From assembly GCA_018818165.1 (NCBI GenBank), contig JAHISP010000054.1:1-64000 (forward strand): a stretch of DNA of 64,000 bases, given 5' to 3'. The DNA comes from Bacteroidota bacterium (GTDB lineage Bacteria; Bacteroidota; Ignavibacteria; Ignavibacteriales; Melioribacteraceae). Position numbers and translations under genes: made by a program. The notes beneath the pieces were generated by a model that did not search any database, was not told where the DNA came from, and worked only from the letters and a program-made list of their open reading frames with translations. Each line of letters starts with the position of its first letter. Position 1 is the first letter of the stretch. Of this stretch, positions 1-64,000 are shown piece by piece.

Positions 1-2
1 AT

Positions 3-1218
3 TCAACACTACAGAATGCGTTGACACCATCTGCTACATGGTCACATAAAGGAAATCATTTTGGTTATGAGTTCACACCAAGAACTGGAAATGGAACAAT
101 GGCAAATGGTGGTGGCGGAGCAGGAACAGTATGGACAGTAAATAATGGAAACTGGGCAAGTACATGGAGCAATGGCGGTGGTCCAATAGCTGCAGTAAAT
201 CAAGCTCCAAGGAATGCGGAAATAAAACAAGGCAAATATGATTTTGCAATATCTGTAAGATCAGTTGATGATACCACAAATGAAGTAAAATGGTACATGA
301 TTGCAAAAGATAATAGTTACTGGTTTGGCGGAACAGTCATTGATAAATCGACCACAAAGAAATTTAACAGTGTTATCTTTGGTATCAATGAAGTTGAATA
401 TACAGCATTTAATGTAATAGCTATGAAAGTAGATCTTGGAGATCCAATCATAGTGCCAGAAGCACCATGGCAATCATACTATATTGATCAATGGGGCTTA
501 TCAGCCGAATATAATACACTTTGGCCAATATTGAACGATACCAACACTTTAGTTGGCGATGCCTCAATGGGAGGTGATGTAGTAAGCGGCTGGAAAGGAT
601 TGCAAGGTGGATTTGGACAGGATGTAAGTATTACTACAGAAAAAGCAGTAATAGTAAAAGGACAAATAGAATTTGTTGGTGCCGATGCAGGCGATGCTTA
701 TACAGTACTCCGTTATGCATTAACCTATCAAGATAGTAATTCAACACTACAAAATGCATTAACAGACTCAGCTACATGGTCACATAAAGGAAATCATTTT
801 GGTTATGAGTTTACTCCAAGAACTGGAAATGGAACAATGGCTAATGGTGGTGGCGGAGCAGGAACAGTATGGACAGTAAATAATGGAAACTGGGCAAGTA
901 CTTGGAGTAATGGCGGTGGTCCAATAAATGCAGTAAATCAAGCTCCACGAAATGCGGAAATAGTAGCTGGTAAATATAACTTTGCAATATCAGTAATATC
1001 AATTGATGATACAACAAATGAAGTTAAATGGTATATGATAGAAAAAGATAACAAATATTGGTTCGGTGGAACAACTCAAGGTAAATCCACAACCAAAAAA
1101 TTTAATAGTCTTATCTTTGGTGTCAATGAAGTTGAATATACAGCATTTAATGTAATAGCTATGAAAGTAGATCTTGGAGATCCAATCGAAGTACCAAAAG
1201 CACCATGGGATGATTTCT
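3..1218 (+). repeat. Direct tandem DNA repeat, period 738 bp
   Basis: Bases 3-480 and 741-1218 are nearly identical at DNA level with an exact offset of 738 bp (246 codons), so the frame is kept. Most differences are scattered single bases. The spacer 481-740 has no near-identical partner in the window; its counterpart for the first unit would lie left of the edge. The low divergence points to recent duplication or gene conversion within the repeat protein. Confidence 0.85.
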
Positions 1219-2213
1219 ATGTAGACAAATGGGGAATTTATGGTGGTAATAATGGCGGTTGGAATTTAACACCAGGTGAATTTACAGGAAATGTTGATTT
1301 CAACGGAACAGCAGCACCTACAGGTATGGCAGTTGTTCGTGGTGATTTGGGAACAATTACTCCAGAACCTGATGTAGATATTTTTGTTCTAAAAGGTGAT
1401 ATAATTTTAGAAGGTGGTGGATTTGATGCTTCTTCAAGTCTTCGTTTTGGACTATTCAAAGGTGATAATGCTGGATCAGTTGATTCATTAGCAAATGGTT
1501 ACAACTGGAATGGCACTGATGATGGTAATTCGGGTTATTTGATATTAGCTCAAGAAGGAAGTAATAACACTGAAACTTGGAGTAATGGAGCTGGAAACTG
1601 GGGTAGAGTAACAAACGATGTATGGTCTAATTATAGTGCTGGTACTTCTCTTGGTGATTGGGCACCATTAAAAACAACTGGAGGAGCAGGAACATATAAA
1701 TTTGCTATTTGTGTTGCTCCTAAAGGTGATGGAACATCAAAAGTTCTTTGGACACTAAAGAAAGCAGATGGCTCTTATAATATGGAAGGTGGCGTAGTTG
1801 ATAACGCACCTGTATTATCTTTTAATAGTTTTGTTGTTGGTATTGGAAATGGTGCTACAGCAACAACAATGTTATTGAGAGATGTACAAGCTACTATGGC
1901 TGCTGAACCTATAATACTTGATGTTGAAGAAATTAAATCATCTATTCCAACTCAGTTTGCTCTTAGTCAAAACTATCCAAACCCATTCAATCCATCTACT
2001 ACAATTGAATTTGCATTACCAAAAACTAGTGATGTTAAAATTACTGTGTATAATATTCTAGGTAGTGAAGTAGGTCAATTAGTTAGTGGTGTACATAATG
2101 CTGGATATTATAAAGTGAGCTTTGATGCTTCAAACCTAGCTTCTGGAATTTATTTCTATTCTATAAAAGCTGGAGATTTTGCGAGCGTTAAGAAATTAGT
2201 TTTATTGAAATAA
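3..2213 (+). CDS. Secreted tandem-repeat protein with T9SS sorting domain (5' end outside window)
   Basis: The reading frame is open to the left edge. It begins in the middle of a repeat unit, because the first codons match the interior of the second unit, so the gene is truncated by the window. About 246-residue units follow: two nearly identical copies rich in Gly, Asn, Trp and Tyr, then a diverged third unit ending near residue 640. The last ~80 residues form a T9SS type A sorting domain (NYPNPFNPSTT, then VYNILG, then SGIYFYSIK and a Lys-rich end). The product is therefore expected on or outside the cell surface. I do not recognise the repeat family. Its place just upstream of the xylan enzymes suggests, as inference only, a carbohydrate-binding or adhesive role. 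A strong terminator follows the stop codon. Confidence 0.8.
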   Translation, partial: STLQNALTPSATWSHKGNHFGYEFTPRTGNGTMANGGGGAGTVWTVNNGNWASTWSNGGGPIAAVNQAPRNAEIKQGKYDFAISVRSVDDTTNEVKWYMIAKDNSYWFGGTVIDKSTTKKFNSVIFGINEVEYTAFNVIAMKVDLGDPIIVPEAPWQSYYIDQWGLSAEYNTLWPILNDTNTLVGDASMGGDVVSGWKGLQGGFGQDVSITTEKAVIVKGQIEFVGADAGDAYTVLRYALTYQDSNSTLQNALTDSATWSHKGNHFGYEFTPRTGNGTMANGGGGAGTVWTVNNGNWASTWSNGGGPINAVNQAPRNAEIVAGKYNFAISVISIDDTTNEVKWYMIEKDNKYWFGGTTQGKSTTKKFNSLIFGVNEVEYTAFNVIAMKVDLGDPIEVPKAPWDDFYVDKWGIYGGNNGGWNLTPGEFTGNVDFNGTAAPTGMAVVRGDLGTITPEPDVDIFVLKGDIILEGGGFDASSSLRFGLFKGDNAGSVDSLANGYNWNGTDDGNSGYLILAQEGSNNTETWSNGAGNWGRVTNDVWSNYSAGTSLGDWAPLKTTGGAGTYKFAICVAPKGDGTSKVLWTLKKADGSYNMEGGVVDNAPVLSFNSFVVGIGNGATATTMLLRDVQATMAAEPIILDVEEIKSSIPTQFALSQNYPNPFNPSTTIEFALPKTSDVKITVYNILGSEVGQLVSGVHNAGYYKVSFDASNLASGIYFYSIKAGDFASVKKLVLLK

Positions 2214-2220
2214 TACTTTC

Positions 2221-2249
2221 TCTGAGCTTCACATAAAGGGTAGCTCAGA
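2221..2249 (+). other. Small stem-loop after repeat-protein gene
   Basis: TCTGAGCT at 2221-2228 pairs with AGCTCAGA at 2242-2249, giving an 8-bp perfect stem just after the stop codon. There is no T-tract, so it is more likely an mRNA-end structure than the terminator itself. Confidence 0.4.
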
Positions 2250-2282
2250 TGGTGTTAAAATACTGTAACGTAATAAAATGGT

Positions 2283-2335
2283 GATGACCGTACCCTATAA
2301 TATGCCTCCTTGTTATAGGGTGCGGTTATCTTTTT
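2283..2335 (+). terminator. Rho-independent terminator
   Basis: Bases 2283-2300 pair with 2313-2330 in an 18-bp stem, perfect except for two G-U type wobble positions. The stem closes a 12-nt loop and is followed directly by TTTTT at 2331-2335. It separates the upstream repeat-protein transcript from the GH10 xylanase gene. Confidence 0.85.
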
Positions 2336-2383
2336 AAGAGATTAGAAAAGTTAGTTGTTAATATTAAAAAAAAGGATTATGTA

Positions 2384-3991
2384 ATGGCAAAGTTTATAGT
2401 ACATGCAAAAGAATTATTTTATCATATTTTTAGTAAAAATATGATAAAATTGTTATTTGTTATCTCTTTGTCATGGATAATTTTACACAATACAATTAAT
2501 GCACAGCCATTAACTGATGGATCTAATAAATTTTTAGGGGCTGCAACAGGTAGTGAAATATTTAGGTATTTTAATGATTACTGGAACCAAATGACTCCTG
2601 GAAATGCCGGTAAATGGGGGTCAGTTGAATATGCTAGAGGACAATATTCTTGGACATATTTGGATAAATTATACAACTTCTGCCAAAGCAGAGATTTGCT
2701 ATTTAAAGAACACACACTTGTATGGGGAAGTCAGCAACCTTCATGGATATCTTCAATGGATTCAGCAAGCCAAAGGGAAGCGATTGAAGATTGGTTTCGT
2801 TTACTTGGCGAAAGATATCCAAATATGAAACTTGTTGATGTTGTTAATGAACCACTGCACTCACCTCCATCATATAAAAATGCACTTGGCGGTGATGGTG
2901 AAACAGGATGGGATTGGGTGATATCTTCTTTTGAATTGGCACGACAATATATGCCCGACTCAGCGAAATTAATATTAAATGAATACAATATTTTAGGTAA
3001 CTCAACTAATACGAGTAATTATCTGGAAATAATAAATTTGCTTAAAGAAAGAAATTTAATTGATGGAGTTGGAATTCAAGGGCATTATTTTGAATTTAGA
3101 AGTGGTTTGGATGAAACTAGCAACGTGTATGTTTATAGTATTAGCACAATAAAATCAAATCTTGATAGAATAGCGGAAACAGAGATTCCAATTTACATAA
3201 CGGAATTTGATATTGACGAACCAAATGATCAAAACCAGCTTGAGCAATATAAAATATACTTCCCAATATTTTGGGAGCATAAAGCTGTAAAAGGAATTAC
3301 GTTTTGGGGTTTTATTGAAGGTGATGTTTGGTCAACTCATCCAGATACATATTTATTATTAGCTGATGGAACAGAAAGACCTGCTCTAACTTGGATGAGA
3401 AATTATATTAAACTTCCCAAAATTCCAACTCTCTTAGAACCAAGTTTAAATACTACTACAAATAGAAACCCTATTTTAAGTTGGAGTGAATCTCTTTCAG
3501 CAGATAAATACAATTTACAAGTTTCGCCAAATAGAAATTTTTCTCAGCTTGTGATTGACACAGTTCTAGTAGACACAATATTTTCAATTGATTCATTAGA
3601 AGCAAACACAAGATATTATTGGAAAGTAAGTGCAGCTAATGGATTTGGCTCAAGTGAATTCTCTAGTTTTAGTTACTTTTCAACTAATGATATTATTTTA
3701 GGTTTATGTGATAATTACGAAATTAAAAATGAGCTAGTACTGTATCAGAATTATCCAAATCCGTTTAATCCAGTTACAACTATTAGCTTTAGTTTAACTC
3801 AAAATGGAAATGTAAATATTTCATTATTTGATGAACTTGGAAGGAAAATTACAAAAATCATTGATGGATATTATATAAAAGGGAATCATTCAATAAAATT
3901 TGATGGCTCAAATTTAGCGTCGGGTATGTATTTTTATATGATGAAAGCTGAAAATTCAATAAGGACAAAAAAAATAATAATTCTTAAATAG
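2384..3991 (+). CDS. GH10 endo-1,4-beta-xylanase with FnIII-like domain and T9SS sorting domain
   Basis: 535 residues. The hydrophobic stretch around residues 20-40 ending NAQ is a signal peptide. Residues ~45-345 are a GH10 catalytic domain with acid/base Glu156 in VVNEP and nucleophile Glu274 in ITEFD. Residues ~346-435 look like a fibronectin-type III domain, and ~450-535 are a T9SS sorting domain (QNYPNPFNP). It should cut the xylan backbone outside the cell. AAAGGA at 2371-2376, seven bases before ATG 2384, supports this start; an internal ATG at 2441 (MIKLL) would also leave a good signal peptide. It is the first enzyme of the xylan locus and lies after a strong terminator, so it probably has its own promoter. 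Confidence 0.93.
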   Translation: MAKFIVHAKELFYHIFSKNMIKLLFVISLSWIILHNTINAQPLTDGSNKFLGAATGSEIFRYFNDYWNQMTPGNAGKWGSVEYARGQYSWTYLDKLYNFCQSRDLLFKEHTLVWGSQQPSWISSMDSASQREAIEDWFRLLGERYPNMKLVDVVNEPLHSPPSYKNALGGDGETGWDWVISSFELARQYMPDSAKLILNEYNILGNSTNTSNYLEIINLLKERNLIDGVGIQGHYFEFRSGLDETSNVYVYSISTIKSNLDRIAETEIPIYITEFDIDEPNDQNQLEQYKIYFPIFWEHKAVKGITFWGFIEGDVWSTHPDTYLLLADGTERPALTWMRNYIKLPKIPTLLEPSLNTTTNRNPILSWSESLSADKYNLQVSPNRNFSQLVIDTVLVDTIFSIDSLEANTRYYWKVSAANGFGSSEFSSFSYFSTNDIILGLCDNYEIKNELVLYQNYPNPFNPVTTISFSLTQNGNVNISLFDELGRKITKIIDGYYIKGNHSIKFDGSNLASGMYFYMMKAENSIRTKKIIILK

Positions 3992-4019
3992 TGTCAAATG
4001 ACCACAGGAAGTGGTATAA
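3989..4019 (+). repeat. Post-stop intergenic repeat, copy A
   Basis: The bases from the stop codon TAG onward (TAGTGTCAAATGACCACAGG...) closely match those after the stop of the CotH gene at 24100-24125. Most positions are identical and the differences are mainly transitions. The copy contains a short inverted repeat, ACCAC...GTGGT. Both copies follow T9SS sorting-domain genes. Confidence 0.5.
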
Positions 4020-4057
4020 TAATAAATATTAATTACCATAAAATATGAGATACAAAA

Positions 4058-5677
4058 ATGAAAAAGAAAGTCCTATTCGTATTCCTACTTTTTATTTCCA
4101 TTGCAACATACTCGCAAAATAAAATACCACATTTAAACAGAAAAGGTAATGCAACTCAATTAATTGTGAAAGGAAAACCTTTTCTTATTCTTGGTGGTGA
4201 ACTTGGTAATTCATCTTTTACTAGTTTAGAATATATGGAACCAATATGGCCAAAATTAAAAAAGATGAATTTGAATACAGTTTTAGCACCTATTTTTTGG
4301 GAATTAATTGAACCTGTAGAAGGAGAATTCGATTTTGATTTATATGATCAATTAATAATTGAAGCTCGAAAACATGATCTAAAATTGAGTTTCTTATGGC
4401 TTGCTACTTGGAAAAACAGTATGTCAAGTCATGTGCCTTCATGGGTAAAATTAGATCAGGAGAGATTTCCAAGAGTAAAAGATGATAAAGGAATAAGCCA
4501 AGAAATATTGAGTCCTTTCAGCCCAGAGAATCTGAAAATGGATATCAAGGCATTTAAAGCACTAATGCAACACATAAAAGAGTTTGATGAAGAAGAAAAT
4601 ACTGTGATAATGATGCAACCCGAAAATGAAATTGGTATGTTACCATCTGCAAGGGATCATAGCATTTTAGCAAATCAATACTTTGAGAAGAATGTCCCAG
4701 CAGAACTAATACAATATTTAAAAATCAATAAATCAATACTAGTGCCAGAATTCAAAGAAGTTTGGGCAAAGAACGGTTATAAAGAAACTGGAACATGGGA
4801 AGAAATATTTGGAAAAAGTGTTAACACAGATGAAATATTTATGGCTTGGTACTTTGCAAAATTTACAGATGAAGTAACTAAAGCTGGAAAGGAAGCCTAT
4901 CCCTTGCCAATGTATGTTAATGCCGCATTAAACCGACCGGGAAAACTGCCAGGAGAATATCCAAGCGCTGGTCCTTTGCCACACTTAATGGATATTTGGA
5001 AAGCTGGTGGTCAATCAATTGATTTTCTTTCACCAGATTTTTATAATCCCGATCTTGAACATTGGTGCGATTTATATACTCGCCAGAATAATCCACTGTT
5101 TGTACCTGAACATCGCTTTGATAGTACAGTTGCTGCAAAAGCTGCATTTATCTTTGGTCATTATGAGGCAATTGGCTTTTCTCCATTCTCAATTGAAACA
5201 ACTGATTCAGTTATATCTGAACCATTTGGAAAGATCTATGGTTTGTTAAATCAATTAGCTCCAATAATCACTGCAAATCAAGGGCAGGATAGAATTGATG
5301 GAGTTCTTTTTGAAAATGAAAGTCAAGAAAGCATTTTAAGATTTGGCGACTATGAGTTTACAGTAAAACATAGTTATACTTTAGGGTATGAAAAAAAATC
5401 TAAAAATAAAGAATGGGATATTGCCGGAGCTCTTATTGTTCAAACAAAAGAAAATGAATTTTATGTTCTTGGGTCTGGAGTTGTAATAACATTCAAAAAT
5501 ATTAAAAACCCAGATTCAATAGTAGGAATATTAAAAGTTGATGAAGGGAGATTTGAAAACGGCGAGTGGAAAGTTATTAGACATATGAATGGCGACCAAA
5601 TTCATCAAGGAAGACATGTTCGAACTTTCTTAGAAGATTATTCGATACAAAGATTTGAATTGTACAATTATGAATGA
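4058..5677 (+). CDS. GH35-like beta-galactosidase family protein with DUF5597
   Basis: 539 residues with a clear signal peptide (MKKKVLFVFLLFISIATYSQ). Residues ~28-400 form a (beta/alpha)8 barrel of the GH35-like type, with candidate acid/base Glu191 in QPENEIG and candidate nucleophile Glu351 in VPEHRFD. Residues ~400-539 match the DUF5597 beta-sandwich usually found at the C-terminus of this family. Characterised relatives remove beta-linked galactose; xylan side chains can carry galactose, so a periplasmic or surface debranching role fits the locus. There is no T9SS domain. The exact substrate is not readable from the sequence. Confidence 0.82.
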   Translation: MKKKVLFVFLLFISIATYSQNKIPHLNRKGNATQLIVKGKPFLILGGELGNSSFTSLEYMEPIWPKLKKMNLNTVLAPIFWELIEPVEGEFDFDLYDQLIIEARKHDLKLSFLWLATWKNSMSSHVPSWVKLDQERFPRVKDDKGISQEILSPFSPENLKMDIKAFKALMQHIKEFDEEENTVIMMQPENEIGMLPSARDHSILANQYFEKNVPAELIQYLKINKSILVPEFKEVWAKNGYKETGTWEEIFGKSVNTDEIFMAWYFAKFTDEVTKAGKEAYPLPMYVNAALNRPGKLPGEYPSAGPLPHLMDIWKAGGQSIDFLSPDFYNPDLEHWCDLYTRQNNPLFVPEHRFDSTVAAKAAFIFGHYEAIGFSPFSIETTDSVISEPFGKIYGLLNQLAPIITANQGQDRIDGVLFENESQESILRFGDYEFTVKHSYTLGYEKKSKNKEWDIAGALIVQTKENEFYVLGSGVVITFKNIKNPDSIVGILKVDEGRFENGEWKVIRHMNGDQIHQGRHVRTFLEDYSIQRFELYNYE

Positions 5678-5959
5678 TGGAATATCTACACGTTCGTGAT
5701 TTGAGAAATAGCTTGAAGTAAATAATAACATAAGAATATTATTGATTTAATTGGAGATTGAGTTACAAATTAACTGTACTAATTTTGTTAGAAATTTAAA
5801 ATGACAATGTAGATAATTTGAAAGAAGTTTGTGCTTACTATTTAAAAATTATCAATTCCAATAGGTTTAGAACAACCTAAATATAATCTTGGATATTAAG
5901 TGATTCATTAACCAAGCTCAAAAGTGAAAAATGAAAATTTGAAATTAAATATAAGTATT

Positions 5960-8734
5960 ATGAAAAAATTAAATAATTGTAAATTCAACTTCCTCAAAGA
6001 AAGTGTTGCTTTAGCAATTTGGGCTTCATTATTTGTACTTATCACTTTACCATTAAATGCTCAAACAAAAAGTAGTAATGGTGAGAAAGTTTTAAGAGAA
6101 AGAATATCAATAAATGATAACTGGAAATTCTACAAATATAATGCAAATGAAAAAACAGACGATTTGATTTACGATATACGACCTGAAGTAAAAGAATATC
6201 AAGATGAAAAACCTGCAGATTCAAAACCTACAGAAGCTGAAGACGTTGAAATAACTCAAAAGGTACTTAAGGAATGGATTTTGCCTTCTGGTAATAATTT
6301 TATTAAGGATACAAATAAACATTATATTCGTCCAGAAGGTAATCCAGGCAATAATTTTCCTTTTGTGCAGAGTGAATTCAACGACAATTTGTGGGAGAGT
6401 GTTAATCTTCCTCATGATTGGGCAATTAAGGGCCCTTTTTATGAAGGATCTAATCCAGAGGTTGGTGGCGGAATGGGACGTTTACCAAGTCAGGGTATTG
6501 CCTGGTATAGAAGGAAACTTGATATTCCAGTTTCTGACTCAGGTAAATCAATATTTTTAGATATAGATGGTGCAATGTCGTACGCAATGGTTTGGTTAAA
6601 TGGAAAGCTAGTTGGCGGTTGGCCTTATGGATATTCATCATGGCGCGTTGATCTTACTCCATACATAAAATATGATGAGGAAAATCAAATTGCTATTCGA
6701 TTGGATAATCCAAATAATTCTATGCGCTGGTATCCTGGTGGTGGAATCTACCGAAATGTATGGTTAACAAAAGTTAATCCAGTCCATGTAGCTCAATGGG
6801 GAACTTTTATAACTTCAGCAGATGTATCAATGGATTCAGCAAAGATAAACATTGAGATTACAGTCGAAAATGATTCAAAAGAAAATGTTGTAATCACAAC
6901 AGTAACTAAGATATTTGAATTAAGTCCAGATGATAAAAAAACAGGTAATGCTGTATCTGATTTTGACCCAATTAAAATAACTATAGCTCCAGGTAAGAAA
7001 AATAAAGTTGAAAATTTTGTTATTTTAAGAAATCCAAAATTGTGGGGACCGCCACCAACACAAGTTCCAAATAGATATGTAGCTGTTACAACTTTATGGC
7101 AAAATGAAAAACAAATTGATCATTATGAAACTAAATTCGGTATTCGCTCGCTTAGGTTTGATCCAAACTCAGGTATTTATGTTAATGGTGAATTAGCAAA
7201 AATAAAAGGTGTTAACCAGCATCATGATTTAGGAGCTTTGGGTACTGCATTTAATACTCGTGCTGCAGAGCGTCAACTCGAAATACTTCGTGAGATGGGA
7301 TGCAACGCAATCCGTACAGCACATAATCCTCCAGCCCCGGAGTTACTAGAATTGACAGATAGAATGGGTTTTCTTGTTATGGATGAAGCTTTTGATATGT
7401 GGGTAAGAAAAAAAAATCCACTCGATTTTCATCTCATTTTCCAAGATTGGTACGAACAAGATTTGCGTTCTATGATTCGACGCGATAGAAACAATCCATC
7501 TGTAATTATGTGGAGTTATGGCAATGAAGTTGGGGAACAATATACTGATGTGGAAGGTGCTGAGATAGCAAAACGATTGAATGAAATAATTAAAGAAGAG
7601 GATACAACCAGACAAACAACAAGCGCTATGAACTGGGCTAAATCGTATATGCCTTTTCCTACTGTGATGGATGTAGTAAGTCTTAATTACCAAGGTGAAG
7701 GAATTCGTCAAGATTCATTCTTTGAAGGGACAGAACGTATTCGTACGGCACCATCATATGATGATTATCACAAAAAATTTCCAAATAAAGTAATTCTTAC
7801 CAGCGAATCTGCTTCTGCATTCAGCAGTCGAGGAATTTATTTGTTTCCTGTTGCAAATGAAATAAGCACATATGTCCGAGACGGCAGAGGTGGTGATTCA
7901 AATATTCATCAGGTAAGTTCTTATGAACTATATGCTGTTGACTTCGGCTCCTCAGCGGATAAAGTTTTTAGAGCAATTGACAAACATCCGTTTGTTGCTG
8001 GAGAGTTTGTCTGGAATGGTTTTGACTACATTGGTGAACCAACTCCATATTATGAAGCCAGAAGTTCATATTCGGGAATTATTGATCTTGCGGGATTTAA
8101 GAAAGACCGTTTTTATCTTTACCAAGCAAAATGGCGACCAGAACTGCCAATGGTACATATTCTCCCACATTGGAATTGGCAAGAACGTATTGGAGAAGTT
8201 ACACCAGTGCATGTTTTTACTTCTGGAGATGAAGCTGAATTGTTTCTTAACGGTGTTTCGCAAGGTAGAAAGAAAAAGGGAGAGTATGAATATCGTCTTC
8301 GTTGGGATGATGTAATTTATGAACAGGGTGAAGTTAAAGCTGTAGCCTACAAGAATGGTGAGAAATGGGCTGAAGAAATTGTTAAAACTACAGCAGAGCC
8401 AGCTAAGTTGGAAATAATTGCAGATCGTAATAAAATTTTAGCTGATGGAAAGGATTTGGTATTTATCACAGTTCGAGTAACAGATATTAAAGGTCTTACA
8501 GTGCCACAAACCAACAACCTAATTGAATTTGAAATTGATGGTCCTGGTGAAATTGTGGCTACAGATAATGGTGATCCAACTAGCTTTGTCCCTTTTCCTT
8601 CACAAGAAAGAGAAGCATTTAATGGTTTAGCTTTGGTTATTATTCGCTCAAAGTCTGGAGATTCAGGTTCAATAACGGTTAGAGCAAAATCAGCAGGACT
8701 TAAGGAAGCTCAAATAATAATTGGAAGTAAATAA
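5960..8734 (+). CDS. GH2 beta-galactosidase-type enzyme with DUF4982
   Basis: ATG 5960 begins a typical signal peptide (ending LPLNAQ); an in-frame GTG at 5924 would add 12 residues in front of it and has no ribosome site. From ATG the protein has 924 residues. In order: N-terminal sugar-binding sandwich (to ~245), immunoglobulin-like domain (~280-390), TIM barrel with acid/base Glu523 in SYGNEVG and candidate nucleophile Glu616 in SESAS, then DUF4982 and a C-terminal GH2 domain. The clade contains beta-galactosidases and related exo-enzymes, so the substrate is uncertain. The 250-bp gap before it holds no gene. It probably works on galactosyl or similar decorations of xylan. Confidence 0.85.
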   Translation: MKKLNNCKFNFLKESVALAIWASLFVLITLPLNAQTKSSNGEKVLRERISINDNWKFYKYNANEKTDDLIYDIRPEVKEYQDEKPADSKPTEAEDVEITQKVLKEWILPSGNNFIKDTNKHYIRPEGNPGNNFPFVQSEFNDNLWESVNLPHDWAIKGPFYEGSNPEVGGGMGRLPSQGIAWYRRKLDIPVSDSGKSIFLDIDGAMSYAMVWLNGKLVGGWPYGYSSWRVDLTPYIKYDEENQIAIRLDNPNNSMRWYPGGGIYRNVWLTKVNPVHVAQWGTFITSADVSMDSAKINIEITVENDSKENVVITTVTKIFELSPDDKKTGNAVSDFDPIKITIAPGKKNKVENFVILRNPKLWGPPPTQVPNRYVAVTTLWQNEKQIDHYETKFGIRSLRFDPNSGIYVNGELAKIKGVNQHHDLGALGTAFNTRAAERQLEILREMGCNAIRTAHNPPAPELLELTDRMGFLVMDEAFDMWVRKKNPLDFHLIFQDWYEQDLRSMIRRDRNNPSVIMWSYGNEVGEQYTDVEGAEIAKRLNEIIKEEDTTRQTTSAMNWAKSYMPFPTVMDVVSLNYQGEGIRQDSFFEGTERIRTAPSYDDYHKKFPNKVILTSESASAFSSRGIYLFPVANEISTYVRDGRGGDSNIHQVSSYELYAVDFGSSADKVFRAIDKHPFVAGEFVWNGFDYIGEPTPYYEARSSYSGIIDLAGFKKDRFYLYQAKWRPELPMVHILPHWNWQERIGEVTPVHVFTSGDEAELFLNGVSQGRKKKGEYEYRLRWDDVIYEQGEVKAVAYKNGEKWAEEIVKTTAEPAKLEIIADRNKILADGKDLVFITVRVTDIKGLTVPQTNNLIEFEIDGPGEIVATDNGDPTSFVPFPSQEREAFNGLALVIIRSKSGDSGSITVRAKSAGLKEAQIIIGSK

Positions 8735-8860
8735 ATAAAGAAGATTTTTAAAAATATTTGAAATGTTTTACATGTTCATTTATTTGAATAGGTCAAGGTA
8801 AATTAAAAAAAGTAGTTATAATGTTTATATATAAAGTCTTTTTATAAGGATGAGGAGCAA

Positions 8861-11830
8861 ATGAAAAATATATTTATTTTAATTTTAACGATGAGTTTTG
8901 CGCACTCAATTATGGCAGAGGTTGTTGATAGCTCGTCATGTATTTCCTTTAAAAATGGAACAGGCTATTTTGCGTTGTCCTATAAAAATCAATCAGCACC
9001 TTTATTTGCAAGCTCAAAAGATCATCATGGAGTAATACGAGCCTTGAATGATCTTAAAACCGATATTGGAAAAGTAACGGGCAATGAACCATCAGTTGTC
9101 TTTGATGATTTATCACTTCCAAAAGAAATTGTAATAATAGGAACATTAGGAAAAAATCCTGTTATCAATCAACTAGTGCAAAACAAAAAACTTGATGTAA
9201 AGGATATTACTGGTAAATGGGAACATTTTCTTATTCAGGTTATTGAGAAACCATTTGAGGGAGTTGATAAAGCACTTGTTATTGTAGGTAGTGACAAGCG
9301 AGGAACCATTTATGGCATTTATAATTTATCTGAACAAATAGGTGTTTCGCCATGGTACTGGTGGGCTGATGTTCCAGTAGAGCATAAAGATGCTGTTTTC
9401 GTAAAACCTAATAAAATTACGCAAGGTCCAAGTGTTAAATACCGTGGTATTTTTCTTAATGATGAAGCACCAGCTTTAACCAATTGGATTAAGGAAAAGT
9501 TTGGCTTTGCTAAGCCTAGCAAATATCCACCTGTTGGTAATGAAGTAGTTAACTATGGACATGAGTTTTATTCTAAAATGTTTGAACTACTACTCAGATT
9601 AAAAGCAAACTATCTTTGGCCAGCTATGTGGAGTAATGCATTTAATGAAGATGATCCCAAAAACTCACGTCTTGCAGATGAATATGGCATTGTGATGGGA
9701 ACCTCGCATCAAGAGCCGATGCTTCGTTCTCAACAGGAATGGGATAGACGTTACTATGGTTCTCTTGGTCATTGGAATTATTCGAAACATGCTGATACAT
9801 TGGAAAATTTCTGGAGAGAAGGTGTTCGGCGCAATAAAAACTATGAAAGCATCATTACTATGGGGCTTCGTGGAGCTAATGATACAGAGATAGCCGGTGA
9901 TATGAAAGCCAATATAGCAATGGTTGAAGGTATTGTTAAAAAGCAACAAAAGATTATAAGCGAAGAAATGAACCCGGATATTACTAAAGTCCCTCAGTCG
10001 TGGTGTTTATACAAAGAGATAATGGAATATTACAACGAAGGCTTGCGCGTACCAGATAATATAACACTTTTGTGGTCGGATGATAACTGGGGTAATATAC
10101 GAAGACTACCAAATGAGGAGGAGCGTTTGAGAAGCGGAGGTGCTGGAGTTTATTATCACTTCGATTATCACGGAGGTCCTCGAAGTTATCAGTGGATAAA
10201 TACTAATCCAATTGCTAAAATTTGGGATCAGATGTCGCTTGCTAAACAATATGGAGCGGACAGAATATGGATAGTAAATGTGGGTCATTTTAAAGGATAC
10301 GAATTTCCAATGGAATATTTTTTGAGTTTAGCTTGGAATACAGACCGATGGAATAACTCTAACATTAATGAGTTCACTCGCTTATGGGCTGCAAGAGAAT
10401 TTGGTTACGAATATGCTGAAGAAATTGCTGAAATTATTTCGAAGTATACAAAATTCAATGGCAGACGTAAGCCCGAATCTTTGTCACCAAAAACTTATAG
10501 CTTAATAAATTATTGTGAAGCTGAAAATGTAGTGTTCGAGTTCAATAAAATTACTGCTCAAGCCGAAGACATTTATAACAAATTATCAAATGAAAAGCGT
10601 GATGCATTTTATCAGTTAGTATTATTTCCTACCAAAGCCAGTGCATTAGTAAATGAACTGTATGTTACTGCTGGTAAAAATGAGTTGTATGCACAACAGA
10701 GACGTGCAAGTGCAAATGATATGGCAACTAAAACTAGGAATTTGTTCCAAGCGGATACAGCCCTGATGGGTTATTTCAATCGTGATTTTGCTAATGGGAA
10801 ATGGAATCATTTTATGGATCAGACACATTTAGGATATATCGATTGGTCGGATCCCAAAACGAACAATCTTGATGCAATTAATCTTACAGAAATACAGGTT
10901 CCTGATTCAGCTATAATGGGAGTTAGCATTGAAGAATCAGAATTGAGCTGGCCAGGCTCTAATGAAAAGGCTGTGTTACCTGAATTTGATATTTTTAGCA
11001 ACAGTCAACATTATCTCGAAATTTTCAATAGGGGGAAAAATCCTTTTAACTTCACAATAAATACCAATGTTTCATGGCTTACTTTTAGTGATACTATTGG
11101 AACTATTGGCAATAGTGACAAAAGAATTATAATCAGTTTAGATGAATCTAAATTACCAAAAGGTAAAACTGACGGTATAGTTAAAATTGCAGGTGCTGGA
11201 AAAGAAGTATCAATAAAAGTAAATGCTTTTAATCCAACCGAAGTGAACAGTGAGAATCTGAAAGGATTTGTGGAAAGCGGTGGACTTATTTCAATAGAAG
11301 TCGAACACTATTCCAAAAATATTGAGCAAGGTGATAGGAAATGGATTAGAGTTGAAGATTACGGACTTACCTTATCAGGTATGAGGGCTACAGCTTCGGT
11401 AAACGCAGCGGCAGCAACGCCAGGAAAAGATGCACCCTGTTTGGAATACCCAATGTATCTGTTTTCAAAAGATTCTGTGCAAATTAATTTGATTACCTCT
11501 CCGCTTTTAAATTTTATGCCTGGACGTGATATTAAAATTGCTGTTTCTATTGACGACAAGGAACCGCAGTACATTACAAATGTACCTGATAAATTTAAGG
11601 TGCAATATTCAAATCCAGCTTGGGCATTAACCGTTGTAAATCAAGCAAGGAATTGCAAAACAACTATGAATATTGAAAAACCCGGTTATCACACGCTAAA
11701 GGTTTGGATGATTGATCCGGGCGTAGTCTTACAAAAAATAATAGTAAACACGGGTGGTTTAAAACCTAGTTATTTAGGACCTCCTGAGAGTAATAATGGT
11801 GTTAACTTATTTCAGAAAAAGACAAATTAA
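8861..11830 (+). CDS. GH115 xylan alpha-1,2-(4-O-methyl)glucuronidase
   Basis: 989 residues, the usual GH115 length. A signal peptide (MKNIFILILTMSFAHSIMAE) is followed by the N-terminal GH115 domain with the family pattern GTIYGIYNLSEQIG and WYWWADVP (~residues 150-180). The catalytic barrel follows (YLWPAMWSNAFNEDDP, MGTSHQEPM, LLWSDDNWG, YHFDYHG). A C-terminal GH115 domain spans ~830-980. GH115 enzymes remove (4-O-methyl)glucuronic acid from internal as well as terminal xylose units, which GH67 cannot do. GAGGAG lies 8 bases before the ATG. The DUF2264 gene follows after 28 bp, so the two are probably co-transcribed. Confidence 0.93.
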   Translation: MKNIFILILTMSFAHSIMAEVVDSSSCISFKNGTGYFALSYKNQSAPLFASSKDHHGVIRALNDLKTDIGKVTGNEPSVVFDDLSLPKEIVIIGTLGKNPVINQLVQNKKLDVKDITGKWEHFLIQVIEKPFEGVDKALVIVGSDKRGTIYGIYNLSEQIGVSPWYWWADVPVEHKDAVFVKPNKITQGPSVKYRGIFLNDEAPALTNWIKEKFGFAKPSKYPPVGNEVVNYGHEFYSKMFELLLRLKANYLWPAMWSNAFNEDDPKNSRLADEYGIVMGTSHQEPMLRSQQEWDRRYYGSLGHWNYSKHADTLENFWREGVRRNKNYESIITMGLRGANDTEIAGDMKANIAMVEGIVKKQQKIISEEMNPDITKVPQSWCLYKEIMEYYNEGLRVPDNITLLWSDDNWGNIRRLPNEEERLRSGGAGVYYHFDYHGGPRSYQWINTNPIAKIWDQMSLAKQYGADRIWIVNVGHFKGYEFPMEYFLSLAWNTDRWNNSNINEFTRLWAAREFGYEYAEEIAEIISKYTKFNGRRKPESLSPKTYSLINYCEAENVVFEFNKITAQAEDIYNKLSNEKRDAFYQLVLFPTKASALVNELYVTAGKNELYAQQRRASANDMATKTRNLFQADTALMGYFNRDFANGKWNHFMDQTHLGYIDWSDPKTNNLDAINLTEIQVPDSAIMGVSIEESELSWPGSNEKAVLPEFDIFSNSQHYLEIFNRGKNPFNFTINTNVSWLTFSDTIGTIGNSDKRIIISLDESKLPKGKTDGIVKIAGAGKEVSIKVNAFNPTEVNSENLKGFVESGGLISIEVEHYSKNIEQGDRKWIRVEDYGLTLSGMRATASVNAAAATPGKDAPCLEYPMYLFSKDSVQINLITSPLLNFMPGRDIKIAVSIDDKEPQYITNVPDKFKVQYSNPAWALTVVNQARNCKTTMNIEKPGYHTLKVWMIDPGVVLQKIIVNTGGLKPSYLGPPESNNGVNLFQKKTN

Positions 11831-11858
11831 AAAATATTAATAAAATTAAGAGTTAAAT

Positions 11859-13913
11859 ATGCAAAAAGTTTTTGAAGTAATTAATCCAGACTTTGAGTCG
11901 AGTCCATTTACAGGAATGACTAAAAATCATTATATTGAAATGGCAAAATATGTTTTGGAAAGAGCTTTTAAACATGTGGATTCAATAGAAACCCCAATCT
12001 CTTTTCCTATTGTTCCAGGAAAAACATATCCTGAGCCAAATGCTCCTGACTGGCGTTATCGTTCAGCAGATTTTGAGGCGCTTGAAAGGACATTTAATAT
12101 TGCTGGACCGCTTATTCATGTGGATCCCGAGATTACAATAAATAATATAAAATTACGCGACTATTATAGTTTGCATATATATAATGCTTTCACGCCTGGT
12201 CATTCCAACTCATTGCCACTACCAGAAGATCTTCCCGACTCAACTTATCAGTTTACTTGCGAATTTGGTGGATTGTTTAAAACCTTGCTTCTTATGCCCG
12301 ATACTATTTGGTCAACTTATACAGAAAAACAAAAAGACGAGATGGTAGAATGTATTTCAAAATGGGGGCATCACAGAACAACACAAAATAACTGGAGAAT
12401 TTTTAACATTGTAACTCTTTCTTTCCTTAAAAAAAATGGTTACAAAATTGATGATGAACTATTAAAAAGCCATCTTTTATGGGTTGCTTCTTATCATTCG
12501 GGTAATGGTTGGTACCTTGAACAAACTTACAATTATTACACAATAAGCCTTTTTATTGTTTATCTAACAATATGGAATAGAACTTTTGGAGATGAATTTT
12601 ATCCAGAAATTGCGGAAACCATTGAAAAATCAGCGCAAGAGTTATACAAAACATATGTAAATTTCTTTGGCCGCGATGGCTATGTAAATATGTGGGCAAG
12701 AAGTATTACATACAGAACTTGGATATCTGGTGGATTCCCAGTTTCCTTTATGCTTAAAGGTGAATCACCTCTTGATCCTGGAATGGCAAGAAGGCTTTGT
12801 TCGGGTTCTTTGTTGCAGTTTCTAACTCGAGAAGAATTTTTTGAAAACGATATACCTGCTCTTGGCTACTACAGACATACAGAATATATTTTACAAAATT
12901 ATAGTTGTGCTGGAAGTCCATTTATTATGTTTATTCCATTTATTGCTTTGGCATTGCCTGATGATTCTCCTTTTTGGACTGCGAAAGAAAATGAAGGATT
13001 TTGGGAGAATCTTGGAAGCGAATCAAATGTTGAAGTTCTTACTAATCCTGGAATAGTACTTGCAAATCATGGTAAAACTGGTACTTCTGAAATTATACCT
13101 GGCAAGGTTTATTACCAAGATTCTAATTATTCAAAACTTGCTTATAATACTCATTTCCCTTGGGAAGATCATAATCCCCAAGGTGGAACTGCTCTGGAAT
13201 ACAGCTTCCGAAGTTTAGACCCAAGAGATTTGCGTGGTGACGATATAAATTTTTATCTAACTGGGCACAAGGTACAAAACAGCTCTGAGAAAAATGCGGT
13301 ATATACCACTTCAGAAAGTATGCTTTATAATGGTGTTAGAAATGATGTAATTTACCGACAAGCTATTATGCGAAAACCACCTAACAATGGTGTTGGTTAT
13401 ATTATTGATCTAGCTGAGATTATAATTCCTGGTGGAATAATAAGAGTTGACCGCACACGCTTGGCTTTTGAATATGAACTGACATTAGGAAACTATGGCT
13501 TACCTCATTTGAAAGGGATAAAAGCCAATGTTAAGCAATTTGAAGATGGAAATAAAAAAGTGATTACCGCATCAATACCAGGGAGAAAGGTAGCGTTGAT
13601 TATATACAATGGATGGGATGAACTTTCAAGCTTAACACATGAAGGACGAAATGCTGAAGCTGATGAAAGCACAGTTATTTATGCCCATAAGAAAAGGATG
13701 GAAAAAAATCCTCCTATGGAATTGATGATATCTGTTTTACTTCATAAAATGGATGATTCAGAATGGACTGAGGAAGAATTATCACCAATAAAAGATATTA
13801 AAATTATGGATATTACCCCTAAATATTCAGCATTGGGAGCAAATATCATCCTTAATAATAACAAAAAATATGAAGTTGATTTTATTGATATGGATGGATA
13901 CAGATCTTGCTAA
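11859..13913 (+). CDS. DUF2264 family protein (GH154-type)
   Basis: 684 residues. The N-terminal ~380 residues match DUF2264, an (alpha/alpha)6-type fold rich in Trp, Tyr and His (DWRYRSADFE, NNWRIFN, WYLEQTYNYY, MWARSITYR), and a C-terminal beta-domain follows. From memory, CAZy places this family in GH154 with beta-glucuronidase activity. No signal peptide is visible (MQKVFEVINPDF), so it is predicted to be cytoplasmic, unlike its neighbours. It lies 28 bp after GH115, which suggests it handles a released glucuronyl sugar or oligosaccharide after import. Function is family-level only. Confidence 0.72.
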   Translation: MQKVFEVINPDFESSPFTGMTKNHYIEMAKYVLERAFKHVDSIETPISFPIVPGKTYPEPNAPDWRYRSADFEALERTFNIAGPLIHVDPEITINNIKLRDYYSLHIYNAFTPGHSNSLPLPEDLPDSTYQFTCEFGGLFKTLLLMPDTIWSTYTEKQKDEMVECISKWGHHRTTQNNWRIFNIVTLSFLKKNGYKIDDELLKSHLLWVASYHSGNGWYLEQTYNYYTISLFIVYLTIWNRTFGDEFYPEIAETIEKSAQELYKTYVNFFGRDGYVNMWARSITYRTWISGGFPVSFMLKGESPLDPGMARRLCSGSLLQFLTREEFFENDIPALGYYRHTEYILQNYSCAGSPFIMFIPFIALALPDDSPFWTAKENEGFWENLGSESNVEVLTNPGIVLANHGKTGTSEIIPGKVYYQDSNYSKLAYNTHFPWEDHNPQGGTALEYSFRSLDPRDLRGDDINFYLTGHKVQNSSEKNAVYTTSESMLYNGVRNDVIYRQAIMRKPPNNGVGYIIDLAEIIIPGGIIRVDRTRLAFEYELTLGNYGLPHLKGIKANVKQFEDGNKKVITASIPGRKVALIIYNGWDELSSLTHEGRNAEADESTVIYAHKKRMEKNPPMELMISVLLHKMDDSEWTEEELSPIKDIKIMDITPKYSALGANIILNNNKKYEVDFIDMDGYRSC

Positions 13914-14132
13914 TGATGTAATAATAAGTAAAGTAACAAACTCAGAATATTATTAGTTAAAGATTTTGAGGATTGACTAGTGAGTGATAAATATATAATA
14001 TTAGATAAATAAAAAATTATAATGCAATTTGGTTAGTTGAATAGATTGATTAAATAAATGGTAAATATGGAAAAAAGTATTTTGAAAAGTCGTTTTTTAG
14101 AGAATGAATTTATTACTAAAGGAATATTAGAA

Positions 14133-16070
14133 ATGAAAAGAATAATATTATTCTTGATGGTTCTATCGTCTTTAAAATATGCTCAAGTTCCTTCTAAATT
14201 TTCAGATTATCCTATTTTAGCAGTGGGTATTAAAAATGTTATTATTAATGATAATTTTTGGCTGCCAAAAATTCAATTAGTTCAAGACACAACTATTTAT
14301 TATGCATTTGGTAAATGTGATACTGAAGGTCGTATTGATAATTTTTTAGTAGCTGGTGGAAAAAAAGAAGGTGCTTGTCAAGGGCAAATGCCTTTTGACG
14401 ATACAGATGTTTACAAAATAATTGAAGGAGCTTCTTACTCATTAATTAGCAAACCAAATCCAAGTTTAGATGCATACCTCGATTCAGTAATTTCTATAAT
14501 CAAAATTGGACAAGAACCAGATGGATATATTACAACATGGTTTACAATTGATAGAGAAAATCCTCCAGCATCCTGGGTTGAGCCTTCAAAAACAAGATGG
14601 GAAAATGAAGTTAGCAGTCACGAGCTTTATAATAGCGGGCATTTGTTTGAAGCTGCTTCTGCTCATTATTGGGCTACTGGTAAAAAAAACTTTTTAGATA
14701 TCGCAACAAAAAATGCAGACTTGCTGGTTGAAAATTTCGGTCCAAATAAATTAATGACACCTCCTGGACATCAAATAGTTGAAACTGGTTTGATAAAACT
14801 TTACCAGATTACAAAAAATTCAAAATACCTTGAACTTGCTAAGTTCTTTCTTGATATGCGTGGTGATTCTACTTTACATAAATCAAGTGGAGAGTACAGT
14901 CAAGATCATATACCTGTTATTGAACAAAATGAAGCTGTTGGTCACGCTGTGAGAGCACTTTATATGTACGCTGGAATGACTGATATTGCTGTTATGTATA
15001 ATAATAAAGATTATCTCAATGCAGTAAACAAAATTTGGGAAAACGTAGTTAGCAAGAAAATGTATATCACAGGTGGCTTAGGTTCAAAACATAGTGGCGA
15101 AGCTTTTGGCGATAATTATGAACTACCTAATCTTACTGCTTACAACGAAACTTGTGCAGCCATTGGAAGTGTATATTGGAATCAGCGTTTATTTTTATTA
15201 ACGGGATATTCGAAATATTATGACATAATTGAACGCACTTTATACAATGGTTTGATATCAGGTATTTCAACAGATGGTAAGAATTTCTTCTATCCAAATC
15301 CTTTGGAGGCAGATGGCGAGTATAAATTTAATTCTGGATCATGTACAAGAAAGCCATGGTTCAATTGCTCATGCTGCCCAACAAATTTAATCCGCTTTCT
15401 CCCTTCAATTCCTGGATTAGTATATGCGACAAATCATGACAGTCTGTTTGTAAATTTATTTATCTCCAATAAAGCACAAACATTAATTGACGGAGAAAAA
15501 ATAGAGGTAACGCAGCAAACAGATTATCCGTGGAACGGTCATATTAATTTTTCTATTAATCCTGAAAAAGAAAAGAAATTCACTTTAAAACTTCGCATTC
15601 CCGGCTGGGCTGAAAACATTGCCGTTCCAGGCAATTTGTATTCCTATTTAAATAGTAATAACGGTAAGGTTACTTTGAGTGTTAACGGGAAAGGAGAAAA
15701 AATAATAATGAATAATGGTTACGCCGAAATATCAAGAGAATGGAATAAAGGAGATAAAGTGGAATTGCTATTGCCTATGTCCATTCATAAAGTAACTGCG
15801 ACTGAAGAAGTTAAAGATGACAGTAATAAAGTTGCATTTGAGTATGGTCCAATTGTTTATTGCGCTGAAGAAATAGATAATAAACAGATATCAGAAATTT
15901 CTATACCTAATAATATTGATGTAAAGACCGAGGGAAAAACAGTTATATCCAATAAAGTAATAGCAATAAAAGGTAAAATTAATGATGAAGAATTTACACT
16001 AATACCTTATTATCTATGGTCGAACAGAGGAGTTGGTAAAATGAAAGTATGGTTCCCAAGGGAAAATTGA
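14133..16070 (+). CDS. GH127 beta-L-arabinofuranosidase (DUF1680)
   Basis: I chose ATG 14133 because AAAGGA lies about nine bases upstream and it opens directly on a signal peptide (MKRIILFLMVLSSLKYAQ). An in-frame ATG at 14058 would add 25 polar residues before that peptide. The protein then has 645 residues. Family zinc-site residues are present: Glu339 and Cys341 in YNETC, Cys414 and Cys415 in CSCCPTN. These correspond closely in position to Glu338, Cys340, Cys417 and Cys418 of Bifidobacterium HypBA1. GH127 enzymes release beta-L-arabinofuranose. Here the enzyme should remove arabinose from arabinoxylan or its oligosaccharides and so feed araBDA at 37520-41426. Confidence 0.9.
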   Translation: MKRIILFLMVLSSLKYAQVPSKFSDYPILAVGIKNVIINDNFWLPKIQLVQDTTIYYAFGKCDTEGRIDNFLVAGGKKEGACQGQMPFDDTDVYKIIEGASYSLISKPNPSLDAYLDSVISIIKIGQEPDGYITTWFTIDRENPPASWVEPSKTRWENEVSSHELYNSGHLFEAASAHYWATGKKNFLDIATKNADLLVENFGPNKLMTPPGHQIVETGLIKLYQITKNSKYLELAKFFLDMRGDSTLHKSSGEYSQDHIPVIEQNEAVGHAVRALYMYAGMTDIAVMYNNKDYLNAVNKIWENVVSKKMYITGGLGSKHSGEAFGDNYELPNLTAYNETCAAIGSVYWNQRLFLLTGYSKYYDIIERTLYNGLISGISTDGKNFFYPNPLEADGEYKFNSGSCTRKPWFNCSCCPTNLIRFLPSIPGLVYATNHDSLFVNLFISNKAQTLIDGEKIEVTQQTDYPWNGHINFSINPEKEKKFTLKLRIPGWAENIAVPGNLYSYLNSNNGKVTLSVNGKGEKIIMNNGYAEISREWNKGDKVELLLPMSIHKVTATEEVKDDSNKVAFEYGPIVYCAEEIDNKQISEISIPNNIDVKTEGKTVISNKVIAIKGKINDEEFTLIPYYLWSNRGVGKMKVWFPREN

Positions 16071-16132
16071 AATAATTATTAAACTTTATTTATGCAATCA
16101 ATGATAATCTGAATTTCAGTAAGGAGAAATTT

Positions 16133-18553
16133 ATGAAAAAAAAGTTTTTAGTTCTCATATTATTAAGTATCACTATTGGTCTATATGGTCAAGTAAAAAC
16201 ATATCAGAAAACTGAATATGGTATAAAATCAAAAATTGATTCTATTGTTATTGAAATTCAATTTTATAGTCCTTCTATTGTTAGAGTATTAAAATCACCT
16301 GAAAGTAGAACTTTCAAAAAAGAGAGTCTTTCTGTTATTGAGGTTCCTAAAAAAACGTTTTTTGAAATTGAACAAAATGGAGAACTACTTTTACTGAAAA
16401 GTGAAGTTATACAGGTACATCTTAATCTAAAGTCGGGGGAAATATCATATTTCAACCATGATAGCGAAGCACTTTTTGGCGAAAAAGAGTATTCTACAAA
16501 ATTCACCGAATTTAATGATGTTGGCGAAAAAACATTTAGTGCCTTTCAAGCATTTGTTTTAGATAAAGACGAAGCTATTTATGGTTTGGGACAACAGCAA
16601 AAAGGTATGATGAATCAGCGTAATCAAAAGGTTTACATGATACAAGGTAACACGGAAGACTTTGTCCCTTTTTTCCAATCAGTTAAAGGTTACGGAGTTT
16701 TTTGGGATAACTATTCACCTACAACTTTTACTGATAGCAATGAAGAAACGTCTTTTAATTCGGAAGTTGCAGATTGTATCGATTACTATTTTATGTATGG
16801 AGATAATGCCGATGGCGTAATTGCCAATATGCGTTACCTTACCGGGCAAGCTCCAATGTTTCCTTTATGGACATTTGGTTACTGGCAGAGTAAAGAACGA
16901 TATAAAAGTCAGGATGAAACTGTTGGAGTGGTGAAAAAATATCGCGAATTGGGAGTTCCACTTGATGGCATAATCCAGGATTGGCAATACTGGGGGGACA
17001 ACTATCACTGGAACGCTATGGAATTCTTAAATCCTATGTTCCCAAATCCTCAACAAATGATTGACGATGTTCATAATTTAAATGCACATATAATCATCTC
17101 AATTTGGTCTTCTTTTGGCCCACAAACAGAGCAGTATAAGGAACTAGATAAGCAAGGAATGTTCTTTGATTTTCTTACATGGCCAGTATCAGGTAAAGAT
17201 GTTTGGCCCCCAGATATGAATTATCTGTCAGGTGTAAAAGTATATGATCCTTACAATCCAGCGGCACGAAGTATTTACTGGAAATATCTAAAAAAAGGTT
17301 TGTATTCACTTGATATAGATGGCTGGTGGATGGATTCAACTGAACCTGATCATATGTACTTCAAACCTATTGATTTAGATAATATGACATATTTGGGATC
17401 ATTTCGAAAAGTTAGAAATGCTTTCCCTTTAATGACAGTTGGCGGGGTATATACAAATCAGCGTAATGAAACATCTGATAAGCGTGTTTTCATACTTACC
17501 CGTTCAACATTTGCAGGGCAGCAACGTTATGGGGCTAATACCTGGTCAGGAGACGTGGTTGCATCATGGGAAGCATTAAAAAATCAAATTTCTGCAGGGC
17601 TTAATCATTCACTCTGCGGAATACCTTACTGGAACAGTGACATAGGCGGTTTCTTCCTTTGGAATTTTCCTAAGAGATTAGAAAATGTAGATTATCGTGA
17701 GCTGTATGTGCGTTGGATTCAATTTGGCGGTTTATGCCCAATGATGCGTTCACACGGTACCGATGCTCCGCGTGAAATTTACCAGTTTGGCAATAAGGGT
17801 GACAAGATTTATGACGCAATTGAAAAGTCAATAAATCTTCGATATCTATTATTACCCTATATTTATTCAACTTCTTGGGATGTAACTGTTAATCAATCAA
17901 GTATGATGAGAGCTTTGATGATGGATTTTTCTGTTGACAAGAATGCATTAGATATAAATGATCAATTTATGTTTGGAAAATCATTGCTTGTATGTCCGGT
18001 TACTACACCAATGTATAATAAGTTAAGTGTTAATGGAACGGATACAACAAAAGTTGAAGATTTCAGTATAGTTAAATCTGATGAGAGCTATTTGCCAAAC
18101 GGAACAGACTGGTTTGATTTTTGGACAGGCGAAAAGTTAAAGGGAGGTCAAACGGTAAATAAAAAATCACCGATTGACATAATTCCTTTTTTCGTAAAAG
18201 CGGGTTCTATTCTACCTATCGGACCAAAAGTTCAATATGCAACCGAAAAGAAATGGGATAACTTGGAGATCCGTATATACCCTGGTGCTGATGGAAATTT
18301 TACTTTGTATGAAGATGAAAATGACAACTATAATTACGAAAAAGGTTTCTATTCTTTAATTGAGTTTAAATGGGATGACTCGAATAAAATTTTAACAGTA
18401 TCCAATCAAATTGGAAGTTATCCTGGTATGCTGGAAGAACGGATTTTTAATATTGTTTTGGTTGATATCAATAAAGGTGCAGGAATGAAAACCATTGAAA
18501 AGTATGATGTGATTTTAGACTACAAGGGTAAAGAAGTGACTGCAAAATTATGA
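16133..18553 (+). CDS. GH31 glycoside hydrolase, probably alpha-xylosidase
   Basis: 806 residues with a signal peptide ending near LYGQ. The N-terminal beta-sandwich is followed by a GH31 barrel. The candidate nucleophile is Asp401 in WWMDSTEPD and the acid/base Asp474 in NTWSGD. The pattern GIIQDWQYWGD is typical of the alpha-xylosidase-like branch. C-terminal beta-domains end at ~800. An AAGGAG ribosome site precedes ATG 16133. Its stop overlaps the next start (ATGA), showing translational coupling to the truncated GH43 remnant. GH31 also contains alpha-glucosidases, so alpha-xylosidase is a best guess from motif and locus. Confidence 0.82.
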   Translation: MKKKFLVLILLSITIGLYGQVKTYQKTEYGIKSKIDSIVIEIQFYSPSIVRVLKSPESRTFKKESLSVIEVPKKTFFEIEQNGELLLLKSEVIQVHLNLKSGEISYFNHDSEALFGEKEYSTKFTEFNDVGEKTFSAFQAFVLDKDEAIYGLGQQQKGMMNQRNQKVYMIQGNTEDFVPFFQSVKGYGVFWDNYSPTTFTDSNEETSFNSEVADCIDYYFMYGDNADGVIANMRYLTGQAPMFPLWTFGYWQSKERYKSQDETVGVVKKYRELGVPLDGIIQDWQYWGDNYHWNAMEFLNPMFPNPQQMIDDVHNLNAHIIISIWSSFGPQTEQYKELDKQGMFFDFLTWPVSGKDVWPPDMNYLSGVKVYDPYNPAARSIYWKYLKKGLYSLDIDGWWMDSTEPDHMYFKPIDLDNMTYLGSFRKVRNAFPLMTVGGVYTNQRNETSDKRVFILTRSTFAGQQRYGANTWSGDVVASWEALKNQISAGLNHSLCGIPYWNSDIGGFFLWNFPKRLENVDYRELYVRWIQFGGLCPMMRSHGTDAPREIYQFGNKGDKIYDAIEKSINLRYLLLPYIYSTSWDVTVNQSSMMRALMMDFSVDKNALDINDQFMFGKSLLVCPVTTPMYNKLSVNGTDTTKVEDFSIVKSDESYLPNGTDWFDFWTGEKLKGGQTVNKKSPIDIIPFFVKAGSILPIGPKVQYATEKKWDNLEIRIYPGADGNFTLYEDENDNYNYEKGFYSLIEFKWDDSNKILTVSNQIGSYPGMLEERIFNIVLVDINKGAGMKTIEKYDVILDYKGKEVTAKL

Positions 18554-18765
18554 TATTAAAAATGATAAATAATGTGATGGGAAATATCATTGTAATAGTT
18601 TTGAATATATTGCTTTTTTCGTCAATAAATTTAATGGCTGTTAACAAAGAGGTTTTAGTTTACGAAGGAGCTTACGTTTATAAAGTCAAAGATCATTACT
18701 ATTTATACTGCACGCATGGTGGACTGGACGGATTTCAATTAGCACTAAGATCAAAAAATATTTAA
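18550..18765 (+). pseudogene. Truncated GH43-like remnant with signal peptide
   Basis: 71 codons that overlap the GH31 stop by four bases (ATGA). A signal peptide (residues ~12-30) is followed by YEGAYVYKVKDHYYLYCTHG and a RSKNI end. This resembles the segment of GH43 enzymes in which an EGP-type motif carrying the general acid is followed by a Tyr-rich strand and the RSKNI strand. The five-bladed propeller of ~300 residues that should surround this segment is missing. I read it as a GH43 gene that lost most of its body by deletion. A genuine small secreted protein is possible but less likely. An intact GH43 gene starts 33 bp downstream. Confidence 0.55.
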
Positions 18766-18798
18766 TTAAGGTTAATAAATTAAATTTTAAGGAAAATA

Positions 18799-21057
18799 AT
18801 GTTAAGAAAAATTTTACTACTAGGTTACTTTTTGCTTAGTGTTTCTATGGTATTTACTCAAACGATTCAAAAAACATATATTAATCCAGTGATTCCTGGT
18901 GATCATCCAGATCCTACACTTACAAAAATTGGTAATGATTTTTATTCCTCAGGTTCATCTTTTAATCCTACCCCAAAGATATATCATTCAACTGATTTAG
19001 TGCATTGGGAGGTAATTGCTCAACCAGTCTCTGCATCGTGGTCAGGATATGGTGATAGTCCTGGCGGTGGAATTTGGGGAGGACACATGGTATTTTATAA
19101 TGGTACCTATTGGCATTATTTTGGCAAAGGCGGGGGAAGTATGTATTTTGTAACTGCTGAAAAACCTGAAGGTCCTTGGAGTTCACCTACCAGAGTAAAT
19201 GTTCCAGCTGGATTAAACGGATTAGGTGTTGATAATTCAATTTTTATAGATGATGATAACAAGTGGTATATGCTTACAAAAGCCGGTAGAGAAAATAATC
19301 ATATTCTTGAATTGAGTGATGATGGCCAGCCTAAGGGAAATATTTTGGATTTAACCTGGCTAAATCCAGATTCTGACGGGAACCCTTATGGTTGGGCTGA
19401 AGGACCCGTAATGTGGAAGCACAATGGATATTATTATTACAGTTTTGCACAGCATTTAGCTGGTAATCAATATGTAATGAGAAGTGATACGTTAACAGAC
19501 AATAAATCTGATTGGACCATTATCGGCACTAACATCTTTACAGGTTCAAGAAGTGTTTTTAAAACTCCAAATCATATTTCACCTGCTGTTACGCTTGATG
19601 ATGGAACAAGCTGGGTGATTGCACACAGTTACAATAGCAATTATGTTGCCCATGGTAGACAAGGACTACTTTGCGAAGTAATTTATGATGATAATGAATT
19701 TCCAAAAATACTAAGACCCTCTACTGATGCTACAACGGCACCTAATCTTCCCAATAACGGCGTTCCTTGGGCAGTTCCTCATTCTGATTCTTTTGATTCC
19801 GAGAACCTCAATCCTGAATGGTCTTTTCTAGGTTACACTTCTAGTACCAATTATTCACTTACTGAAAAACCAGGTTGGCTAAAGCTATCTATTTCTGGTA
19901 GAACTGGAAAAACTACAGTAATTAAAAATGATGGAGAACATAATTTTTCGTTGATTACAAAAATCGATTTTGATCCTCAATCTCTTGGACAGGAAGCAGG
20001 ATTGTGGATAATAAATGGACCTCAAACACACCAAGTAAAAGTATATTCTGCAATGAATACCGAAAACAAAAAAGTACTTAATTTTAGTTTTGAAGAAACC
20101 AAATACGAAGTTGAAAATATTATTGGTACAATTGTATGGCTAAAACTAATTAGAGAAGAACATAAAATGTCTGGTTTTTATAGTCAAGATGGAATTAGAT
20201 GGATGCAAATCGGCGAAATAATAAATGCCTCAGATATTGATATTGAACAATCTCAATTCAATTCCTTTACTGGCAACCAACAAGGATTATATGTGCAAAA
20301 TACTTCAGCCTTTTTTGATCTCTATACTTATCGTGATGCTTATACCCAGATATTAGCTGCAAATCCTGCAAATCAATATGGTACAACTCTATTTGATAGC
20401 AGGTATCCACCCAATTCCTTAACTGATATTCATAATAACGACTGGGCACTATACGCTAGTGTAGAATTTGGAAATAATAATTATCAAAAACATGCTGATT
20501 CACTTGTTATTACTGCTTCATGTGCGTCATCAGGTGGAGTTGTTGAAGTATGGCTGGATTCACTTAATTCAAACCGAAAAATTGCTGAATGTCAAATCAA
20601 TAGTACAGGTGCTTGGGACACATACAATACATTTATTACACATACTGAAGAGAAAGTAACGGGCTGCCACGATGTTTACCTGAAATTTAAAGGTGCCGAT
20701 TTGGAAGAACTTTTTAATCTACAAACAATAACTTTTATAGATAAAGATAGTATTGCTACATCAATTGGTAGCGAACAACACGGAGAAATGCTTGGAAACT
20801 TTAGATTAGAGCAAAATTATCCAAACCCCTTTAATCCTGCAACAAAAATATTATACTCTGTTCCTAAGAATAGCTACGTATCGTTAAAAGTATATGATAT
20901 TTTAGGTGGTGAAGTAGCAACAATATATGAAGGTATGAGGAATGCAGGTAACTATGAAGTTTCATTTGATGGAAGCATGTTAACAAGTAGTGTTTATATG
21001 TACCAACTTAAATCGGATAATTTTATTGAAACTAAAAAATTTCTATTACTTAAATAA
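18799..21057 (+). CDS. GH43 beta-xylosidase/arabinofuranosidase with CBM6-like and T9SS domains
   Basis: 752 residues. A signal peptide (to ~residue 21) precedes a GH43 propeller with catalytic base Asp38 in GDHPDPT, modulator Asp145 in GVDNS and general acid Glu201 in WAEGP. Residues ~330-510 are the GH43-associated beta-sandwich (DSFDSENLNPEW...). Residues ~525-645 look like a CBM6/CBM36-type module (NNDWALYASVEFG). The last ~80 residues are a T9SS sorting domain (QNYPNPFNPATK). The enzyme should act on the cell surface on xylan or arabinoxylan oligosaccharides. AAGGA lies upstream of ATG 18799. Whether it releases xylose or arabinose cannot be decided by eye. Confidence 0.9.
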   Translation: MLRKILLLGYFLLSVSMVFTQTIQKTYINPVIPGDHPDPTLTKIGNDFYSSGSSFNPTPKIYHSTDLVHWEVIAQPVSASWSGYGDSPGGGIWGGHMVFYNGTYWHYFGKGGGSMYFVTAEKPEGPWSSPTRVNVPAGLNGLGVDNSIFIDDDNKWYMLTKAGRENNHILELSDDGQPKGNILDLTWLNPDSDGNPYGWAEGPVMWKHNGYYYYSFAQHLAGNQYVMRSDTLTDNKSDWTIIGTNIFTGSRSVFKTPNHISPAVTLDDGTSWVIAHSYNSNYVAHGRQGLLCEVIYDDNEFPKILRPSTDATTAPNLPNNGVPWAVPHSDSFDSENLNPEWSFLGYTSSTNYSLTEKPGWLKLSISGRTGKTTVIKNDGEHNFSLITKIDFDPQSLGQEAGLWIINGPQTHQVKVYSAMNTENKKVLNFSFEETKYEVENIIGTIVWLKLIREEHKMSGFYSQDGIRWMQIGEIINASDIDIEQSQFNSFTGNQQGLYVQNTSAFFDLYTYRDAYTQILAANPANQYGTTLFDSRYPPNSLTDIHNNDWALYASVEFGNNNYQKHADSLVITASCASSGGVVEVWLDSLNSNRKIAECQINSTGAWDTYNTFITHTEEKVTGCHDVYLKFKGADLEELFNLQTITFIDKDSIATSIGSEQHGEMLGNFRLEQNYPNPFNPATKILYSVPKNSYVSLKVYDILGGEVATIYEGMRNAGNYEVSFDGSMLTSSVYMYQLKSDNFIETKKFLLLK

Positions 21058-21141
21058 ATCATCAAATGATTGAACTAAAAATATGAAAGCGGTAATGTAT
21101 ATAATTAAAATAATACTATAAACAATTGACAAAAGGAAAAG

Positions 21142-24102
21142 ATGAAAATAATAATACTAACAATGATTTTTTCTGTACAAGTATTATTCTCACAGGGTAT
21201 AATTATTAATGAGGTAATGGCGTCCAATGATTCAACATTTTATGATGAGGATAGTGAAGCGTCAGATTGGATTGAACTGTATAATACAAGTTCTGAACAA
21301 ATAAATCTTGCAGGATATTTTCTTAGTGATGATTCGTCGAATATTAAAAAATGGCAATTTGAAAACACTAACATTAATTCAGGTGAATACTTAATTGTAT
21401 TTGCTTCTGATAAAGATACAGTAATGAATTATTCACACACTAATTTTAAAATTAGTGCTTCAGGAGAAACAATTATTCTAAGTGATTCAATGGGAAATCT
21501 GGTTGATCAGATTGATGTTCCAGTTTCATTAACTGATATATCATATGGTAGATTAAATGATGCCAATACTATATGGACCTTCCAAACACCTACTCCTGGT
21601 GCGGCAAATGCTGGGAATAGCATTGAAAGTAATAATGATAAAATACTTGTCTCGCCTAGTGCAGGATTTTATGCAGCACCAATATCGGTGGAACTTTCAG
21701 CATCTAATGAAATTTATTATACTCTTGATGGAAGCGACCCAGACACAAATTCATCAAAATATAACGGTCTGTTAAGTATTAATAAAACTAGTATTCTAAA
21801 AGCGACTAGTTTCAATGAAATTCATGTGCCTTCACAAACTGTCTATCAGTCATATTTTATAAATGAAAACACTAATTTACCAGTCATATCATTATTTATA
21901 GATCCAGATAATTTTTTTAGTGCAGATTCAGGAATCTATGTAAATTATGAGGAAGACTGGGAGAAACCTGCTCATATTGATTTTTTTGATGATGATAAAA
22001 ATTTAGGGTTTTCAGAAAATGTTGCCATTAATATTTATGGCGGTTACACAAGACGATTTGTTCAAAAATCACTTGCTGTAAAATTTAAGAGTGAATATGG
22101 AAATAATAAATTAGAGTACGAACTTTTCCCGGGTTTCGACGTTACAACTTTCAAATCATTTATATTAAGAAATTCTGGAAACGATTTTGATCAAACACAT
22201 ATTCGAGATGCTTTTATGCAAACACTTGTAAAAGATTTGGACATAGATTATTTGGAATATAGACCGGCTGTAACTTTTATTAATGGAGAGTATTGGGGTA
22301 TTTATAATATACGCGAAAAGATTAGTGAACACTATGTTGCAAATCGGTATGGTGTTGATCCTGATAATATTGATATGATGGATGGATATAGTGCTTACAA
22401 TGATGATGAAAATGATCCGGATGGTGAATATGGTTTATGGGTTGGAAATTTAGAAGTTGTTCATGGAGATACAGTAAACTATAAGCAATTAATTGACTAT
22501 CTAAATACTGAAGATTTGTCCACAGATGAAGCATATAATTTTATTGATAATATGATAGATATAGATGAATGTTTGCTCTATTATGCTGCACAAGTATATT
22601 ATAACAGTCAGGATTGGCCAGCTAATAATTCGAAATACTGGCGTGAGCGAACTCCAGAAGGTAAATGGCGATGGATTTTATATGATTTAGATTTTGGATT
22701 TAATCTATATGAATATAATAACGAAGGTAATAATGAAGACCATGTTGACTATGTATTCTCTGGAGATCCATCTCAACGACCATGGTCTAAACCAGTTGAA
22801 TCAACGTTCATTCCACGCAAAATAGTTGAAAATTCAAAAATTAAAAATCAATTTGTTAATCAAGTAGCTGATTTACTTAATTCAAATTTTAAGAAAGATC
22901 GTGTTCTTAGTATTATGAATGAAATTGCAGATCATATAGCAAATGATATAGGTAGGCACAGAACACGTTTTAACTTAAATGGTGATAACCTTAACCGAAT
23001 GATTTCTTTTGCTCAGAACCGACCTACTTATTTGCGAAATCATGTGCGTAATTTCTTTGATTCTGGAAGTGATTGCTCCATAAAAATTAATACTAAAGGG
23101 AGGGGCAAAGTAAAAATAAATTCACTTACCTTAATGCCAGAAGATTTACCATGGTCAGGTGTCTATTTTCAAGATAATACCATTCATTTAAATGCAATTC
23201 CTGAACCAGGTTATAAATTTGATGGCTGGGGAGGAACAAAAATATCTAAAGAAACATCGTTAGACATTGCAGGAATTAGAAGTATAGACTTAACTGCTAC
23301 ATTCTCAGTTGATAGTAGTACAGCAAACGAGGTAGTTATCAACGAAATTAATTATAATTCACCAGATAACTTTAATACTGGTGATTGGGTAGAATTATTT
23401 AACATAACTGATAATTCATTAGATATTAGCGAGTGGTACTTTTCAGATAGTGATGATAATCATCAGTTTGTTTTCCCTGCTGGCACTATTCTGGGCTCTG
23501 GACAATATTTAGTTTTAGTTGAAAATGATAGTGCATTTGCAGCTAATTTTCCAGATGTTCATAATTACATTGGCAATATTGGTTTTGGGTTAAGTGGTTC
23601 TGGTGAATTTATGAAATTAGTTAATGGGGAAAATCAAATAATTGACTCATTAACTTATGATGACATTGCTCCATGGCCAACAGAAGCAGATGGAACAGGA
23701 GCAACTTTAGAATTAGTAAATGCTTGGATTGATAATTCTCTTGGTGAAAATTGGACAGCAACCATTGAACACGGAACTCCTGGTAAAATAAACTCCAATG
23801 TAACTAGTGTAGAAGAAAATGAATATACAAGTATTCCACAGAATTATTCGTTGTCTCAAAATTATCCTAATCCTTTTAACCCCAGTACAGTAATCAGTTA
23901 CAGGTTGCCAGTTGCAAGTAAAATTACTTTAAAAGTGTATGATGTTTTAGGAAGGGAAGTTGCGTCTTTGGTAAACAAAGTGCAACCAGCTGGCAACTAC
24001 TCCATAACATGGGATGCCAGCCAAAATACGAGTGGTGTTTATTTTTATAGAATGCAAACAGGAATTTTTAACAAAACTAAAAAGCTAGTTTTAATGAAAT
24101 AG
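21142..24102 (+). CDS. CotH-type kinase-fold protein with two lamin-tail domains and T9SS sorting domain
   Basis: 986 residues. A signal peptide (to ~18) is followed by a lamin-tail domain (IIINEVMASN... to ~150). Next is a chitobiase/hexosaminidase C-terminal-like module (YYTLDGSDPDT, ~165-245). A CotH domain follows (~250-610, with NGEYWGIYNIREK and WRWILYDLDFG), then a short insert, a second lamin-tail domain (VVINEINYNS, ~735-870) and a T9SS sorting domain (~905-986). Bacterial CotH proteins are atypical protein kinases or cell-surface/cellulosome-associated proteins. Here it is secreted and sits among xylanases, so a surface scaffold or adhesion role is the likely reading. No glycosidase motif is visible. 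Confidence 0.88.
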   Translation: MKIIILTMIFSVQVLFSQGIIINEVMASNDSTFYDEDSEASDWIELYNTSSEQINLAGYFLSDDSSNIKKWQFENTNINSGEYLIVFASDKDTVMNYSHTNFKISASGETIILSDSMGNLVDQIDVPVSLTDISYGRLNDANTIWTFQTPTPGAANAGNSIESNNDKILVSPSAGFYAAPISVELSASNEIYYTLDGSDPDTNSSKYNGLLSINKTSILKATSFNEIHVPSQTVYQSYFINENTNLPVISLFIDPDNFFSADSGIYVNYEEDWEKPAHIDFFDDDKNLGFSENVAINIYGGYTRRFVQKSLAVKFKSEYGNNKLEYELFPGFDVTTFKSFILRNSGNDFDQTHIRDAFMQTLVKDLDIDYLEYRPAVTFINGEYWGIYNIREKISEHYVANRYGVDPDNIDMMDGYSAYNDDENDPDGEYGLWVGNLEVVHGDTVNYKQLIDYLNTEDLSTDEAYNFIDNMIDIDECLLYYAAQVYYNSQDWPANNSKYWRERTPEGKWRWILYDLDFGFNLYEYNNEGNNEDHVDYVFSGDPSQRPWSKPVESTFIPRKIVENSKIKNQFVNQVADLLNSNFKKDRVLSIMNEIADHIANDIGRHRTRFNLNGDNLNRMISFAQNRPTYLRNHVRNFFDSGSDCSIKINTKGRGKVKINSLTLMPEDLPWSGVYFQDNTIHLNAIPEPGYKFDGWGGTKISKETSLDIAGIRSIDLTATFSVDSSTANEVVINEINYNSPDNFNTGDWVELFNITDNSLDISEWYFSDSDDNHQFVFPAGTILGSGQYLVLVENDSAFAANFPDVHNYIGNIGFGLSGSGEFMKLVNGENQIIDSLTYDDIAPWPTEADGTGATLELVNAWIDNSLGENWTATIEHGTPGKINSNVTSVEENEYTSIPQNYSLSQNYPNPFNPSTVISYRLPVASKITLKVYDVLGREVASLVNKVQPAGNYSITWDASQNTSGVYFYRMQTGIFNKTKKLVLMK

Positions 24103-24125
24103 TATCAAATAACCATAGGAAGCGT
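24100..24125 (+). repeat. Post-stop intergenic repeat, copy B
   Basis: TAGTATCAAATAACCATAGG... begins at the stop codon of the CotH gene and matches copy A at 3989-4019. The two intergenic regions also end alike before the next start: AATATGAGATACAAAAATG at 4042-4060 versus AATATGAGAAAATACAAATAAATG near 24199-24222. The likeness therefore spans both edges of the gap. Confidence 0.45.
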
Positions 24126-24219
24126 TAAAGCATTAAAAAATAATAAGTTAGAAAAAGAACAAAAAGAATAAAATAAATAATATAATACAAACTTAAAGAA
24201 TATGAGAAAATACAAATAA

Positions 24220-26178
24220 ATGGTTATTAAAATGAAATCAAAAACAAATCAATATAAGTTAATTTTAATATTAACTTGTATTTTATCCTTTCCAATATCT
24301 GGACAAATAAAACTACCAAAACTTATTAGCGATGGAATGGTGTTACAGCGAGACACTAAAATTAATATTTGGGGATGGGCTTCTACAAATGAAGAGGTTA
24401 TGATAAATTTTATGGAATCTGATTATAAGACTAAAGCAGACGAGAAGGGAAATTGGAGTATTGGACTTCCACCTCATAAAGCTGGTGGTCCTTATGAAAT
24501 GCAAATAAAAGCTAGTAATTCAATAGTCATTAAAGATATTTTGGTTGGTGATGTTTGGGTCTGTTCTGGTCAGTCAAATATGGAATTACCAATGAAAAGA
24601 GTTAGTTGGAACTATCCTGGGGAAATTGAAAACTCTGAAAATAAATATTTAAGACAATTCTTGGTACCAAGAAACTATAATTTTGTAGAGCCACAGAATG
24701 ATGTTAAAGAAGGAAGTTGGAAAAGTGCAAATGAGGAAAATACGCCTGATTTTTCTGCAATAGCATATTTTTTTGGAAAAGAGATTTACAAAAATCATGA
24801 TGTTCCTGTTGGACTAATCAATACCAGCCTAGGTGGTTCTAGAGCTGAATGTTGGCTGAGTGAAGAAGAATTAAAAAAATTCCCTAATCTTTATAATGAT
24901 GAATTAATGTATAGAGACAGCTCTTTAATCAAAATAATTGAAGCTTCTGATAAGGCAAGAGCTGATGCATGGTACAATTTATCATATCAAAAAGATAAAG
25001 GGTACGAGGATCCAAAGAACATTTGGTATAGTGAAAAGTTAAATACTTCGGATTGGGATTCCATGAAAATACCTGGATACTGGGCAGATTATAATCCTGG
25101 TTTTGTTAATGGAGTTGTATGGTTTAGGAAAAAAATAGAAATTCCATCAGAAATGGTTGGCAAACCTGCTAAAATAATTTTAGGAAGAATTGTTGATGCT
25201 GACTCTGTTTTTGTAAATGGGGTATTTGTTGGAACAGTTTCTTATCAATATCCGCCAAGAAGATATGATATTCCTGTTGGGTTATTGAAACAGGGTGAAA
25301 ACACAATTGCTATACGAGTTATTAGTAATTCTGGAAAAGGTGGATTTGTATTAGATAAACAATATGAAATAATTTGTGAAGGTAGCTCAGTAAGTTTAGA
25401 AGGAGAGTGGAAGTACAAACTTGGTGTTGAAATGCCTGATTTGCCTGGTCAAACATTTATTAGATGGAAACCAGGTGGATTGTATAATAGTATGATTGCC
25501 CCACTATTGAACTATAAAATTAAAGGGGCATTATGGTATCAAGGTGAATCTAATGCTTGGAATCCAGATGAATATTTTGGACTTTTAACTTCATTAATTA
25601 ATAATTGGAGAAATAAATGGAATGAAAAAGATTTACCGTTTCTTTATGTTCAACTTCCCAATTTTATGGAAGCAAAAGAAGCACCTACAGAAAGTAGTTG
25701 GGCAAAATTACGTGAAGCACAATTAAAAGCTTTAGCTGTGCCAAATACAGGAATGGCTGTTGCTATTGATATTGGAGAATGGAATGATATACATCCATTG
25801 AATAAAAAGGATGTTGGTGCGCGTTTATTTTTAGCTGCCGATAAAATTGCTTACGGTAATAAGAATGTTTGCTACTCTGGACCAATATATAAATCGATGA
25901 AAATTGAAAATGATAAAATTATTCTTTCATTTGAAAATATTGGAAATGGTTTAATGGCAAAAGGTAATGAAGAACTTAAATGTTTTGCAATTGCCGGAGC
26001 TGATAAAATATTTGTGTGGGCTCAAGCTAAAATAGAAAATGATAAAATTATTGTTTGGAGCAACAAAGTTTTAAATCCCGTAGCTGTTAGATATGCATGG
26101 GCTGATAATCCTGAAGGAGCAAATTTATTTAATAAAGATGGATTACCTGCATCACCATTTAGAACTGACGAATTTTAA
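24220..26178 (+). CDS. SGNH acetylesterase of the sialate O-acetylesterase (SASA) family
   Basis: 652 residues with an N-terminal signal peptide (to ~residue 29). The catalytic domain shows candidate nucleophile Ser119 in CSGQSNM, the YQGESNA block near residue 447 and candidate His525 in NDIHPLNK. Between them (~265-395) lies a GH2-like jelly-roll insert (WFRKKIEIP, VFVNGVFVG), common in this family. Family members remove O-acetyl groups. In this locus acetylated xylan or xylo-oligosaccharides are a more plausible substrate than sialic acid, by inference. The start could also be ATG 24232; neither has a clear ribosome site. A GH30 gene follows after 27 bp. Confidence 0.87.
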   Translation: MVIKMKSKTNQYKLILILTCILSFPISGQIKLPKLISDGMVLQRDTKINIWGWASTNEEVMINFMESDYKTKADEKGNWSIGLPPHKAGGPYEMQIKASNSIVIKDILVGDVWVCSGQSNMELPMKRVSWNYPGEIENSENKYLRQFLVPRNYNFVEPQNDVKEGSWKSANEENTPDFSAIAYFFGKEIYKNHDVPVGLINTSLGGSRAECWLSEEELKKFPNLYNDELMYRDSSLIKIIEASDKARADAWYNLSYQKDKGYEDPKNIWYSEKLNTSDWDSMKIPGYWADYNPGFVNGVVWFRKKIEIPSEMVGKPAKIILGRIVDADSVFVNGVFVGTVSYQYPPRRYDIPVGLLKQGENTIAIRVISNSGKGGFVLDKQYEIICEGSSVSLEGEWKYKLGVEMPDLPGQTFIRWKPGGLYNSMIAPLLNYKIKGALWYQGESNAWNPDEYFGLLTSLINNWRNKWNEKDLPFLYVQLPNFMEAKEAPTESSWAKLREAQLKALAVPNTGMAVAIDIGEWNDIHPLNKKDVGARLFLAADKIAYGNKNVCYSGPIYKSMKIENDKIILSFENIGNGLMAKGNEELKCFAIAGADKIFVWAQAKIENDKIIVWSNKVLNPVAVRYAWADNPEGANLFNKDGLPASPFRTDEF

Positions 26179-26205
26179 TATATATACAAAAAATTTAGGA
26201 GAATC

Positions 26206-28152
26206 ATGTTTAATTGTTTACTTGTCCGTTTAATAAAAAAAATAAGTTTGTTTATTTTGTTAGCAACAATTTTATTGCAGTTTACTAGCATAAGCGCACA
26301 ATCAATTTCAGTGAAGGGGAAAATTACTTCATCAAGGTTTCCGATTGTTGATGTTTTAATAACGTTTATTGATAATGCTGACACTACTTTGCAGTATTCT
26401 ACTCTTACAGATACTCAAGGAAGTTACCAAATTGATTTGGTTACATCAGTCAAATCAACTATAAATAATATTCCAACTAATTTTGAACTTGGTCAAAATT
26501 ATCCAAATCCTTTTGCCTCTTCTACAGATATTCCATACGGACTGAATAAGCAATCTAGTGTTAAAGTAATTATTTATGATATTCTTGGAAGAGTTGTACA
26601 AAAATTTAATGTAGGTCAAAAATCGTCTGGGACACATAATATATTATGGGATGGTCGAAATGAATTTGGACAAAAGGTAGCTAACGGAATATATTTTTAT
26701 AATTTTTTAGTTAATGGTGAATCGCAAGTAAAAAAAATGGTTTTTAACCAGAATGGAAATAGCTCTTTCACAATTCCAAGAACAGTTGCATTACATAAAA
26801 ATCTTTCTTTAGCAAAAGGGAAAATTGGAAAGGATATTCAAGGAACTAATTTTACTATTAGACTTCAGAACAGCAACACTACTACTCCTTTAATTGTTGA
26901 ACAAGAAATTAACAATATAGAAGTTAAAAATGATACTACTATAAACTTCTCTGTATCAACCATGTCTGTTGCAACAATAAATCTTGATAGTTTGCATCAA
27001 GTAATTAGGGGATTTGGAGCTTCAAATATAGTTCTATGGAGACCTGATATGACTGAGAGCGAGGTTTCTAAAGCTTTTGGTACTGATGATGGTCAGGTGG
27101 GATTTTCTATTCTGAGAATAATGGCTGAAGCTGATAGTAACCGTTGGAGTTTGTATTTACCAACGGCAAAAAAAGCTCAAGACCTTGGAGCAACCATTAT
27201 TGCTTCACCTTGGTTCGCACCAAATAGAATGAGTGAAAAGGTTGGCGCAATAAGTAGGGTTCGTTATGATATGTATGCTGAATACGGTGAGCATCTTAAT
27301 TCTTTTAATAAATATATGAAAAGAAATGGGGTTAATATTTATGGACTGTCTGTTCAAAATGAACCAGACATTGAAGAAAATTGGACTAGTTGGACTACAG
27401 AAGAAATGTTTACATTTATGAAAGACTATGCACATGCTATTGAAGGAACAAATGTAATGGCTCCAGAATCTTTTCATTTCGATCGCACATATTCTGATCC
27501 AATATTAAATGATTCTACCGCTTGTGCAAATACTGATATTGTTTGCGGTCATATTTATGGCGGTGGTTTGTCTCAATATTCATTAGCCCAAGAAAAAGGA
27601 AAAGAAGTATGGATGACTGAGTATTTAACTGGCGAAGAACATTCTGCAAATAATTGGGAATGGGCTTTTCAGGTTGCAAAAAACATAAATGATGTAATGA
27701 AAGCTGATATGAGTGCATATGTTTGGTGGTATATTGTAAGGTTTTATGGACCAATAGCAGATGGAGAATCAGCCCAAGCAAATCCACGTGAAGCTTATGG
27801 TAAAAAGGGAGAAGTTACAAAAAAAGGTTATGTAATGTCTCAATTTTCAAGATTTATTCGTCCCGGATTTTATAGAATTGAGTGCAGTGTTGCTCCAACT
27901 TCAAGTTTAGTAGCAGTAACTTCTTACAAAGACCCTTTGAGTTCTAAAATTGTTTTAGTTGCAATTAACAACAGTTCTTCTCAAGTAGAACAAAATTTTA
28001 GAATTCAAGGTAGTGGTTTATCTTTAACATTTATTCCTTATTCAACCACTGAAAACAAAAATTGTGAGAAAGGTAGTGAATTTAACGTTACAGACGGTCA
28101 GTTTAAATTTTCTTTGGAACCAGAAAGTATAACAACCTTTGTTTCTGAATAA
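26206..28152 (+). CDS. GH30 subfamily 8-type glucuronoxylanase with N-terminal sorting-domain-like module
   Basis: 648 residues. A signal peptide (~11-32) is followed by a carboxypeptidase-regulatory-like segment (~33-85) and then a FlgD/T9SS-sorting-like module (~90-182) with QNYPNPF at 97-103, VIIYDILGR and NGIYFYNF. The GH30 catalytic domain spans ~255-648. Acid/base is Glu386 in QNEPD and nucleophile Glu472 in WMTEYL. YVWWYIVRFYGP (Arg512) resembles the motif with which GH30_8 enzymes such as Bacillus XynC bind the 4-O-methylglucuronyl branch. The enzyme should cut xylan only near such branches. The protein ends ITTFVSE without a normal C-terminal sorting domain, which is unusual. AGGAG precedes the start. 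Confidence 0.9.
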   Translation: MFNCLLVRLIKKISLFILLATILLQFTSISAQSISVKGKITSSRFPIVDVLITFIDNADTTLQYSTLTDTQGSYQIDLVTSVKSTINNIPTNFELGQNYPNPFASSTDIPYGLNKQSSVKVIIYDILGRVVQKFNVGQKSSGTHNILWDGRNEFGQKVANGIYFYNFLVNGESQVKKMVFNQNGNSSFTIPRTVALHKNLSLAKGKIGKDIQGTNFTIRLQNSNTTTPLIVEQEINNIEVKNDTTINFSVSTMSVATINLDSLHQVIRGFGASNIVLWRPDMTESEVSKAFGTDDGQVGFSILRIMAEADSNRWSLYLPTAKKAQDLGATIIASPWFAPNRMSEKVGAISRVRYDMYAEYGEHLNSFNKYMKRNGVNIYGLSVQNEPDIEENWTSWTTEEMFTFMKDYAHAIEGTNVMAPESFHFDRTYSDPILNDSTACANTDIVCGHIYGGGLSQYSLAQEKGKEVWMTEYLTGEEHSANNWEWAFQVAKNINDVMKADMSAYVWWYIVRFYGPIADGESAQANPREAYGKKGEVTKKGYVMSQFSRFIRPGFYRIECSVAPTSSLVAVTSYKDPLSSKIVLVAINNSSSQVEQNFRIQGSGLSLTFIPYSTTENKNCEKGSEFNVTDGQFKFSLEPESITTFVSE

Positions 28153-28179
28153 AAATAAAAAGTGATAATGGAGTTAAAT

Positions 28180-29925
28180 ATGTTTAAAAGTAAATTTATA
28201 GCTGTTGTTATACTTATTGGAATATTGATATTGGGTTGTTCCACTAAGCCCATAAAGCAATTTACAAATCCAATATTAGCTGGCTTTTACCCAGATCCAA
28301 GTTTATGCAGAGTTGGAGAAGACTATTATTTAGTCACCTCAACATTTTCATATTTTCCCGGAATTCCAATATTTCATAGTAAAGATTTAGTTAATTGGGA
28401 ATTGATTGGACATGTATTAGATAGACCAGAACAATTAGATACCGAAGGTCTAGGTATTTCAAGAGGCATTTTTGCACCAGCAATTACATATAGTAATGGA
28501 ACTTTCTATGTTTCTTGCACAGTAGTTGATGGGGGAGGTAATTTTATTGTTACATCAGCAAAACCTGAAGGACCATATTCAGATCCGATTTGGCTTCCGG
28601 AAATAAATGGAATTGATCCATCTGTTTACTTTGATGATAATGGGAAAACATATATTCTTTATAATAGTGATGCTCCAGACAATAAACCTGAGTATAACGG
28701 ACATAGAACAATAAGAATGTTGGAATTAGAACCAACAAGTCTAAAGGCTAAAGGGGAAGAGAAAATTCTAATCAATGGTGGGAGTGATTTTAGTAAAAAA
28801 CCCGTTTGGATTGAAGGTCCACATTTTTATAAAAGATTTGGATATTATTATTTAATGGCTGCCGAGGGTGGAACTGCAGAGGATCACTCGGAAGTAATTT
28901 TTAGAAGTAAAGATATAAATGGTCCGTTTGAGCCATATAAAAATAATCCAATTTTAACTCAAAGGAATTTAGAGCCCAATAGACAGAATCCAATAACATC
29001 AACAGGGCACGCTGCTTTAGTTGAAACTCCTAGTGGAGAATGGTGGGCTGTATTTTTAGGATGCAGACCATATAAACCATTTGAAGAAGGGAATTATAAT
29101 CTAGGACGAGAAACATTTTTAGCTCCAGTTAGATGGATAAAGGAGGAAAATTCTGATGATTCAATTTGGCCAATCATAAATCCGGATTACGAAGAAGTAC
29201 AGTTTTATTATGATTATCCAAACATAGATATTAAGGGGAAAGTTGAAACTACTCCTTATAGCGGAAACTTTTCACTAAAGTATGAATTTGATAAACCAGA
29301 GCTTAATAAAAATTTTATTTTTCTAAGAACACCAAAAGAAAAGTGGTACAATTTAAATGAGAAAGAAAATTATTTAACAATTAATTTACGTCCAGAAACT
29401 TGCAGTGGAAAATTAAATCCAAGTTTTATCGGATACAGACAGCAGCATAATACTTGTACAGCAACAACATCTGTAATTTTTGATCCAATAACACAAAATG
29501 AAAAAGCTGGTCTTGTGGTAATAATGAATGAAAGTCATTTTTATTTTATTTGTAAATCCATTGAATATGGAAACCCAGTTGTACAATTATATATGGGTAG
29601 CGATAGCACGCTTGATACAAGCACCATGAAATTAATCGCTTCATCAAAAATTAATGAAAACGATTCTAAAAAAGAATTGCAGTTAAGAATGAATGCGGAT
29701 GGGAAAGATTACTCATTTCAATATTCTTTTGATAATACTAATTGGATAACACTAAAAGATAAAGTTGATGGAACTTACTTAAAATGTGATATACCAAGAG
29801 ATTTTGTTGGTTGCATTATTGCAATGTATGCTTCATCAAATGGCGAATCATCACAAAATAAAGCATTTTATAATTGGTTTGAATATGCTGGTAATGACGA
29901 AATTTACAATATAAAAAGGAAATAG
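28180..29925 (+). CDS. GH43 beta-xylosidase/arabinofuranosidase lipoprotein
   Basis: I chose ATG 28180: GGAG at 28170-28173 is six bases upstream, and the protein then opens on a lipoprotein signal peptide with lipobox LILGC. In-frame GTG 28162 and ATG 28168 lie upstream. From 28180 there are 581 residues: a GH43 propeller (NPILAGFYPDPS with the base Asp, GIDPSVYFD with the modulator Asp, WIEGPHFY with the acid Glu) and a C-terminal beta-sandwich (~360-575) as in beta-xylosidases. It is predicted to be membrane-anchored and to trim xylo-oligosaccharides in the periplasm or on the surface. It is the last intact xylan gene before the methyltransferase remnants. Confidence 0.9.
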   Translation: MFKSKFIAVVILIGILILGCSTKPIKQFTNPILAGFYPDPSLCRVGEDYYLVTSTFSYFPGIPIFHSKDLVNWELIGHVLDRPEQLDTEGLGISRGIFAPAITYSNGTFYVSCTVVDGGGNFIVTSAKPEGPYSDPIWLPEINGIDPSVYFDDNGKTYILYNSDAPDNKPEYNGHRTIRMLELEPTSLKAKGEEKILINGGSDFSKKPVWIEGPHFYKRFGYYYLMAAEGGTAEDHSEVIFRSKDINGPFEPYKNNPILTQRNLEPNRQNPITSTGHAALVETPSGEWWAVFLGCRPYKPFEEGNYNLGRETFLAPVRWIKEENSDDSIWPIINPDYEEVQFYYDYPNIDIKGKVETTPYSGNFSLKYEFDKPELNKNFIFLRTPKEKWYNLNEKENYLTINLRPETCSGKLNPSFIGYRQQHNTCTATTSVIFDPITQNEKAGLVVIMNESHFYFICKSIEYGNPVVQLYMGSDSTLDTSTMKLIASSKINENDSKKELQLRMNADGKDYSFQYSFDNTNWITLKDKVDGTYLKCDIPRDFVGCIIAMYASSNGESSQNKAFYNWFEYAGNDEIYNIKRK

Positions 29926-29949
29926 TTTTATCGAATAAGAGGCATTTTT

Positions 29950-30198
29950 ATGAATCAGATTGTTGATTAAATTAAAAGTTGCATTGAAAGAGGCAGGATT
30001 AATAAGATATCACCTTATCCAAATAACATGTTGGGAATGGATGATGCAGATGAGCATAAAGTTCAAGCATTGGAACAGGAAATATCTCAGGATGAAATAT
30101 TAAGTGTTTGCAATGATACAATGGAAATTATTGGTGGATGTTGTGGCACAACTCCAGAACATATTTCAGCACTTTCAGAAGAAATAAAGAAATTATGA
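29950..30198 (+). pseudogene. Decayed corrinoid protein / homocysteine methyltransferase fusion remnant
   Basis: One frame of 83 codons has an early in-frame stop (TAA at 29968-29970). Its first part (IKSCIERGRINK, then DDADEHKVQALE and EILS) resembles the N-terminal helical cap of corrinoid methyltransferase proteins. The last part (IIGGCCGTTPEHISALSEEIK) is the C-terminal zinc-cysteine motif of homocysteine S-methyltransferase-type domains. The B12-binding Rossmann domain and the methyltransferase barrel are absent. A deletion apparently joined the start of a corrinoid-protein gene to the end of a methyltransferase gene. The final TGA overlaps the next small ORF (ATGATG), an operon-like junction that has survived. 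Confidence 0.7.
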
Positions 30199-30359
30199 TG
30201 TGCAAAATGTTTACTCAAATTGAAATTGACAAAAATGTGTTTATGGTTAAGTTAGATATTTCTTCAGTTGAAATAGATGAGACAAAAATGGGATTTGAAA
30301 TTAGCTATCAAAAAAGAATTAATAATTGTGCATACAGAGTATGTCAAAAAGAAAATTAA
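30195..30359 (+). CDS. Small ORF of unknown function between methyltransferase genes
   Basis: 54 codons starting at ATGATG that overlap the stop of the upstream remnant. The product (MMCKMFTQIEID..., with Cys at residues 3, 46 and 51 and an acidic middle) shows no signal peptide or membrane segment, and I do not recognise it. It may be a small intact protein of the corrinoid operon or the start of a truncated one. The reading frame continues upstream to 30138, but that part lies inside the remnant's methyltransferase motif in another frame. A UroD-like methyltransferase starts 41 bp downstream. Confidence 0.4.
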   Translation: MMCKMFTQIEIDKNVFMVKLDISSVEIDETKMGFEISYQKRINNCAYRVCQKEN

Positions 30360-30400
30360 AAGCGCGACCAAAGGTTTAAACTAATTTTAGGAATATAGAT

Positions 30401-31426
30401 ATGACTGATAAACAATGGGATATTTTAATTAGAACAATAAATGGTGAAGTGTTTAAAGAAATACCAGTTGGATTTATTATTGATAGTCCTTGGCTGCCTA
30501 ATTGGTATGGAATTAAAATTCTTGATTATTTTACCAATGATGAATTATGGCTTAATTCAAATTTAAAAGTAATCAAACAATTCCCTGATGTAATGTTTCT
30601 GCCTGGATTTTGGTCAGAATATGGAATGTGTACCGAACCCTCTGCTTTTGGAGCAAAGTGTACATTTCCCATTAATGAATTTCCACACGCACACAAAGTG
30701 GTTTTCTCTGCAGACCAAATTGATAATATGGTTGTTCCAAATCCCGAGACGGATGGACTACTTCCTTTTGTCTTAAATCGTTTAAAACTTGCTCAACCTC
30801 TTATAGAAGCAAAGGGTCATAAAATTCGTTTTGCCGTTGCGCGTGGACCATTAAATATTGCAAGCTTTTTAATGGGTTCAACAGAATTTTTAACAACAAT
30901 GATGATGATGCCCGATAAAGCTCATCTGCTTTTAAGAAAAATTACTGACTTCCTAAAAAGTTGGCTTGAGTTGCAAATAAAAACATTTCCAAGTATAGAT
31001 GGAATTTTTTTATTGGATGATATAATTGGCTTTATGGGTCCAAATGAATTTTCTATATTTGGGCTTCCTTATTTTAAAGAGTTGTATGACTTTGAAGTTA
31101 AAGTAAAGTTTTTGCATAATGATGCACCATGCAAAGCCTCCGCAAAATTTCTTCCAGAAATGGGAGTAAACCTTTTTAACATGGGCTTTGATATACATCT
31201 GAATGAGCTAAAAGAATTAACACAAAATAAAATTACTTTAGTAGGTAACATTCCTCCAAGAGATGTTTTAGCAAATGGAACAACTGAAGATGTTAAAACA
31301 AAAACCAAAGAGTTGATAAATTCATTGAAAGATAAATCAAGAATTATTTTATCGTGTGGAGGAGGAATGCCACCGGAAGTTACTTCCGAAAATATTGATG
31401 CTTTTATTAATTCGGTTCTTGGTTAG
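30401..31426 (+). CDS. UroD/MtaA-family methyltransferase (uroporphyrinogen decarboxylase-like)
   Basis: 341 residues, full length for the UroD-like methyltransferase family (MtaA, CmuA, MtbA relatives). It lacks a signal peptide and should be cytoplasmic. Visible family features are WLPNWYG near the N-terminus, VARGPLNIASFLMG (~146-158), FLLDDIIGF (~203-211), candidate metal ligands His239 and Cys244 in LHNDAPC, LVGNIPPRDVL (~280-290) and Cys319 in LSCGGGMPPE. Such proteins move methyl groups between a substrate or corrinoid protein and an acceptor; true haem-pathway decarboxylases look different. The neighbours are decayed corrinoid and UroD pieces within a glucuronoxylan locus, which hints at O-demethylation of a methylated sugar. 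The substrate is unknown. Confidence 0.8.
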   Translation: MTDKQWDILIRTINGEVFKEIPVGFIIDSPWLPNWYGIKILDYFTNDELWLNSNLKVIKQFPDVMFLPGFWSEYGMCTEPSAFGAKCTFPINEFPHAHKVVFSADQIDNMVVPNPETDGLLPFVLNRLKLAQPLIEAKGHKIRFAVARGPLNIASFLMGSTEFLTTMMMMPDKAHLLLRKITDFLKSWLELQIKTFPSIDGIFLLDDIIGFMGPNEFSIFGLPYFKELYDFEVKVKFLHNDAPCKASAKFLPEMGVNLFNMGFDIHLNELKELTQNKITLVGNIPPRDVLANGTTEDVKTKTKELINSLKDKSRIILSCGGGMPPEVTSENIDAFINSVLG

Positions 31427-31669
31427 AACGAAAAACCAAACACGGTTTAATAAATATCTTGCTTAAATATTGAGTAACAACAATTTGATATAGATATCAT
31501 AACTTTAATGCTAATATTATTGAATATGATACAGGCACATGATGGAAAATAGAAAATTATTTGTGATGAGTTAAATATCTTACATAAAGATTTAATTTTA
31601 TCATGCGTCAATTTTTAATTGAGAAAAAAAATAGTAAATATTAGATTTAATAAATAATGGAGTTATTGA

Positions 31670-33928
31670 ATGCAGTGTTTCTTTAAAAAATCAGCTAAAG
31701 TATTCTTTTTAATTTTATTTTTTTCAACTATTCTTTTTTCACAAACAGTTTGGGAAATTGAATCTTACAATATTTCTCTAGAAGATAATACTATTAAAAT
31801 TTTTAATGACAAAAAATTGATAACAGAAATCACTTCTTTTGCATTTAATTTTATAACTCCTAATGAAATAACTGTTGAAAATACTTATAAAGATTCTCTC
31901 GTATTAAAATTATCATTTGATGAGACTGATGGCATCAATAAAGATTTTCCGAAGGAAATTCTTTTAAATATTTCATATCATAACAATACATTCCACTTTT
32001 CAGCATTTCATAATTCATTCAAACATATTACAATTCAGATGAAAGACCTAGATGAACATTATTTTGGGCTGTTGGAAAAATTGTATCCCCACAACGCTAA
32101 AAGTCCAGATCTGAGAGGTGAAACTGTTGATGTAGAAATTTATTCAGCTGGGTATGAGGATTATGCAGAAAATTATGCTTCTGCCTATTCAGCATTTTAT
32201 ATGAGTAGCAATGGATATGGCAGTTTTTTCGACACATTTGCGAAAGGTCGTTACCATTTTTCTATTAACGGAAAAACTGAAATTTATCATCAAACGCAAA
32301 AACTTGACTGGTATTTGTTTTACGGACCAACAGGAGATAAAATTCATTCAGAGTACTATTCAGTAATAGGTAAACCCAAGTATGTTCCAATTTGGGCTTG
32401 TGGTCCAATCTTTTGGCGCGATGAAAATTACGGTGGAAAAGATCAAATATTAGATGATATTCAAAAATTTACAGAATTGGAAATACCTCTGACAGCTTGT
32501 TTTGTTGATCGTCCGTATAGCAATGGTGCAAATGATTGGTCAAAAATGGATTTTAATGATCAGTTTGCAAATCCAGAAATTTGGATAAAAACAATAAATG
32601 AAAAGTACGGTATGGAATTTATGACATGGATTGGTTCGCTAACTTTTGGGGATACTGATTTCCCAGGTTTACTTCCAAATTACAAAACATATATAGATTT
32701 AACAAATCCTGAAGCTTTGGTAGAATTAGAAAAACGATTAAGTGAAAATCAATATTCAGTTGGTGTTAAAGGACACAAAATGGATCGAGCTGATGAAGCT
32801 TTCCCTAGTACTGCTATTTGGCATGATAAAGTTGGGGAATCAGAAACCAGAAATAAATACGTTTATCTATTGGCTAAAACTATTCACGAATTCCTAACAA
32901 AAGCTGTTGGCAAAGATCAATTTAATTTTGCTCGTGCAGCATTTCATAGAACACAACCTTACTTAAGCGCAATTTGGGGGGGCGATGTTCGCACCAATTG
33001 GATTGGGATGGCAAGCAATCAAGCAAATGCAATGCGTTCGAGTTTTATGGGCTTTCCTGTATGGGGAACTGATGTTGGTGGATACTTGGGTGAAGGACGA
33101 ATTGATGAGCTTCTTTATATGCGTTGGCTTCAATGGGGCACATGGAACGGAATGTTCGACATAAAGATTGATGGATCAGGAGGAAAAGGTGAGGATAGAC
33201 CTCCTTGGAAATATTCAGAACAACTTCAAAATGTGTTTAGAGAAGCTTGCGAAACAAGAATGAAAATGCTGCCATATTCATATTCACTTGCTAACACATC
33301 GTACAAAAACGGTGTAATTATGAAACCTTTAACATATATGTATCCTACTGATGAAAAGACATATAATATTTGGGACGAATACATTTTTGGAAACGCACTT
33401 TTGATTGCTCCAGTGCTTACTAAATTAAATTCAAGAGATGTTTATCTGCCGGAAGGAATTTGGTTTGATTATAATAATCTAAATAAAACTTATAAAGGAC
33501 CAACAACAATTCATCAGGAGGTTCCAGTTGATATAGTTCCTATTTTTATTAAACAAAATTCAATATTTGTAACAGGAAATATCTTTCAAGGGAATTCTAA
33601 AATCTGGGATGGCGAAATTAAAGGGAAAGAGAAAATATCAATTCATGTTTTTCCAGGAGACATTAATTCCCATACAAATTTTACATATGTTGATTTACTT
33701 GATGGAGACACAGAAAAGAATATGCTCTTATCTCATACTTTAAATCAAATTTCATTTAATTCACCGAAATTATCAACCCTTTCAGATGTTGAGATAAAAT
33801 TAGATTTCAGACCATCAGAAATATTAAGTAATGGCAAGTCAATTGAGTATAGCTATGATGAAAATCTAGGTATTGCAAAAATTTCTTTCGATAAAATTGA
33901 ACGAATTAATATTGAAGTAATATACTAG
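31670..33928 (+). CDS. GH31 glycoside hydrolase (second paralogue)
   Basis: 752 residues with a signal peptide (FFLILFFSTILFSQ). The N-terminal sandwich is followed by a GH31 barrel with candidate nucleophile Asp372 in HKMDRADEAF and acid/base Asp439 in WGGDVRTNW. C-terminal beta-domains contain IAPVLTKLNSRDVYLPEG. The nucleophile motif KMDRADE differs from the WWMDSTEPD of the GH31 at 16133, so the two belong to different branches and probably have different substrates (alpha-xylose, alpha-glucose or alpha-galactose type linkages). GGAG lies about ten bases before ATG 31670. The 243-bp gap upstream contains no gene I can support. Confidence 0.82.
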   Translation: MQCFFKKSAKVFFLILFFSTILFSQTVWEIESYNISLEDNTIKIFNDKKLITEITSFAFNFITPNEITVENTYKDSLVLKLSFDETDGINKDFPKEILLNISYHNNTFHFSAFHNSFKHITIQMKDLDEHYFGLLEKLYPHNAKSPDLRGETVDVEIYSAGYEDYAENYASAYSAFYMSSNGYGSFFDTFAKGRYHFSINGKTEIYHQTQKLDWYLFYGPTGDKIHSEYYSVIGKPKYVPIWACGPIFWRDENYGGKDQILDDIQKFTELEIPLTACFVDRPYSNGANDWSKMDFNDQFANPEIWIKTINEKYGMEFMTWIGSLTFGDTDFPGLLPNYKTYIDLTNPEALVELEKRLSENQYSVGVKGHKMDRADEAFPSTAIWHDKVGESETRNKYVYLLAKTIHEFLTKAVGKDQFNFARAAFHRTQPYLSAIWGGDVRTNWIGMASNQANAMRSSFMGFPVWGTDVGGYLGEGRIDELLYMRWLQWGTWNGMFDIKIDGSGGKGEDRPPWKYSEQLQNVFREACETRMKMLPYSYSLANTSYKNGVIMKPLTYMYPTDEKTYNIWDEYIFGNALLIAPVLTKLNSRDVYLPEGIWFDYNNLNKTYKGPTTIHQEVPVDIVPIFIKQNSIFVTGNIFQGNSKIWDGEIKGKEKISIHVFPGDINSHTNFTYVDLLDGDTEKNMLLSHTLNQISFNSPKLSTLSDVEIKLDFRPSEILSNGKSIEYSYDENLGIAKISFDKIERINIEVIY

Positions 33929-33957
33929 TTATTTAACATCAGAAGTTGAGCTAAGAA

Positions 33958-34086
33958 ATGAATAAAGAAAAATTATTAAATTGTATTGTTAATAATGCCT
34001 ATAGAAAAAGATTAGTTGTTCCTTTGGTTGGATTTCCATGTATAAATTTGGTTAATCGAATAATATTTACTTACAAAATATTTTAA
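33958..34086 (+). pseudogene. N-terminal remnant of a second UroD/MtaA-like methyltransferase
   Basis: 42 codons from ATG 33958 read MNKEKLLNCI... then VVPLVGFPCINLV, which resembles the first ~35 residues of MtaA-type methyltransferases (LLN...DR-PVVPLVGFP-NL). It then runs into an unrelated end and stops at TAA 34084. About 300 residues are missing. It is a second, independent trace of a corrinoid methyltransferase system 2.5 kb from the intact gene at 30401. Confidence 0.55.
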
Positions 34087-34107
34087 TAATTATAATTGAG
34101 GAGAGAT

Positions 34108-35232
34108 ATGAATTATTTTATGAAATCAATAAATATAATTTTGTATCAACTAATATTTTTAGTTTTAGCTGTGAAGACCATTGCCCAACCTTCCTTAAAA
34201 GAGGAATTTAAAAACAATTTTATGATCGGTACAGCTTTGAGCAATCATCAAATATGTGAAAAAGATTCACTGTTGATTCAGTTAGTTGAAGAACAATTTA
34301 ATAGTATCACTCCAGAAAATCTTTTGAAATGGGAAAGAATTCATCCCGAGGAAGGTGTATATAATTTTGAGCCCGCAGATAGCTTTGTGGCTTTCGGTTT
34401 GCGAAATAAAATGTTTATTGTTGGTCATACCTTACTTTGGCATCAACAAACGCCTGCTTGGGTTTTTGAAGATGAAAAAGGAAATGAAGCTTCTCGTGAA
34501 TTATTATTAGGAAGATTGAAAGATCATATCTACACTGTTGTTGGAAGATACAAAGGTAAAATAAATGGATGGGATGTTGTAAATGAAGCAATTGAAGATA
34601 ATGGGGAAATGAGAAATTCAAAATGGTTAAAAATAATTGGTGAAGATTATATTGAGAAAGCATTTCAATTTGCACATGAAGCAGATCCAGATGTGGAATT
34701 ATATTATAATGATTTTAATATGTGGCACAAAGGAAAAATAAAAAGTGTTTCAAATTTGGTTAATAATATAAAATCAAAAGGAATAAAAATTTCTGGAGTT
34801 GGTTTACAAGGCCATTGGGGATTGACATATCCTAGTAATGAAGAAATTGATGAAGCTCTTGATACATACTCAAAACTAAATGTTAACCTTATGATTACGG
34901 AACTAGATATGGCAGTTCTTCCTTTACCGAATAACAATACAAGTGCAGAGATTACCAAAAATTATGAGCTACAAAAGAAGCTTAACCCTTATCCAAATGG
35001 ATTACCAGATTCAATGCAGGTTAAATTGGCAAATAGATATGAAGATTTTTTTAGACTGTTCAATAAATATAAAAGTGAAATAACAAGAGTTACATTTTGG
35101 GGTGTGAACGATTCCTATTCTTGGAAGAACAATTGGCCAATTAAAGGAAGAACTTCTTATCCTTTATTATTTGATAGAAATAATCAACCAAAACCAGCTT
35201 TTTATTCAGTAATAAATACTGTGAAAGAATAG
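34108..35232 (+). CDS. GH10 endo-1,4-beta-xylanase, single domain
   Basis: ATG 34108 follows AGGAG at 34099-34103; an in-frame TTG at 34096 overlaps that ribosome site and is rejected. From 34108 there are 374 residues: a signal peptide ending KTIAQ and one GH10 domain. Acid/base is Glu160 in WDVVNEA and nucleophile Glu265 in ITELDMA, with WHQQTP and VTFWGVND as further family blocks. Unlike the GH10 at 2384 it has no FnIII or T9SS domain, so it may be periplasmic and cut shorter xylo-oligosaccharides. It ends 32 bp before the GH67 gene, so the two are probably one operon. Confidence 0.94.
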   Translation: MNYFMKSINIILYQLIFLVLAVKTIAQPSLKEEFKNNFMIGTALSNHQICEKDSLLIQLVEEQFNSITPENLLKWERIHPEEGVYNFEPADSFVAFGLRNKMFIVGHTLLWHQQTPAWVFEDEKGNEASRELLLGRLKDHIYTVVGRYKGKINGWDVVNEAIEDNGEMRNSKWLKIIGEDYIEKAFQFAHEADPDVELYYNDFNMWHKGKIKSVSNLVNNIKSKGIKISGVGLQGHWGLTYPSNEEIDEALDTYSKLNVNLMITELDMAVLPLPNNNTSAEITKNYELQKKLNPYPNGLPDSMQVKLANRYEDFFRLFNKYKSEITRVTFWGVNDSYSWKNNWPIKGRTSYPLLFDRNNQPKPAFYSVINTVKE

Positions 35233-35264
35233 AACATAAAATTTATAATAAAAGGGATTCGAAA

Positions 35265-37430
35265 ATGAAGTTCAAAACATTATTGTTTTTTTTAATAATA
35301 CTAATATCGCAATTTGCAAAAGCTGAGGATGGATATAAACTTTGGCTTAGATATAATCTGATTTCAGATTCTGTAAAACTCAATGAATACAAAAATTTAA
35401 TTTCTGGATTTTATCTAAAAAACAATTCGCCAACATTAAATGTTGCAAAAGAGGAATTGGAAATTGGTTTATCTGGATTATTGGGTAAGAAAATAGAGCA
35501 AATAAATGACGTAAATTCTGATGGTACAATTTTAATCGTATTAAAAGATAAATTAAGTTCTTTTGGAAATTTTAATTTTGAAGATGCATTTAAAAATATA
35601 GGCGATGAAGGATTTTTAATATATTCAGAAAAAATCAATTCAAATAAAGTTACAATAATTTCTGCCAATTCTAATATTGGACTTCTTTACGGAGTCTTCA
35701 ATTTCCTAAAATTGATTCAAACAAATCAAGATATTTCAAACCTTTCTATTGTAAGCTCACCAAAAATAAAATTGCGTGTGCTTAATCACTGGGATAATTT
35801 GGATAGAACAGTTGAAAGGGGTTATGCGGGGTTCTCTATTTGGGATTGGCATAGACTGCCAGATTATATAGATCAAAGATACATCGATTATGCAAGAGCA
35901 AATGCTTCTATTGGAATCAACGGAACGGTGCTAACAAATGTAAACGCTAAAGCAATAGTCCTTACTAAAGAGTATTTAGTAAAGGTAAAAGCCCTTGCTG
36001 ATACTTTTCGTCCTTATGGAATTAGAGTATATTTAACTGCAAGGTTTAGTGCTCCTATTGAAATTGGAGGATTAAAAACTGCTGATCCACTTGATGAGGA
36101 AGTACAACAATGGTGGAAAGATAAGGTGAAAGAAATATATAGTTATATTCCAGATTTTGGTGGATTTGTTGTTAAAGCTAATTCAGAAGGGCAACCAGGC
36201 CCGCAAAATTATAACCGCTCTCATTCAGATGGTGCCAATATGCTGGCTGAAGCTTTAGAAGACTTTAATGGTTTTGTTATGTGGCGGGCTTTTGTGTACA
36301 GCAATGAAAATCCAGATGATAGAGCGAAACAAGCTTACAATGAGTTTCAACCGCTTGATGGTAAATTTAGAGCTAATGTTTTTATTCAAACAAAGAATGG
36401 GGCTATTGATTTTCAACCACGAGAACCTTTCCATCCATTATTTGGGGTTATGCCAAAAACACCTTTAATGATGGAATTTCAAATTACACAAGAATATTTA
36501 GGTCAGGGAACGCAATTAGCTTATCTTTCTCCTTTATACAAAGAGTGTTTAGATTCTGATACTTATGCAAATGGGGAAGGTTCATTTGTATCAAGAGTAA
36601 TCGATGGAAGCTTAAACAAGCAAATAAATAGTGGAATTGCTGGAGTCGCTAATATTGGAACGGATAGAAATTGGACCGGGCATTTATTTGGTCAATCTAA
36701 TTGGTTTGCTTTCGGCAGATTGGCTTGGAATCACGAGTTAACATCTGAAGAAATTGCAGATGAATGGATTAAAATGACATTTTCAAATAATGAAGGTGTA
36801 GTAAAAAAAATTAGTGATATAATGCTAAATTCCAGAGAAAATTTAGTTAATTACATGACACCACTTGGCTTGCACCATCTTATGGGATGGGATCATCATT
36901 ATGGTCCATCGCCTTGGATAAAAGATAAACCCCGCGCAGATTGGACTTCAGTTTATTATCATAAAGCAGATTCCAACGGAATTGGTTTCGATAGAACAAT
37001 AACAGGAAGTAATGCGGTTAGTCAATATTTTCCTATAGTTGCAAAGAAATTTTCTTCATTAGAAACTTGTCCAGAAGAATATTTATTATGGTTTCATCAT
37101 TTAAATTGGGATTTCAAATTAAAAAATGACGTAACTCTTTGGGATGAAATGTGCTATAGATATTATAAAGGTGCGGAAACAGTGGGGAATAAAATTAATA
37201 TTTGGAATAGTCTAAAAGATGAAATAGATGCTGAGCGATTTAATCATGTAAAGATGTTATTAAACATTCAGCAAAAAGAAGCTAAGTGGTGGAGAGATGC
37301 ATCCATTTTGTATTTTCAGACGTTTTCAAAAAGAGATTTACCACAAGGACTTAAAAAACCAGATAAAACTTTAGAGTATTATGAAAATCTCAAATTTCCA
37401 TTTGCCCCTGGAATAAGACCAAAGTGGTAA
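35265..37430 (+). CDS. GH67 alpha-glucuronidase
   Basis: 721 residues with a signal peptide (to ~residue 20, ending FAKA). The N-terminal domain starts DGYKLWLRYN, typical of GH67. The barrel has RVLNHWDNLDRTVERGYAG and candidate catalytic residues Glu308 (KANSEGQPG), Asp382 (AIDFQPR) and Glu410 (TQEY). Their spacing (74 and 28) closely follows Glu292, Asp365 and Glu393 of the Cellvibrio enzyme. GH67 removes (4-O-methyl)glucuronic acid only from the non-reducing end of short xylo-oligosaccharides, so it complements GH115 (8861) and works on products of the GH10 just upstream. Confidence 0.94.
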   Translation: MKFKTLLFFLIILISQFAKAEDGYKLWLRYNLISDSVKLNEYKNLISGFYLKNNSPTLNVAKEELEIGLSGLLGKKIEQINDVNSDGTILIVLKDKLSSFGNFNFEDAFKNIGDEGFLIYSEKINSNKVTIISANSNIGLLYGVFNFLKLIQTNQDISNLSIVSSPKIKLRVLNHWDNLDRTVERGYAGFSIWDWHRLPDYIDQRYIDYARANASIGINGTVLTNVNAKAIVLTKEYLVKVKALADTFRPYGIRVYLTARFSAPIEIGGLKTADPLDEEVQQWWKDKVKEIYSYIPDFGGFVVKANSEGQPGPQNYNRSHSDGANMLAEALEDFNGFVMWRAFVYSNENPDDRAKQAYNEFQPLDGKFRANVFIQTKNGAIDFQPREPFHPLFGVMPKTPLMMEFQITQEYLGQGTQLAYLSPLYKECLDSDTYANGEGSFVSRVIDGSLNKQINSGIAGVANIGTDRNWTGHLFGQSNWFAFGRLAWNHELTSEEIADEWIKMTFSNNEGVVKKISDIMLNSRENLVNYMTPLGLHHLMGWDHHYGPSPWIKDKPRADWTSVYYHKADSNGIGFDRTITGSNAVSQYFPIVAKKFSSLETCPEEYLLWFHHLNWDFKLKNDVTLWDEMCYRYYKGAETVGNKINIWNSLKDEIDAERFNHVKMLLNIQQKEAKWWRDASILYFQTFSKRDLPQGLKKPDKTLEYYENLKFPFAPGIRPKW

Positions 37431-37519
37431 TTGGAGAAATTGCAATTAATTATAAATAAGATTATAGTTATTAAAACATTAATGACGAAAATTAAAAATT
37501 AAATATTGAGGTATATAAA

Positions 37520-39208
37520 ATGTCAAAATATGCTATTGGATTAGATTATGGAACAAATTCTTGTCGTTCACTAATTGTTGATATTTCTAACGGCAAAGAA
37601 TTAGCAAGCCATGTATTTTCTTATCCATCAGGCGAAATGGGTGTTATTGTTGATAAATCTAATCCGAATTTGGCTCGCCAAAATCCGGCAGATTATATAA
37701 AAGGGATTGAAGTTACAATTACTGAAGCATTGAAAAAAATTAAAGGCAAAGATGCAAATTTTAATACCGATGATATTGTTGGCATAGGTGTTGACACAAC
37801 AGGTAGTAGTCCTATGCTTATTGATTCTGAAGGAAAACCTCTTTGTTTCTCAGAGAAATTTCGTGACAATAATGCTGCAATGGTATGGCTATGGAAAGAT
37901 CATACAAGTTTTAAAGAAGCGGAAAGCATTACAAAAGCCGCAAAAGAACTTAGACCAGAATATTTAGCAAAAATAGGAGGAGTCTATTCCTCAGAATGGT
38001 TTTGGAGTAAATTATTGAAATGTGCTAAAGACCATGAGGATGTCTTTGATGCCGCTGATAGTTTTATAGAAATATGTGATTGGATTCCTGCTGTTTTAGT
38101 AGGAGATACTAAACCAGAAAACATTAAAAGAAGTGTTTGTGCAGCTGGTCACAAAGCTATGTTTAGCAATCAATGGGGAGGGTTACCAGATGAGGAATTT
38201 TTAAATTATTTGTCACCCAAACTTGGTGAAATTAGAAATAAACTATTTAGTAAGTCTTATCCTTCAGAGGAAAAGATGGGTAATTTATCAGCAGAATGGG
38301 CAGCAAAACTAGGATTATCAACCAATGTAGCTGTTGCAGTAGGTGCTTTTGATGCTCACATGGGTGCTGTTGGTGCTGGAGTAAAGGAAGGAACCCTTGT
38401 GAAGATACTAGGTACTAGTACTTGCGATATAATGATCTCACCTAATGAGAAAAAACTAAAAGATATTCCAGGAGTTTGCGGAATTGTTGATGGCTCAGTA
38501 AAGGGAGGTTATTATGGTATTGAAGCGGGACAATCAGCAGTTGGTGATATATTCTTGTGGTTTGTGAATAATTTAGTTCCAGACAGTTATGGTAAAACGC
38601 AAGATGAAAAATTTGAAACTCTAGAAACCAAGGCAAGTGAGTTAAAACCTGGTGAATCAGGTTTGTTAGCGCTGGACTGGAATAATGGTAACAGAACAAT
38701 TTTAGTTGATGTTAGACTAACTGGATTATTGTTAGGGCAAACTTTACAGACCGAACCTCATGAAATATACCGAGCTCTGGTGGAAGCAACAGCTTTTGGT
38801 GCATTGGCAATAATTGATAGAATAGCTGAAAACGGTGTTCCAATAAATGAAGTTGTGAATTGCGGTGGATTAGCCATAAAGAATTCAATGTTAATGCAAA
38901 TTTATGCTGATATCACAAATCGCCCAATGAAAGTCTCAGCTAGTGAACAAACTCCAGCACTTGGTGCAGCCATTTTTGGCTCTGTTGCTGCCGGGGAGTT
39001 CAATAATGTTGAAGTTGCTCAATCTCAGATGACAGGGATTGACAAATCATATAATCCAATATCTGAAAATCATATCGTTTATAAAGAACTATATAAACTC
39101 TATAAAAGGCTTCATGATGGATTTGGAGTAGAAGGAAATGTGGAAAACATGTACAATGTAATGAAAGATCTTTTGGATATTAGAGATAGAGTAAGGAGAG
39201 ATAAATAA
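37520..39208 (+). CDS. araB: Ribulokinase
   Basis: 562 residues of the FGGY kinase family, the normal ribulokinase length. The N-terminal phosphate-binding block is YAIGLDYGTNSCRS, followed by VDTTGSSP and later NCGGLAIKN near residue 450 and SEQTPALGAA. It phosphorylates L-ribulose to L-ribulose 5-phosphate in the cytoplasm. GAGG precedes ATG 37520. Its stop overlaps the araD start by one base (TAATG), so the genes are translationally coupled. The araB-araD-araA order makes L-arabinose catabolism certain; the arabinose would come from GH127 and GH43 enzymes upstream. Confidence 0.96.
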   Translation: MSKYAIGLDYGTNSCRSLIVDISNGKELASHVFSYPSGEMGVIVDKSNPNLARQNPADYIKGIEVTITEALKKIKGKDANFNTDDIVGIGVDTTGSSPMLIDSEGKPLCFSEKFRDNNAAMVWLWKDHTSFKEAESITKAAKELRPEYLAKIGGVYSSEWFWSKLLKCAKDHEDVFDAADSFIEICDWIPAVLVGDTKPENIKRSVCAAGHKAMFSNQWGGLPDEEFLNYLSPKLGEIRNKLFSKSYPSEEKMGNLSAEWAAKLGLSTNVAVAVGAFDAHMGAVGAGVKEGTLVKILGTSTCDIMISPNEKKLKDIPGVCGIVDGSVKGGYYGIEAGQSAVGDIFLWFVNNLVPDSYGKTQDEKFETLETKASELKPGESGLLALDWNNGNRTILVDVRLTGLLLGQTLQTEPHEIYRALVEATAFGALAIIDRIAENGVPINEVVNCGGLAIKNSMLMQIYADITNRPMKVSASEQTPALGAAIFGSVAAGEFNNVEVAQSQMTGIDKSYNPISENHIVYKELYKLYKRLHDGFGVEGNVENMYNVMKDLLDIRDRVRRDK

Positions 39209-39906
39209 TGAATTTGGAAGAATTGAAAAATGAAGTTTGTAATGCGAACCTTAAATTAGTTGAGTACGGCTTAGTTACTCTCACTTGGGGTAATGTTAGT
39301 GCTATTAATAGAACTGAAGGTTTAGTAGTTATCAAACCAAGTGGTATTGATTATGATAAAATGGATGCAGATGATATGGTTGTTGTCGATTTGGATGGCA
39401 AGTTGATTGAAGGTAAATGGAAGCCATCCTCAGATACACCAACACATATTGAACTTTATAAAGCATTTCCACAAATTGGTGGAATTTCACATACCCATAG
39501 CATAAACGCAACTATTTTTGCTCAAGCCAAAAAGGAAATTCCTTGTTTTGGTACAACTCATGCTGATCATTTTTATGGGAATGTACCGTTAACAAGAGTA
39601 TTAAGTGAAAATGAAGTTGTAACTGCCTATGAAAAATTTACAGGAACTGTAATAATTGAAAGATTTAAAGAGCTTGATCCATTAAGTATCCCTGGTATTT
39701 TGGTTGCTTCTCATGCACCATTTACTTGGGGTAAATCAGCCATGGAAGCAATTAATAATAGTTTAATTTTAGAAAGAATTGCCGAAATGGCTTTAGGTAC
39801 ATTAGCAATAAATAATAAGTGTGAACCAATAGAGCAGTATGTGTTGGATAAACATTACTTTCGAAAACATGGTGCCAATTCTTACTATGGGCAAAACAAA
39901 AAATAA
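39208..39906 (+). CDS. araD: L-ribulose-5-phosphate 4-epimerase
   Basis: 232 residues of the class II aldolase/epimerase family. Visible features are [15 protein letters not shown] (substrate loop), the KPSGIDY phosphate contact, and zinc ligands in ISHTHSI with a further His near [10 protein letters not shown]. It converts L-ribulose 5-phosphate to D-xylulose 5-phosphate, linking arabinose to the pentose phosphate pathway. AAGGAG at 39193-39198 lies inside the end of araB. The araA gene follows after 23 bp. Confidence 0.96.
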
Positions 39907-39929
39907 AAATATTAATTAGGAGAATAATA

Positions 39930-41426
39930 ATGATCGATTTAAAAAAATATGAAGTATGGTTTGTTACTGGAAGTCAACATTTATATGGAGAACAAATCTT
40001 AAAAAAAGTTGAAATGCATTCTAAGGAAATAGCTAATGCATTGAATTTATCTAAAGAAATTCCAGTTACCGTTACTTTTAAACCAATCCTTACAACACCA
40101 GAATCAATTAAAAAAATATGCTTAGAAGCTAACAATACTGAAAATTGTATTGGTTTAGTCACATGGATGCATACATTTTCACCCGCTAAAATGTGGATAG
40201 CTGGATTAAAATCATTACAGAAACCATTTGTTCATCTACACACTCAATACAATCGTGATATACCTTATGCCGAAATAGATATGGACTATATGAACCTAAA
40301 CCAGTCTGCACATGGTGGAAGAGAATTTGGTTTTATCTGTTCACGAATGGGAATTGAAAGAAAAGTAATAGTGGGACATTGGAAAGATGAGAAAGTTTAT
40401 AAAAAATTATCAGTATGGATGAGAGCAGCTTCTGCTTGGGCGGATGCACAAGGCGGAAAGATAGCTAGATTTGGTGATAATATGAGAGAAGTTGCCGTAA
40501 CAGAAGGAGATAAAGTTGAAGCTCAATTGCGTTTTGGATATTCTGTAAATGGCTATAATGTAGGTGAGTTAGCTGAATATGTAAATGGTATTACAGAAGC
40601 ACAAGTTAATGAACTGGTTGAGGAATATGAAGCTACTTATACGTTGGCTAAAGATGCAATAAGGGGAGGCAGTAATCACAATGCTGTAAAGAATGCTGCA
40701 CAAATTGAATTGGGAATGAGAACATTTTTAGAAAATGGTAACTTCAAAGGTTTTACAACAACATTTGAAAATTTACAGGGATTAAAACAATTACCTGGAA
40801 TATCTGTTCAACGATTAATGAATGATGGATATGGTTTTGGTGCTGAAGGCGATTGGAAAACAAGTGCTCTTCTTAGAGCTATGAAAGTAATGGACTCCGG
40901 ATTAAAAGGTGGAACCTCATTTATGGAGGATTATACCTATCATCTTGATCCAAGTGGAATGAAAGTTTTAGGCGCTCACATGCTAGAAGTTTGCCCATCA
41001 ATTGCAATTGCAAAGCCAAAGTTAGAAGTTCATCCACTTGGTATTGGGGGGAAAGCTGATCCTGCCAGACTTGTTTTTGATGTAGATTCAGGTGAAGGTT
41101 TGAACGCATCCATGGTTGATATGGGAAATAGATTTAGGCTTATCGTAAACGAAGTTGAAGTTATAAAACCGGAACAAGATTTCCCAAAGCTTCCAGTAGC
41201 CAGAGTTATGTGGGTTCCAAAACCAAATCTTGAAATAGGTGCTGCAGCTTGGATATATGCGGGTGGTGCGCATCATACAGTTTTTTCTAAGGCATTAAAT
41301 TCAGAATATTTAGAAGATTTTGCAGCTATTGCTGGAATAGAGTTTTTAACTATTGATGCAAACACAAATATCAGAGAATTTAAAAATGAACTGAGATGGA
41401 ATTCTGTTTATTATCAGGGCAAATAA
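39930..41426 (+). CDS. araA: L-arabinose isomerase
   Basis: 498 residues, full length for AraA. The start [17 protein letters not shown] is the family signature, and [16 protein letters not shown] and [11 protein letters not shown] follow. Metal-binding segments ([25 protein letters not shown]) and GGAHHT near the C-terminus are present. It isomerises L-arabinose to L-ribulose in the cytoplasm. AGGAG precedes the ATG. It is the last gene of the araBDA operon and is followed by a stem-loop shared with the convergent transporter gene. Confidence 0.97.
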
Positions 41427-41440
41427 CAAAAATTATATTT

Positions 41441-41475
41441 AGCTGGTTCCATTATGGTATTTAATGAAACCAGCT
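41441..41475. terminator. Stem-loop between convergent araA and transporter genes
   Basis: AGCTGGTT at 41441-41448 pairs with AACCAGCT at 41468-41475 (8-bp perfect stem, 19-nt loop). T- and A-rich sequence flanks it. It sits between the ends of araA (plus) and the MFS gene (minus) and could serve both directions, but the T-tract is weak. Confidence 0.5.
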
Positions 41476-41512
41476 TAATTTGTTCAACCGAGTAAGTTCT
41501 TGCATTTATAAA

Positions 41513-42796
41513 TTATTTCATCTCAATTTCTTTAATTTCAGGAACAAGAAGATTAATTATAAATAAAGCAATCAAATATAGAGATCCTGCAATTATGAAC
41601 AATATTAAATAACTGCCAGTAAATTCCAAAATAAATCCAGCAGCAGTTGCAATAAGCATTCCACCAATTGCACCAAACATGCCGCCTAATCCAACAACAG
41701 AACCAACAGCTTTTCTTGGAAACATATCTGAAACAGTTGTAAAAAGATTAGCAGACCAAGATTGATGAGCTGCTGTGGCTAAACTTAATAATGCAACAGC
41801 AATCCATACACTTGAAGCTTCTGATGCAAAAACAATTGGGATAACAGTTATAGCACTAATTAACATAGTAGTTTTTCTTGCCTTATTAATTGTCCAACCC
41901 TTTTTAATAAAGAAGGAAGATAGCCAACCACCTCCGATACTGCCTACATCAGCCATTACATAAATAACTATTAATGGAGCGGCAAATTCTTTTAATGTTA
42001 ATCCATAAGTATCTTTCAGAAATTTTGGTATCCAGTATAAATAGAACCACCATGCGGGATCAGTTAATAATTTCCCAATTGCAAAAGCCCATGTACCACG
42101 AAATTTTAATAGATTTTTCCATGGAATTTTTATTGTAGGATCAGGGGGATCAGATTGGATATATTTGAGTTCACTATCTGAAACTCTTTTACTATCTTCT
42201 GGTTTATCATAAAGCCAAAACCAAAAAATTAACCAAATTAAACCTGCACCACCTGTGAAAATAAAAGCTTCTTTCCAACCCCATGTAATTGTAATAAAAG
42301 GAACAACTAAAGGAGCAAGAACAGCGCCAACATTTGAACCTGCATTAAATATTCCGGTAGCAAAAGCTCTTTCCTTTTTAGGGAACCATTCAGCAACTGT
42401 TTTTATTGCAGCAGGGAAGTTTCCTGCTTCAAAGAAACCAAGAGCAAAACGTGCAATACCAAAACCAAATACTGTGCTTGCTAAAGCATGCCCAATGGCT
42501 GCAAAACTCCAACCTGTTAATGCTACTGAGTATCCAACTTTACTTCCAAGTCTGTCCATGAATCGACCAATTAAAAGTAAACCGATAGCATATGCAGCAG
42601 TAAAAGCTGTAACAATATAACCGTATTCAATTTCACTCCAACCAATTTCTTTTTCTAAAGTTGGAGCTAATATTCCAATAACTTGTCTATCAATGTAATT
42701 TATTGTTGTTGCAAAAAACACTAGGGCTAAAATTACCCAACGAAATTTTCCAATTTTTACGTTTTCTTGCGAATTATCATTCCCTAGTTTGTTCAT
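41513..42796 (-). CDS. MFS transporter, hexuronate (ExuT)-type anion:cation symporter family
   Basis: The frame is open to 42904, but I start at ATG 42796 because AGGAG lies just upstream and the resulting 427-residue protein begins like its family (MNKLGND..., then FRWVILALVFFATTINYIDR). The extra upstream part runs through a GC-rich non-coding element. About 12 membrane segments are visible, with the family loop DRLGSKVGY and ARFALGFFEAGNFPAAIKT, typical of the ACS/ExuT branch. It probably imports glucuronate or galacturonate with protons. This fits glucuronic acid released by GH115 and GH67, though no uronate isomerase gene is in the window. Confidence 0.85.
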   Translation of the reverse strand: MNKLGNDNSQENVKIGKFRWVILALVFFATTINYIDRQVIGILAPTLEKEIGWSEIEYGYIVTAFTAAYAIGLLLIGRFMDRLGSKVGYSVALTGWSFAAIGHALASTVFGFGIARFALGFFEAGNFPAAIKTVAEWFPKKERAFATGIFNAGSNVGAVLAPLVVPFITITWGWKEAFIFTGGAGLIWLIFWFWLYDKPEDSKRVSDSELKYIQSDPPDPTIKIPWKNLLKFRGTWAFAIGKLLTDPAWWFYLYWIPKFLKDTYGLTLKEFAAPLIVIYVMADVGSIGGGWLSSFFIKKGWTINKARKTTMLISAITVIPIVFASEASSVWIAVALLSLATAAHQSWSANLFTTVSDMFPRKAVGSVVGLGGMFGAIGGMLIATAAGFILEFTGSYLILFIIAGSLYLIALFIINLLVPEIKEIEMK

Positions 42797-42877
42797 ATTG
42801 CTCCTATTTAATAAAGAATAAATTAAGCTACAATTTAACTTAGTTTCATTAGTGTCAAGAACTATAACCTTAACAAC

Positions 42878-42927
42878 GGCGGATAAGACCCCTTTCGCTA
42901 TCACGCTAGGAAAATTCTACATCCGCC
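42878..42927. repeat. GC-rich inverted-repeat element
   Basis: GGCGGAT at 42878-42884 is inverted at ATCCGCC 42921-42927. The 36 bases between them, which include CGCTATCACGCTAGG, are much more GC-rich than the surroundings. It lies between xylA and the transporter gene on the minus strand. It may be a small mobile-repeat relic or a structured terminator; no T-tract follows. Confidence 0.4.
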
Positions 42928-43000
42928 TATTAATAGTATTACTTTACATTTTATATTAAATAGTTTGTTAAATATTCCATTTCTATTTAACAAACATTAG

Positions 43001-44338
43001 CTATTTAATATTATTATTAATAATTGATTCAAATAATTCTTGTTTACCACTTATTCTATTTGGTTCACCATTAGTTAAAGCTAGCGCATATAAATCTTCA
43101 AGAGTAAGTTTTCCTTCTTCAAATTCTTTCCCTTTTCCACTATCAAAACTTGAATATCTATTCTTTCTTAATTCAAGATAGTCGGATTTAGTTAAAATAT
43201 CATCAGCAATCATTAAAGAGCGTGCAATAACATCCATTGCAGCAATGTGAGCAATAAACAGATCTTCCAAATCAGTAGAATTTCTTCTCGTTTTTGCATC
43301 AAAGTTAATTCCACCTTTTTTCAAACCACCTGCCTGAAGAATTACTAACATAGCTTCGGTCATTTCCATAATATTTGTTGGAAATTGATCAGTATCCCAA
43401 CCATTTTGATAATCTCCTCTATTTGCATCAATACTTCCTAAAACACCAGCATTTGCGGCAACTTGCAATTCGTGCTGAAAAGTGTGGCTTGCTAAAGTTG
43501 CATGATTTACTTCTATGTTTAGTTTAAAGTCACCAAGCAGATCATATTCTCTTAAAAATCCAATTACCGTTGCTGAATCAAAGTCATATTGATGTTTCAT
43601 TGGTTCCATTGGTTTTGGTTCAATCAAGAAATCGCCTTTAAAGCCATTTTTCCTTCCGTATTCTTTTGCCATATTCAAGAACATACCAAAATGATCAAGT
43701 TCTCTTTTCATATCTGTATTTAACAGAGACATATATCCTTCGCGACCACCCCAGAAAACAAAATTTTCACCACCTAATTTAATTGTTGCATCAATAGCGT
43801 TTTTTACTTGAGTAGCACCGTAAGATAATACATTAAAATCAGGATTTGTTGAAGCTCCGTTCATGTAGCGTGGGTGTGAAAATAAATTAGCTGTTCCCCA
43901 TAACAATTTTACATTTGACTCTTTTTGTTTTTGTTCTGCATAATTTATTATAACATTTAGTCTTTCTTCATTTTCATTAATTGAAGAACTTTCTTCAATT
44001 AAATCAAAGTCGTGGAAACAATAAAAAGGTACACCTAATTTTGTAATCAGTTCAAATGCAGCATCCATCTTTTCTTTGGCTTTATTAATTGGATCATTAT
44101 GTTTTAACCAAGGATAAGATTTTGTGTCATTCCCAAATGGATCTGCTCCATTTGCTCCAAATGTATGCCAATATGCAATTGCAAATCTGAAATGTTCTTC
44201 CATTGTTTTCCCAGCAATAATCTTTTCTGCATCATAATACTTAAATGCCAATGGATTTTTAGATTCACGACCTTCGAAAGAAATTTTAGATATTCCTTTG
44301 AAATATTCACTATTCCCAGTTGTTAATTTAGTAGCCAT
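43001..44338 (-). CDS. xylA: Xylose isomerase
   Basis: 445 residues, the length of class II xylose isomerases. Family blocks are visible: [28 protein letters not shown] with the catalytic His-Asp, [33 protein letters not shown] with metal-binding Glu, [35 protein letters not shown] with metal-binding Asp, and MDVIARSL. It isomerises D-xylose to D-xylulose in the cytoplasm. It is divergent from the Nudix regulator (109-bp gap), which probably controls it. Xylulokinase lies on the other side of the regulator. Confidence 0.97.
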
Positions 44339-44392
44339 TATTTTCTCGCTTTTTTAGTTGTTAAATTCATTAAAATTAAATATAATTAAATA

Positions 44393-44431
44393 GTGTATAA
44401 AAAACAATAAGCATTGTGTAAAATGAACACT
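44393..44431. promoter_or_regulatory. Candidate operator in the xylA/regulator divergent gap
   Basis: The gap contains GTGTATAAAA (44393) and GTGTAAAATG (44416), direct repeats 23 bp apart, about two helical turns. AGTGT (44392) is also inverted at ACACT (44427-44431). The site lies between divergent xylA and the Nudix regulator, a natural place for a sugar-responsive operator. No consensus could be checked. Confidence 0.35.
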
Positions 44432-44446
44432 TAGCTGGAGAAAAAA

Positions 44447-45136
44447 TTGTCTCAAGTATCAAAGCAAATGATAAAAAACTTATCGATTGACTGTGTTGTT
44501 TTCGGTTTTGAGAATAATAAGTTAGAACTTCTTTTGATTAAAAGAAAAAGTAATCCAAGTAAAGATAGTTGGGCATTACCAGGTGGATTTGTATTAAAAA
44601 CAGAAACTTTGGATGAAGCCGCAGTTCGGATTTTAGAAGAAAACAGTAATGTTAAAAATATTTATTTAGAGCAAGTACACACTTTTAGTAGAATTGATAG
44701 ATTCCCACTTAGAAGAGTTATTAGTGTTGCATATTTTGCTCTCATTGATCCAGAGAATCATTTTCTAAAACCAGGAGTTGATACTACTGATGTAAAATGG
44801 TTTCAAGTAAATGAGAAAATAGAATTCCCATTTGATCATGCAGAAATATTTCAAAGGGCTTTAAAGAGATTGCGTCAAAGAGTTAGAACAAAGCCAATAG
44901 GATTTGAATTGTTGCCTGAGAAGTTTTCTTTAACTCAACTGCAGAATTTATATGAGTGTATTCTTGATGAAAATATGGATAAACGGAACTTTAGGAAAAG
45001 AATTTTAAGTTACAATATGTTGATACCTTTAGATGAATATCAAGAAGGAGTTGCTCATAGAGCTGCTAGGTTATATAAGTTTGATTCAAAAGAATATCAA
45101 AATTTTATAGATAAAGGATTTAATTTTCAATTATAG
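44447..45136 (+). CDS. Nudix-family transcriptional regulator (NrtR/AraR type)
   Basis: 229 residues from TTG 44447, supported by GGAG at 44437-44440 six bases upstream. Residues ~10-150 are a Nudix domain (WALPGGFV...). The Nudix box is degenerate: RILEENSN replaces the usual REUXEEXG, so hydrolysis is unlikely and ligand sensing more likely. Residues ~155-225 are the winged-helix DNA-binding domain of this family (LQNLYECILDENMDKRNFRKRI). Bacteroidota use such proteins (AraR) to control pentose genes. Its place between divergent xylA and co-directional xylB points to a xylose-responsive regulator, by inference. Confidence 0.85.
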   Translation: MSQVSKQMIKNLSIDCVVFGFENNKLELLLIKRKSNPSKDSWALPGGFVLKTETLDEAAVRILEENSNVKNIYLEQVHTFSRIDRFPLRRVISVAYFALIDPENHFLKPGVDTTDVKWFQVNEKIEFPFDHAEIFQRALKRLRQRVRTKPIGFELLPEKFSLTQLQNLYECILDENMDKRNFRKRILSYNMLIPLDEYQEGVAHRAARLYKFDSKEYQNFIDKGFNFQL

Positions 45137-45147
45137 TGAGAAACAAT

Positions 45148-46644
45148 ATGCATAAAAAGTTTTTAGTTGGTTTTGATATTGGTAGTTCCTCAGTAAAAGT
45201 TTCAATAATTGACAGCGACAACGGTGAATTAGTAAGTTCAGCATTTTCGCCAGAAACCGAAATGAAAATTGATTCGCCAAATGTTGGTTGGGCAGAACAA
45301 CACCCAGATGATTGGTGGAAACATTTAGTAACTTCAACCCAAAAAGCCATTTCAAAACTATCTAATACAAATTATGAAATATCAGGAATCGGAATTTCAT
45401 ATCAAATGCATGGGCTCGTGATGGTTGATAAAAATAATGCAGTTCTTTATCCATCAATAATTTGGTGTGATAGTCGTGCTGTGGAAATAGGGGACAAAGC
45501 ATTTGAGGATTTGGGAAAGGATTATTGTCTTGGCAATTGCCTTAACTCACCAGGAAATTTTACAGCATCAAAGATAAAATGGATAAAAGATAATCAACCT
45601 AAAATTTATGAAAAAATTTATAAGATTATGTTACCAGGAGACTATATTGCGTTAAAACTTACTGGAGAAATAAACACTACTGTTTCAGGATTAAGTGAAG
45701 GAATATTTTGGGATTTTAATAAAAATAGCATTGCTGATTATGTATTTGACTATTATTCCATTAATAAAGATTTTATCCCAAATATTGTCCCAACCTTTGG
45801 TATTCAAGGTAAATTAACAAAATCAGCCTCCGAAGAGTTAGGACTAAAGCCCGGAATTCCTATCAGTTATAGAGCAGGTGACCAACCAAATAATGCTTTT
45901 TCTTTGAATGTATTAAATAAAGGTGAAATTGCAGCAACAGCCGGCACTTCAGGTGTGGTTTATGGTATTGTTGAAAAGAATTCCTATGACTTACACTCAC
46001 GAGTAAATAGTTTTGCTCATGTTAACTACTCAAACGAAAATCCATTAAAGGGTGTACTACTTTGTATTAATGGAACAGGTATACTTTATAATTGGCTTAA
46101 AAACGAACTCATAAGAACCAATGAAAGTTATGAGGAGTTAAATTCATTAGCAAATAAAATTAATGTTGGTTCCGATGGAATAACTGTAATACCATTTGGC
46201 AATGGTGCAGAAAGAGTATTAAAGAATCAAAATATTGGAAGTCATATTTTAGGAATAAACTTTAATAATCATACAAGAGAACATATTTTACGGGCTGCAC
46301 AAGAAGGTATTGCATTCTCATTTAGATACGGAATTGATTTAATGAAAGAGATGGGAATTGAAGTTAATTTGATGAGAGCGGGAAAAGCAAATATGTTTTT
46401 GAGTGATATTTTTTCGGAAGCGGTTGCTAATACTTCTAACGCCACTGTAGAACTTTATAATACAGATGGAGCTCAAGGTGCAGCAAGAGGAGCAGGAGTT
46501 GGTGCGAATATATATAATTCTTTTGAGGAAGCTTTTGTTGGATTTAAAAAATTAATGGAAATTGTGCCAAATGCTAAACTAGTTTCCCAATATGAAGAAG
46601 CCTATCAAAGATGGAAAGAAAAATTAAATTATTTTCTAACCTAA
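45148..46644 (+). CDS. xylB: Xylulokinase
   Basis: 498 residues from ATG 45148 (MHKKFLVGFDIGSSSVK); an in-frame GTG at 45136 abuts the regulator's stop, has no ribosome site and adds only MRNN. FGGY kinase features: the N-terminal GSSSVK phosphate-binding loop, GISYQMHGLVMVD, RAGDQPNNAF with the likely catalytic Asp, the adenosine-binding AATAGTSGVVYG and a C-terminal GAQGAARGAG. It phosphorylates D-xylulose to D-xylulose 5-phosphate. It is likely co-transcribed with the Nudix regulator gene. Confidence 0.95.
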   Translation: MHKKFLVGFDIGSSSVKVSIIDSDNGELVSSAFSPETEMKIDSPNVGWAEQHPDDWWKHLVTSTQKAISKLSNTNYEISGIGISYQMHGLVMVDKNNAVLYPSIIWCDSRAVEIGDKAFEDLGKDYCLGNCLNSPGNFTASKIKWIKDNQPKIYEKIYKIMLPGDYIALKLTGEINTTVSGLSEGIFWDFNKNSIADYVFDYYSINKDFIPNIVPTFGIQGKLTKSASEELGLKPGIPISYRAGDQPNNAFSLNVLNKGEIAATAGTSGVVYGIVEKNSYDLHSRVNSFAHVNYSNENPLKGVLLCINGTGILYNWLKNELIRTNESYEELNSLANKINVGSDGITVIPFGNGAERVLKNQNIGSHILGINFNNHTREHILRAAQEGIAFSFRYGIDLMKEMGIEVNLMRAGKANMFLSDIFSEAVANTSNATVELYNTDGAQGAARGAGVGANIYNSFEEAFVGFKKLMEIVPNAKLVSQYEEAYQRWKEKLNYFLT

Positions 46645-46758
46645 TAAGGTGCTATCACAATCTTGTAAGTTACTTTGAAAATGAATTTGTTAATTTCAAC
46701 TAACTTTTATAACTGAATTGAGTTGTTGTTTTTTTTTATAATAAAAAGTGAGTTAAAA

Positions 46759-47901
46759 ATGTTAAAATCAATTTTTAGAATATTGGTTGCTTTGACGTTA
46801 TTATTATTATCTCAGGCATGTAAAAACAATCAGGAGAGTACATCGATGATAAGTAAAAAATTATTTGGTAAACTAACTAATGGCAGTAAAGTAAATCTTT
46901 TTACTCTCACAAACAAAAGTGGAACAGAAGCTACAATTACTGAATATGGTGCTACTTTAGTTTCATTATTTGTTGCAGATAAAAATGGCAAGTTTGAGGA
47001 TGTTGTTTTAGGTTATGATAGTCTTGATGGTTATGTAAAAGGAGCATCATACTTTGGTGCAATAGTTGGAAGATATGGAAATAGGATTGGAAAGGGAAAA
47101 TTCAATTTAGATGGCAAGGAATATCAACTAACAATTAATGATGGAGAAAACCATCTACATGGTGGAGCATTGGGTTTCAATAAAGTTCTGTGGAAGGGTG
47201 AAGAGATTGAAAGCAGTGAAGGAGCATCTGTAAAATTTTCTTATTTAAGTGTGGATGGGGAAGAAGGGTATCCTGGAACTATTAACATTACTGTTATTTA
47301 TACATTGACAAATAACAATGAACTGAAAATTGATTATTCAGCAACAACAGATGAAACAACAATTCTAAATCCAACACATCATTCTTACTTTAATTTAACA
47401 GGTAATTTAGAAAACACAATTTTAAATCATGAATTGAAAATAAACGCAGAATATTATACTCCCGTTGATAGTAGTTTAATAACAACTGGTGAATTAGCAA
47501 AAGTTGAAAACACTCCAATGGATTTTAGTGTAACTAAAAAAATTGGAGAAAAAATTGATAGTGATTTTGAACAGTTAGTATATGGCAAAGGTTACGACCA
47601 TAATTGGGTGTTAAACAATTTTGATGGTAATGTTAACAATGTTGCAAGCCTTTATGAACCAACTTCAGGTAGATTAATGGAAGTGTTAACAGATCAGCCT
47701 GGAATACAGTTTTATTCTGGAAATTTTCTTGATGGAACAACTGTTGGCAAAAATAATATCGTTTATAATCACAGAGTAGGTTTATGTTTAGAAACACAAT
47801 GTTTTCCAGATTCGCCGAATAAGTTAAATTTTCCAAGCGTAAAGTTAACTAAAGGTGATACATATAAGCAGCAAACAATTTATCGTTTTTCCATAAAATA
47901 A
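46759..47901 (+). CDS. Aldose 1-epimerase (mutarotase) lipoprotein
   Basis: ATG 46759 gives 380 residues opening on a lipoprotein signal peptide with lipobox LLSQAC. An in-frame TTG at 46723 would put a hydrophobic run before it and is rejected. Family blocks: EYGATLVSLFV, GAIVGRYGNRI, LHGGALGFNKVLWK with catalytic-type His, NPTHHSYFNL with a second His, GYDHNWVLN with Asp, and LETQCFPDSPN with the likely catalytic Glu. It interconverts alpha and beta anomers of sugars outside the cytoplasm, probably of xylose, arabinose or galactose, ahead of uptake by the symporter 20 bp downstream. Confidence 0.93.
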   Translation: MLKSIFRILVALTLLLLSQACKNNQESTSMISKKLFGKLTNGSKVNLFTLTNKSGTEATITEYGATLVSLFVADKNGKFEDVVLGYDSLDGYVKGASYFGAIVGRYGNRIGKGKFNLDGKEYQLTINDGENHLHGGALGFNKVLWKGEEIESSEGASVKFSYLSVDGEEGYPGTINITVIYTLTNNNELKIDYSATTDETTILNPTHHSYFNLTGNLENTILNHELKINAEYYTPVDSSLITTGELAKVENTPMDFSVTKKIGEKIDSDFEQLVYGKGYDHNWVLNNFDGNVNNVASLYEPTSGRLMEVLTDQPGIQFYSGNFLDGTTVGKNNIVYNHRVGLCLETQCFPDSPNKLNFPSVKLTKGDTYKQQTIYRFSIK

Positions 47902-47921
47902 TACTAATCGGGAGGATTAAT

Positions 47922-49676
47922 ATGTCAGTTTTAGAACCATTAGATTGGGTAGTCATTGCTCTATATTTTGGAGTAATATTAGGATTAGCATGGTGGGTAA
48001 TTAAGCAAAAACAAAAAGATTCAACAGATTACTTTCTTGCTGGCAGGCATTTAGGGTGGTTTGTTGTTGGGGCTTCAATATTTGCCTCAAACATTGGCTC
48101 AGAGCATTTAGTTGGTTTAGCTGGCTCTGGTGCTACCGATGGAGTAGCAATGGCTCACTATGAACTTCATGCTTGGTGTTTGTTGGTCTTAGGTTGGATT
48201 ATGGTTCCGTTTTATATGCGTTCTAAAGTTTTTACTATGCCTGAATTTCTTGAAAGAAGATTTTCACCAGCATCGCGAACTGTTTTATCAGTTATTTCGC
48301 TGGTTGCTTATGTTTTAACAAAAATAGCTGTTGGAATATTTGCAGGTGGAGTTGTTTTTAGTGTCCTATTACCTGAAATGAATTTTATGGGGTTAAATAG
48401 TTTTTGGATTGGCTCAATCTTGGTTATTGTATTAACAGGTCTTTATTCAACATTAGGTGGTCTAAAGGCAGTTGCTTATACAGAGGCATTACAAACAATT
48501 GTTCTTATTATCGGCTCAATTTTAGTAACAATTTTTGGGTTACAAGCACTTGGTGGATGGAGTGAACTTAAAACAATAGTTGGTTCTGAGATGTTCAATT
48601 TGTGGAAACCTTTAGTACCAAATGGTATTGAAAGCACATGGATGCCAATAAAAGAAGCTGGTAAAATGGCTTGGTATTTTAATGATAATTATCCTTGGTT
48701 AGGAATGTTGTTTGCTGCTCCAATAATTGGACTTTGGTATTGGACTACAGATCAGTATATAGTTCAAAGAACATTAGGAGCTCCAAATGAAAAAGAAGCA
48801 CGTAGAGGTTCAATAGCTGCTGCTTTCTTAAAACTATTACCTGTTTTCATCTTTATAATTCCTGGAATGATTGCTTTTGCTCTTGCAAAAAGTGGACAGA
48901 ACATGGCTATTCAATCAGAATTATTTTCAGCAAGTGGTGAGCTAATAAGAGATAATGCTCAAAAAGCATTTCCGTTGTTAGTGGCTAATGTGTTACCTGT
49001 TGGAATTAGAGGAATTGTTGTAGCTGGTTTATTAGCTGCATTAATGAGTTCATTAGCTGGAGTATTTAATGCATCCTCCACGCTATTTACAATGGATTTT
49101 TATTCAAGATTTAGACCAAATTCTAGTCAAGAAAAACTTGTCTGGATTGGAAGAGTTGCAACTGCAGTTATGGTTATTATTGGATTATTATGGATTCCTG
49201 TAATTCAAGGAGGTAGAGGTTTATATGACTACTTACAGGGCATTCAAGCATATTTAGCCCCACCTATTTTTGTGGTATTCTTTTTAGGCGTTTTTAACAA
49301 ACGATTAAATGCAAAAGGGTGTTTGTCTGCATTATTAGTTGGTTTTGCGTTAGGTATATTTAGGTTAGCTATCGATACACCAGTAAAACTAATTGATAAT
49401 TTTACTTATTCACAAGGGTCATTCTTTTGGATTATTAACAATATGTTCTTTCAATATTATAGTTTAGTAATATTTGTTATCTCCGTTATAATTATGTTCG
49501 CAGTTAGCTACATGACTGAAGCACCTGATTATGCTAAAATTAGTGGATTAACCTATGGAACATTAACAGCAAAAGATAAAAAAGAAACTAGATCAAGTTG
49601 GAGTTTCATTGATGTTGCAGCTTCTGTATTGGTTATTGTATTGATTCTTGTTGCATATTTATCTTTTACAGGATAA
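47922..49676 (+). CDS. Sodium/sugar symporter (SSS family, SglT-like)
   Basis: 584 residues with about 14 membrane segments. SSS motifs are clear: DYFLAGRHLGWFVVGASIFASNIGSEHLVGLAGSGA at the N-terminus (broken TM1 with the Na+ site), TVLSVISLVAYVLTKIAVGIFAG, YSTLGGLKAVAYTEALQ, WYWTTDQYIVQRTLGA and ALMSSLAGVFNASSTLFTMDFY. It is close in type to Vibrio SglT. It should take up xylose, arabinose or another monosaccharide with Na+. GGGAGG precedes ATG 47922. It lies between mutarotase and transaldolase in the xylose gene cluster. Confidence 0.92.
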   Translation: MSVLEPLDWVVIALYFGVILGLAWWVIKQKQKDSTDYFLAGRHLGWFVVGASIFASNIGSEHLVGLAGSGATDGVAMAHYELHAWCLLVLGWIMVPFYMRSKVFTMPEFLERRFSPASRTVLSVISLVAYVLTKIAVGIFAGGVVFSVLLPEMNFMGLNSFWIGSILVIVLTGLYSTLGGLKAVAYTEALQTIVLIIGSILVTIFGLQALGGWSELKTIVGSEMFNLWKPLVPNGIESTWMPIKEAGKMAWYFNDNYPWLGMLFAAPIIGLWYWTTDQYIVQRTLGAPNEKEARRGSIAAAFLKLLPVFIFIIPGMIAFALAKSGQNMAIQSELFSASGELIRDNAQKAFPLLVANVLPVGIRGIVVAGLLAALMSSLAGVFNASSTLFTMDFYSRFRPNSSQEKLVWIGRVATAVMVIIGLLWIPVIQGGRGLYDYLQGIQAYLAPPIFVVFFLGVFNKRLNAKGCLSALLVGFALGIFRLAIDTPVKLIDNFTYSQGSFFWIINNMFFQYYSLVIFVISVIIMFAVSYMTEAPDYAKISGLTYGTLTAKDKKETRSSWSFIDVAASVLVIVLILVAYLSFTG

Positions 49677-49735
49677 CTTCTAAAAGTGTAAAATATTTTA
49701 AATTAACTGTTACAAATTAAAGTAAAAGGTAAAAA

Positions 49736-50677
49736 ATGAAATCACAACTAGAGCAATTAAAAGAGTTTACAACTGTGGTTGCAGATACTGGCGATTTTCT
49801 TCAAATAAAACAATATCGTCCACAGGATGCTACAACAAATCCTTCGCTTATTTTAAAAGCAATTGCAATGCCTGAATATCAGGATATTATTGACCTTGCA
49901 GTTTCAGAAAATAAAAGCAAGGACGTAAGTGTTATTATGGATAAGGTACTTGTTTTGTTTGGTGAAAAAATACTAGATATTGTCCCTGGTCGTGTTTCCA
50001 CTGAAGTTGATGCGCGTCTTTCTTTTAATTCAAAAGCAACTGTTGAAAAAGCAAAAACAATTATTGAATATTACAAAGAAAAAGGAATACCAAAAGAAAG
50101 AGTGCTAATCAAAATTGCTTCAACTTGGGAAGGAATTGAAGCTGCAAAAGTACTGGAAAAAGAAGGCATTCATTGCAATATGACTCTTCTATTTTCACTT
50201 GCTCAAGCTGTTGCCTGCGCTGAGGCTAATGCAACTCTTATTTCACCATTTGTTGGCAGAATACTAGATTGGCATAAATCCAGTGAAGGTAGAGATTTTC
50301 TGCCTTTTGAAGATCCTGGAGTTTTGTCGGTAAAACAGATTTATAATTATTATAAAAAATATGATTACAAGACAGAGATTATGGGAGCCAGCTTTAGAAA
50401 TAAAGGCGAAATACTTGAATTAGCTGGCTGTGATCTTCTTACTATTAGTCCTTCTCTACTTGCAGAGCTTTCCTCAAATAATAAAATAATTGAAAGAAAA
50501 TTATCAGCCACAAATTCCCAAACAGATGAAATAGTAAAATTTGATCTAACAGAAGATAATTTTCGTTGGGAGTTGAACGAAAACGCGATGGCGACAGAAA
50601 AGACCGCAGAAGGAATTCGCCAATTCAGTGCGGATATTCGTAAACTTGAAACAATTATTATTGGAAAATTATCTTAA
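49736..50677 (+). CDS. tal: Transaldolase
   Basis: 313 residues, matching TalB-type transaldolases. Visible blocks are [15 protein letters not shown] near residues 26-40, [13 protein letters not shown] (~85-97), Schiff-base Lys126 in [40 protein letters not shown] and ASFRNKGEI. It shuttles a three-carbon unit between sugar phosphates in the non-oxidative pentose phosphate pathway and completes conversion of xylulose 5-phosphate to hexose and triose phosphates. It is the last gene of the pentose cluster and is followed by a long stem-loop. Confidence 0.96.
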
Positions 50678-50704
50678 AAAATTCAAGACTATGAGTCTCA
50701 CCTA

Positions 50705-50752
50705 AAAGATTGCTTTTGCTATTGCGAGCCGTTTTTAGCAAAAGCAATCTTT
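50705..50752. repeat. Long palindromic stem-loop of the ATTGCGAG...GCAATCT type
   Basis: Bases 50705-50720 pair perfectly with 50737-50752 (16 bp) around a 16-nt loop, ATTGCGAGCCGTTTTT. The combination ATTGCGAG plus GCAATCT resembles palindromic intergenic repeats common in many bacterial genomes. It may also end the transaldolase transcript, though no clean T-tract follows. Confidence 0.6.
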
Positions 50753-51575
50753 CGATTATATGCCAATTTTTAAATATTGTCCCAAAGTAATTCATACATG
50801 ACTTTGCTCTACTTGCAATTGCAGACATGAAAATATTGTTTTTAGAGTGAACTCATATTATAAAAATAATGATGAAATAAAAAGATAGGTTAAAGTTGAT
50901 TTGTCATGCTTTCAGTATTGTGACACCTCAACTTTTTAAGAACATTGCTGCTGTAATTTAGCCGATTTCTATTACAGTTTTACAAGTCTGTCAGTATCGG
51001 CTTTGCAATTCGACCAACAGTTCTACATGTAGTCGAATCGCTGATTCGAGAGCTTTGTCATTTACAAGTTAGCTATTCACACTGCAAAATTAATATAACT
51101 AATCTATCTTGTCTTTTTTATCAAAAAACCAATTGCCTTGAATTCTTTATTTGTTTATTATTTTAAGATAATCTGTACTGATATACTTTCGATATATATT
51201 TTTCTTTTATCATAAATACACTTACAAATTAACTCGGGACATCCAGTTTTGGAAAATCTTGCAAATTAAACAAATTTCAGCCTTTTTAAAATTGTGCGGA
51301 AAACAGGTGAACAAGTTTCAGAAACTCAAAAAGATGATGACTTTTTCTTTTCAAGATTGTTTTAATATTTCCCAAATGGAAGATTTATCAATAATGGTTA
51401 CTGAGCCTTGCCGAAGAAGAAAATAATTTCTTTATAGCTCGATATGCAATAATTGCTAGGTTGCAATTACACTAATTTATTAACTAAGAGTTTTGTTTTT
51501 CTTTAATTGAATGATAAGTGAAATTCCATACAAAAGGATAAATTATCAGCGGGACTATGAAATCTCTTTAAAAGC
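50753..51575. other. Non-coding region without recognisable gene
   Basis: I see no supported coding sequence in these 823 bp; all frames are broken by stops. Short inverted repeats are present: AGCCGAT 50960-50966 with ATCGGCT 50996-51002, and ATTCGAC 51008-51014 with GTCGAAT 51032-51038. The second is followed by an alternative partner, ATTCG near 51044-51048. These could be a small structured RNA or relics of lost sequence; the function is unknown. Confidence 0.4.
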
Positions 51576-51612
51576 AAAAAGCCCGATTTCATTACAAAAT
51601 CGAGCTTTTTTT
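51576..51612 (-). terminator. Terminator downstream of tRNA-Thr
   Basis: On the minus strand AAGCTCGATTT and AAATCGGGCTT form an 11-bp stem with one U-G wobble, followed by TTTTTG. The structure starts directly after the tRNA's 3' end, so it is well placed to end the tRNA transcript. Confidence 0.7.
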
Positions 51613-51613
51613 G

Positions 51614-51686
51614 AGCTGGTGAGAGGACTTGAACCCCCGACCAGCTGATTACAAATCAGCTGCTCTACCAACTGAGCTACACCAGC
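51614..51686 (-). tRNA. tRNA-Thr (anticodon TGT)
   Basis: Read on the minus strand: the acceptor arm GCTGGTG pairs with CACCAGC, the D-arm is GCTC...GAGC with AGTTGGTA loop, the anticodon arm is GCTGA-TTTGTAA-TCAGC with anticodon TGT, and the T-arm has TTCAAGT. The discriminator base is T, and CCA is not encoded. It stands alone in a long non-coding stretch with its own terminator. Confidence 0.95.
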
Positions 51687-51760
51687 ATTTATTTAGAAAC
51701 GAAATATAAATACTTTACTAAATTTCTGCAACTAAAAAATTGATTTATTTAAAAATATTT

Positions 51761-52903
51761 TTACAAATGTGCGTTGATAAAGGGTAATATCTTAAATATT
51801 CCCGAGTTATTATTTGCAATATTAATTAAACCAATCTGAACTCCATTTAAATTTTCTGCAAAGTTAATAATTCCAATAGTTAAGCCGTTTTGATTTCCAT
51901 TTATTTCATTATAGCCAGCAAATGAAAATCCAGTTAGATTTTCAAATTCAGTCCAAGCTAAAGTGAAATTAATTCCAGTAAAATCCATAGATTCAGTCTT
52001 ATAACCCGAGATTGAAATACCTGATATAGAATCCATTACTTTTATTTGACCTAGAGTAAAACTTAATCCGTATAAACTGTTATCTCCACTAACAATTGCA
52101 ACTCCACCAATGTTTATTCCTTTAATAGATTCTTCGGAAACCAAAGCTAAACCACCAATATTTATTCCAGTTATTCCACTTTTCGAAACCATTGCTAAGC
52201 CACCAAAGTTTAAGCCGACAAGCTCACCATCAGCTACTAAAGCTAAGGAACTCATATTTAATCCACTCATACTTCCCTTGGAAACACAAGCAAGTCCACC
52301 AAAATTAATCCCAGTTATATTCCCATCTGAAACTAAAGCCAAACCGCCAACGTTAATTCCTGTAATGTCATTATTTGCAACTAAGGACAATCCACCAAAG
52401 TTTAAGCCGGTAATACTATTCCCAGATACAAGTGCTAAACCTGCCAAATTAATACCGGTTAATTCACCTTCGGAGACTAACGCTAAACCGCCAAAATTAA
52501 TTCCAGAAATGTTGCCATTTGACACTGCCGACAAAAGTCCAAAATTTACTCCAACCATTTCTTCTTCAGCAATAATTGCACCTAGACCAACATTTATTCC
52601 GTGAAGTCTTGACGCATGTGGTGTAACTCCAAAAGAAATTCCATTAACTTCAGAATTTATAATGGACTTTGGCTCCCACAAGGTGAAATTAAATCCATTA
52701 ATTGTTTCTACATCACAATCCCGATAATTGAATCGTAAACCGTTGAAGCTTTTTGAGTTACCAAAACTAATTCCCCAACATGATGATGGAATATCTAAAC
52801 AAAAATCAGAACAAGTTGTATATTCGTCATTATTTGTTTGATTTTCGTTTTTACTTAAAAGGGGAGTTGTGATGACGAGTAAGAGTAGTAATAGATATTT
52901 CAA
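51761..52903 (-). CDS. Beta-solenoid surface repeat protein (LA_2272-like)
   Basis: I start at TTG 52903 because GGAGG lies five bases upstream and the product then opens on a signal peptide (KYLLLLLLVITTPLLSK). The longer frame to 52990 adds a second basic-hydrophobic segment without a ribosome site. From 52903 there are 380 residues. Residues ~90-290 hold about ten repeats of ~19-20 residues with the pattern GINFGGLALVSDGNIT, as expected for a stacked beta-helix. The C-terminal part has related looser repeats (GVQIGLINIANN). It resembles the LA_2272-type surface repeat proteins of Leptospira and Bacteroidota, whose function is unknown. It is divergent from the sigma-factor operon. Confidence 0.75.
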   Translation of the reverse strand: MKYLLLLLLVITTPLLSKNENQTNNDEYTTCSDFCLDIPSSCWGISFGNSKSFNGLRFNYRDCDVETINGFNFTLWEPKSIINSEVNGISFGVTPHASRLHGINVGLGAIIAEEEMVGVNFGLLSAVSNGNISGINFGGLALVSEGELTGINLAGLALVSGNSITGLNFGGLSLVANNDITGINVGGLALVSDGNITGINFGGLACVSKGSMSGLNMSSLALVADGELVGLNFGGLAMVSKSGITGINIGGLALVSEESIKGINIGGVAIVSGDNSLYGLSFTLGQIKVMDSISGISISGYKTESMDFTGINFTLAWTEFENLTGFSFAGYNEINGNQNGLTIGIINFAENLNGVQIGLINIANNNSGIFKILPFINAHL

Positions 52904-53207
52904 TTTAGCCTCCAATAATTTTAATTTTTTCTTTAGACTAATAATTATCAGAAATGTTACACGTTTGATGGAAAAAAATGATGGTCTCAATTATTAAGCC
53001 ATTATTAAAAAATTATAAATATATTTGCTCAATTCGCAGTCTTTCGCGATTCCATCTAATTTTGTATTTACACGTTTCCATCTATGTGGATTTTTGTGGA
53101 ATTATTCTTATCGTTAACTTAAAAATGAATATTTTCAGGCAAATAATAGGACACCAAAAGTAAAAATCTATGTTTGTAAAATTTGTTTTTGCCAATTCAT
53201 TAAAATA
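52904..53207. other. Divergent intergenic region, no gene seen
   Basis: This gap lies between the repeat protein (minus) and the ECF sigma promoter. A short frame from 52978 to 53163 shows no convincing protein features or ribosome site. The region is presumably the leader of the repeat-protein gene. Confidence 0.4.
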
Positions 53208-53238
53208 ATAATGCAACTTTTTCCTAGATTTGCATTAT
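53208..53238. promoter_or_regulatory. Candidate ECF-type promoter/dyad upstream of sigma gene
   Basis: AATGCAAC (53210-53217), 15 bases, then CATTAT (53233-53238) reads as a -35/-10 pair facing the sigma gene. The same pair with a 16-base spacer precedes the PDZ gene at 55205. The element is also a dyad: ATAATGCAA 53208-53216 and TTGCATTAT 53230-53238. A similar pair (AATGCAAA-N15-CATTAT) therefore faces the minus-strand repeat protein. It may be an autoregulated, possibly bidirectional ECF promoter, or an operator. Confidence 0.5.
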
Positions 53239-53297
53239 GATATTAGATGCAAGAATTTATAAATATATCGGAATCTGTAGTTTCGGAAGAGGCACTA

Positions 53298-53894
53298 GTG
53301 CGATACTCTAACAAACATGAGGAAGCTCTTGTAGAAAGAGCTAAGGAAGATCCACATGCTTTTGGAGAATTATTTGATAAATATTATGATCCAATATTAA
53401 ATTATATTGTTCATAGAACTGCCAATACAGCTTTATCAGAGGAATTAACATCTAACACTTTCTTTAGTGCGTTAAATAATATTCATACATTTCATTGGCG
53501 CAATATTCCTTTTTCGGCTTGGTTATATAAAATTGCATCAAATGAAATAAATGGATTTTTTAGAAAAAACAAAAATGGATTTATTTCTTCAATTGAGGAA
53601 TCGCACGAATTTATTGAAGATGAACTTACATTAGCTGATATGGAAATTAAAAGAGAGGAAAAAGAAATTGCAAAAAATAATCTTTTTCAAGAACTCCACA
53701 GAGCATTGGTTAAAATTAAACCAAAATATCAGGAAGTTATTGTATTAAAATATTTCGAAAAAAAAAGCATTTCTGAAATTTCAGAAATTACCGGCAAAGC
53801 CGAAGGGACAATAAAATCACTACTTCATAGAGGTTTAAGCCAACTTAAAGAATTAATTGGCACCTCATTTTATGGGGAGGTAACAAATGAATAA
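53298..53894 (+). CDS. ECF-type RNA polymerase sigma factor
   Basis: I favour GTG 53298: GGAAGAGG at 53285-53292 lies five bases upstream, and the candidate promoter at 53210-53238 would then give a ~50-nt leader. An in-frame ATG at 53247 (adding 17 residues) has no ribosome site and almost no leader. The 198-residue product has a sigma-70 region 2 (HAFGELFDKYYDPILNYI... FSAWLYKIASNEI) and a region 4 helix-turn-helix (YQEVIVLKYFEKKSISEISEITGKAEGTIKSLLHRGLSQL). It should direct polymerase to a dedicated promoter class. It overlaps the next gene by 8 bp, the normal layout of a sigma/anti-sigma pair. Confidence 0.9.
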   Translation: MRYSNKHEEALVERAKEDPHAFGELFDKYYDPILNYIVHRTANTALSEELTSNTFFSALNNIHTFHWRNIPFSAWLYKIASNEINGFFRKNKNGFISSIEESHEFIEDELTLADMEIKREEKEIAKNNLFQELHRALVKIKPKYQEVIVLKYFEKKSISEISEITGKAEGTIKSLLHRGLSQLKELIGTSFYGEVTNE

Positions 53895-55167
53895 AAATGA
53901 TCTTGAAAAAATATTAACCGAATTTGAACCACCAAATATAAAGTTTGAACATAATAAAAATAAATTACGGCGTGCTTTATTAAATTCTGATTTGTATGGA
54001 AAACAAAGCTGGTTAAGAAATTTAAGTCCAAGAGAGATTTCAATTGCTTCAGCATTTTCTATCTTTATATTTGTTTTAATCAGTTATTACATTTTTAATC
54101 AAAATAATTCAAATCTTGACAATATACTTTCAAAAACAAAAGAAAATTATGCGGGATTTTTGACATCTAATAAAACAAACTATTTTGACAGTGACTTAAA
54201 AATCTACGGAACTGAAAATGAGGAATTTGATTTAAAGGTTGAAAAGTGGGTCAACTTAAAAGAAAATAAATATTGTATAGTACTTAAAGATAATTACAGC
54301 AATGAGATTTTAGATAAAATAATAATTAGAGATAAAAAAATTTATAGGATGAAAAATCCTAAACTGCAGGCATTAAACACAGTTAATAGCCATCAAATGA
54401 TAATATTTGAAATTGCAGATGAATTATTAAACAGTACCGAATTTAATGCCGATTCAATTTCTGTTTCTATTGATTCAAAAATGAAGGACAAAATAAATAT
54501 GTTTAGCAAAACTGGATTATTAGTGTATAATTCTGGACTCTCTCCTTTTAATGAAACTTATATTAATAGACCAGAAATAAACAGTATGAAGATTAGTAAT
54601 AGATTGAATTTAGATGAATATCTTATGGATAATCCGCTTGATCTCTTAAAAGAATTAGCTAGTAAAAGTAAGATTACAGTTTCAGAGAATTATTTTGATG
54701 AACTTTTAGGCAAAAAAGTTTTTATCGTTCAGATTGAGGAATCGATATTGGATACGTTAGAACAAGGGTTAACTTTAAAAATTGATGACAGCCTTTCCAG
54801 ATTTGATTCACTTTTAACTAATGAGCTGAAAGAAAGTCATCGGAGATATGTTTATTATTCAATGAATCTTTCGGATACATTAGTTAGTATTGATTCAACA
54901 AAAGCAAGTGTTCCCAAAAGTGTAAAAAAAATACTAATCGATCCCGAAACTGGTTCAATTGAAGGAGTAGATTACATATACCAGAACATTCGGAAGAATA
55001 TAAAATTATCCTCTTCAAGATTTACAAATCATTTATTAGTTACCAAAGAAGATTCTAAATTTGACCCAATAATTGATGATTTGGAATATTTTGGAAATAC
55101 TAACAAAATAAAAAATACTTTTATTAAAAAATTCTCCAAAGATTTACATGAAAATATGACGAAATAA
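53887..55167 (+). CDS. Membrane-anchored protein, putative anti-sigma factor
   Basis: 426 residues. The first ~55 are cytoplasmic and charged, one membrane segment lies at ~56-73 (FSIFIFVLISYYIF), and ~350 residues are outside. Overlap with the sigma gene and this topology fit an anti-sigma factor that holds the sigma at the membrane. No zinc-binding anti-sigma motif (HxxxCxxC) is visible. The large outer part has beta-rich segments (IIRDKKIYRMKNP) loosely like RseB/LolA-type domains; this is a guess. GGGGAGG at the end of the sigma gene is the ribosome site. The promoter for the next operon follows the stop. Confidence 0.6.
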   Translation: MNKNDLEKILTEFEPPNIKFEHNKNKLRRALLNSDLYGKQSWLRNLSPREISIASAFSIFIFVLISYYIFNQNNSNLDNILSKTKENYAGFLTSNKTNYFDSDLKIYGTENEEFDLKVEKWVNLKENKYCIVLKDNYSNEILDKIIIRDKKIYRMKNPKLQALNTVNSHQMIIFEIADELLNSTEFNADSISVSIDSKMKDKINMFSKTGLLVYNSGLSPFNETYINRPEINSMKISNRLNLDEYLMDNPLDLLKELASKSKITVSENYFDELLGKKVFIVQIEESILDTLEQGLTLKIDDSLSRFDSLLTNELKESHRRYVYYSMNLSDTLVSIDSTKASVPKSVKKILIDPETGSIEGVDYIYQNIRKNIKLSSSRFTNHLLVTKEDSKFDPIIDDLEYFGNTNKIKNTFIKKFSKDLHENMTK

Positions 55168-55204
55168 TAATTATAAATATTTTAACATTTTTTAACACAC
55201 ATGT

Positions 55205-55234
55205 AATGCAACCTTTCTTAAACACCTTCATTAT
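55205..55234 (+). promoter_or_regulatory. Candidate ECF-type promoter of the PDZ-NEW3-ABC operon
   Basis: AATGCAAC at 55205-55212 and CATTAT at 55229-55234 with 16 bases between match the pair upstream of the sigma gene (15 bases between). The predicted start of transcription is near 55241, about 40 bases before the PDZ gene ATG. Sharing this motif with the sigma gene suggests the sigma factor controls both. Confidence 0.5.
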
Positions 55235-55270
55235 ATAATTGAACACATTAATTCAACAATATAATGAAGG
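55225..55270 (+). promoter_or_regulatory. Large dyad overlapping the PDZ gene ribosome site
   Basis: CCTTCATTATA at 55225-55235 is inverted at TATAATGAAGG 55260-55270 (11 bp), with a nested TTGAA/TTCAA pair at 55239-55243 and 55252-55256. The right arm contains most of the AAGGA ribosome site. The dyad may be an operator or, if transcribed from farther upstream, a structure masking translation. From the predicted ECF start only the inner pair would be in the RNA. Confidence 0.4.
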
Positions 55271-55279
55271 AATCAAAAA

Positions 55280-55822
55280 ATGAAAAAATCAATTTTTACA
55301 ACCACAGCTTTAATCATGTTATTTTTTACTATAACAACAAACAGTCAGCAAATGAAAATAATAACAGGCAACGAAATTGCCTTTGTACCAGAGATAAAAG
55401 GTATAATTGAGTTTGGTGACTCTCAACTAAAAGTAGCAGCAGTTCAACCCTCATCACAAGAAAGTGAAAAACCAATTGACTTAAAAGTGGATGATATAGT
55501 TTTATTCGTTAATGGAAAACGAGTAAAAACACTTGATTCATTTAACGAAAATTATGAAAACACAACAATAGGGGAAGAAGTAAAACTAGGCATTAAACGT
55601 GGTGATGAAAGGTTTATTGTTTCTTTTAAGAAAGCTGATCCCACAAAGTTTAAGCACAAAATAATGCGAATGGGAAAAAATGCCGAACATGCAGATGAAG
55701 CAATTGGGTCTATGAAAAAAGAGAAAGTTATGATGAATATAAAAGAAGTTGATGCTGACTCCTTAAAACAAAACAAAGTGATAATAAACATGGAATCTCC
55801 TAACAAAAAAGAAGATAAATAA
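55280..55822 (+). CDS. Secreted PDZ-domain protein
   Basis: 180 residues with a signal peptide (to ~residue 23, TTNSQ). Residues ~45-125 form a PDZ-like domain (DLKVDDIVLFVNGKRVKTLDSFNE... IKRGDERFIVSF). The charged C-terminal tail (~130-180) is rich in Lys and Met. No protease domain is present, so it is an adaptor or sensor rather than an HtrA-type protease. AAGGA precedes the start. Its stop overlaps the next gene's start (TAATG), so the two are coupled. The context suggests an envelope role under control of the upstream sigma factor. Confidence 0.75.
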   Translation: MKKSIFTTTALIMLFFTITTNSQQMKIITGNEIAFVPEIKGIIEFGDSQLKVAAVQPSSQESEKPIDLKVDDIVLFVNGKRVKTLDSFNENYENTTIGEEVKLGIKRGDERFIVSFKKADPTKFKHKIMRMGKNAEHADEAIGSMKKEKVMMNIKEVDADSLKQNKVIINMESPNKKEDK

Positions 55823-57321
55823 TGAAAAATAATTCTATTAAAATATTACTACTATTGATTTTGTGTTTCTCACTTGAACTATTTGCCCAAAGCGTTGGCT
55901 CATACTATAATCCAAAAGATGACCAATATAGATTATTGGGACTAAAAAGAGCAAAGGAAATATACGACTCAGCGGATGCTGAATTCAAAAGACAGGAAAC
56001 ACTTTTCAATAAACAATTAATTTCGACTAGGGAGCTTGAAACTGCTCGCATGTCATTTATAGATGCAGAGGTAAATTATTATCAAGCTTTGTTGGCATTA
56101 TTGTTTGAACAACAATATGTATCAGTGCAAAAGGCGATGAAATACCAAGATGCTAATGGACGAATACATGTAAAATTGACTTTGGCAAATTCCTCGGGAG
56201 GCGGTGGTGAATTCAAAAAACTTATTAACATTGATGATGAACTTTTCAGATCACTGCAACCAGATGTTGTTAACGATGTATACGTTTCGTTATTGAATGA
56301 TGATAATGCAATTATTAGTCTACCATACGAAGCAAAATTAGAACAAATATTTTACGGTAAACAGGTGACTATTGATTTCCTGCTTCTACAGGATCTTGAT
56401 GCTATAACTGTAAATATAATATACGGTTCTGGCACCATGAGAGCTCCAAAAATCTTTTTGCAAAAAGATGTAACTGAAGACAAGGTGGTTTTTCAATCTG
56501 ACCAATTTTCACAGGAAGTTGATTTGGGCAGTTCAGCAACTTATAGAATGACTCTCGAACTTTTTAGTGGTCTTAACGATACTTATCAACTCGAAGTCTT
56601 AAATCTGCCCAGACAGATTACCCATTACTTTGTGGATCCACAAACTCAAGCAAGGTTAAGTCAATTTAAATTTACTGAATCTTCACAAACTCGGAATGCT
56701 GGTCTTCAGGTATTTTTACCAGACCGCCCAACAGACCAAGTAAAGATAGAAGATCCTATAACTTTTTTTATAATAGCCATACCATACGATAGGTTGGATT
56801 TATTTAAAAAATCTGAAGATAAAATCTGGACTGAGAAAGAACTGCAGAATAAGAAAATTGGGTATTTAAAAATGGAATTGATTCCGAGAGGTTTAGGAGA
56901 AATACTAGTAAAAGCACCTCAGTTGTATTTTTCTATTCTATCTAGTGAATCTATCAATGTACCTATAACTGTTGTGAACGAGGGTAGTCGAAGGCTTGAT
57001 AATGTTGAATTCAAAGTCGATTTGCCCCTTAATTGGATAAGAGAAACTACACCAAATATCATTAGCAGTTTGAGTATTAGAGAAGAAAAGATTGTGAATT
57101 TTAGTTTTACCCCTCCTGAAGATATACAACCAGGTAAATATGAAATTAGGATTCGGACAACATCACTTTCAGATAATCAGATGGTTAAGGCAGAAGACAA
57201 AACTATTACAATTGAAATTAAACCGGAAGTAAATTTGTTTGGGACTCTTCTTTTGGTCTTATTCATAGTTGGGTTAGTAGCAGGAATAGTAATTTTTGGA
57301 ATAAAGTTAATGAAAAAGTAA
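55822..57321 (+). CDS. NEW3-domain membrane protein with N-terminal coiled coil
   Basis: 499 residues. A signal peptide (to ~residue 23, LFAQ) is followed by an alpha-helical hairpin or coiled coil (~40-105, EIYDSADAEFKRQETLFNKQ). A mixed beta region (~110-370) follows, then a NEW3-type immunoglobulin domain (~370-465, INVPITVVNEGSRRLDNVEF) and a C-terminal membrane segment (~472-495). Most of it should lie outside the membrane, anchored by its C-terminus. The helical segment recalls periplasmic adaptor hairpins. It overlaps the PDZ gene and runs into the ABC ATPase gene, so it is probably an accessory part of that transporter. Confidence 0.7.
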   Translation: MKNNSIKILLLLILCFSLELFAQSVGSYYNPKDDQYRLLGLKRAKEIYDSADAEFKRQETLFNKQLISTRELETARMSFIDAEVNYYQALLALLFEQQYVSVQKAMKYQDANGRIHVKLTLANSSGGGGEFKKLINIDDELFRSLQPDVVNDVYVSLLNDDNAIISLPYEAKLEQIFYGKQVTIDFLLLQDLDAITVNIIYGSGTMRAPKIFLQKDVTEDKVVFQSDQFSQEVDLGSSATYRMTLELFSGLNDTYQLEVLNLPRQITHYFVDPQTQARLSQFKFTESSQTRNAGLQVFLPDRPTDQVKIEDPITFFIIAIPYDRLDLFKKSEDKIWTEKELQNKKIGYLKMELIPRGLGEILVKAPQLYFSILSSESINVPITVVNEGSRRLDNVEFKVDLPLNWIRETTPNIISSLSIREEKIVNFSFTPPEDIQPGKYEIRIRTTSLSDNQMVKAEDKTITIEIKPEVNLFGTLLLVLFIVGLVAGIVIFGIKLMKK

Positions 57322-57332
57322 TGGAGAATTTA

Positions 57333-58085
57333 ATGGAAACAATGAATAAAACGGCTCCCATACTAGAGGCGGTAAATCTAAGCAAAAAATATGAAGACGG
57401 AATGCTTGCACTTAATAATGTTAGCTTTGAAGTAAAGCCTGGAGAAATATTTTCAATGCTTGGCGGAAATGGTGCTGGAAAAACAACCACAATAAATATT
57501 TTCTTAAACCTACTTGAACCAACTAGTGGAGAAGCTAAAATAAACGGAATAGTTACACATGAAAGTCCGTTGGAAGCAAAAAAAAATGTAGCGTTTCTAT
57601 CTGAAAACGTTATGCTCTATCCAGAATTTACAGCTTTACAAAACATTGATTTTTTTGTGAAGCTGGGTGGTAAATTAAATTATACAAAATCAGATTATCA
57701 AAAAGTTCTCAAAAGAGTTGGACTTCAAACTGAAGCTCATGAGAAAAAACTTAAGGGTTTTTCAAAAGGGATGCGCCAAAAATGTGGTATTGCCATTGCA
57801 ATTTTAAAGGATGCTCCAGCAATACTTTTAGACGAACCTACTTCAGGTCTTGACCCGAAAGCTGGACACGAATTTGTAAAACTCTTAGCTGATTTGCGTG
57901 ATGAAGGAAAAGCAATTTTAATGTCAACTCACGATATTTTTAGAGCAAAAGAAATTTCTGATTACGTTGGTATTATGAATAAAGGTTCTCTTGTAATGAA
58001 AAAATCACGTGCCGAATTGCAAGGCGAAAACCTAGAACAGCTTTATGTACAATTTATGGCTGGATATATGGACACAGTAGCGTAA
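57333..58085 (+). CDS. ABC transporter ATP-binding protein
   Basis: I prefer ATG 57333, which has GGAG at 57323-57326 six bases upstream; an in-frame ATG at 57321 overlaps the upstream stop. The 250-residue ATPase has Walker A (GGNGAGKTT), signature FSKGMRQK in place of LSGGQ, Walker B (AILLDEPTSGLDP) and the switch His in STHD. It is of the ABC-2 exporter class and would energise the two permeases that follow. It is a cytoplasmic subunit; the transported substrate is unknown. Confidence 0.93.
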   Translation: METMNKTAPILEAVNLSKKYEDGMLALNNVSFEVKPGEIFSMLGGNGAGKTTTINIFLNLLEPTSGEAKINGIVTHESPLEAKKNVAFLSENVMLYPEFTALQNIDFFVKLGGKLNYTKSDYQKVLKRVGLQTEAHEKKLKGFSKGMRQKCGIAIAILKDAPAILLDEPTSGLDPKAGHEFVKLLADLRDEGKAILMSTHDIFRAKEISDYVGIMNKGSLVMKKSRAELQGENLEQLYVQFMAGYMDTVA

Positions 58086-58105
58086 AAATTATTTGAGGAA
58101 AAACG

Positions 58106-59503
58106 ATGTTAAAACTTCTTATAGAAAAAGAATTAAAAGAAATAATTGGTTCGCCAAAATTTATAATGATGTTTGCCATAAGCTCAATTTTGATCTTACT
58201 AACATTCTATGTTGGAGGAATCAATTACAAAAAAAATATTGCCCAACATGAAGCTGCCAAGCTTGAAAATTTACGTTCTATGGAAGGTATAAAAGATTGG
58301 CGCCTGATAGAGCACAATATCTATTTGCCTCCGTCAATACTAGCTTCTCTTGTAAACGGAATATCTAATGATATTGGCAGAAACGTTGATATGTATGGAC
58401 GCGGGGAAATTAGACCTCACGGCAGTGTGTATAATGAAAATCCAGTTTATGCCGCATTCAGATTTTTAGATTTAACTTTTCTGTTTCAAATTGTTCTATC
58501 ACTTTTCTCTATTCTATTCACTTATAATGCCGTTAATGGTGAAAAAGAAAGTGGAACCTTGCGCCTTGTTTTTTCCAATTCAATACCGCGTGGAAAATAT
58601 ATTTTGGGTAAAATACTTGGTTCATATGCAGCGTTATCAATTCCCCTTATAATTCCATTTTTATTAGGATGTCTTGTTCTTTCAGTTTTAGGAATACAAC
58701 TAAAAGGCAGCGAGTGGTTTAGACTTGCACTAATAATTAATGCTGGAATTTTGTTCATGGGTGTATTTATAACTTTATCAGTATTTATTTCATCAGTAAG
58801 CAGACGCTCTGCGAATTCATTTTTATTACTATTAGTAATATGGATTTTTGTAATACTTGTAATTCCAAGAGCTGCTGTACTTATATCTGGGCGTTTTATA
58901 GATGTTCCACCAATCGACGAATTAAACAACAAAAAAAATGCTTACAACCGAGAATTAGCTGAAACTGTCTTAAATAAATTGAAAACGTTTAAAGCAGATG
59001 GTAATGAAGATTTGTTTGCTCAATTTGAAAAATATATGGAAGAAGTGAATGACGATAAAGATGAAAAAATGAATTCTTTTGGGTCAAAGCTTGATGAAGA
59101 AAGAAAAAACAGACAAAATGTTCAATCTGATTTATCTTTAACTTTGGCAAGAATCTCCCCTGCAGCGCAGTTTTCTTTAGCCTCCTCCATTATTGCAGGA
59201 ACTTCATTAACCCTTTCGCAAGAGTTTTTAAGTCAAGCAAAAAATTATCAAAATGTATTTAAAACTTTTCAACAGGAAAAATCTGGCGGCAGTAGCGGAG
59301 GCGGAATGAAAATGATAATGGTTAACGAAGGAGATGAACCTCCTGATATTGATCCAACTGAACTACCTGAGTTCGTTTATAAAGAAGCAAATCTCGATTC
59401 TATAATTGTGGCGTCACTTGGTGACTTTGGACTATTAATAATTTATACTTTCATTTTCTTTGCTGGTGCGTATATGGCGTTTCGCCGGTTCGATTTGAGA
59501 TGA
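58106..59503 (+). CDS. ABC-2 type permease, first paralogue
   Basis: 465 residues with an N-terminal membrane segment (~22-38), a large extracytoplasmic loop (~40-120), a block of about five membrane segments (~125-275), a second soluble region (~275-440) and a C-terminal membrane segment. TFLFQIVLSLFSILFTYNAVNGEKESGTLRLVFSNSIPRGKYILGK is the typical ABC-2/DUF3526-like core. It is clearly homologous to the next gene. GAGGA precedes the ATG. The pair would form a heterodimeric channel. Confidence 0.85.
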   Translation: MLKLLIEKELKEIIGSPKFIMMFAISSILILLTFYVGGINYKKNIAQHEAAKLENLRSMEGIKDWRLIEHNIYLPPSILASLVNGISNDIGRNVDMYGRGEIRPHGSVYNENPVYAAFRFLDLTFLFQIVLSLFSILFTYNAVNGEKESGTLRLVFSNSIPRGKYILGKILGSYAALSIPLIIPFLLGCLVLSVLGIQLKGSEWFRLALIINAGILFMGVFITLSVFISSVSRRSANSFLLLLVIWIFVILVIPRAAVLISGRFIDVPPIDELNNKKNAYNRELAETVLNKLKTFKADGNEDLFAQFEKYMEEVNDDKDEKMNSFGSKLDEERKNRQNVQSDLSLTLARISPAAQFSLASSIIAGTSLTLSQEFLSQAKNYQNVFKTFQQEKSGGSSGGGMKMIMVNEGDEPPDIDPTELPEFVYKEANLDSIIVASLGDFGLLIIYTFIFFAGAYMAFRRFDLR

Positions 59504-59518
59504 TTAAAAGGAGGTAAA

Positions 59519-60985
59519 ATGTTTTCAATTTTAATAAAAAAAGAATTAATAGCCATATTGCAAAATCCCAAGTTTATAACAACTTTTGCAGTTAGCAGTT
59601 TTTTGATAATTCTAAGTGTGCTCATAGGTATAAATGAGTATAAAAATAATTTAGCTCAATATGATACTGGCATTTCTCTTGCAAAAAGTAAGATTGAAGA
59701 ATCAAGATCATGGCACTCAATAAATGCCATTGCATATAGAAAGCCTGATCCTATGCAAATATTTGTATCTGGAGTAAATAATGATATTGGAAGGTTTTCA
59801 AATGTTAGCAGACAAGGCGAAGTAAAACTGCAGAATAGTTCATACTCTGATGATCCGGTATTTGCAATATTTAGAAATATAGATTTCGCATTTATAATGA
59901 CAATTGTTCTTTCACTCTTTGCAATTATGTTTACATATAACGCAGTAAATGGTGAAAAAGAGGATGGCACCCTGCGTCTCCTCTTTTCTAATTCAATTTC
60001 AAGGGCTGAATTCATTGCAAGTAAAGTAGTTGGCGCTTGGTTAGGACTAGTTGTACCACTGCTTATTCCAATTTCAATAAGTTTTCTTCTAATAATTTCA
60101 TTTGATATAAATTTTAGGTTTTTTGATTGGAGCAGAGTTTTAACATTAGCCTTTGTTTCCATAACCTATTTTACTTTTTTTATAATTTTTGGAATTCTAG
60201 TCTCATCGATAACAAAAAGTTCATCAACTTCATTTCTATTGTTGCTTACATTCTGGATCATTACTGTTTTTATTATTCCAAGAGTAGGTGTAATTGCTGC
60301 GGGACAAATTATTAGGATCCCATCGCATGCAGAAATTGAGAGTCAACTGGATGCATTTTCAAAAGACAGCTGGAAAAACTACACTACTCAACTTAGCAAA
60401 ACATGGAATGAACGCCGCCTTCAAATGGAAGGTATGTCTGAATCCGAAAAAGCAATGTATGAAGATGATAACAGTTGGGGCTGGATGCAGACGGATGATA
60501 AACTTCGTAAAATAAATGAGGAAAATATCACCGACTATTCAAGGAAATTATTTGAAGGATATAAAAATAATAGAATTGAATTAAGAAAACTTGCTTTAAC
60601 ACTATCTAGATTTTCACCTGCTTCCGCCTATCAATTGGCAGCAATGAATATGGCTTCCACTGATATAGCGTTAAAAGTTAGGTATGAAGATGCAATTCAA
60701 TTATATAAAGAAAAAATCTTATCCCACGCTTCACAAAAAGCAGAGACTGACGGTGATTCCTTTGGATTAAGGATTAGTATGGATAGTGAAAAAGGTATAA
60801 GTGTTGAGGGCGGACGTGATCAGAATATGCTTGATACTAGTGAACTTCCTCAATTTGCAGAACCCAGCTATACGTTTGCGCAAATATTTGAACCAACTAT
60901 AATAGATATCTCAATTCTATTCATTCTATCAATAGCTTGTTTTGGATTAAGTGTTTATCGATTTTCAAAATTTGATTTACGTTAA
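59519..60985 (+). CDS. ABC-2 type permease, second paralogue
   Basis: 488 residues with the same plan as the preceding gene: MFSILIKKELIAILQNPKF start, IVLSLFAIMFTYNAVNGEKEDGTLRLLFSNSISRAEF core, a soluble region (~270-445) and a last membrane segment before KFDLR. The two proteins share strong blocks and both end in a FDLR motif, so they arose by duplication. AAGGAGG precedes ATG 59519, 15 bp after the first permease. It closes the PDZ-NEW3-ABC operon and is followed by a perfect stem-loop facing hslU. Confidence 0.85.
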   Translation: MFSILIKKELIAILQNPKFITTFAVSSFLIILSVLIGINEYKNNLAQYDTGISLAKSKIEESRSWHSINAIAYRKPDPMQIFVSGVNNDIGRFSNVSRQGEVKLQNSSYSDDPVFAIFRNIDFAFIMTIVLSLFAIMFTYNAVNGEKEDGTLRLLFSNSISRAEFIASKVVGAWLGLVVPLLIPISISFLLIISFDINFRFFDWSRVLTLAFVSITYFTFFIIFGILVSSITKSSSTSFLLLLTFWIITVFIIPRVGVIAAGQIIRIPSHAEIESQLDAFSKDSWKNYTTQLSKTWNERRLQMEGMSESEKAMYEDDNSWGWMQTDDKLRKINEENITDYSRKLFEGYKNNRIELRKLALTLSRFSPASAYQLAAMNMASTDIALKVRYEDAIQLYKEKILSHASQKAETDGDSFGLRISMDSEKGISVEGGRDQNMLDTSELPQFAEPSYTFAQIFEPTIIDISILFILSIACFGLSVYRFSKFDLR

Positions 60986-60999
60986 TCAAGATGAGGATA

Positions 61000-61038
61000 A
61001 AGATCAAGATTAAGTAATATTAACTTAATCTTGATCTT
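61000..61038. terminator. Perfect 16-bp stem-loop between convergent permease and hslU genes
   Basis: Bases 61000-61015 are an exact inverted copy of 61023-61038 with a 7-nt loop (AATATTA). It lies between the ends of two convergent genes and is the obvious bidirectional terminator. No long T-tract is seen on either strand. Confidence 0.7.
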
Positions 61039-61045
61039 AGCAATT

Positions 61046-62428
61046 CTACAATATATACTTACTCAAATCACGATCTTTAACTATTGCATCTAACTTTTCA
61101 TTAACTAGTTTTCCATCTATTATAATAGATTTTATATCCATTTTATCAGGTAAATCAAATAAAATATCTTCTAGAAGTGTTGTTAATATTGTGTGCAAAC
61201 GTCGAGCTCCAATGTTTTCTACTTCTTCATTTACATAGGCAGCAGTTCTAGCAACTTCGGAAATAGCTTCATTCGAAAATTCAACATCAACACCTTCCGT
61301 TTTTAATAAAGCAGCATATTGTTTCAATAATGCATTCTCTGGAATTGTTAGAATTTTTACAAAGTCTTCTTCAGTCAAACTTTTAAGTTCAACTCTAATT
61401 GGAAATCTACCTTGTAATTCTGGAATTAAATCGGATGGTTTTGAAATATGAAATGCTCCAGAAGCAATAAATAAGATGTGATCAGTTTTAACAGCACCAT
61501 ATTTTGTATTAACAGTTGAGCCTTCAACTATAGGTAGCAAATCACGCTGAACACCTTCACGAGAAACATCAGGACCTCTAGATTCAGTTGAACCTGCAAC
61601 TTTATCAATTTCATCAATAAAAACCATTCCAGTTTCTTGAACTCTTCTTATTGCTTCAGTTTGAACTGCATCCATATCTATTAATTTTTGAGCTTCTTCT
61701 TGGGATATAAGTTTCCGTGCATTATCAATTGTAGTTTTGCGTTTTTTCTTTTTCTTTGGCATCATGCTGCTAACTATTTCTTGAATATTCATACCCATGT
61801 CATCCATTCCCATTGGGCCCATTACTTGAACTCCAATTTGAGGTGCATTGATATCAAACTCAATCATTTTTTCATCCATACTACCGCTTTTAAGTTTTTC
61901 TCTCATCCACTCTCGAGTTTTTTCGTTTTGCAAAGACTCATTATTAGTTTCTTCTTGTTCTTCGTCAGCGTTTTCATTTGGGTTTGCAATTGGTTTTTTA
62001 ACTGGCGGTATTAAAATATCAAGTATTCGTTCTTCGGCTAATATATTAGCTTTTTCTTGAACCTCTGCTTTTTTCTCAGTACTAACCATATTTACAGCAA
62101 TGTCAGTCAAATCTCTAATCATCGATTCAACATCACGTCCAACATAACCAACCTCTGTAAATTTAGATGCTTCCACTTTTATAAAAGGAGCATTAGAAAG
62201 TTTAGCTAATCTTCTTGCAATTTCTGTTTTACCAACTCCAGTTGGTCCAATAAGAATAATGTTATTAGGCATTATCTCATCTCGTAAATTTTCTTCTACA
62301 TTTTGGCGGCGCCATCTATTTCTAAGTGCAATAGCAACTGCTCTTTTGGCATCATCTTGTCCAATAATGTATTTATCCAACTCTGCTACTGTTTGTGAGG
62401 GAGTTAAATTTCCATTTAAATGTTTCAT
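61046..62428 (-). CDS. hslU: ATP-dependent protease ATPase subunit HslU
   Basis: 460 residues if started at ATG 62428 ([31 protein letters not shown]), which best matches known HslU N-termini. Earlier in-frame starts (62452, 62464, 62473) add up to 15 residues without a clear ribosome site. Features: Walker [10 protein letters not shown], pore-type [10 protein letters not shown], an acidic I-domain (~130-240, with DEEQEETN), Walker [10 protein letters not shown], and sensor regions ([16 protein letters not shown]). The C-terminus DLSKYIL is the segment that docks into HslV. It unfolds substrates for the HslV protease. It lies downstream of hslV, as usual. Confidence 0.95.
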
Positions 62429-62507
62429 CAGTTTATAACCTTGTGTTTTCATAGCTGTCTGCATAAAATCCAATTTGGAATTTGTACTAACTGCTCAATT
62501 TCAAAAT

Positions 62508-63050
62508 TTATTTATCTACTTCTTCAACTGTAATGTGATCATTTGTGTATATACAAATTTCTCCAGCCGTTTTTAATGCCTCTTCAGCAATTTCTTTTGC
62601 TGAAAGATTGCTGTGTTTAATTAACATTTTTGCAGCAGCGAGTGCATACATTCCACCAGAACCAATTGCGACAATACCATCATCTGGTTCAATAACATCT
62701 CCAGTTCCAGAAACAATAAAGGAATTATCAGCCGAAACCACCGCAAGCATTGCCTCTAGTTTTCTAAGATATTTATCAGTTCTCCAATCTTTTGCAAGTT
62801 CAACAACTGAACGGTTTACGTTCCCTCGGTACTGCTCCAATTTTTCTTCAAATCTTCCAAGAAGTGTAAAAGCATCGGCAGCAGAGCCAGCAAAACCGCA
62901 AAGAACTTTACCATTGTATAGTTTTCTAATTTTCATTGAATTACGTTTAACAACAGTATTTCCTAGCGTTACTTGTCCATCACCACCAATAACTGCTTGC
63001 CCATTGTGAATTAATCCAAGTATTGTGGTTGATCTAATTTTTCTTTTCAT
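62508..63050 (-). CDS. hslV: ATP-dependent protease subunit HslV
   Basis: 180 residues of the proteasome-like peptidase family. Alignment to known HslV (TTIVSVRRNG) places the catalytic N-terminal Thr at residue 8 in RSTTILGLI, so a seven-residue propeptide (MKRKIRS) must be removed. Other blocks: [27 protein letters not shown] and [17 protein letters not shown] precedes the ATG. It is transcribed with hslU; the gap to it is about 35-80 bp depending on the hslU start. Together they form the cytoplasmic HslVU protease for heat-damaged and regulatory proteins. Confidence 0.97.
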
Positions 63051-63100
63051 ATTTTCTCCAATTCTTGCTTATAAAATTAAGCAAATTATATTTCTAAAAT

Positions 63101-64000
63101 TTAAGGTAAATCTTGTTTACTCTTTTGCCACTTTTCAACCCACTCAATAAAAGTTGGTGTAAGTGGCACTGCAAGTAATCTTCCACCAAAACCCATATAT
63201 CTGTAAACCATCATGTTATAATTTATAACAGGTAAATTATACAAAAGCTTTTCATTAACTTTAACACCAAATTTGTTAGCTAATTTTACAGTATTATCAA
63301 TCATTTTAGTGCTTAACTTTTTACCCTTAAGTTCTTTTTTGAGCTCCGATTTTATTTCATTAAAGTCTGCTGGAAGATTAATCTTTTCTTCCTTTTTATC
63401 AATTAATTTAAAAACGATGTATTTATTATCAATTTCAATTGGTCCATAAACTTCTCCAACAGAAAGATTTTTTGCTATTTGTCCAATTTCACCTTTTGAA
63501 CTAGCTGGAACAAGTCCGCTTTCTGGATTAATATTATTTTCACTTGAGTTTGTTAAAGCAAGCTCTTTAAAATCAGCACCCTTATCAATTTCATTAAAAA
63601 TAGTTACAATTACATCTAGATTATTAGATGATATTTCAATAATATTAATTAAAGTTTGAGGTGAGCCAAGTGATTTTGAATTAGCATAATAATCTTTTAT
63701 CTCATCATCTGAAACTTTGGATGAATCGAATAGTGTTTTTTTGTAAAGTGTTGCTAGATAATTATCGCGCCACATTTGAATATCTTCTTTTACTTCTGGA
63801 AGATTTTCCAATCCTTTTTGTTTGGCTTCTTCTTTTAGAAATTCCAGTTCAATAAATCTTTTTACTCGGCTATTTAACTGAGCGCGAATTTTGTTTGGAT
63901 CTGTAAAACTTGAATAGAATCCTTCAAAAGCAAATGAGTATAGAAACTGTTTCAGCGAGATAGGATTATTCTGAAGATGAATAAATGGCAAAGCTAGTGA
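63101..64000 (-). CDS. Parvulin-type peptidyl-prolyl isomerase (5' end outside window)
   Basis: The frame is open through the right edge (the last codons read SLALPFIH), so the N-terminus, including any signal peptide, is missing. About 300 residues are visible. The first ~125 are charged and helical, like the chaperone part of SurA/PrsA/PpiD proteins (SRVKRFIELEFLKEEAKQKGL, DDEIKDYYANSKS). Residues ~125-215 look like a parvulin domain (FKELALTNSS, GEIGQIAKNLSVGEVYGPIE, YIVFKLIDKKE). A ~85-residue C-terminal tail follows. It probably assists folding of exported proteins. The gap to hslV is 50 bp on the same strand. Confidence 0.8.
   Translation of the reverse strand, partial: SLALPFIHLQNNPISLKQFLYSFAFEGFYSSFTDPNKIRAQLNSRVKRFIELEFLKEEAKQKGLENLPEVKEDIQMWRDNYLATLYKKTLFDSSKVSDDEIKDYYANSKSLGSPQTLINIIEISSNNLDVIVTIFNEIDKGADFKELALTNSSENNINPESGLVPASSKGEIGQIAKNLSVGEVYGPIEIDNKYIVFKLIDKKEEKINLPADFNEIKSELKKELKGKKLSTKMIDNTVKLANKFGVKVNEKLLYNLPVINYNMMVYRYMGFGGRLLAVPLTPTFIEWVEKWQKSKQDLP

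Follow-up and report, generated by a model that had tools for sequence, protein, structure and literature searches.

A UroD-superfamily protein of a glucuronoxylan locus in Ignavibacteria as a proposed corrinoid-dependent 4-O-methylglucuronate O-demethylase

Why should a methyltransferase gene of the UroD superfamily lie among genes for the breakdown of glucuronoxylan? Such a gene, here called UroDA, is found in a stretch of 64,000 nucleotides from a member of the Melioribacteraceae (Ignavibacteria), contig JAHISP010000054.1, which we refer to as the window (Table 1). Among the main side chains of wood xylan is 4-O-methylglucuronic acid, and the final step of the glucuronate pathway, that of KDPG aldolase, is a retro-aldol cleavage which requires a free hydroxyl at C4. 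The 4-O-methyl group would block this step and must therefore be removed first. Xylan is described as carrying both glucuronic acid and 4-O-methylglucuronic acid as decorations, and the GH115 enzyme of Bacteroides ovatus as releasing either of them; like GH67, it has room for the methyl group (PMC3879575). The first-pass annotation of the window had suggested that the methyltransferase may take this methyl group off the sugar.

Table 1. Positions of UroDA, its neighbours and the remnants beside it in the window, and of the partner cluster on contig C101 of the same genome
Feature	Position	Strand	Basis
GH115 alpha-(4-O-methyl)-glucuronidase family, about 20 kb from UroDA	8861..11830	+	Pfam
GH30-type xylanase candidate, weak support	26206..28152	+	Pfam GH30 C-domain and GH59 matches only
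GH43 beta-xylosidase type, also precedes the module in close relatives	28162..29925	+	Pfam
Remnant of corrinoid (B12-binding) protein, N-terminal part, with a single in-frame TAA	29950..30123	+	alignment score, tblastn
Remnant, C-terminus of homocysteine S-methyltransferase, GGCCGTTPEHI, same frame as preceding piece	30127..30198	+	PF02574, alignment score, tblastn
Remnant of methionine-synthase-activation-like protein, N-terminal part, the weakest of these remnants	about 30195..30359	+	alignment score
UroDA, intact protein of the UroD superfamily, proposed O-demethylase (substrate-specific methyltransferase) acting on 4-O-methylglucuronate	30401..31426	+	Pfam URO-D, AlphaFold2 model, own clade
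GH31	31670..33928	+	Pfam
GH10 xylanase family	34096..35232	+	Pfam
GH67 alpha-glucuronidase	35265..37430	+	Pfam
MFS transporter, candidate uronate importer (substrate inferred)	41513..42904	-	695.8 bits to cluster profile
C101 cluster with 375-aa UroD	L110 (G000 C101) 7782-11344		

The neighbouring GH43, GH31, GH10, GH67 and GH115 genes named in the first-pass annotation are all recognized by Pfam, the assignment of the GH30-type gene being the weaker one. UxaC, UxuA and UxuB have no match within the window. Other genes of the xylan locus encode a CotH kinase-like protein that carries lamin-tail domains together with a secretion-sorting tail (21142-24102) and, between GH115 and GH127, a DUF2264 protein (11859-13913).

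The predicted UroDA protein of 341 amino acids comes from an intact reading frame and contains a URO-D domain (PF01208; E 1.6e-35, 123.2 bits against a cut-off of 23.9). No stop interrupts it and none of the 69 columns invariant across 34 relatives is changed. Residues W31, W71, E73, E79, R127, R148, D206, D207, H239, N240 and D241 are among those that do not vary. Its AlphaFold2 model (mean pLDDT 92) finds MtaA (4ay7; Z 31.5, 19% identity) as the top structural match, and UroD entries match about as well (Z 28.7–31.0); domain and fold both place UroDA in the UroD superfamily, within which the Foldseek and VIA comparisons do not separate UroD from MtaA. Against the family models it scores far under the cut-offs for HemE, MtaA/CmuA, MtaA and MtbA, with 54.8 bits against a cut-off of 302.95 for HemE (TIGR01464) and 66.8 against 235.4 for MtaA/CmuA (TIGR01463). 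A separate HemE gene is present in the same genome (L111:7594-8640; 428.3 bits), and its neighbours, read by eye, look like heme-pathway genes. Where MtaA has the motif HxC...C, the alignment shows HND...CGGG in UroDA; HxC with a later C is present in MtaA and in those rows shown for UroDB, a second UroD-family protein described below, and for UroDs of the type found on contig C101. The HxC...C of MtaA/CmuA-type proteins has a zinc role, and its replacement is to be expected if UroDA does not activate a thiol.

The first-pass annotation had proposed a tree of the 341-residue protein with MtaA, MtbA, CmuA and MtvA. In the tree that we built, whose references are MtaA and HemE only (rows for MtbA, CmuA, VdmB and OdmB being absent), UroDA and its relatives of 35–37% identity group in a single clade (100/98), separate from UroDB, C101-type UroD, MtaA and HemE, the positions of the last two being unsure because of their long branches. 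The terminal branch of the window's UroDA (0.21) compares with 0.22 in L034, 0.23 in L041 and 0.12 in L020. Judged by its sequence, UroDA is a member of a little-known branch of the UroD superfamily, neither HemE nor MtaA-like beyond the fold. The earlier description of an intact UroD/MtaA-like methyltransferase is right as to the intact frame and the URO-D domain and holds for MtaA in fold only; a grouping with the true haem-pathway decarboxylases, which the first-pass annotation had taken to be fatal to its idea, is not what we find, the HemE of this genome being another gene.

Immediately 5' of UroDA, starting 24 bases past the stop of GH43, lie three gene remnants in the order and position of an operon that is intact in relatives. 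The corrinoid remnant gave a local alignment score of 166 (500 shuffles: mean 25, maximum 45), the S-methyltransferase remnant a score of 91 (shuffle maximum 40) together with a match to Pfam S-methyl_trans (PF02574; E 1.3e-10), and the activation-like remnant a score of 65 (shuffle maximum 42), so that chance is an unlikely source of these similarities. Independent searches, including tblastn, also recovered the first two; the activation-like remnant had no tblastn match at 1e-3. What had been described as one decayed corrinoid/homocysteine-methyltransferase piece is therefore real, but consists of three pieces and includes the activation-like protein.

The intact arrangement in relatives of the same family (the first-pass annotation had proposed a search of related Ignavibacteria) reads GH115, GH43, corrinoid protein (about 222 amino acids), S-methyltransferase (about 300), activation-like protein (about 245) and UroDA in loci L114, L115, L116 and L118, and is the same minus the activation-like gene in L117. 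In L116 the gaps from GH43 through corrinoid protein, S-methyltransferase and activator to UroDA are 12, 11, −4 and 18 bases, an operon-like array, and both L116 and L117 have UxuA and a UxuB-like dehydrogenase downstream. Pfam recognized B12-binding, S-methyl_trans, Met_synt_B12, UxuA, UxaC, GH115, GH10, GH8 and GH88 among the representative neighbours. The partner proteins keep their hallmark residues, namely GDLHDIGKN in the corrinoid protein, the cysteines of NCG and GGCC in the S-methyltransferase and RxSPGYC in the activation-like protein, which resembles the SAM-binding loop of MetH. With these motifs retained, the set looks like a methionine synthase in pieces, in which UroDA would replace the methyltetrahydrofolate arm. 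The activation-like proteins (for example L020:9220-9954) also share a conserved C-terminal cysteine motif, YxCxxC...C.

To see what stands beside UroDA more widely, we surveyed the best 80 of 269 matching stretches, to which all locus counts in this and the next paragraph refer; UroDA is uncalled in L035 and L046 (78 of 80 called), both of which are kept in the denominators, and the counts are lower bounds because many loci end at contig ends. Within 10 kb of UroDA a uronate gene (GH115, GH67, UxaC, UxuA or UxuB-like) was found in 28 loci, a xylan gene (GH43, GH10 or GH8) in 25 and either in 37; the assignment of the UxuB-like gene rests on a profile built from a cluster of short-chain dehydrogenases, which is not specific for UxuB, and there are 25 uronate loci without it. 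Linkage is seen in 26 of the 34 closest loci (≥68% identity) and in 11 of the other 46, whereas the first-pass annotation would have given up its idea had relatives of the protein never been near glucuronoxylan genes. By gene, GH115 is a neighbour in 14 of the 80 loci, the UxuB-like gene in 12, GH67 in 7, UxuA in 5 and UxaC in 4. As in known O-demethylase systems, a corrinoid protein is near UroDA (29/80), and S-methyl_trans and Met_synt_B12-like genes (27/80 each) supply an acceptor methyltransferase and an activator, of a type that differs from the tetrahydrofolate/RACE systems. Where no partner set is adjacent, UroDA comes right after GH43 (L028, L033, L043, L051, L188), right after GH115 (L025, L038) or right after the UxuB-like gene (L031, L039, L077, L094), and GH67 is the next called gene after UroDA in L041, L056 and L098. 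Since UroDA without the set is still beside GH43, GH115, GH67 and UxuB-like genes, it is UroDA, not the set, that tracks the sugar. Sister modules served as controls, and none of their 20 loci (9 with C101-type UroDs, 11 with other corrinoid proteins, 5.7–20 kb long) is linked to xylan or uronate genes; as 19 of the 20 control genomes are without GH115, the controls show that the sister modules are not xylan-linked and do not give a matched chance rate. In Bacteroidales and Spirochaetes the link is weak, UroDA often being next to unrelated genes. Among the 43 genomes with unlinked UroDA loci GH115 was present in 22 and not found in 21, compared with 54 of 395 in a sample of the phylum, a base rate from bacteria that were not chosen to match in lifestyle; the short contig L027, one of the 22, seems to represent G057 of the window's own family a second time. 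This comparison lends weak support to the link.

Three further gene families recur in these loci. UroDB is found near UroDA at 8 of the 80 (L020:13729-14775, L114:12436-13455, L115:1237-2262, L116:10933-11709 and L117:12903-13931 are copies); it lies downstream in L114–L117, immediately after UroDA in L116 only, and with its MtaA-like HxC...C in the rows shown may be a second, thiol-type methyltransferase. With UroDA as query, no clear copy of UroDB was found in the window's genome. A GH88-family gene (for example L031:11041-12345), also at 8 of the 80 loci, hints that unsaturated uronic acids, or others, may be substrates nearby. The MFS transporter cluster recurs at 6 of the 80, one representative being recognized as MFS_1.

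The association extends to whole genomes. UroDA orthologues, defined by at least 69% identity, occur in 14 of 79 genomes of the family (G000, G014, G015, G019, G035, G049, G050, G052, G056, G057, G058, G066, G067 and G069), and GH115 is present in exactly the same 14; the threshold excludes G046 (27%) and a second match in G069 (30%), and 15 genomes would be counted otherwise. Permutation inside the five genera of mixed state gave p = 1/21,600, with kinship within genera ignored. UroDA and GH115 share a contig in 10 of the 14, about 4–20 kb apart, and are on separate contigs in the other four. GH67 is present in 11 of the 14, being absent from the search results for G015, G057 and G067, and two genomes of the family, G029 and G044, have GH67 without UroDA. 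In the phylum sample of 395 genomes, UroDA (E ≤ 1e-60) was found in 11, GH115 in 54 and both in 10, G432 having UroDA without GH115. The remaining 44 GH115 genomes, all outside the window's class, indicate that the sugar can be handled without UroDA. Three of the phylum-sample UroDA proteins, of only 35–37% identity, lie on a different contig from GH115, yet their genomes carry it, which counters an explanation of the association by chance or by hitch-hiking of the neighbourhood. The sister branch of UroDA at 35–37% identity is represented by L185, L186 and L187, from other families of the class and all with GH115; corrinoid and S-methyltransferase genes adjoin the sister-branch UroDA in L186 and L187.

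If the local partners are wrecked, which proteins could UroDA work with? The first-pass annotation had thought the system either dying or dependent on partners elsewhere. On contig C101 of the window's genome an intact corrinoid protein, S-methyltransferase and activation-like protein are encoded beside a different UroD of 375 amino acids. This corrinoid protein is 65–71% identical to UroDA-adjacent corrinoid proteins of nine genomes of the family and 67% identical to one in G065, a genome without UroDA. In the corrinoid tree it belongs to a clade with 24 members (100/97), made up of 21 UroDA-linked proteins, the two C101-kind proteins and the G065 protein; 16 of the 37 UroDA-linked corrinoid proteins are outside this clade, and those beside C101-type UroDs in G055, G062, G029 and G044 belong to a distant one. 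In the window's genus there has been an apparent partner swap, the 375-residue UroD being paired with a corrinoid set of the UroDA type. In the sister species G001 the C101 cluster is present, and both UroDA and GH115 are missing, which means that the other UroD is served by this set as well; most simply, one partner set would work for two substrate proteins, and the proteins encoded on C101 probably serve UroDA in trans. Against such a partnership, the adjacent 375-residue UroD may be the proper user of the set. Among other genomes of the family whose UroDA has no adjacent set, a partner corrinoid protein is encoded elsewhere in G015 (39% identical) and G069 (59% identical); in G014, which is 84% complete and has UroDA, no corrinoid protein of this type was found at E ≤ 1e-40. 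The window's genome also has a MetH-like frame of 1233 amino acids on contig C64. Of the two outcomes foreseen earlier, the local set is indeed broken and an intact, related set exists, and dying is not the best reading.

We consider it likely that UroDA is the MT1 component of a corrinoid-dependent 4-O-methylglucuronate O-demethylase with homocysteine as acceptor, working in trans with the partners encoded on C101. Outside the cytoplasm, GH115 and GH67 would free 4-O-methylglucuronic acid from xylan, and a transporter would import it. By eye, the N-terminus of UroDA has no signal peptide and GH67 begins with one, so UroDA likely acts in the cytosol, after import. There it would transfer the 4-O-methyl group of the sugar, or possibly of a close derivative, to the Co(I) of the small corrinoid protein, and the glucuronate so formed would enter the isomerase, oxidoreductase and dehydratase pathway. 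The homocysteine S-methyltransferase would pass the methyl group from the corrinoid on to form methionine, and the MetH-activation-like protein would rescue oxidized corrinoid. By our estimate the methyl supply from the sugar, were all of it to end up in methionine, would exceed the need for methionine, and a further sink or the export of methionine is likely; UroDB, with its thiol-type motif, is a candidate for such a sink. The suggestion of sugar O-demethylation has gained a linked genomic context and come through the tests set for it, while substrate, direction and acceptor, like import and the partnership in trans, are what we infer from that context.

Other roles for UroDA can be weighed against the same observations. 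Lignin accompanies xylan, and UroDA might act on another ether found there, such as the methoxyl groups of lignin or of ferulic or sinapic esters, as VdmB and OdmB do; we regard this as quite improbable, as the recurrent neighbours of UroDA belong to uronate handling and no aromatic-acid gene is among the named conserved neighbour clusters. There is a small but appreciable chance that the sugar is indeed the substrate and that the methyl group is lost at another stage, from 4-O-methyl-mannonate or 4-O-methyl-KDG, as the UxuB-like gene immediately 5' of UroDA in four loci would suggest, or still from an aldouronic acid, with GH67 as the next called gene in three; the tightest partner at genome level is GH115, which favours the released sugar.

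That the window's UroDA is a functionless leftover is suggested by the three broken genes adjoining it, but is unlikely given its uninterrupted frame, its unaltered invariant positions and an end branch in line with those of L034 and L041. Nor do we equate local decay with loss of function, since intact partners exist on C101 and UroDA of other xylan loci is likewise without an adjacent set. Finally, the shared fold could mean that UroDA is simply a haem-pathway decarboxylase or a methylcobamide:thiol methyltransferase of the MtaA/MtbA type; with scores so far below both family models, the HxC...C missing and HemE encoded separately, this is scarcely credible. Preferring, then, the demethylation of 4-O-methylglucuronate itself, we also lean, by a little, towards its general form: a B12-dependent and oxygen-independent sugar O-demethylase, converting 4-O-methylglucuronate and homocysteine to glucuronate and methionine, that would occur in several phyla, with an exchangeable partner set and UroDA giving the specificity.

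How does the proposed system compare with those already described? VdmB and OdmB work with a small corrinoid protein on a methyl ether substrate, and the likeness to UroDA lies in these features and in the UroD-family methyltransferase, the methyl ether being proposed in the case of UroDA. Compared by description and not by sequence, they differ in acting on aromatics, whereas UroDA has a glucuronoxylan context, a homocysteine-type acceptor and a MetH-activation-like partner. VdmB and OdmB are UroD-superfamily methyltransferases for phenolic ethers, and bacterial systems are described with tetrahydrofolate acceptors and Ram/RACE activases (PMC10418091). The mlp gene clusters likewise combine UroD homologues with a corrinoid protein in many anaerobes (Kountz and Balskus, PMC10418091), but contain multiple MtaA-like proteins along with a Ram/RACE activase and have been suggested to act in methyl-sulfur/selenide metabolism (PMC10418091); the UroDA module has instead a protein that is not MtaA-like, a homocysteine methyltransferase, a MetH-activation-like protein and xylan enzymes. 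Another UroD gene with corrinoid-like genes, and by eye with sensor-kinase-like and sugar-kinase-like genes, is present in the window's genome (L113, contig C86) and is perhaps an mlp-type cluster. MtaA, MtbA and CmuA resemble UroDA in fold and differ in the family cut-offs that UroDA fails to reach and in the HxC...C that it has replaced. The partner set resembles MetH, with S-methyl_trans, B12-binding and activation functions as separate proteins, and differs from it in that the scanned set proteins gave no match to a pterin-binding family, UroDA taking over, in our proposal, the methyl-donor arm. Marine Flavobacteriia demethylate 6-O-methyl-D-galactose oxidatively by a P450 (PMC10033563), which likewise removes a methyl ether from a sugar derived from a polysaccharide; that enzyme is a monooxygenase and yields formaldehyde (PMC10033563), whereas the proposed UroDA route would be free of oxygen and keep the methyl group.

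Among the matches listed in searches of the open-access literature (titles and abstract openings), none connects 4-O-methylglucuronate to a corrinoid or names an enzyme that demethylates it, and none describes a corrinoid enzyme that acts on the ether of a sugar. If our reading is true, UroDA would be, to our knowledge, the first corrinoid demethylase known to act on a sugar. It offers a testable gene family for the demethylation of 4-O-methylglucuronate in anaerobes, suggests a fate for the methyl group and ties vitamin B12 to the breakdown of plant biomass; if true, the breakdown of glucuronoxylan in these bacteria would be coupled directly to the synthesis of methionine.
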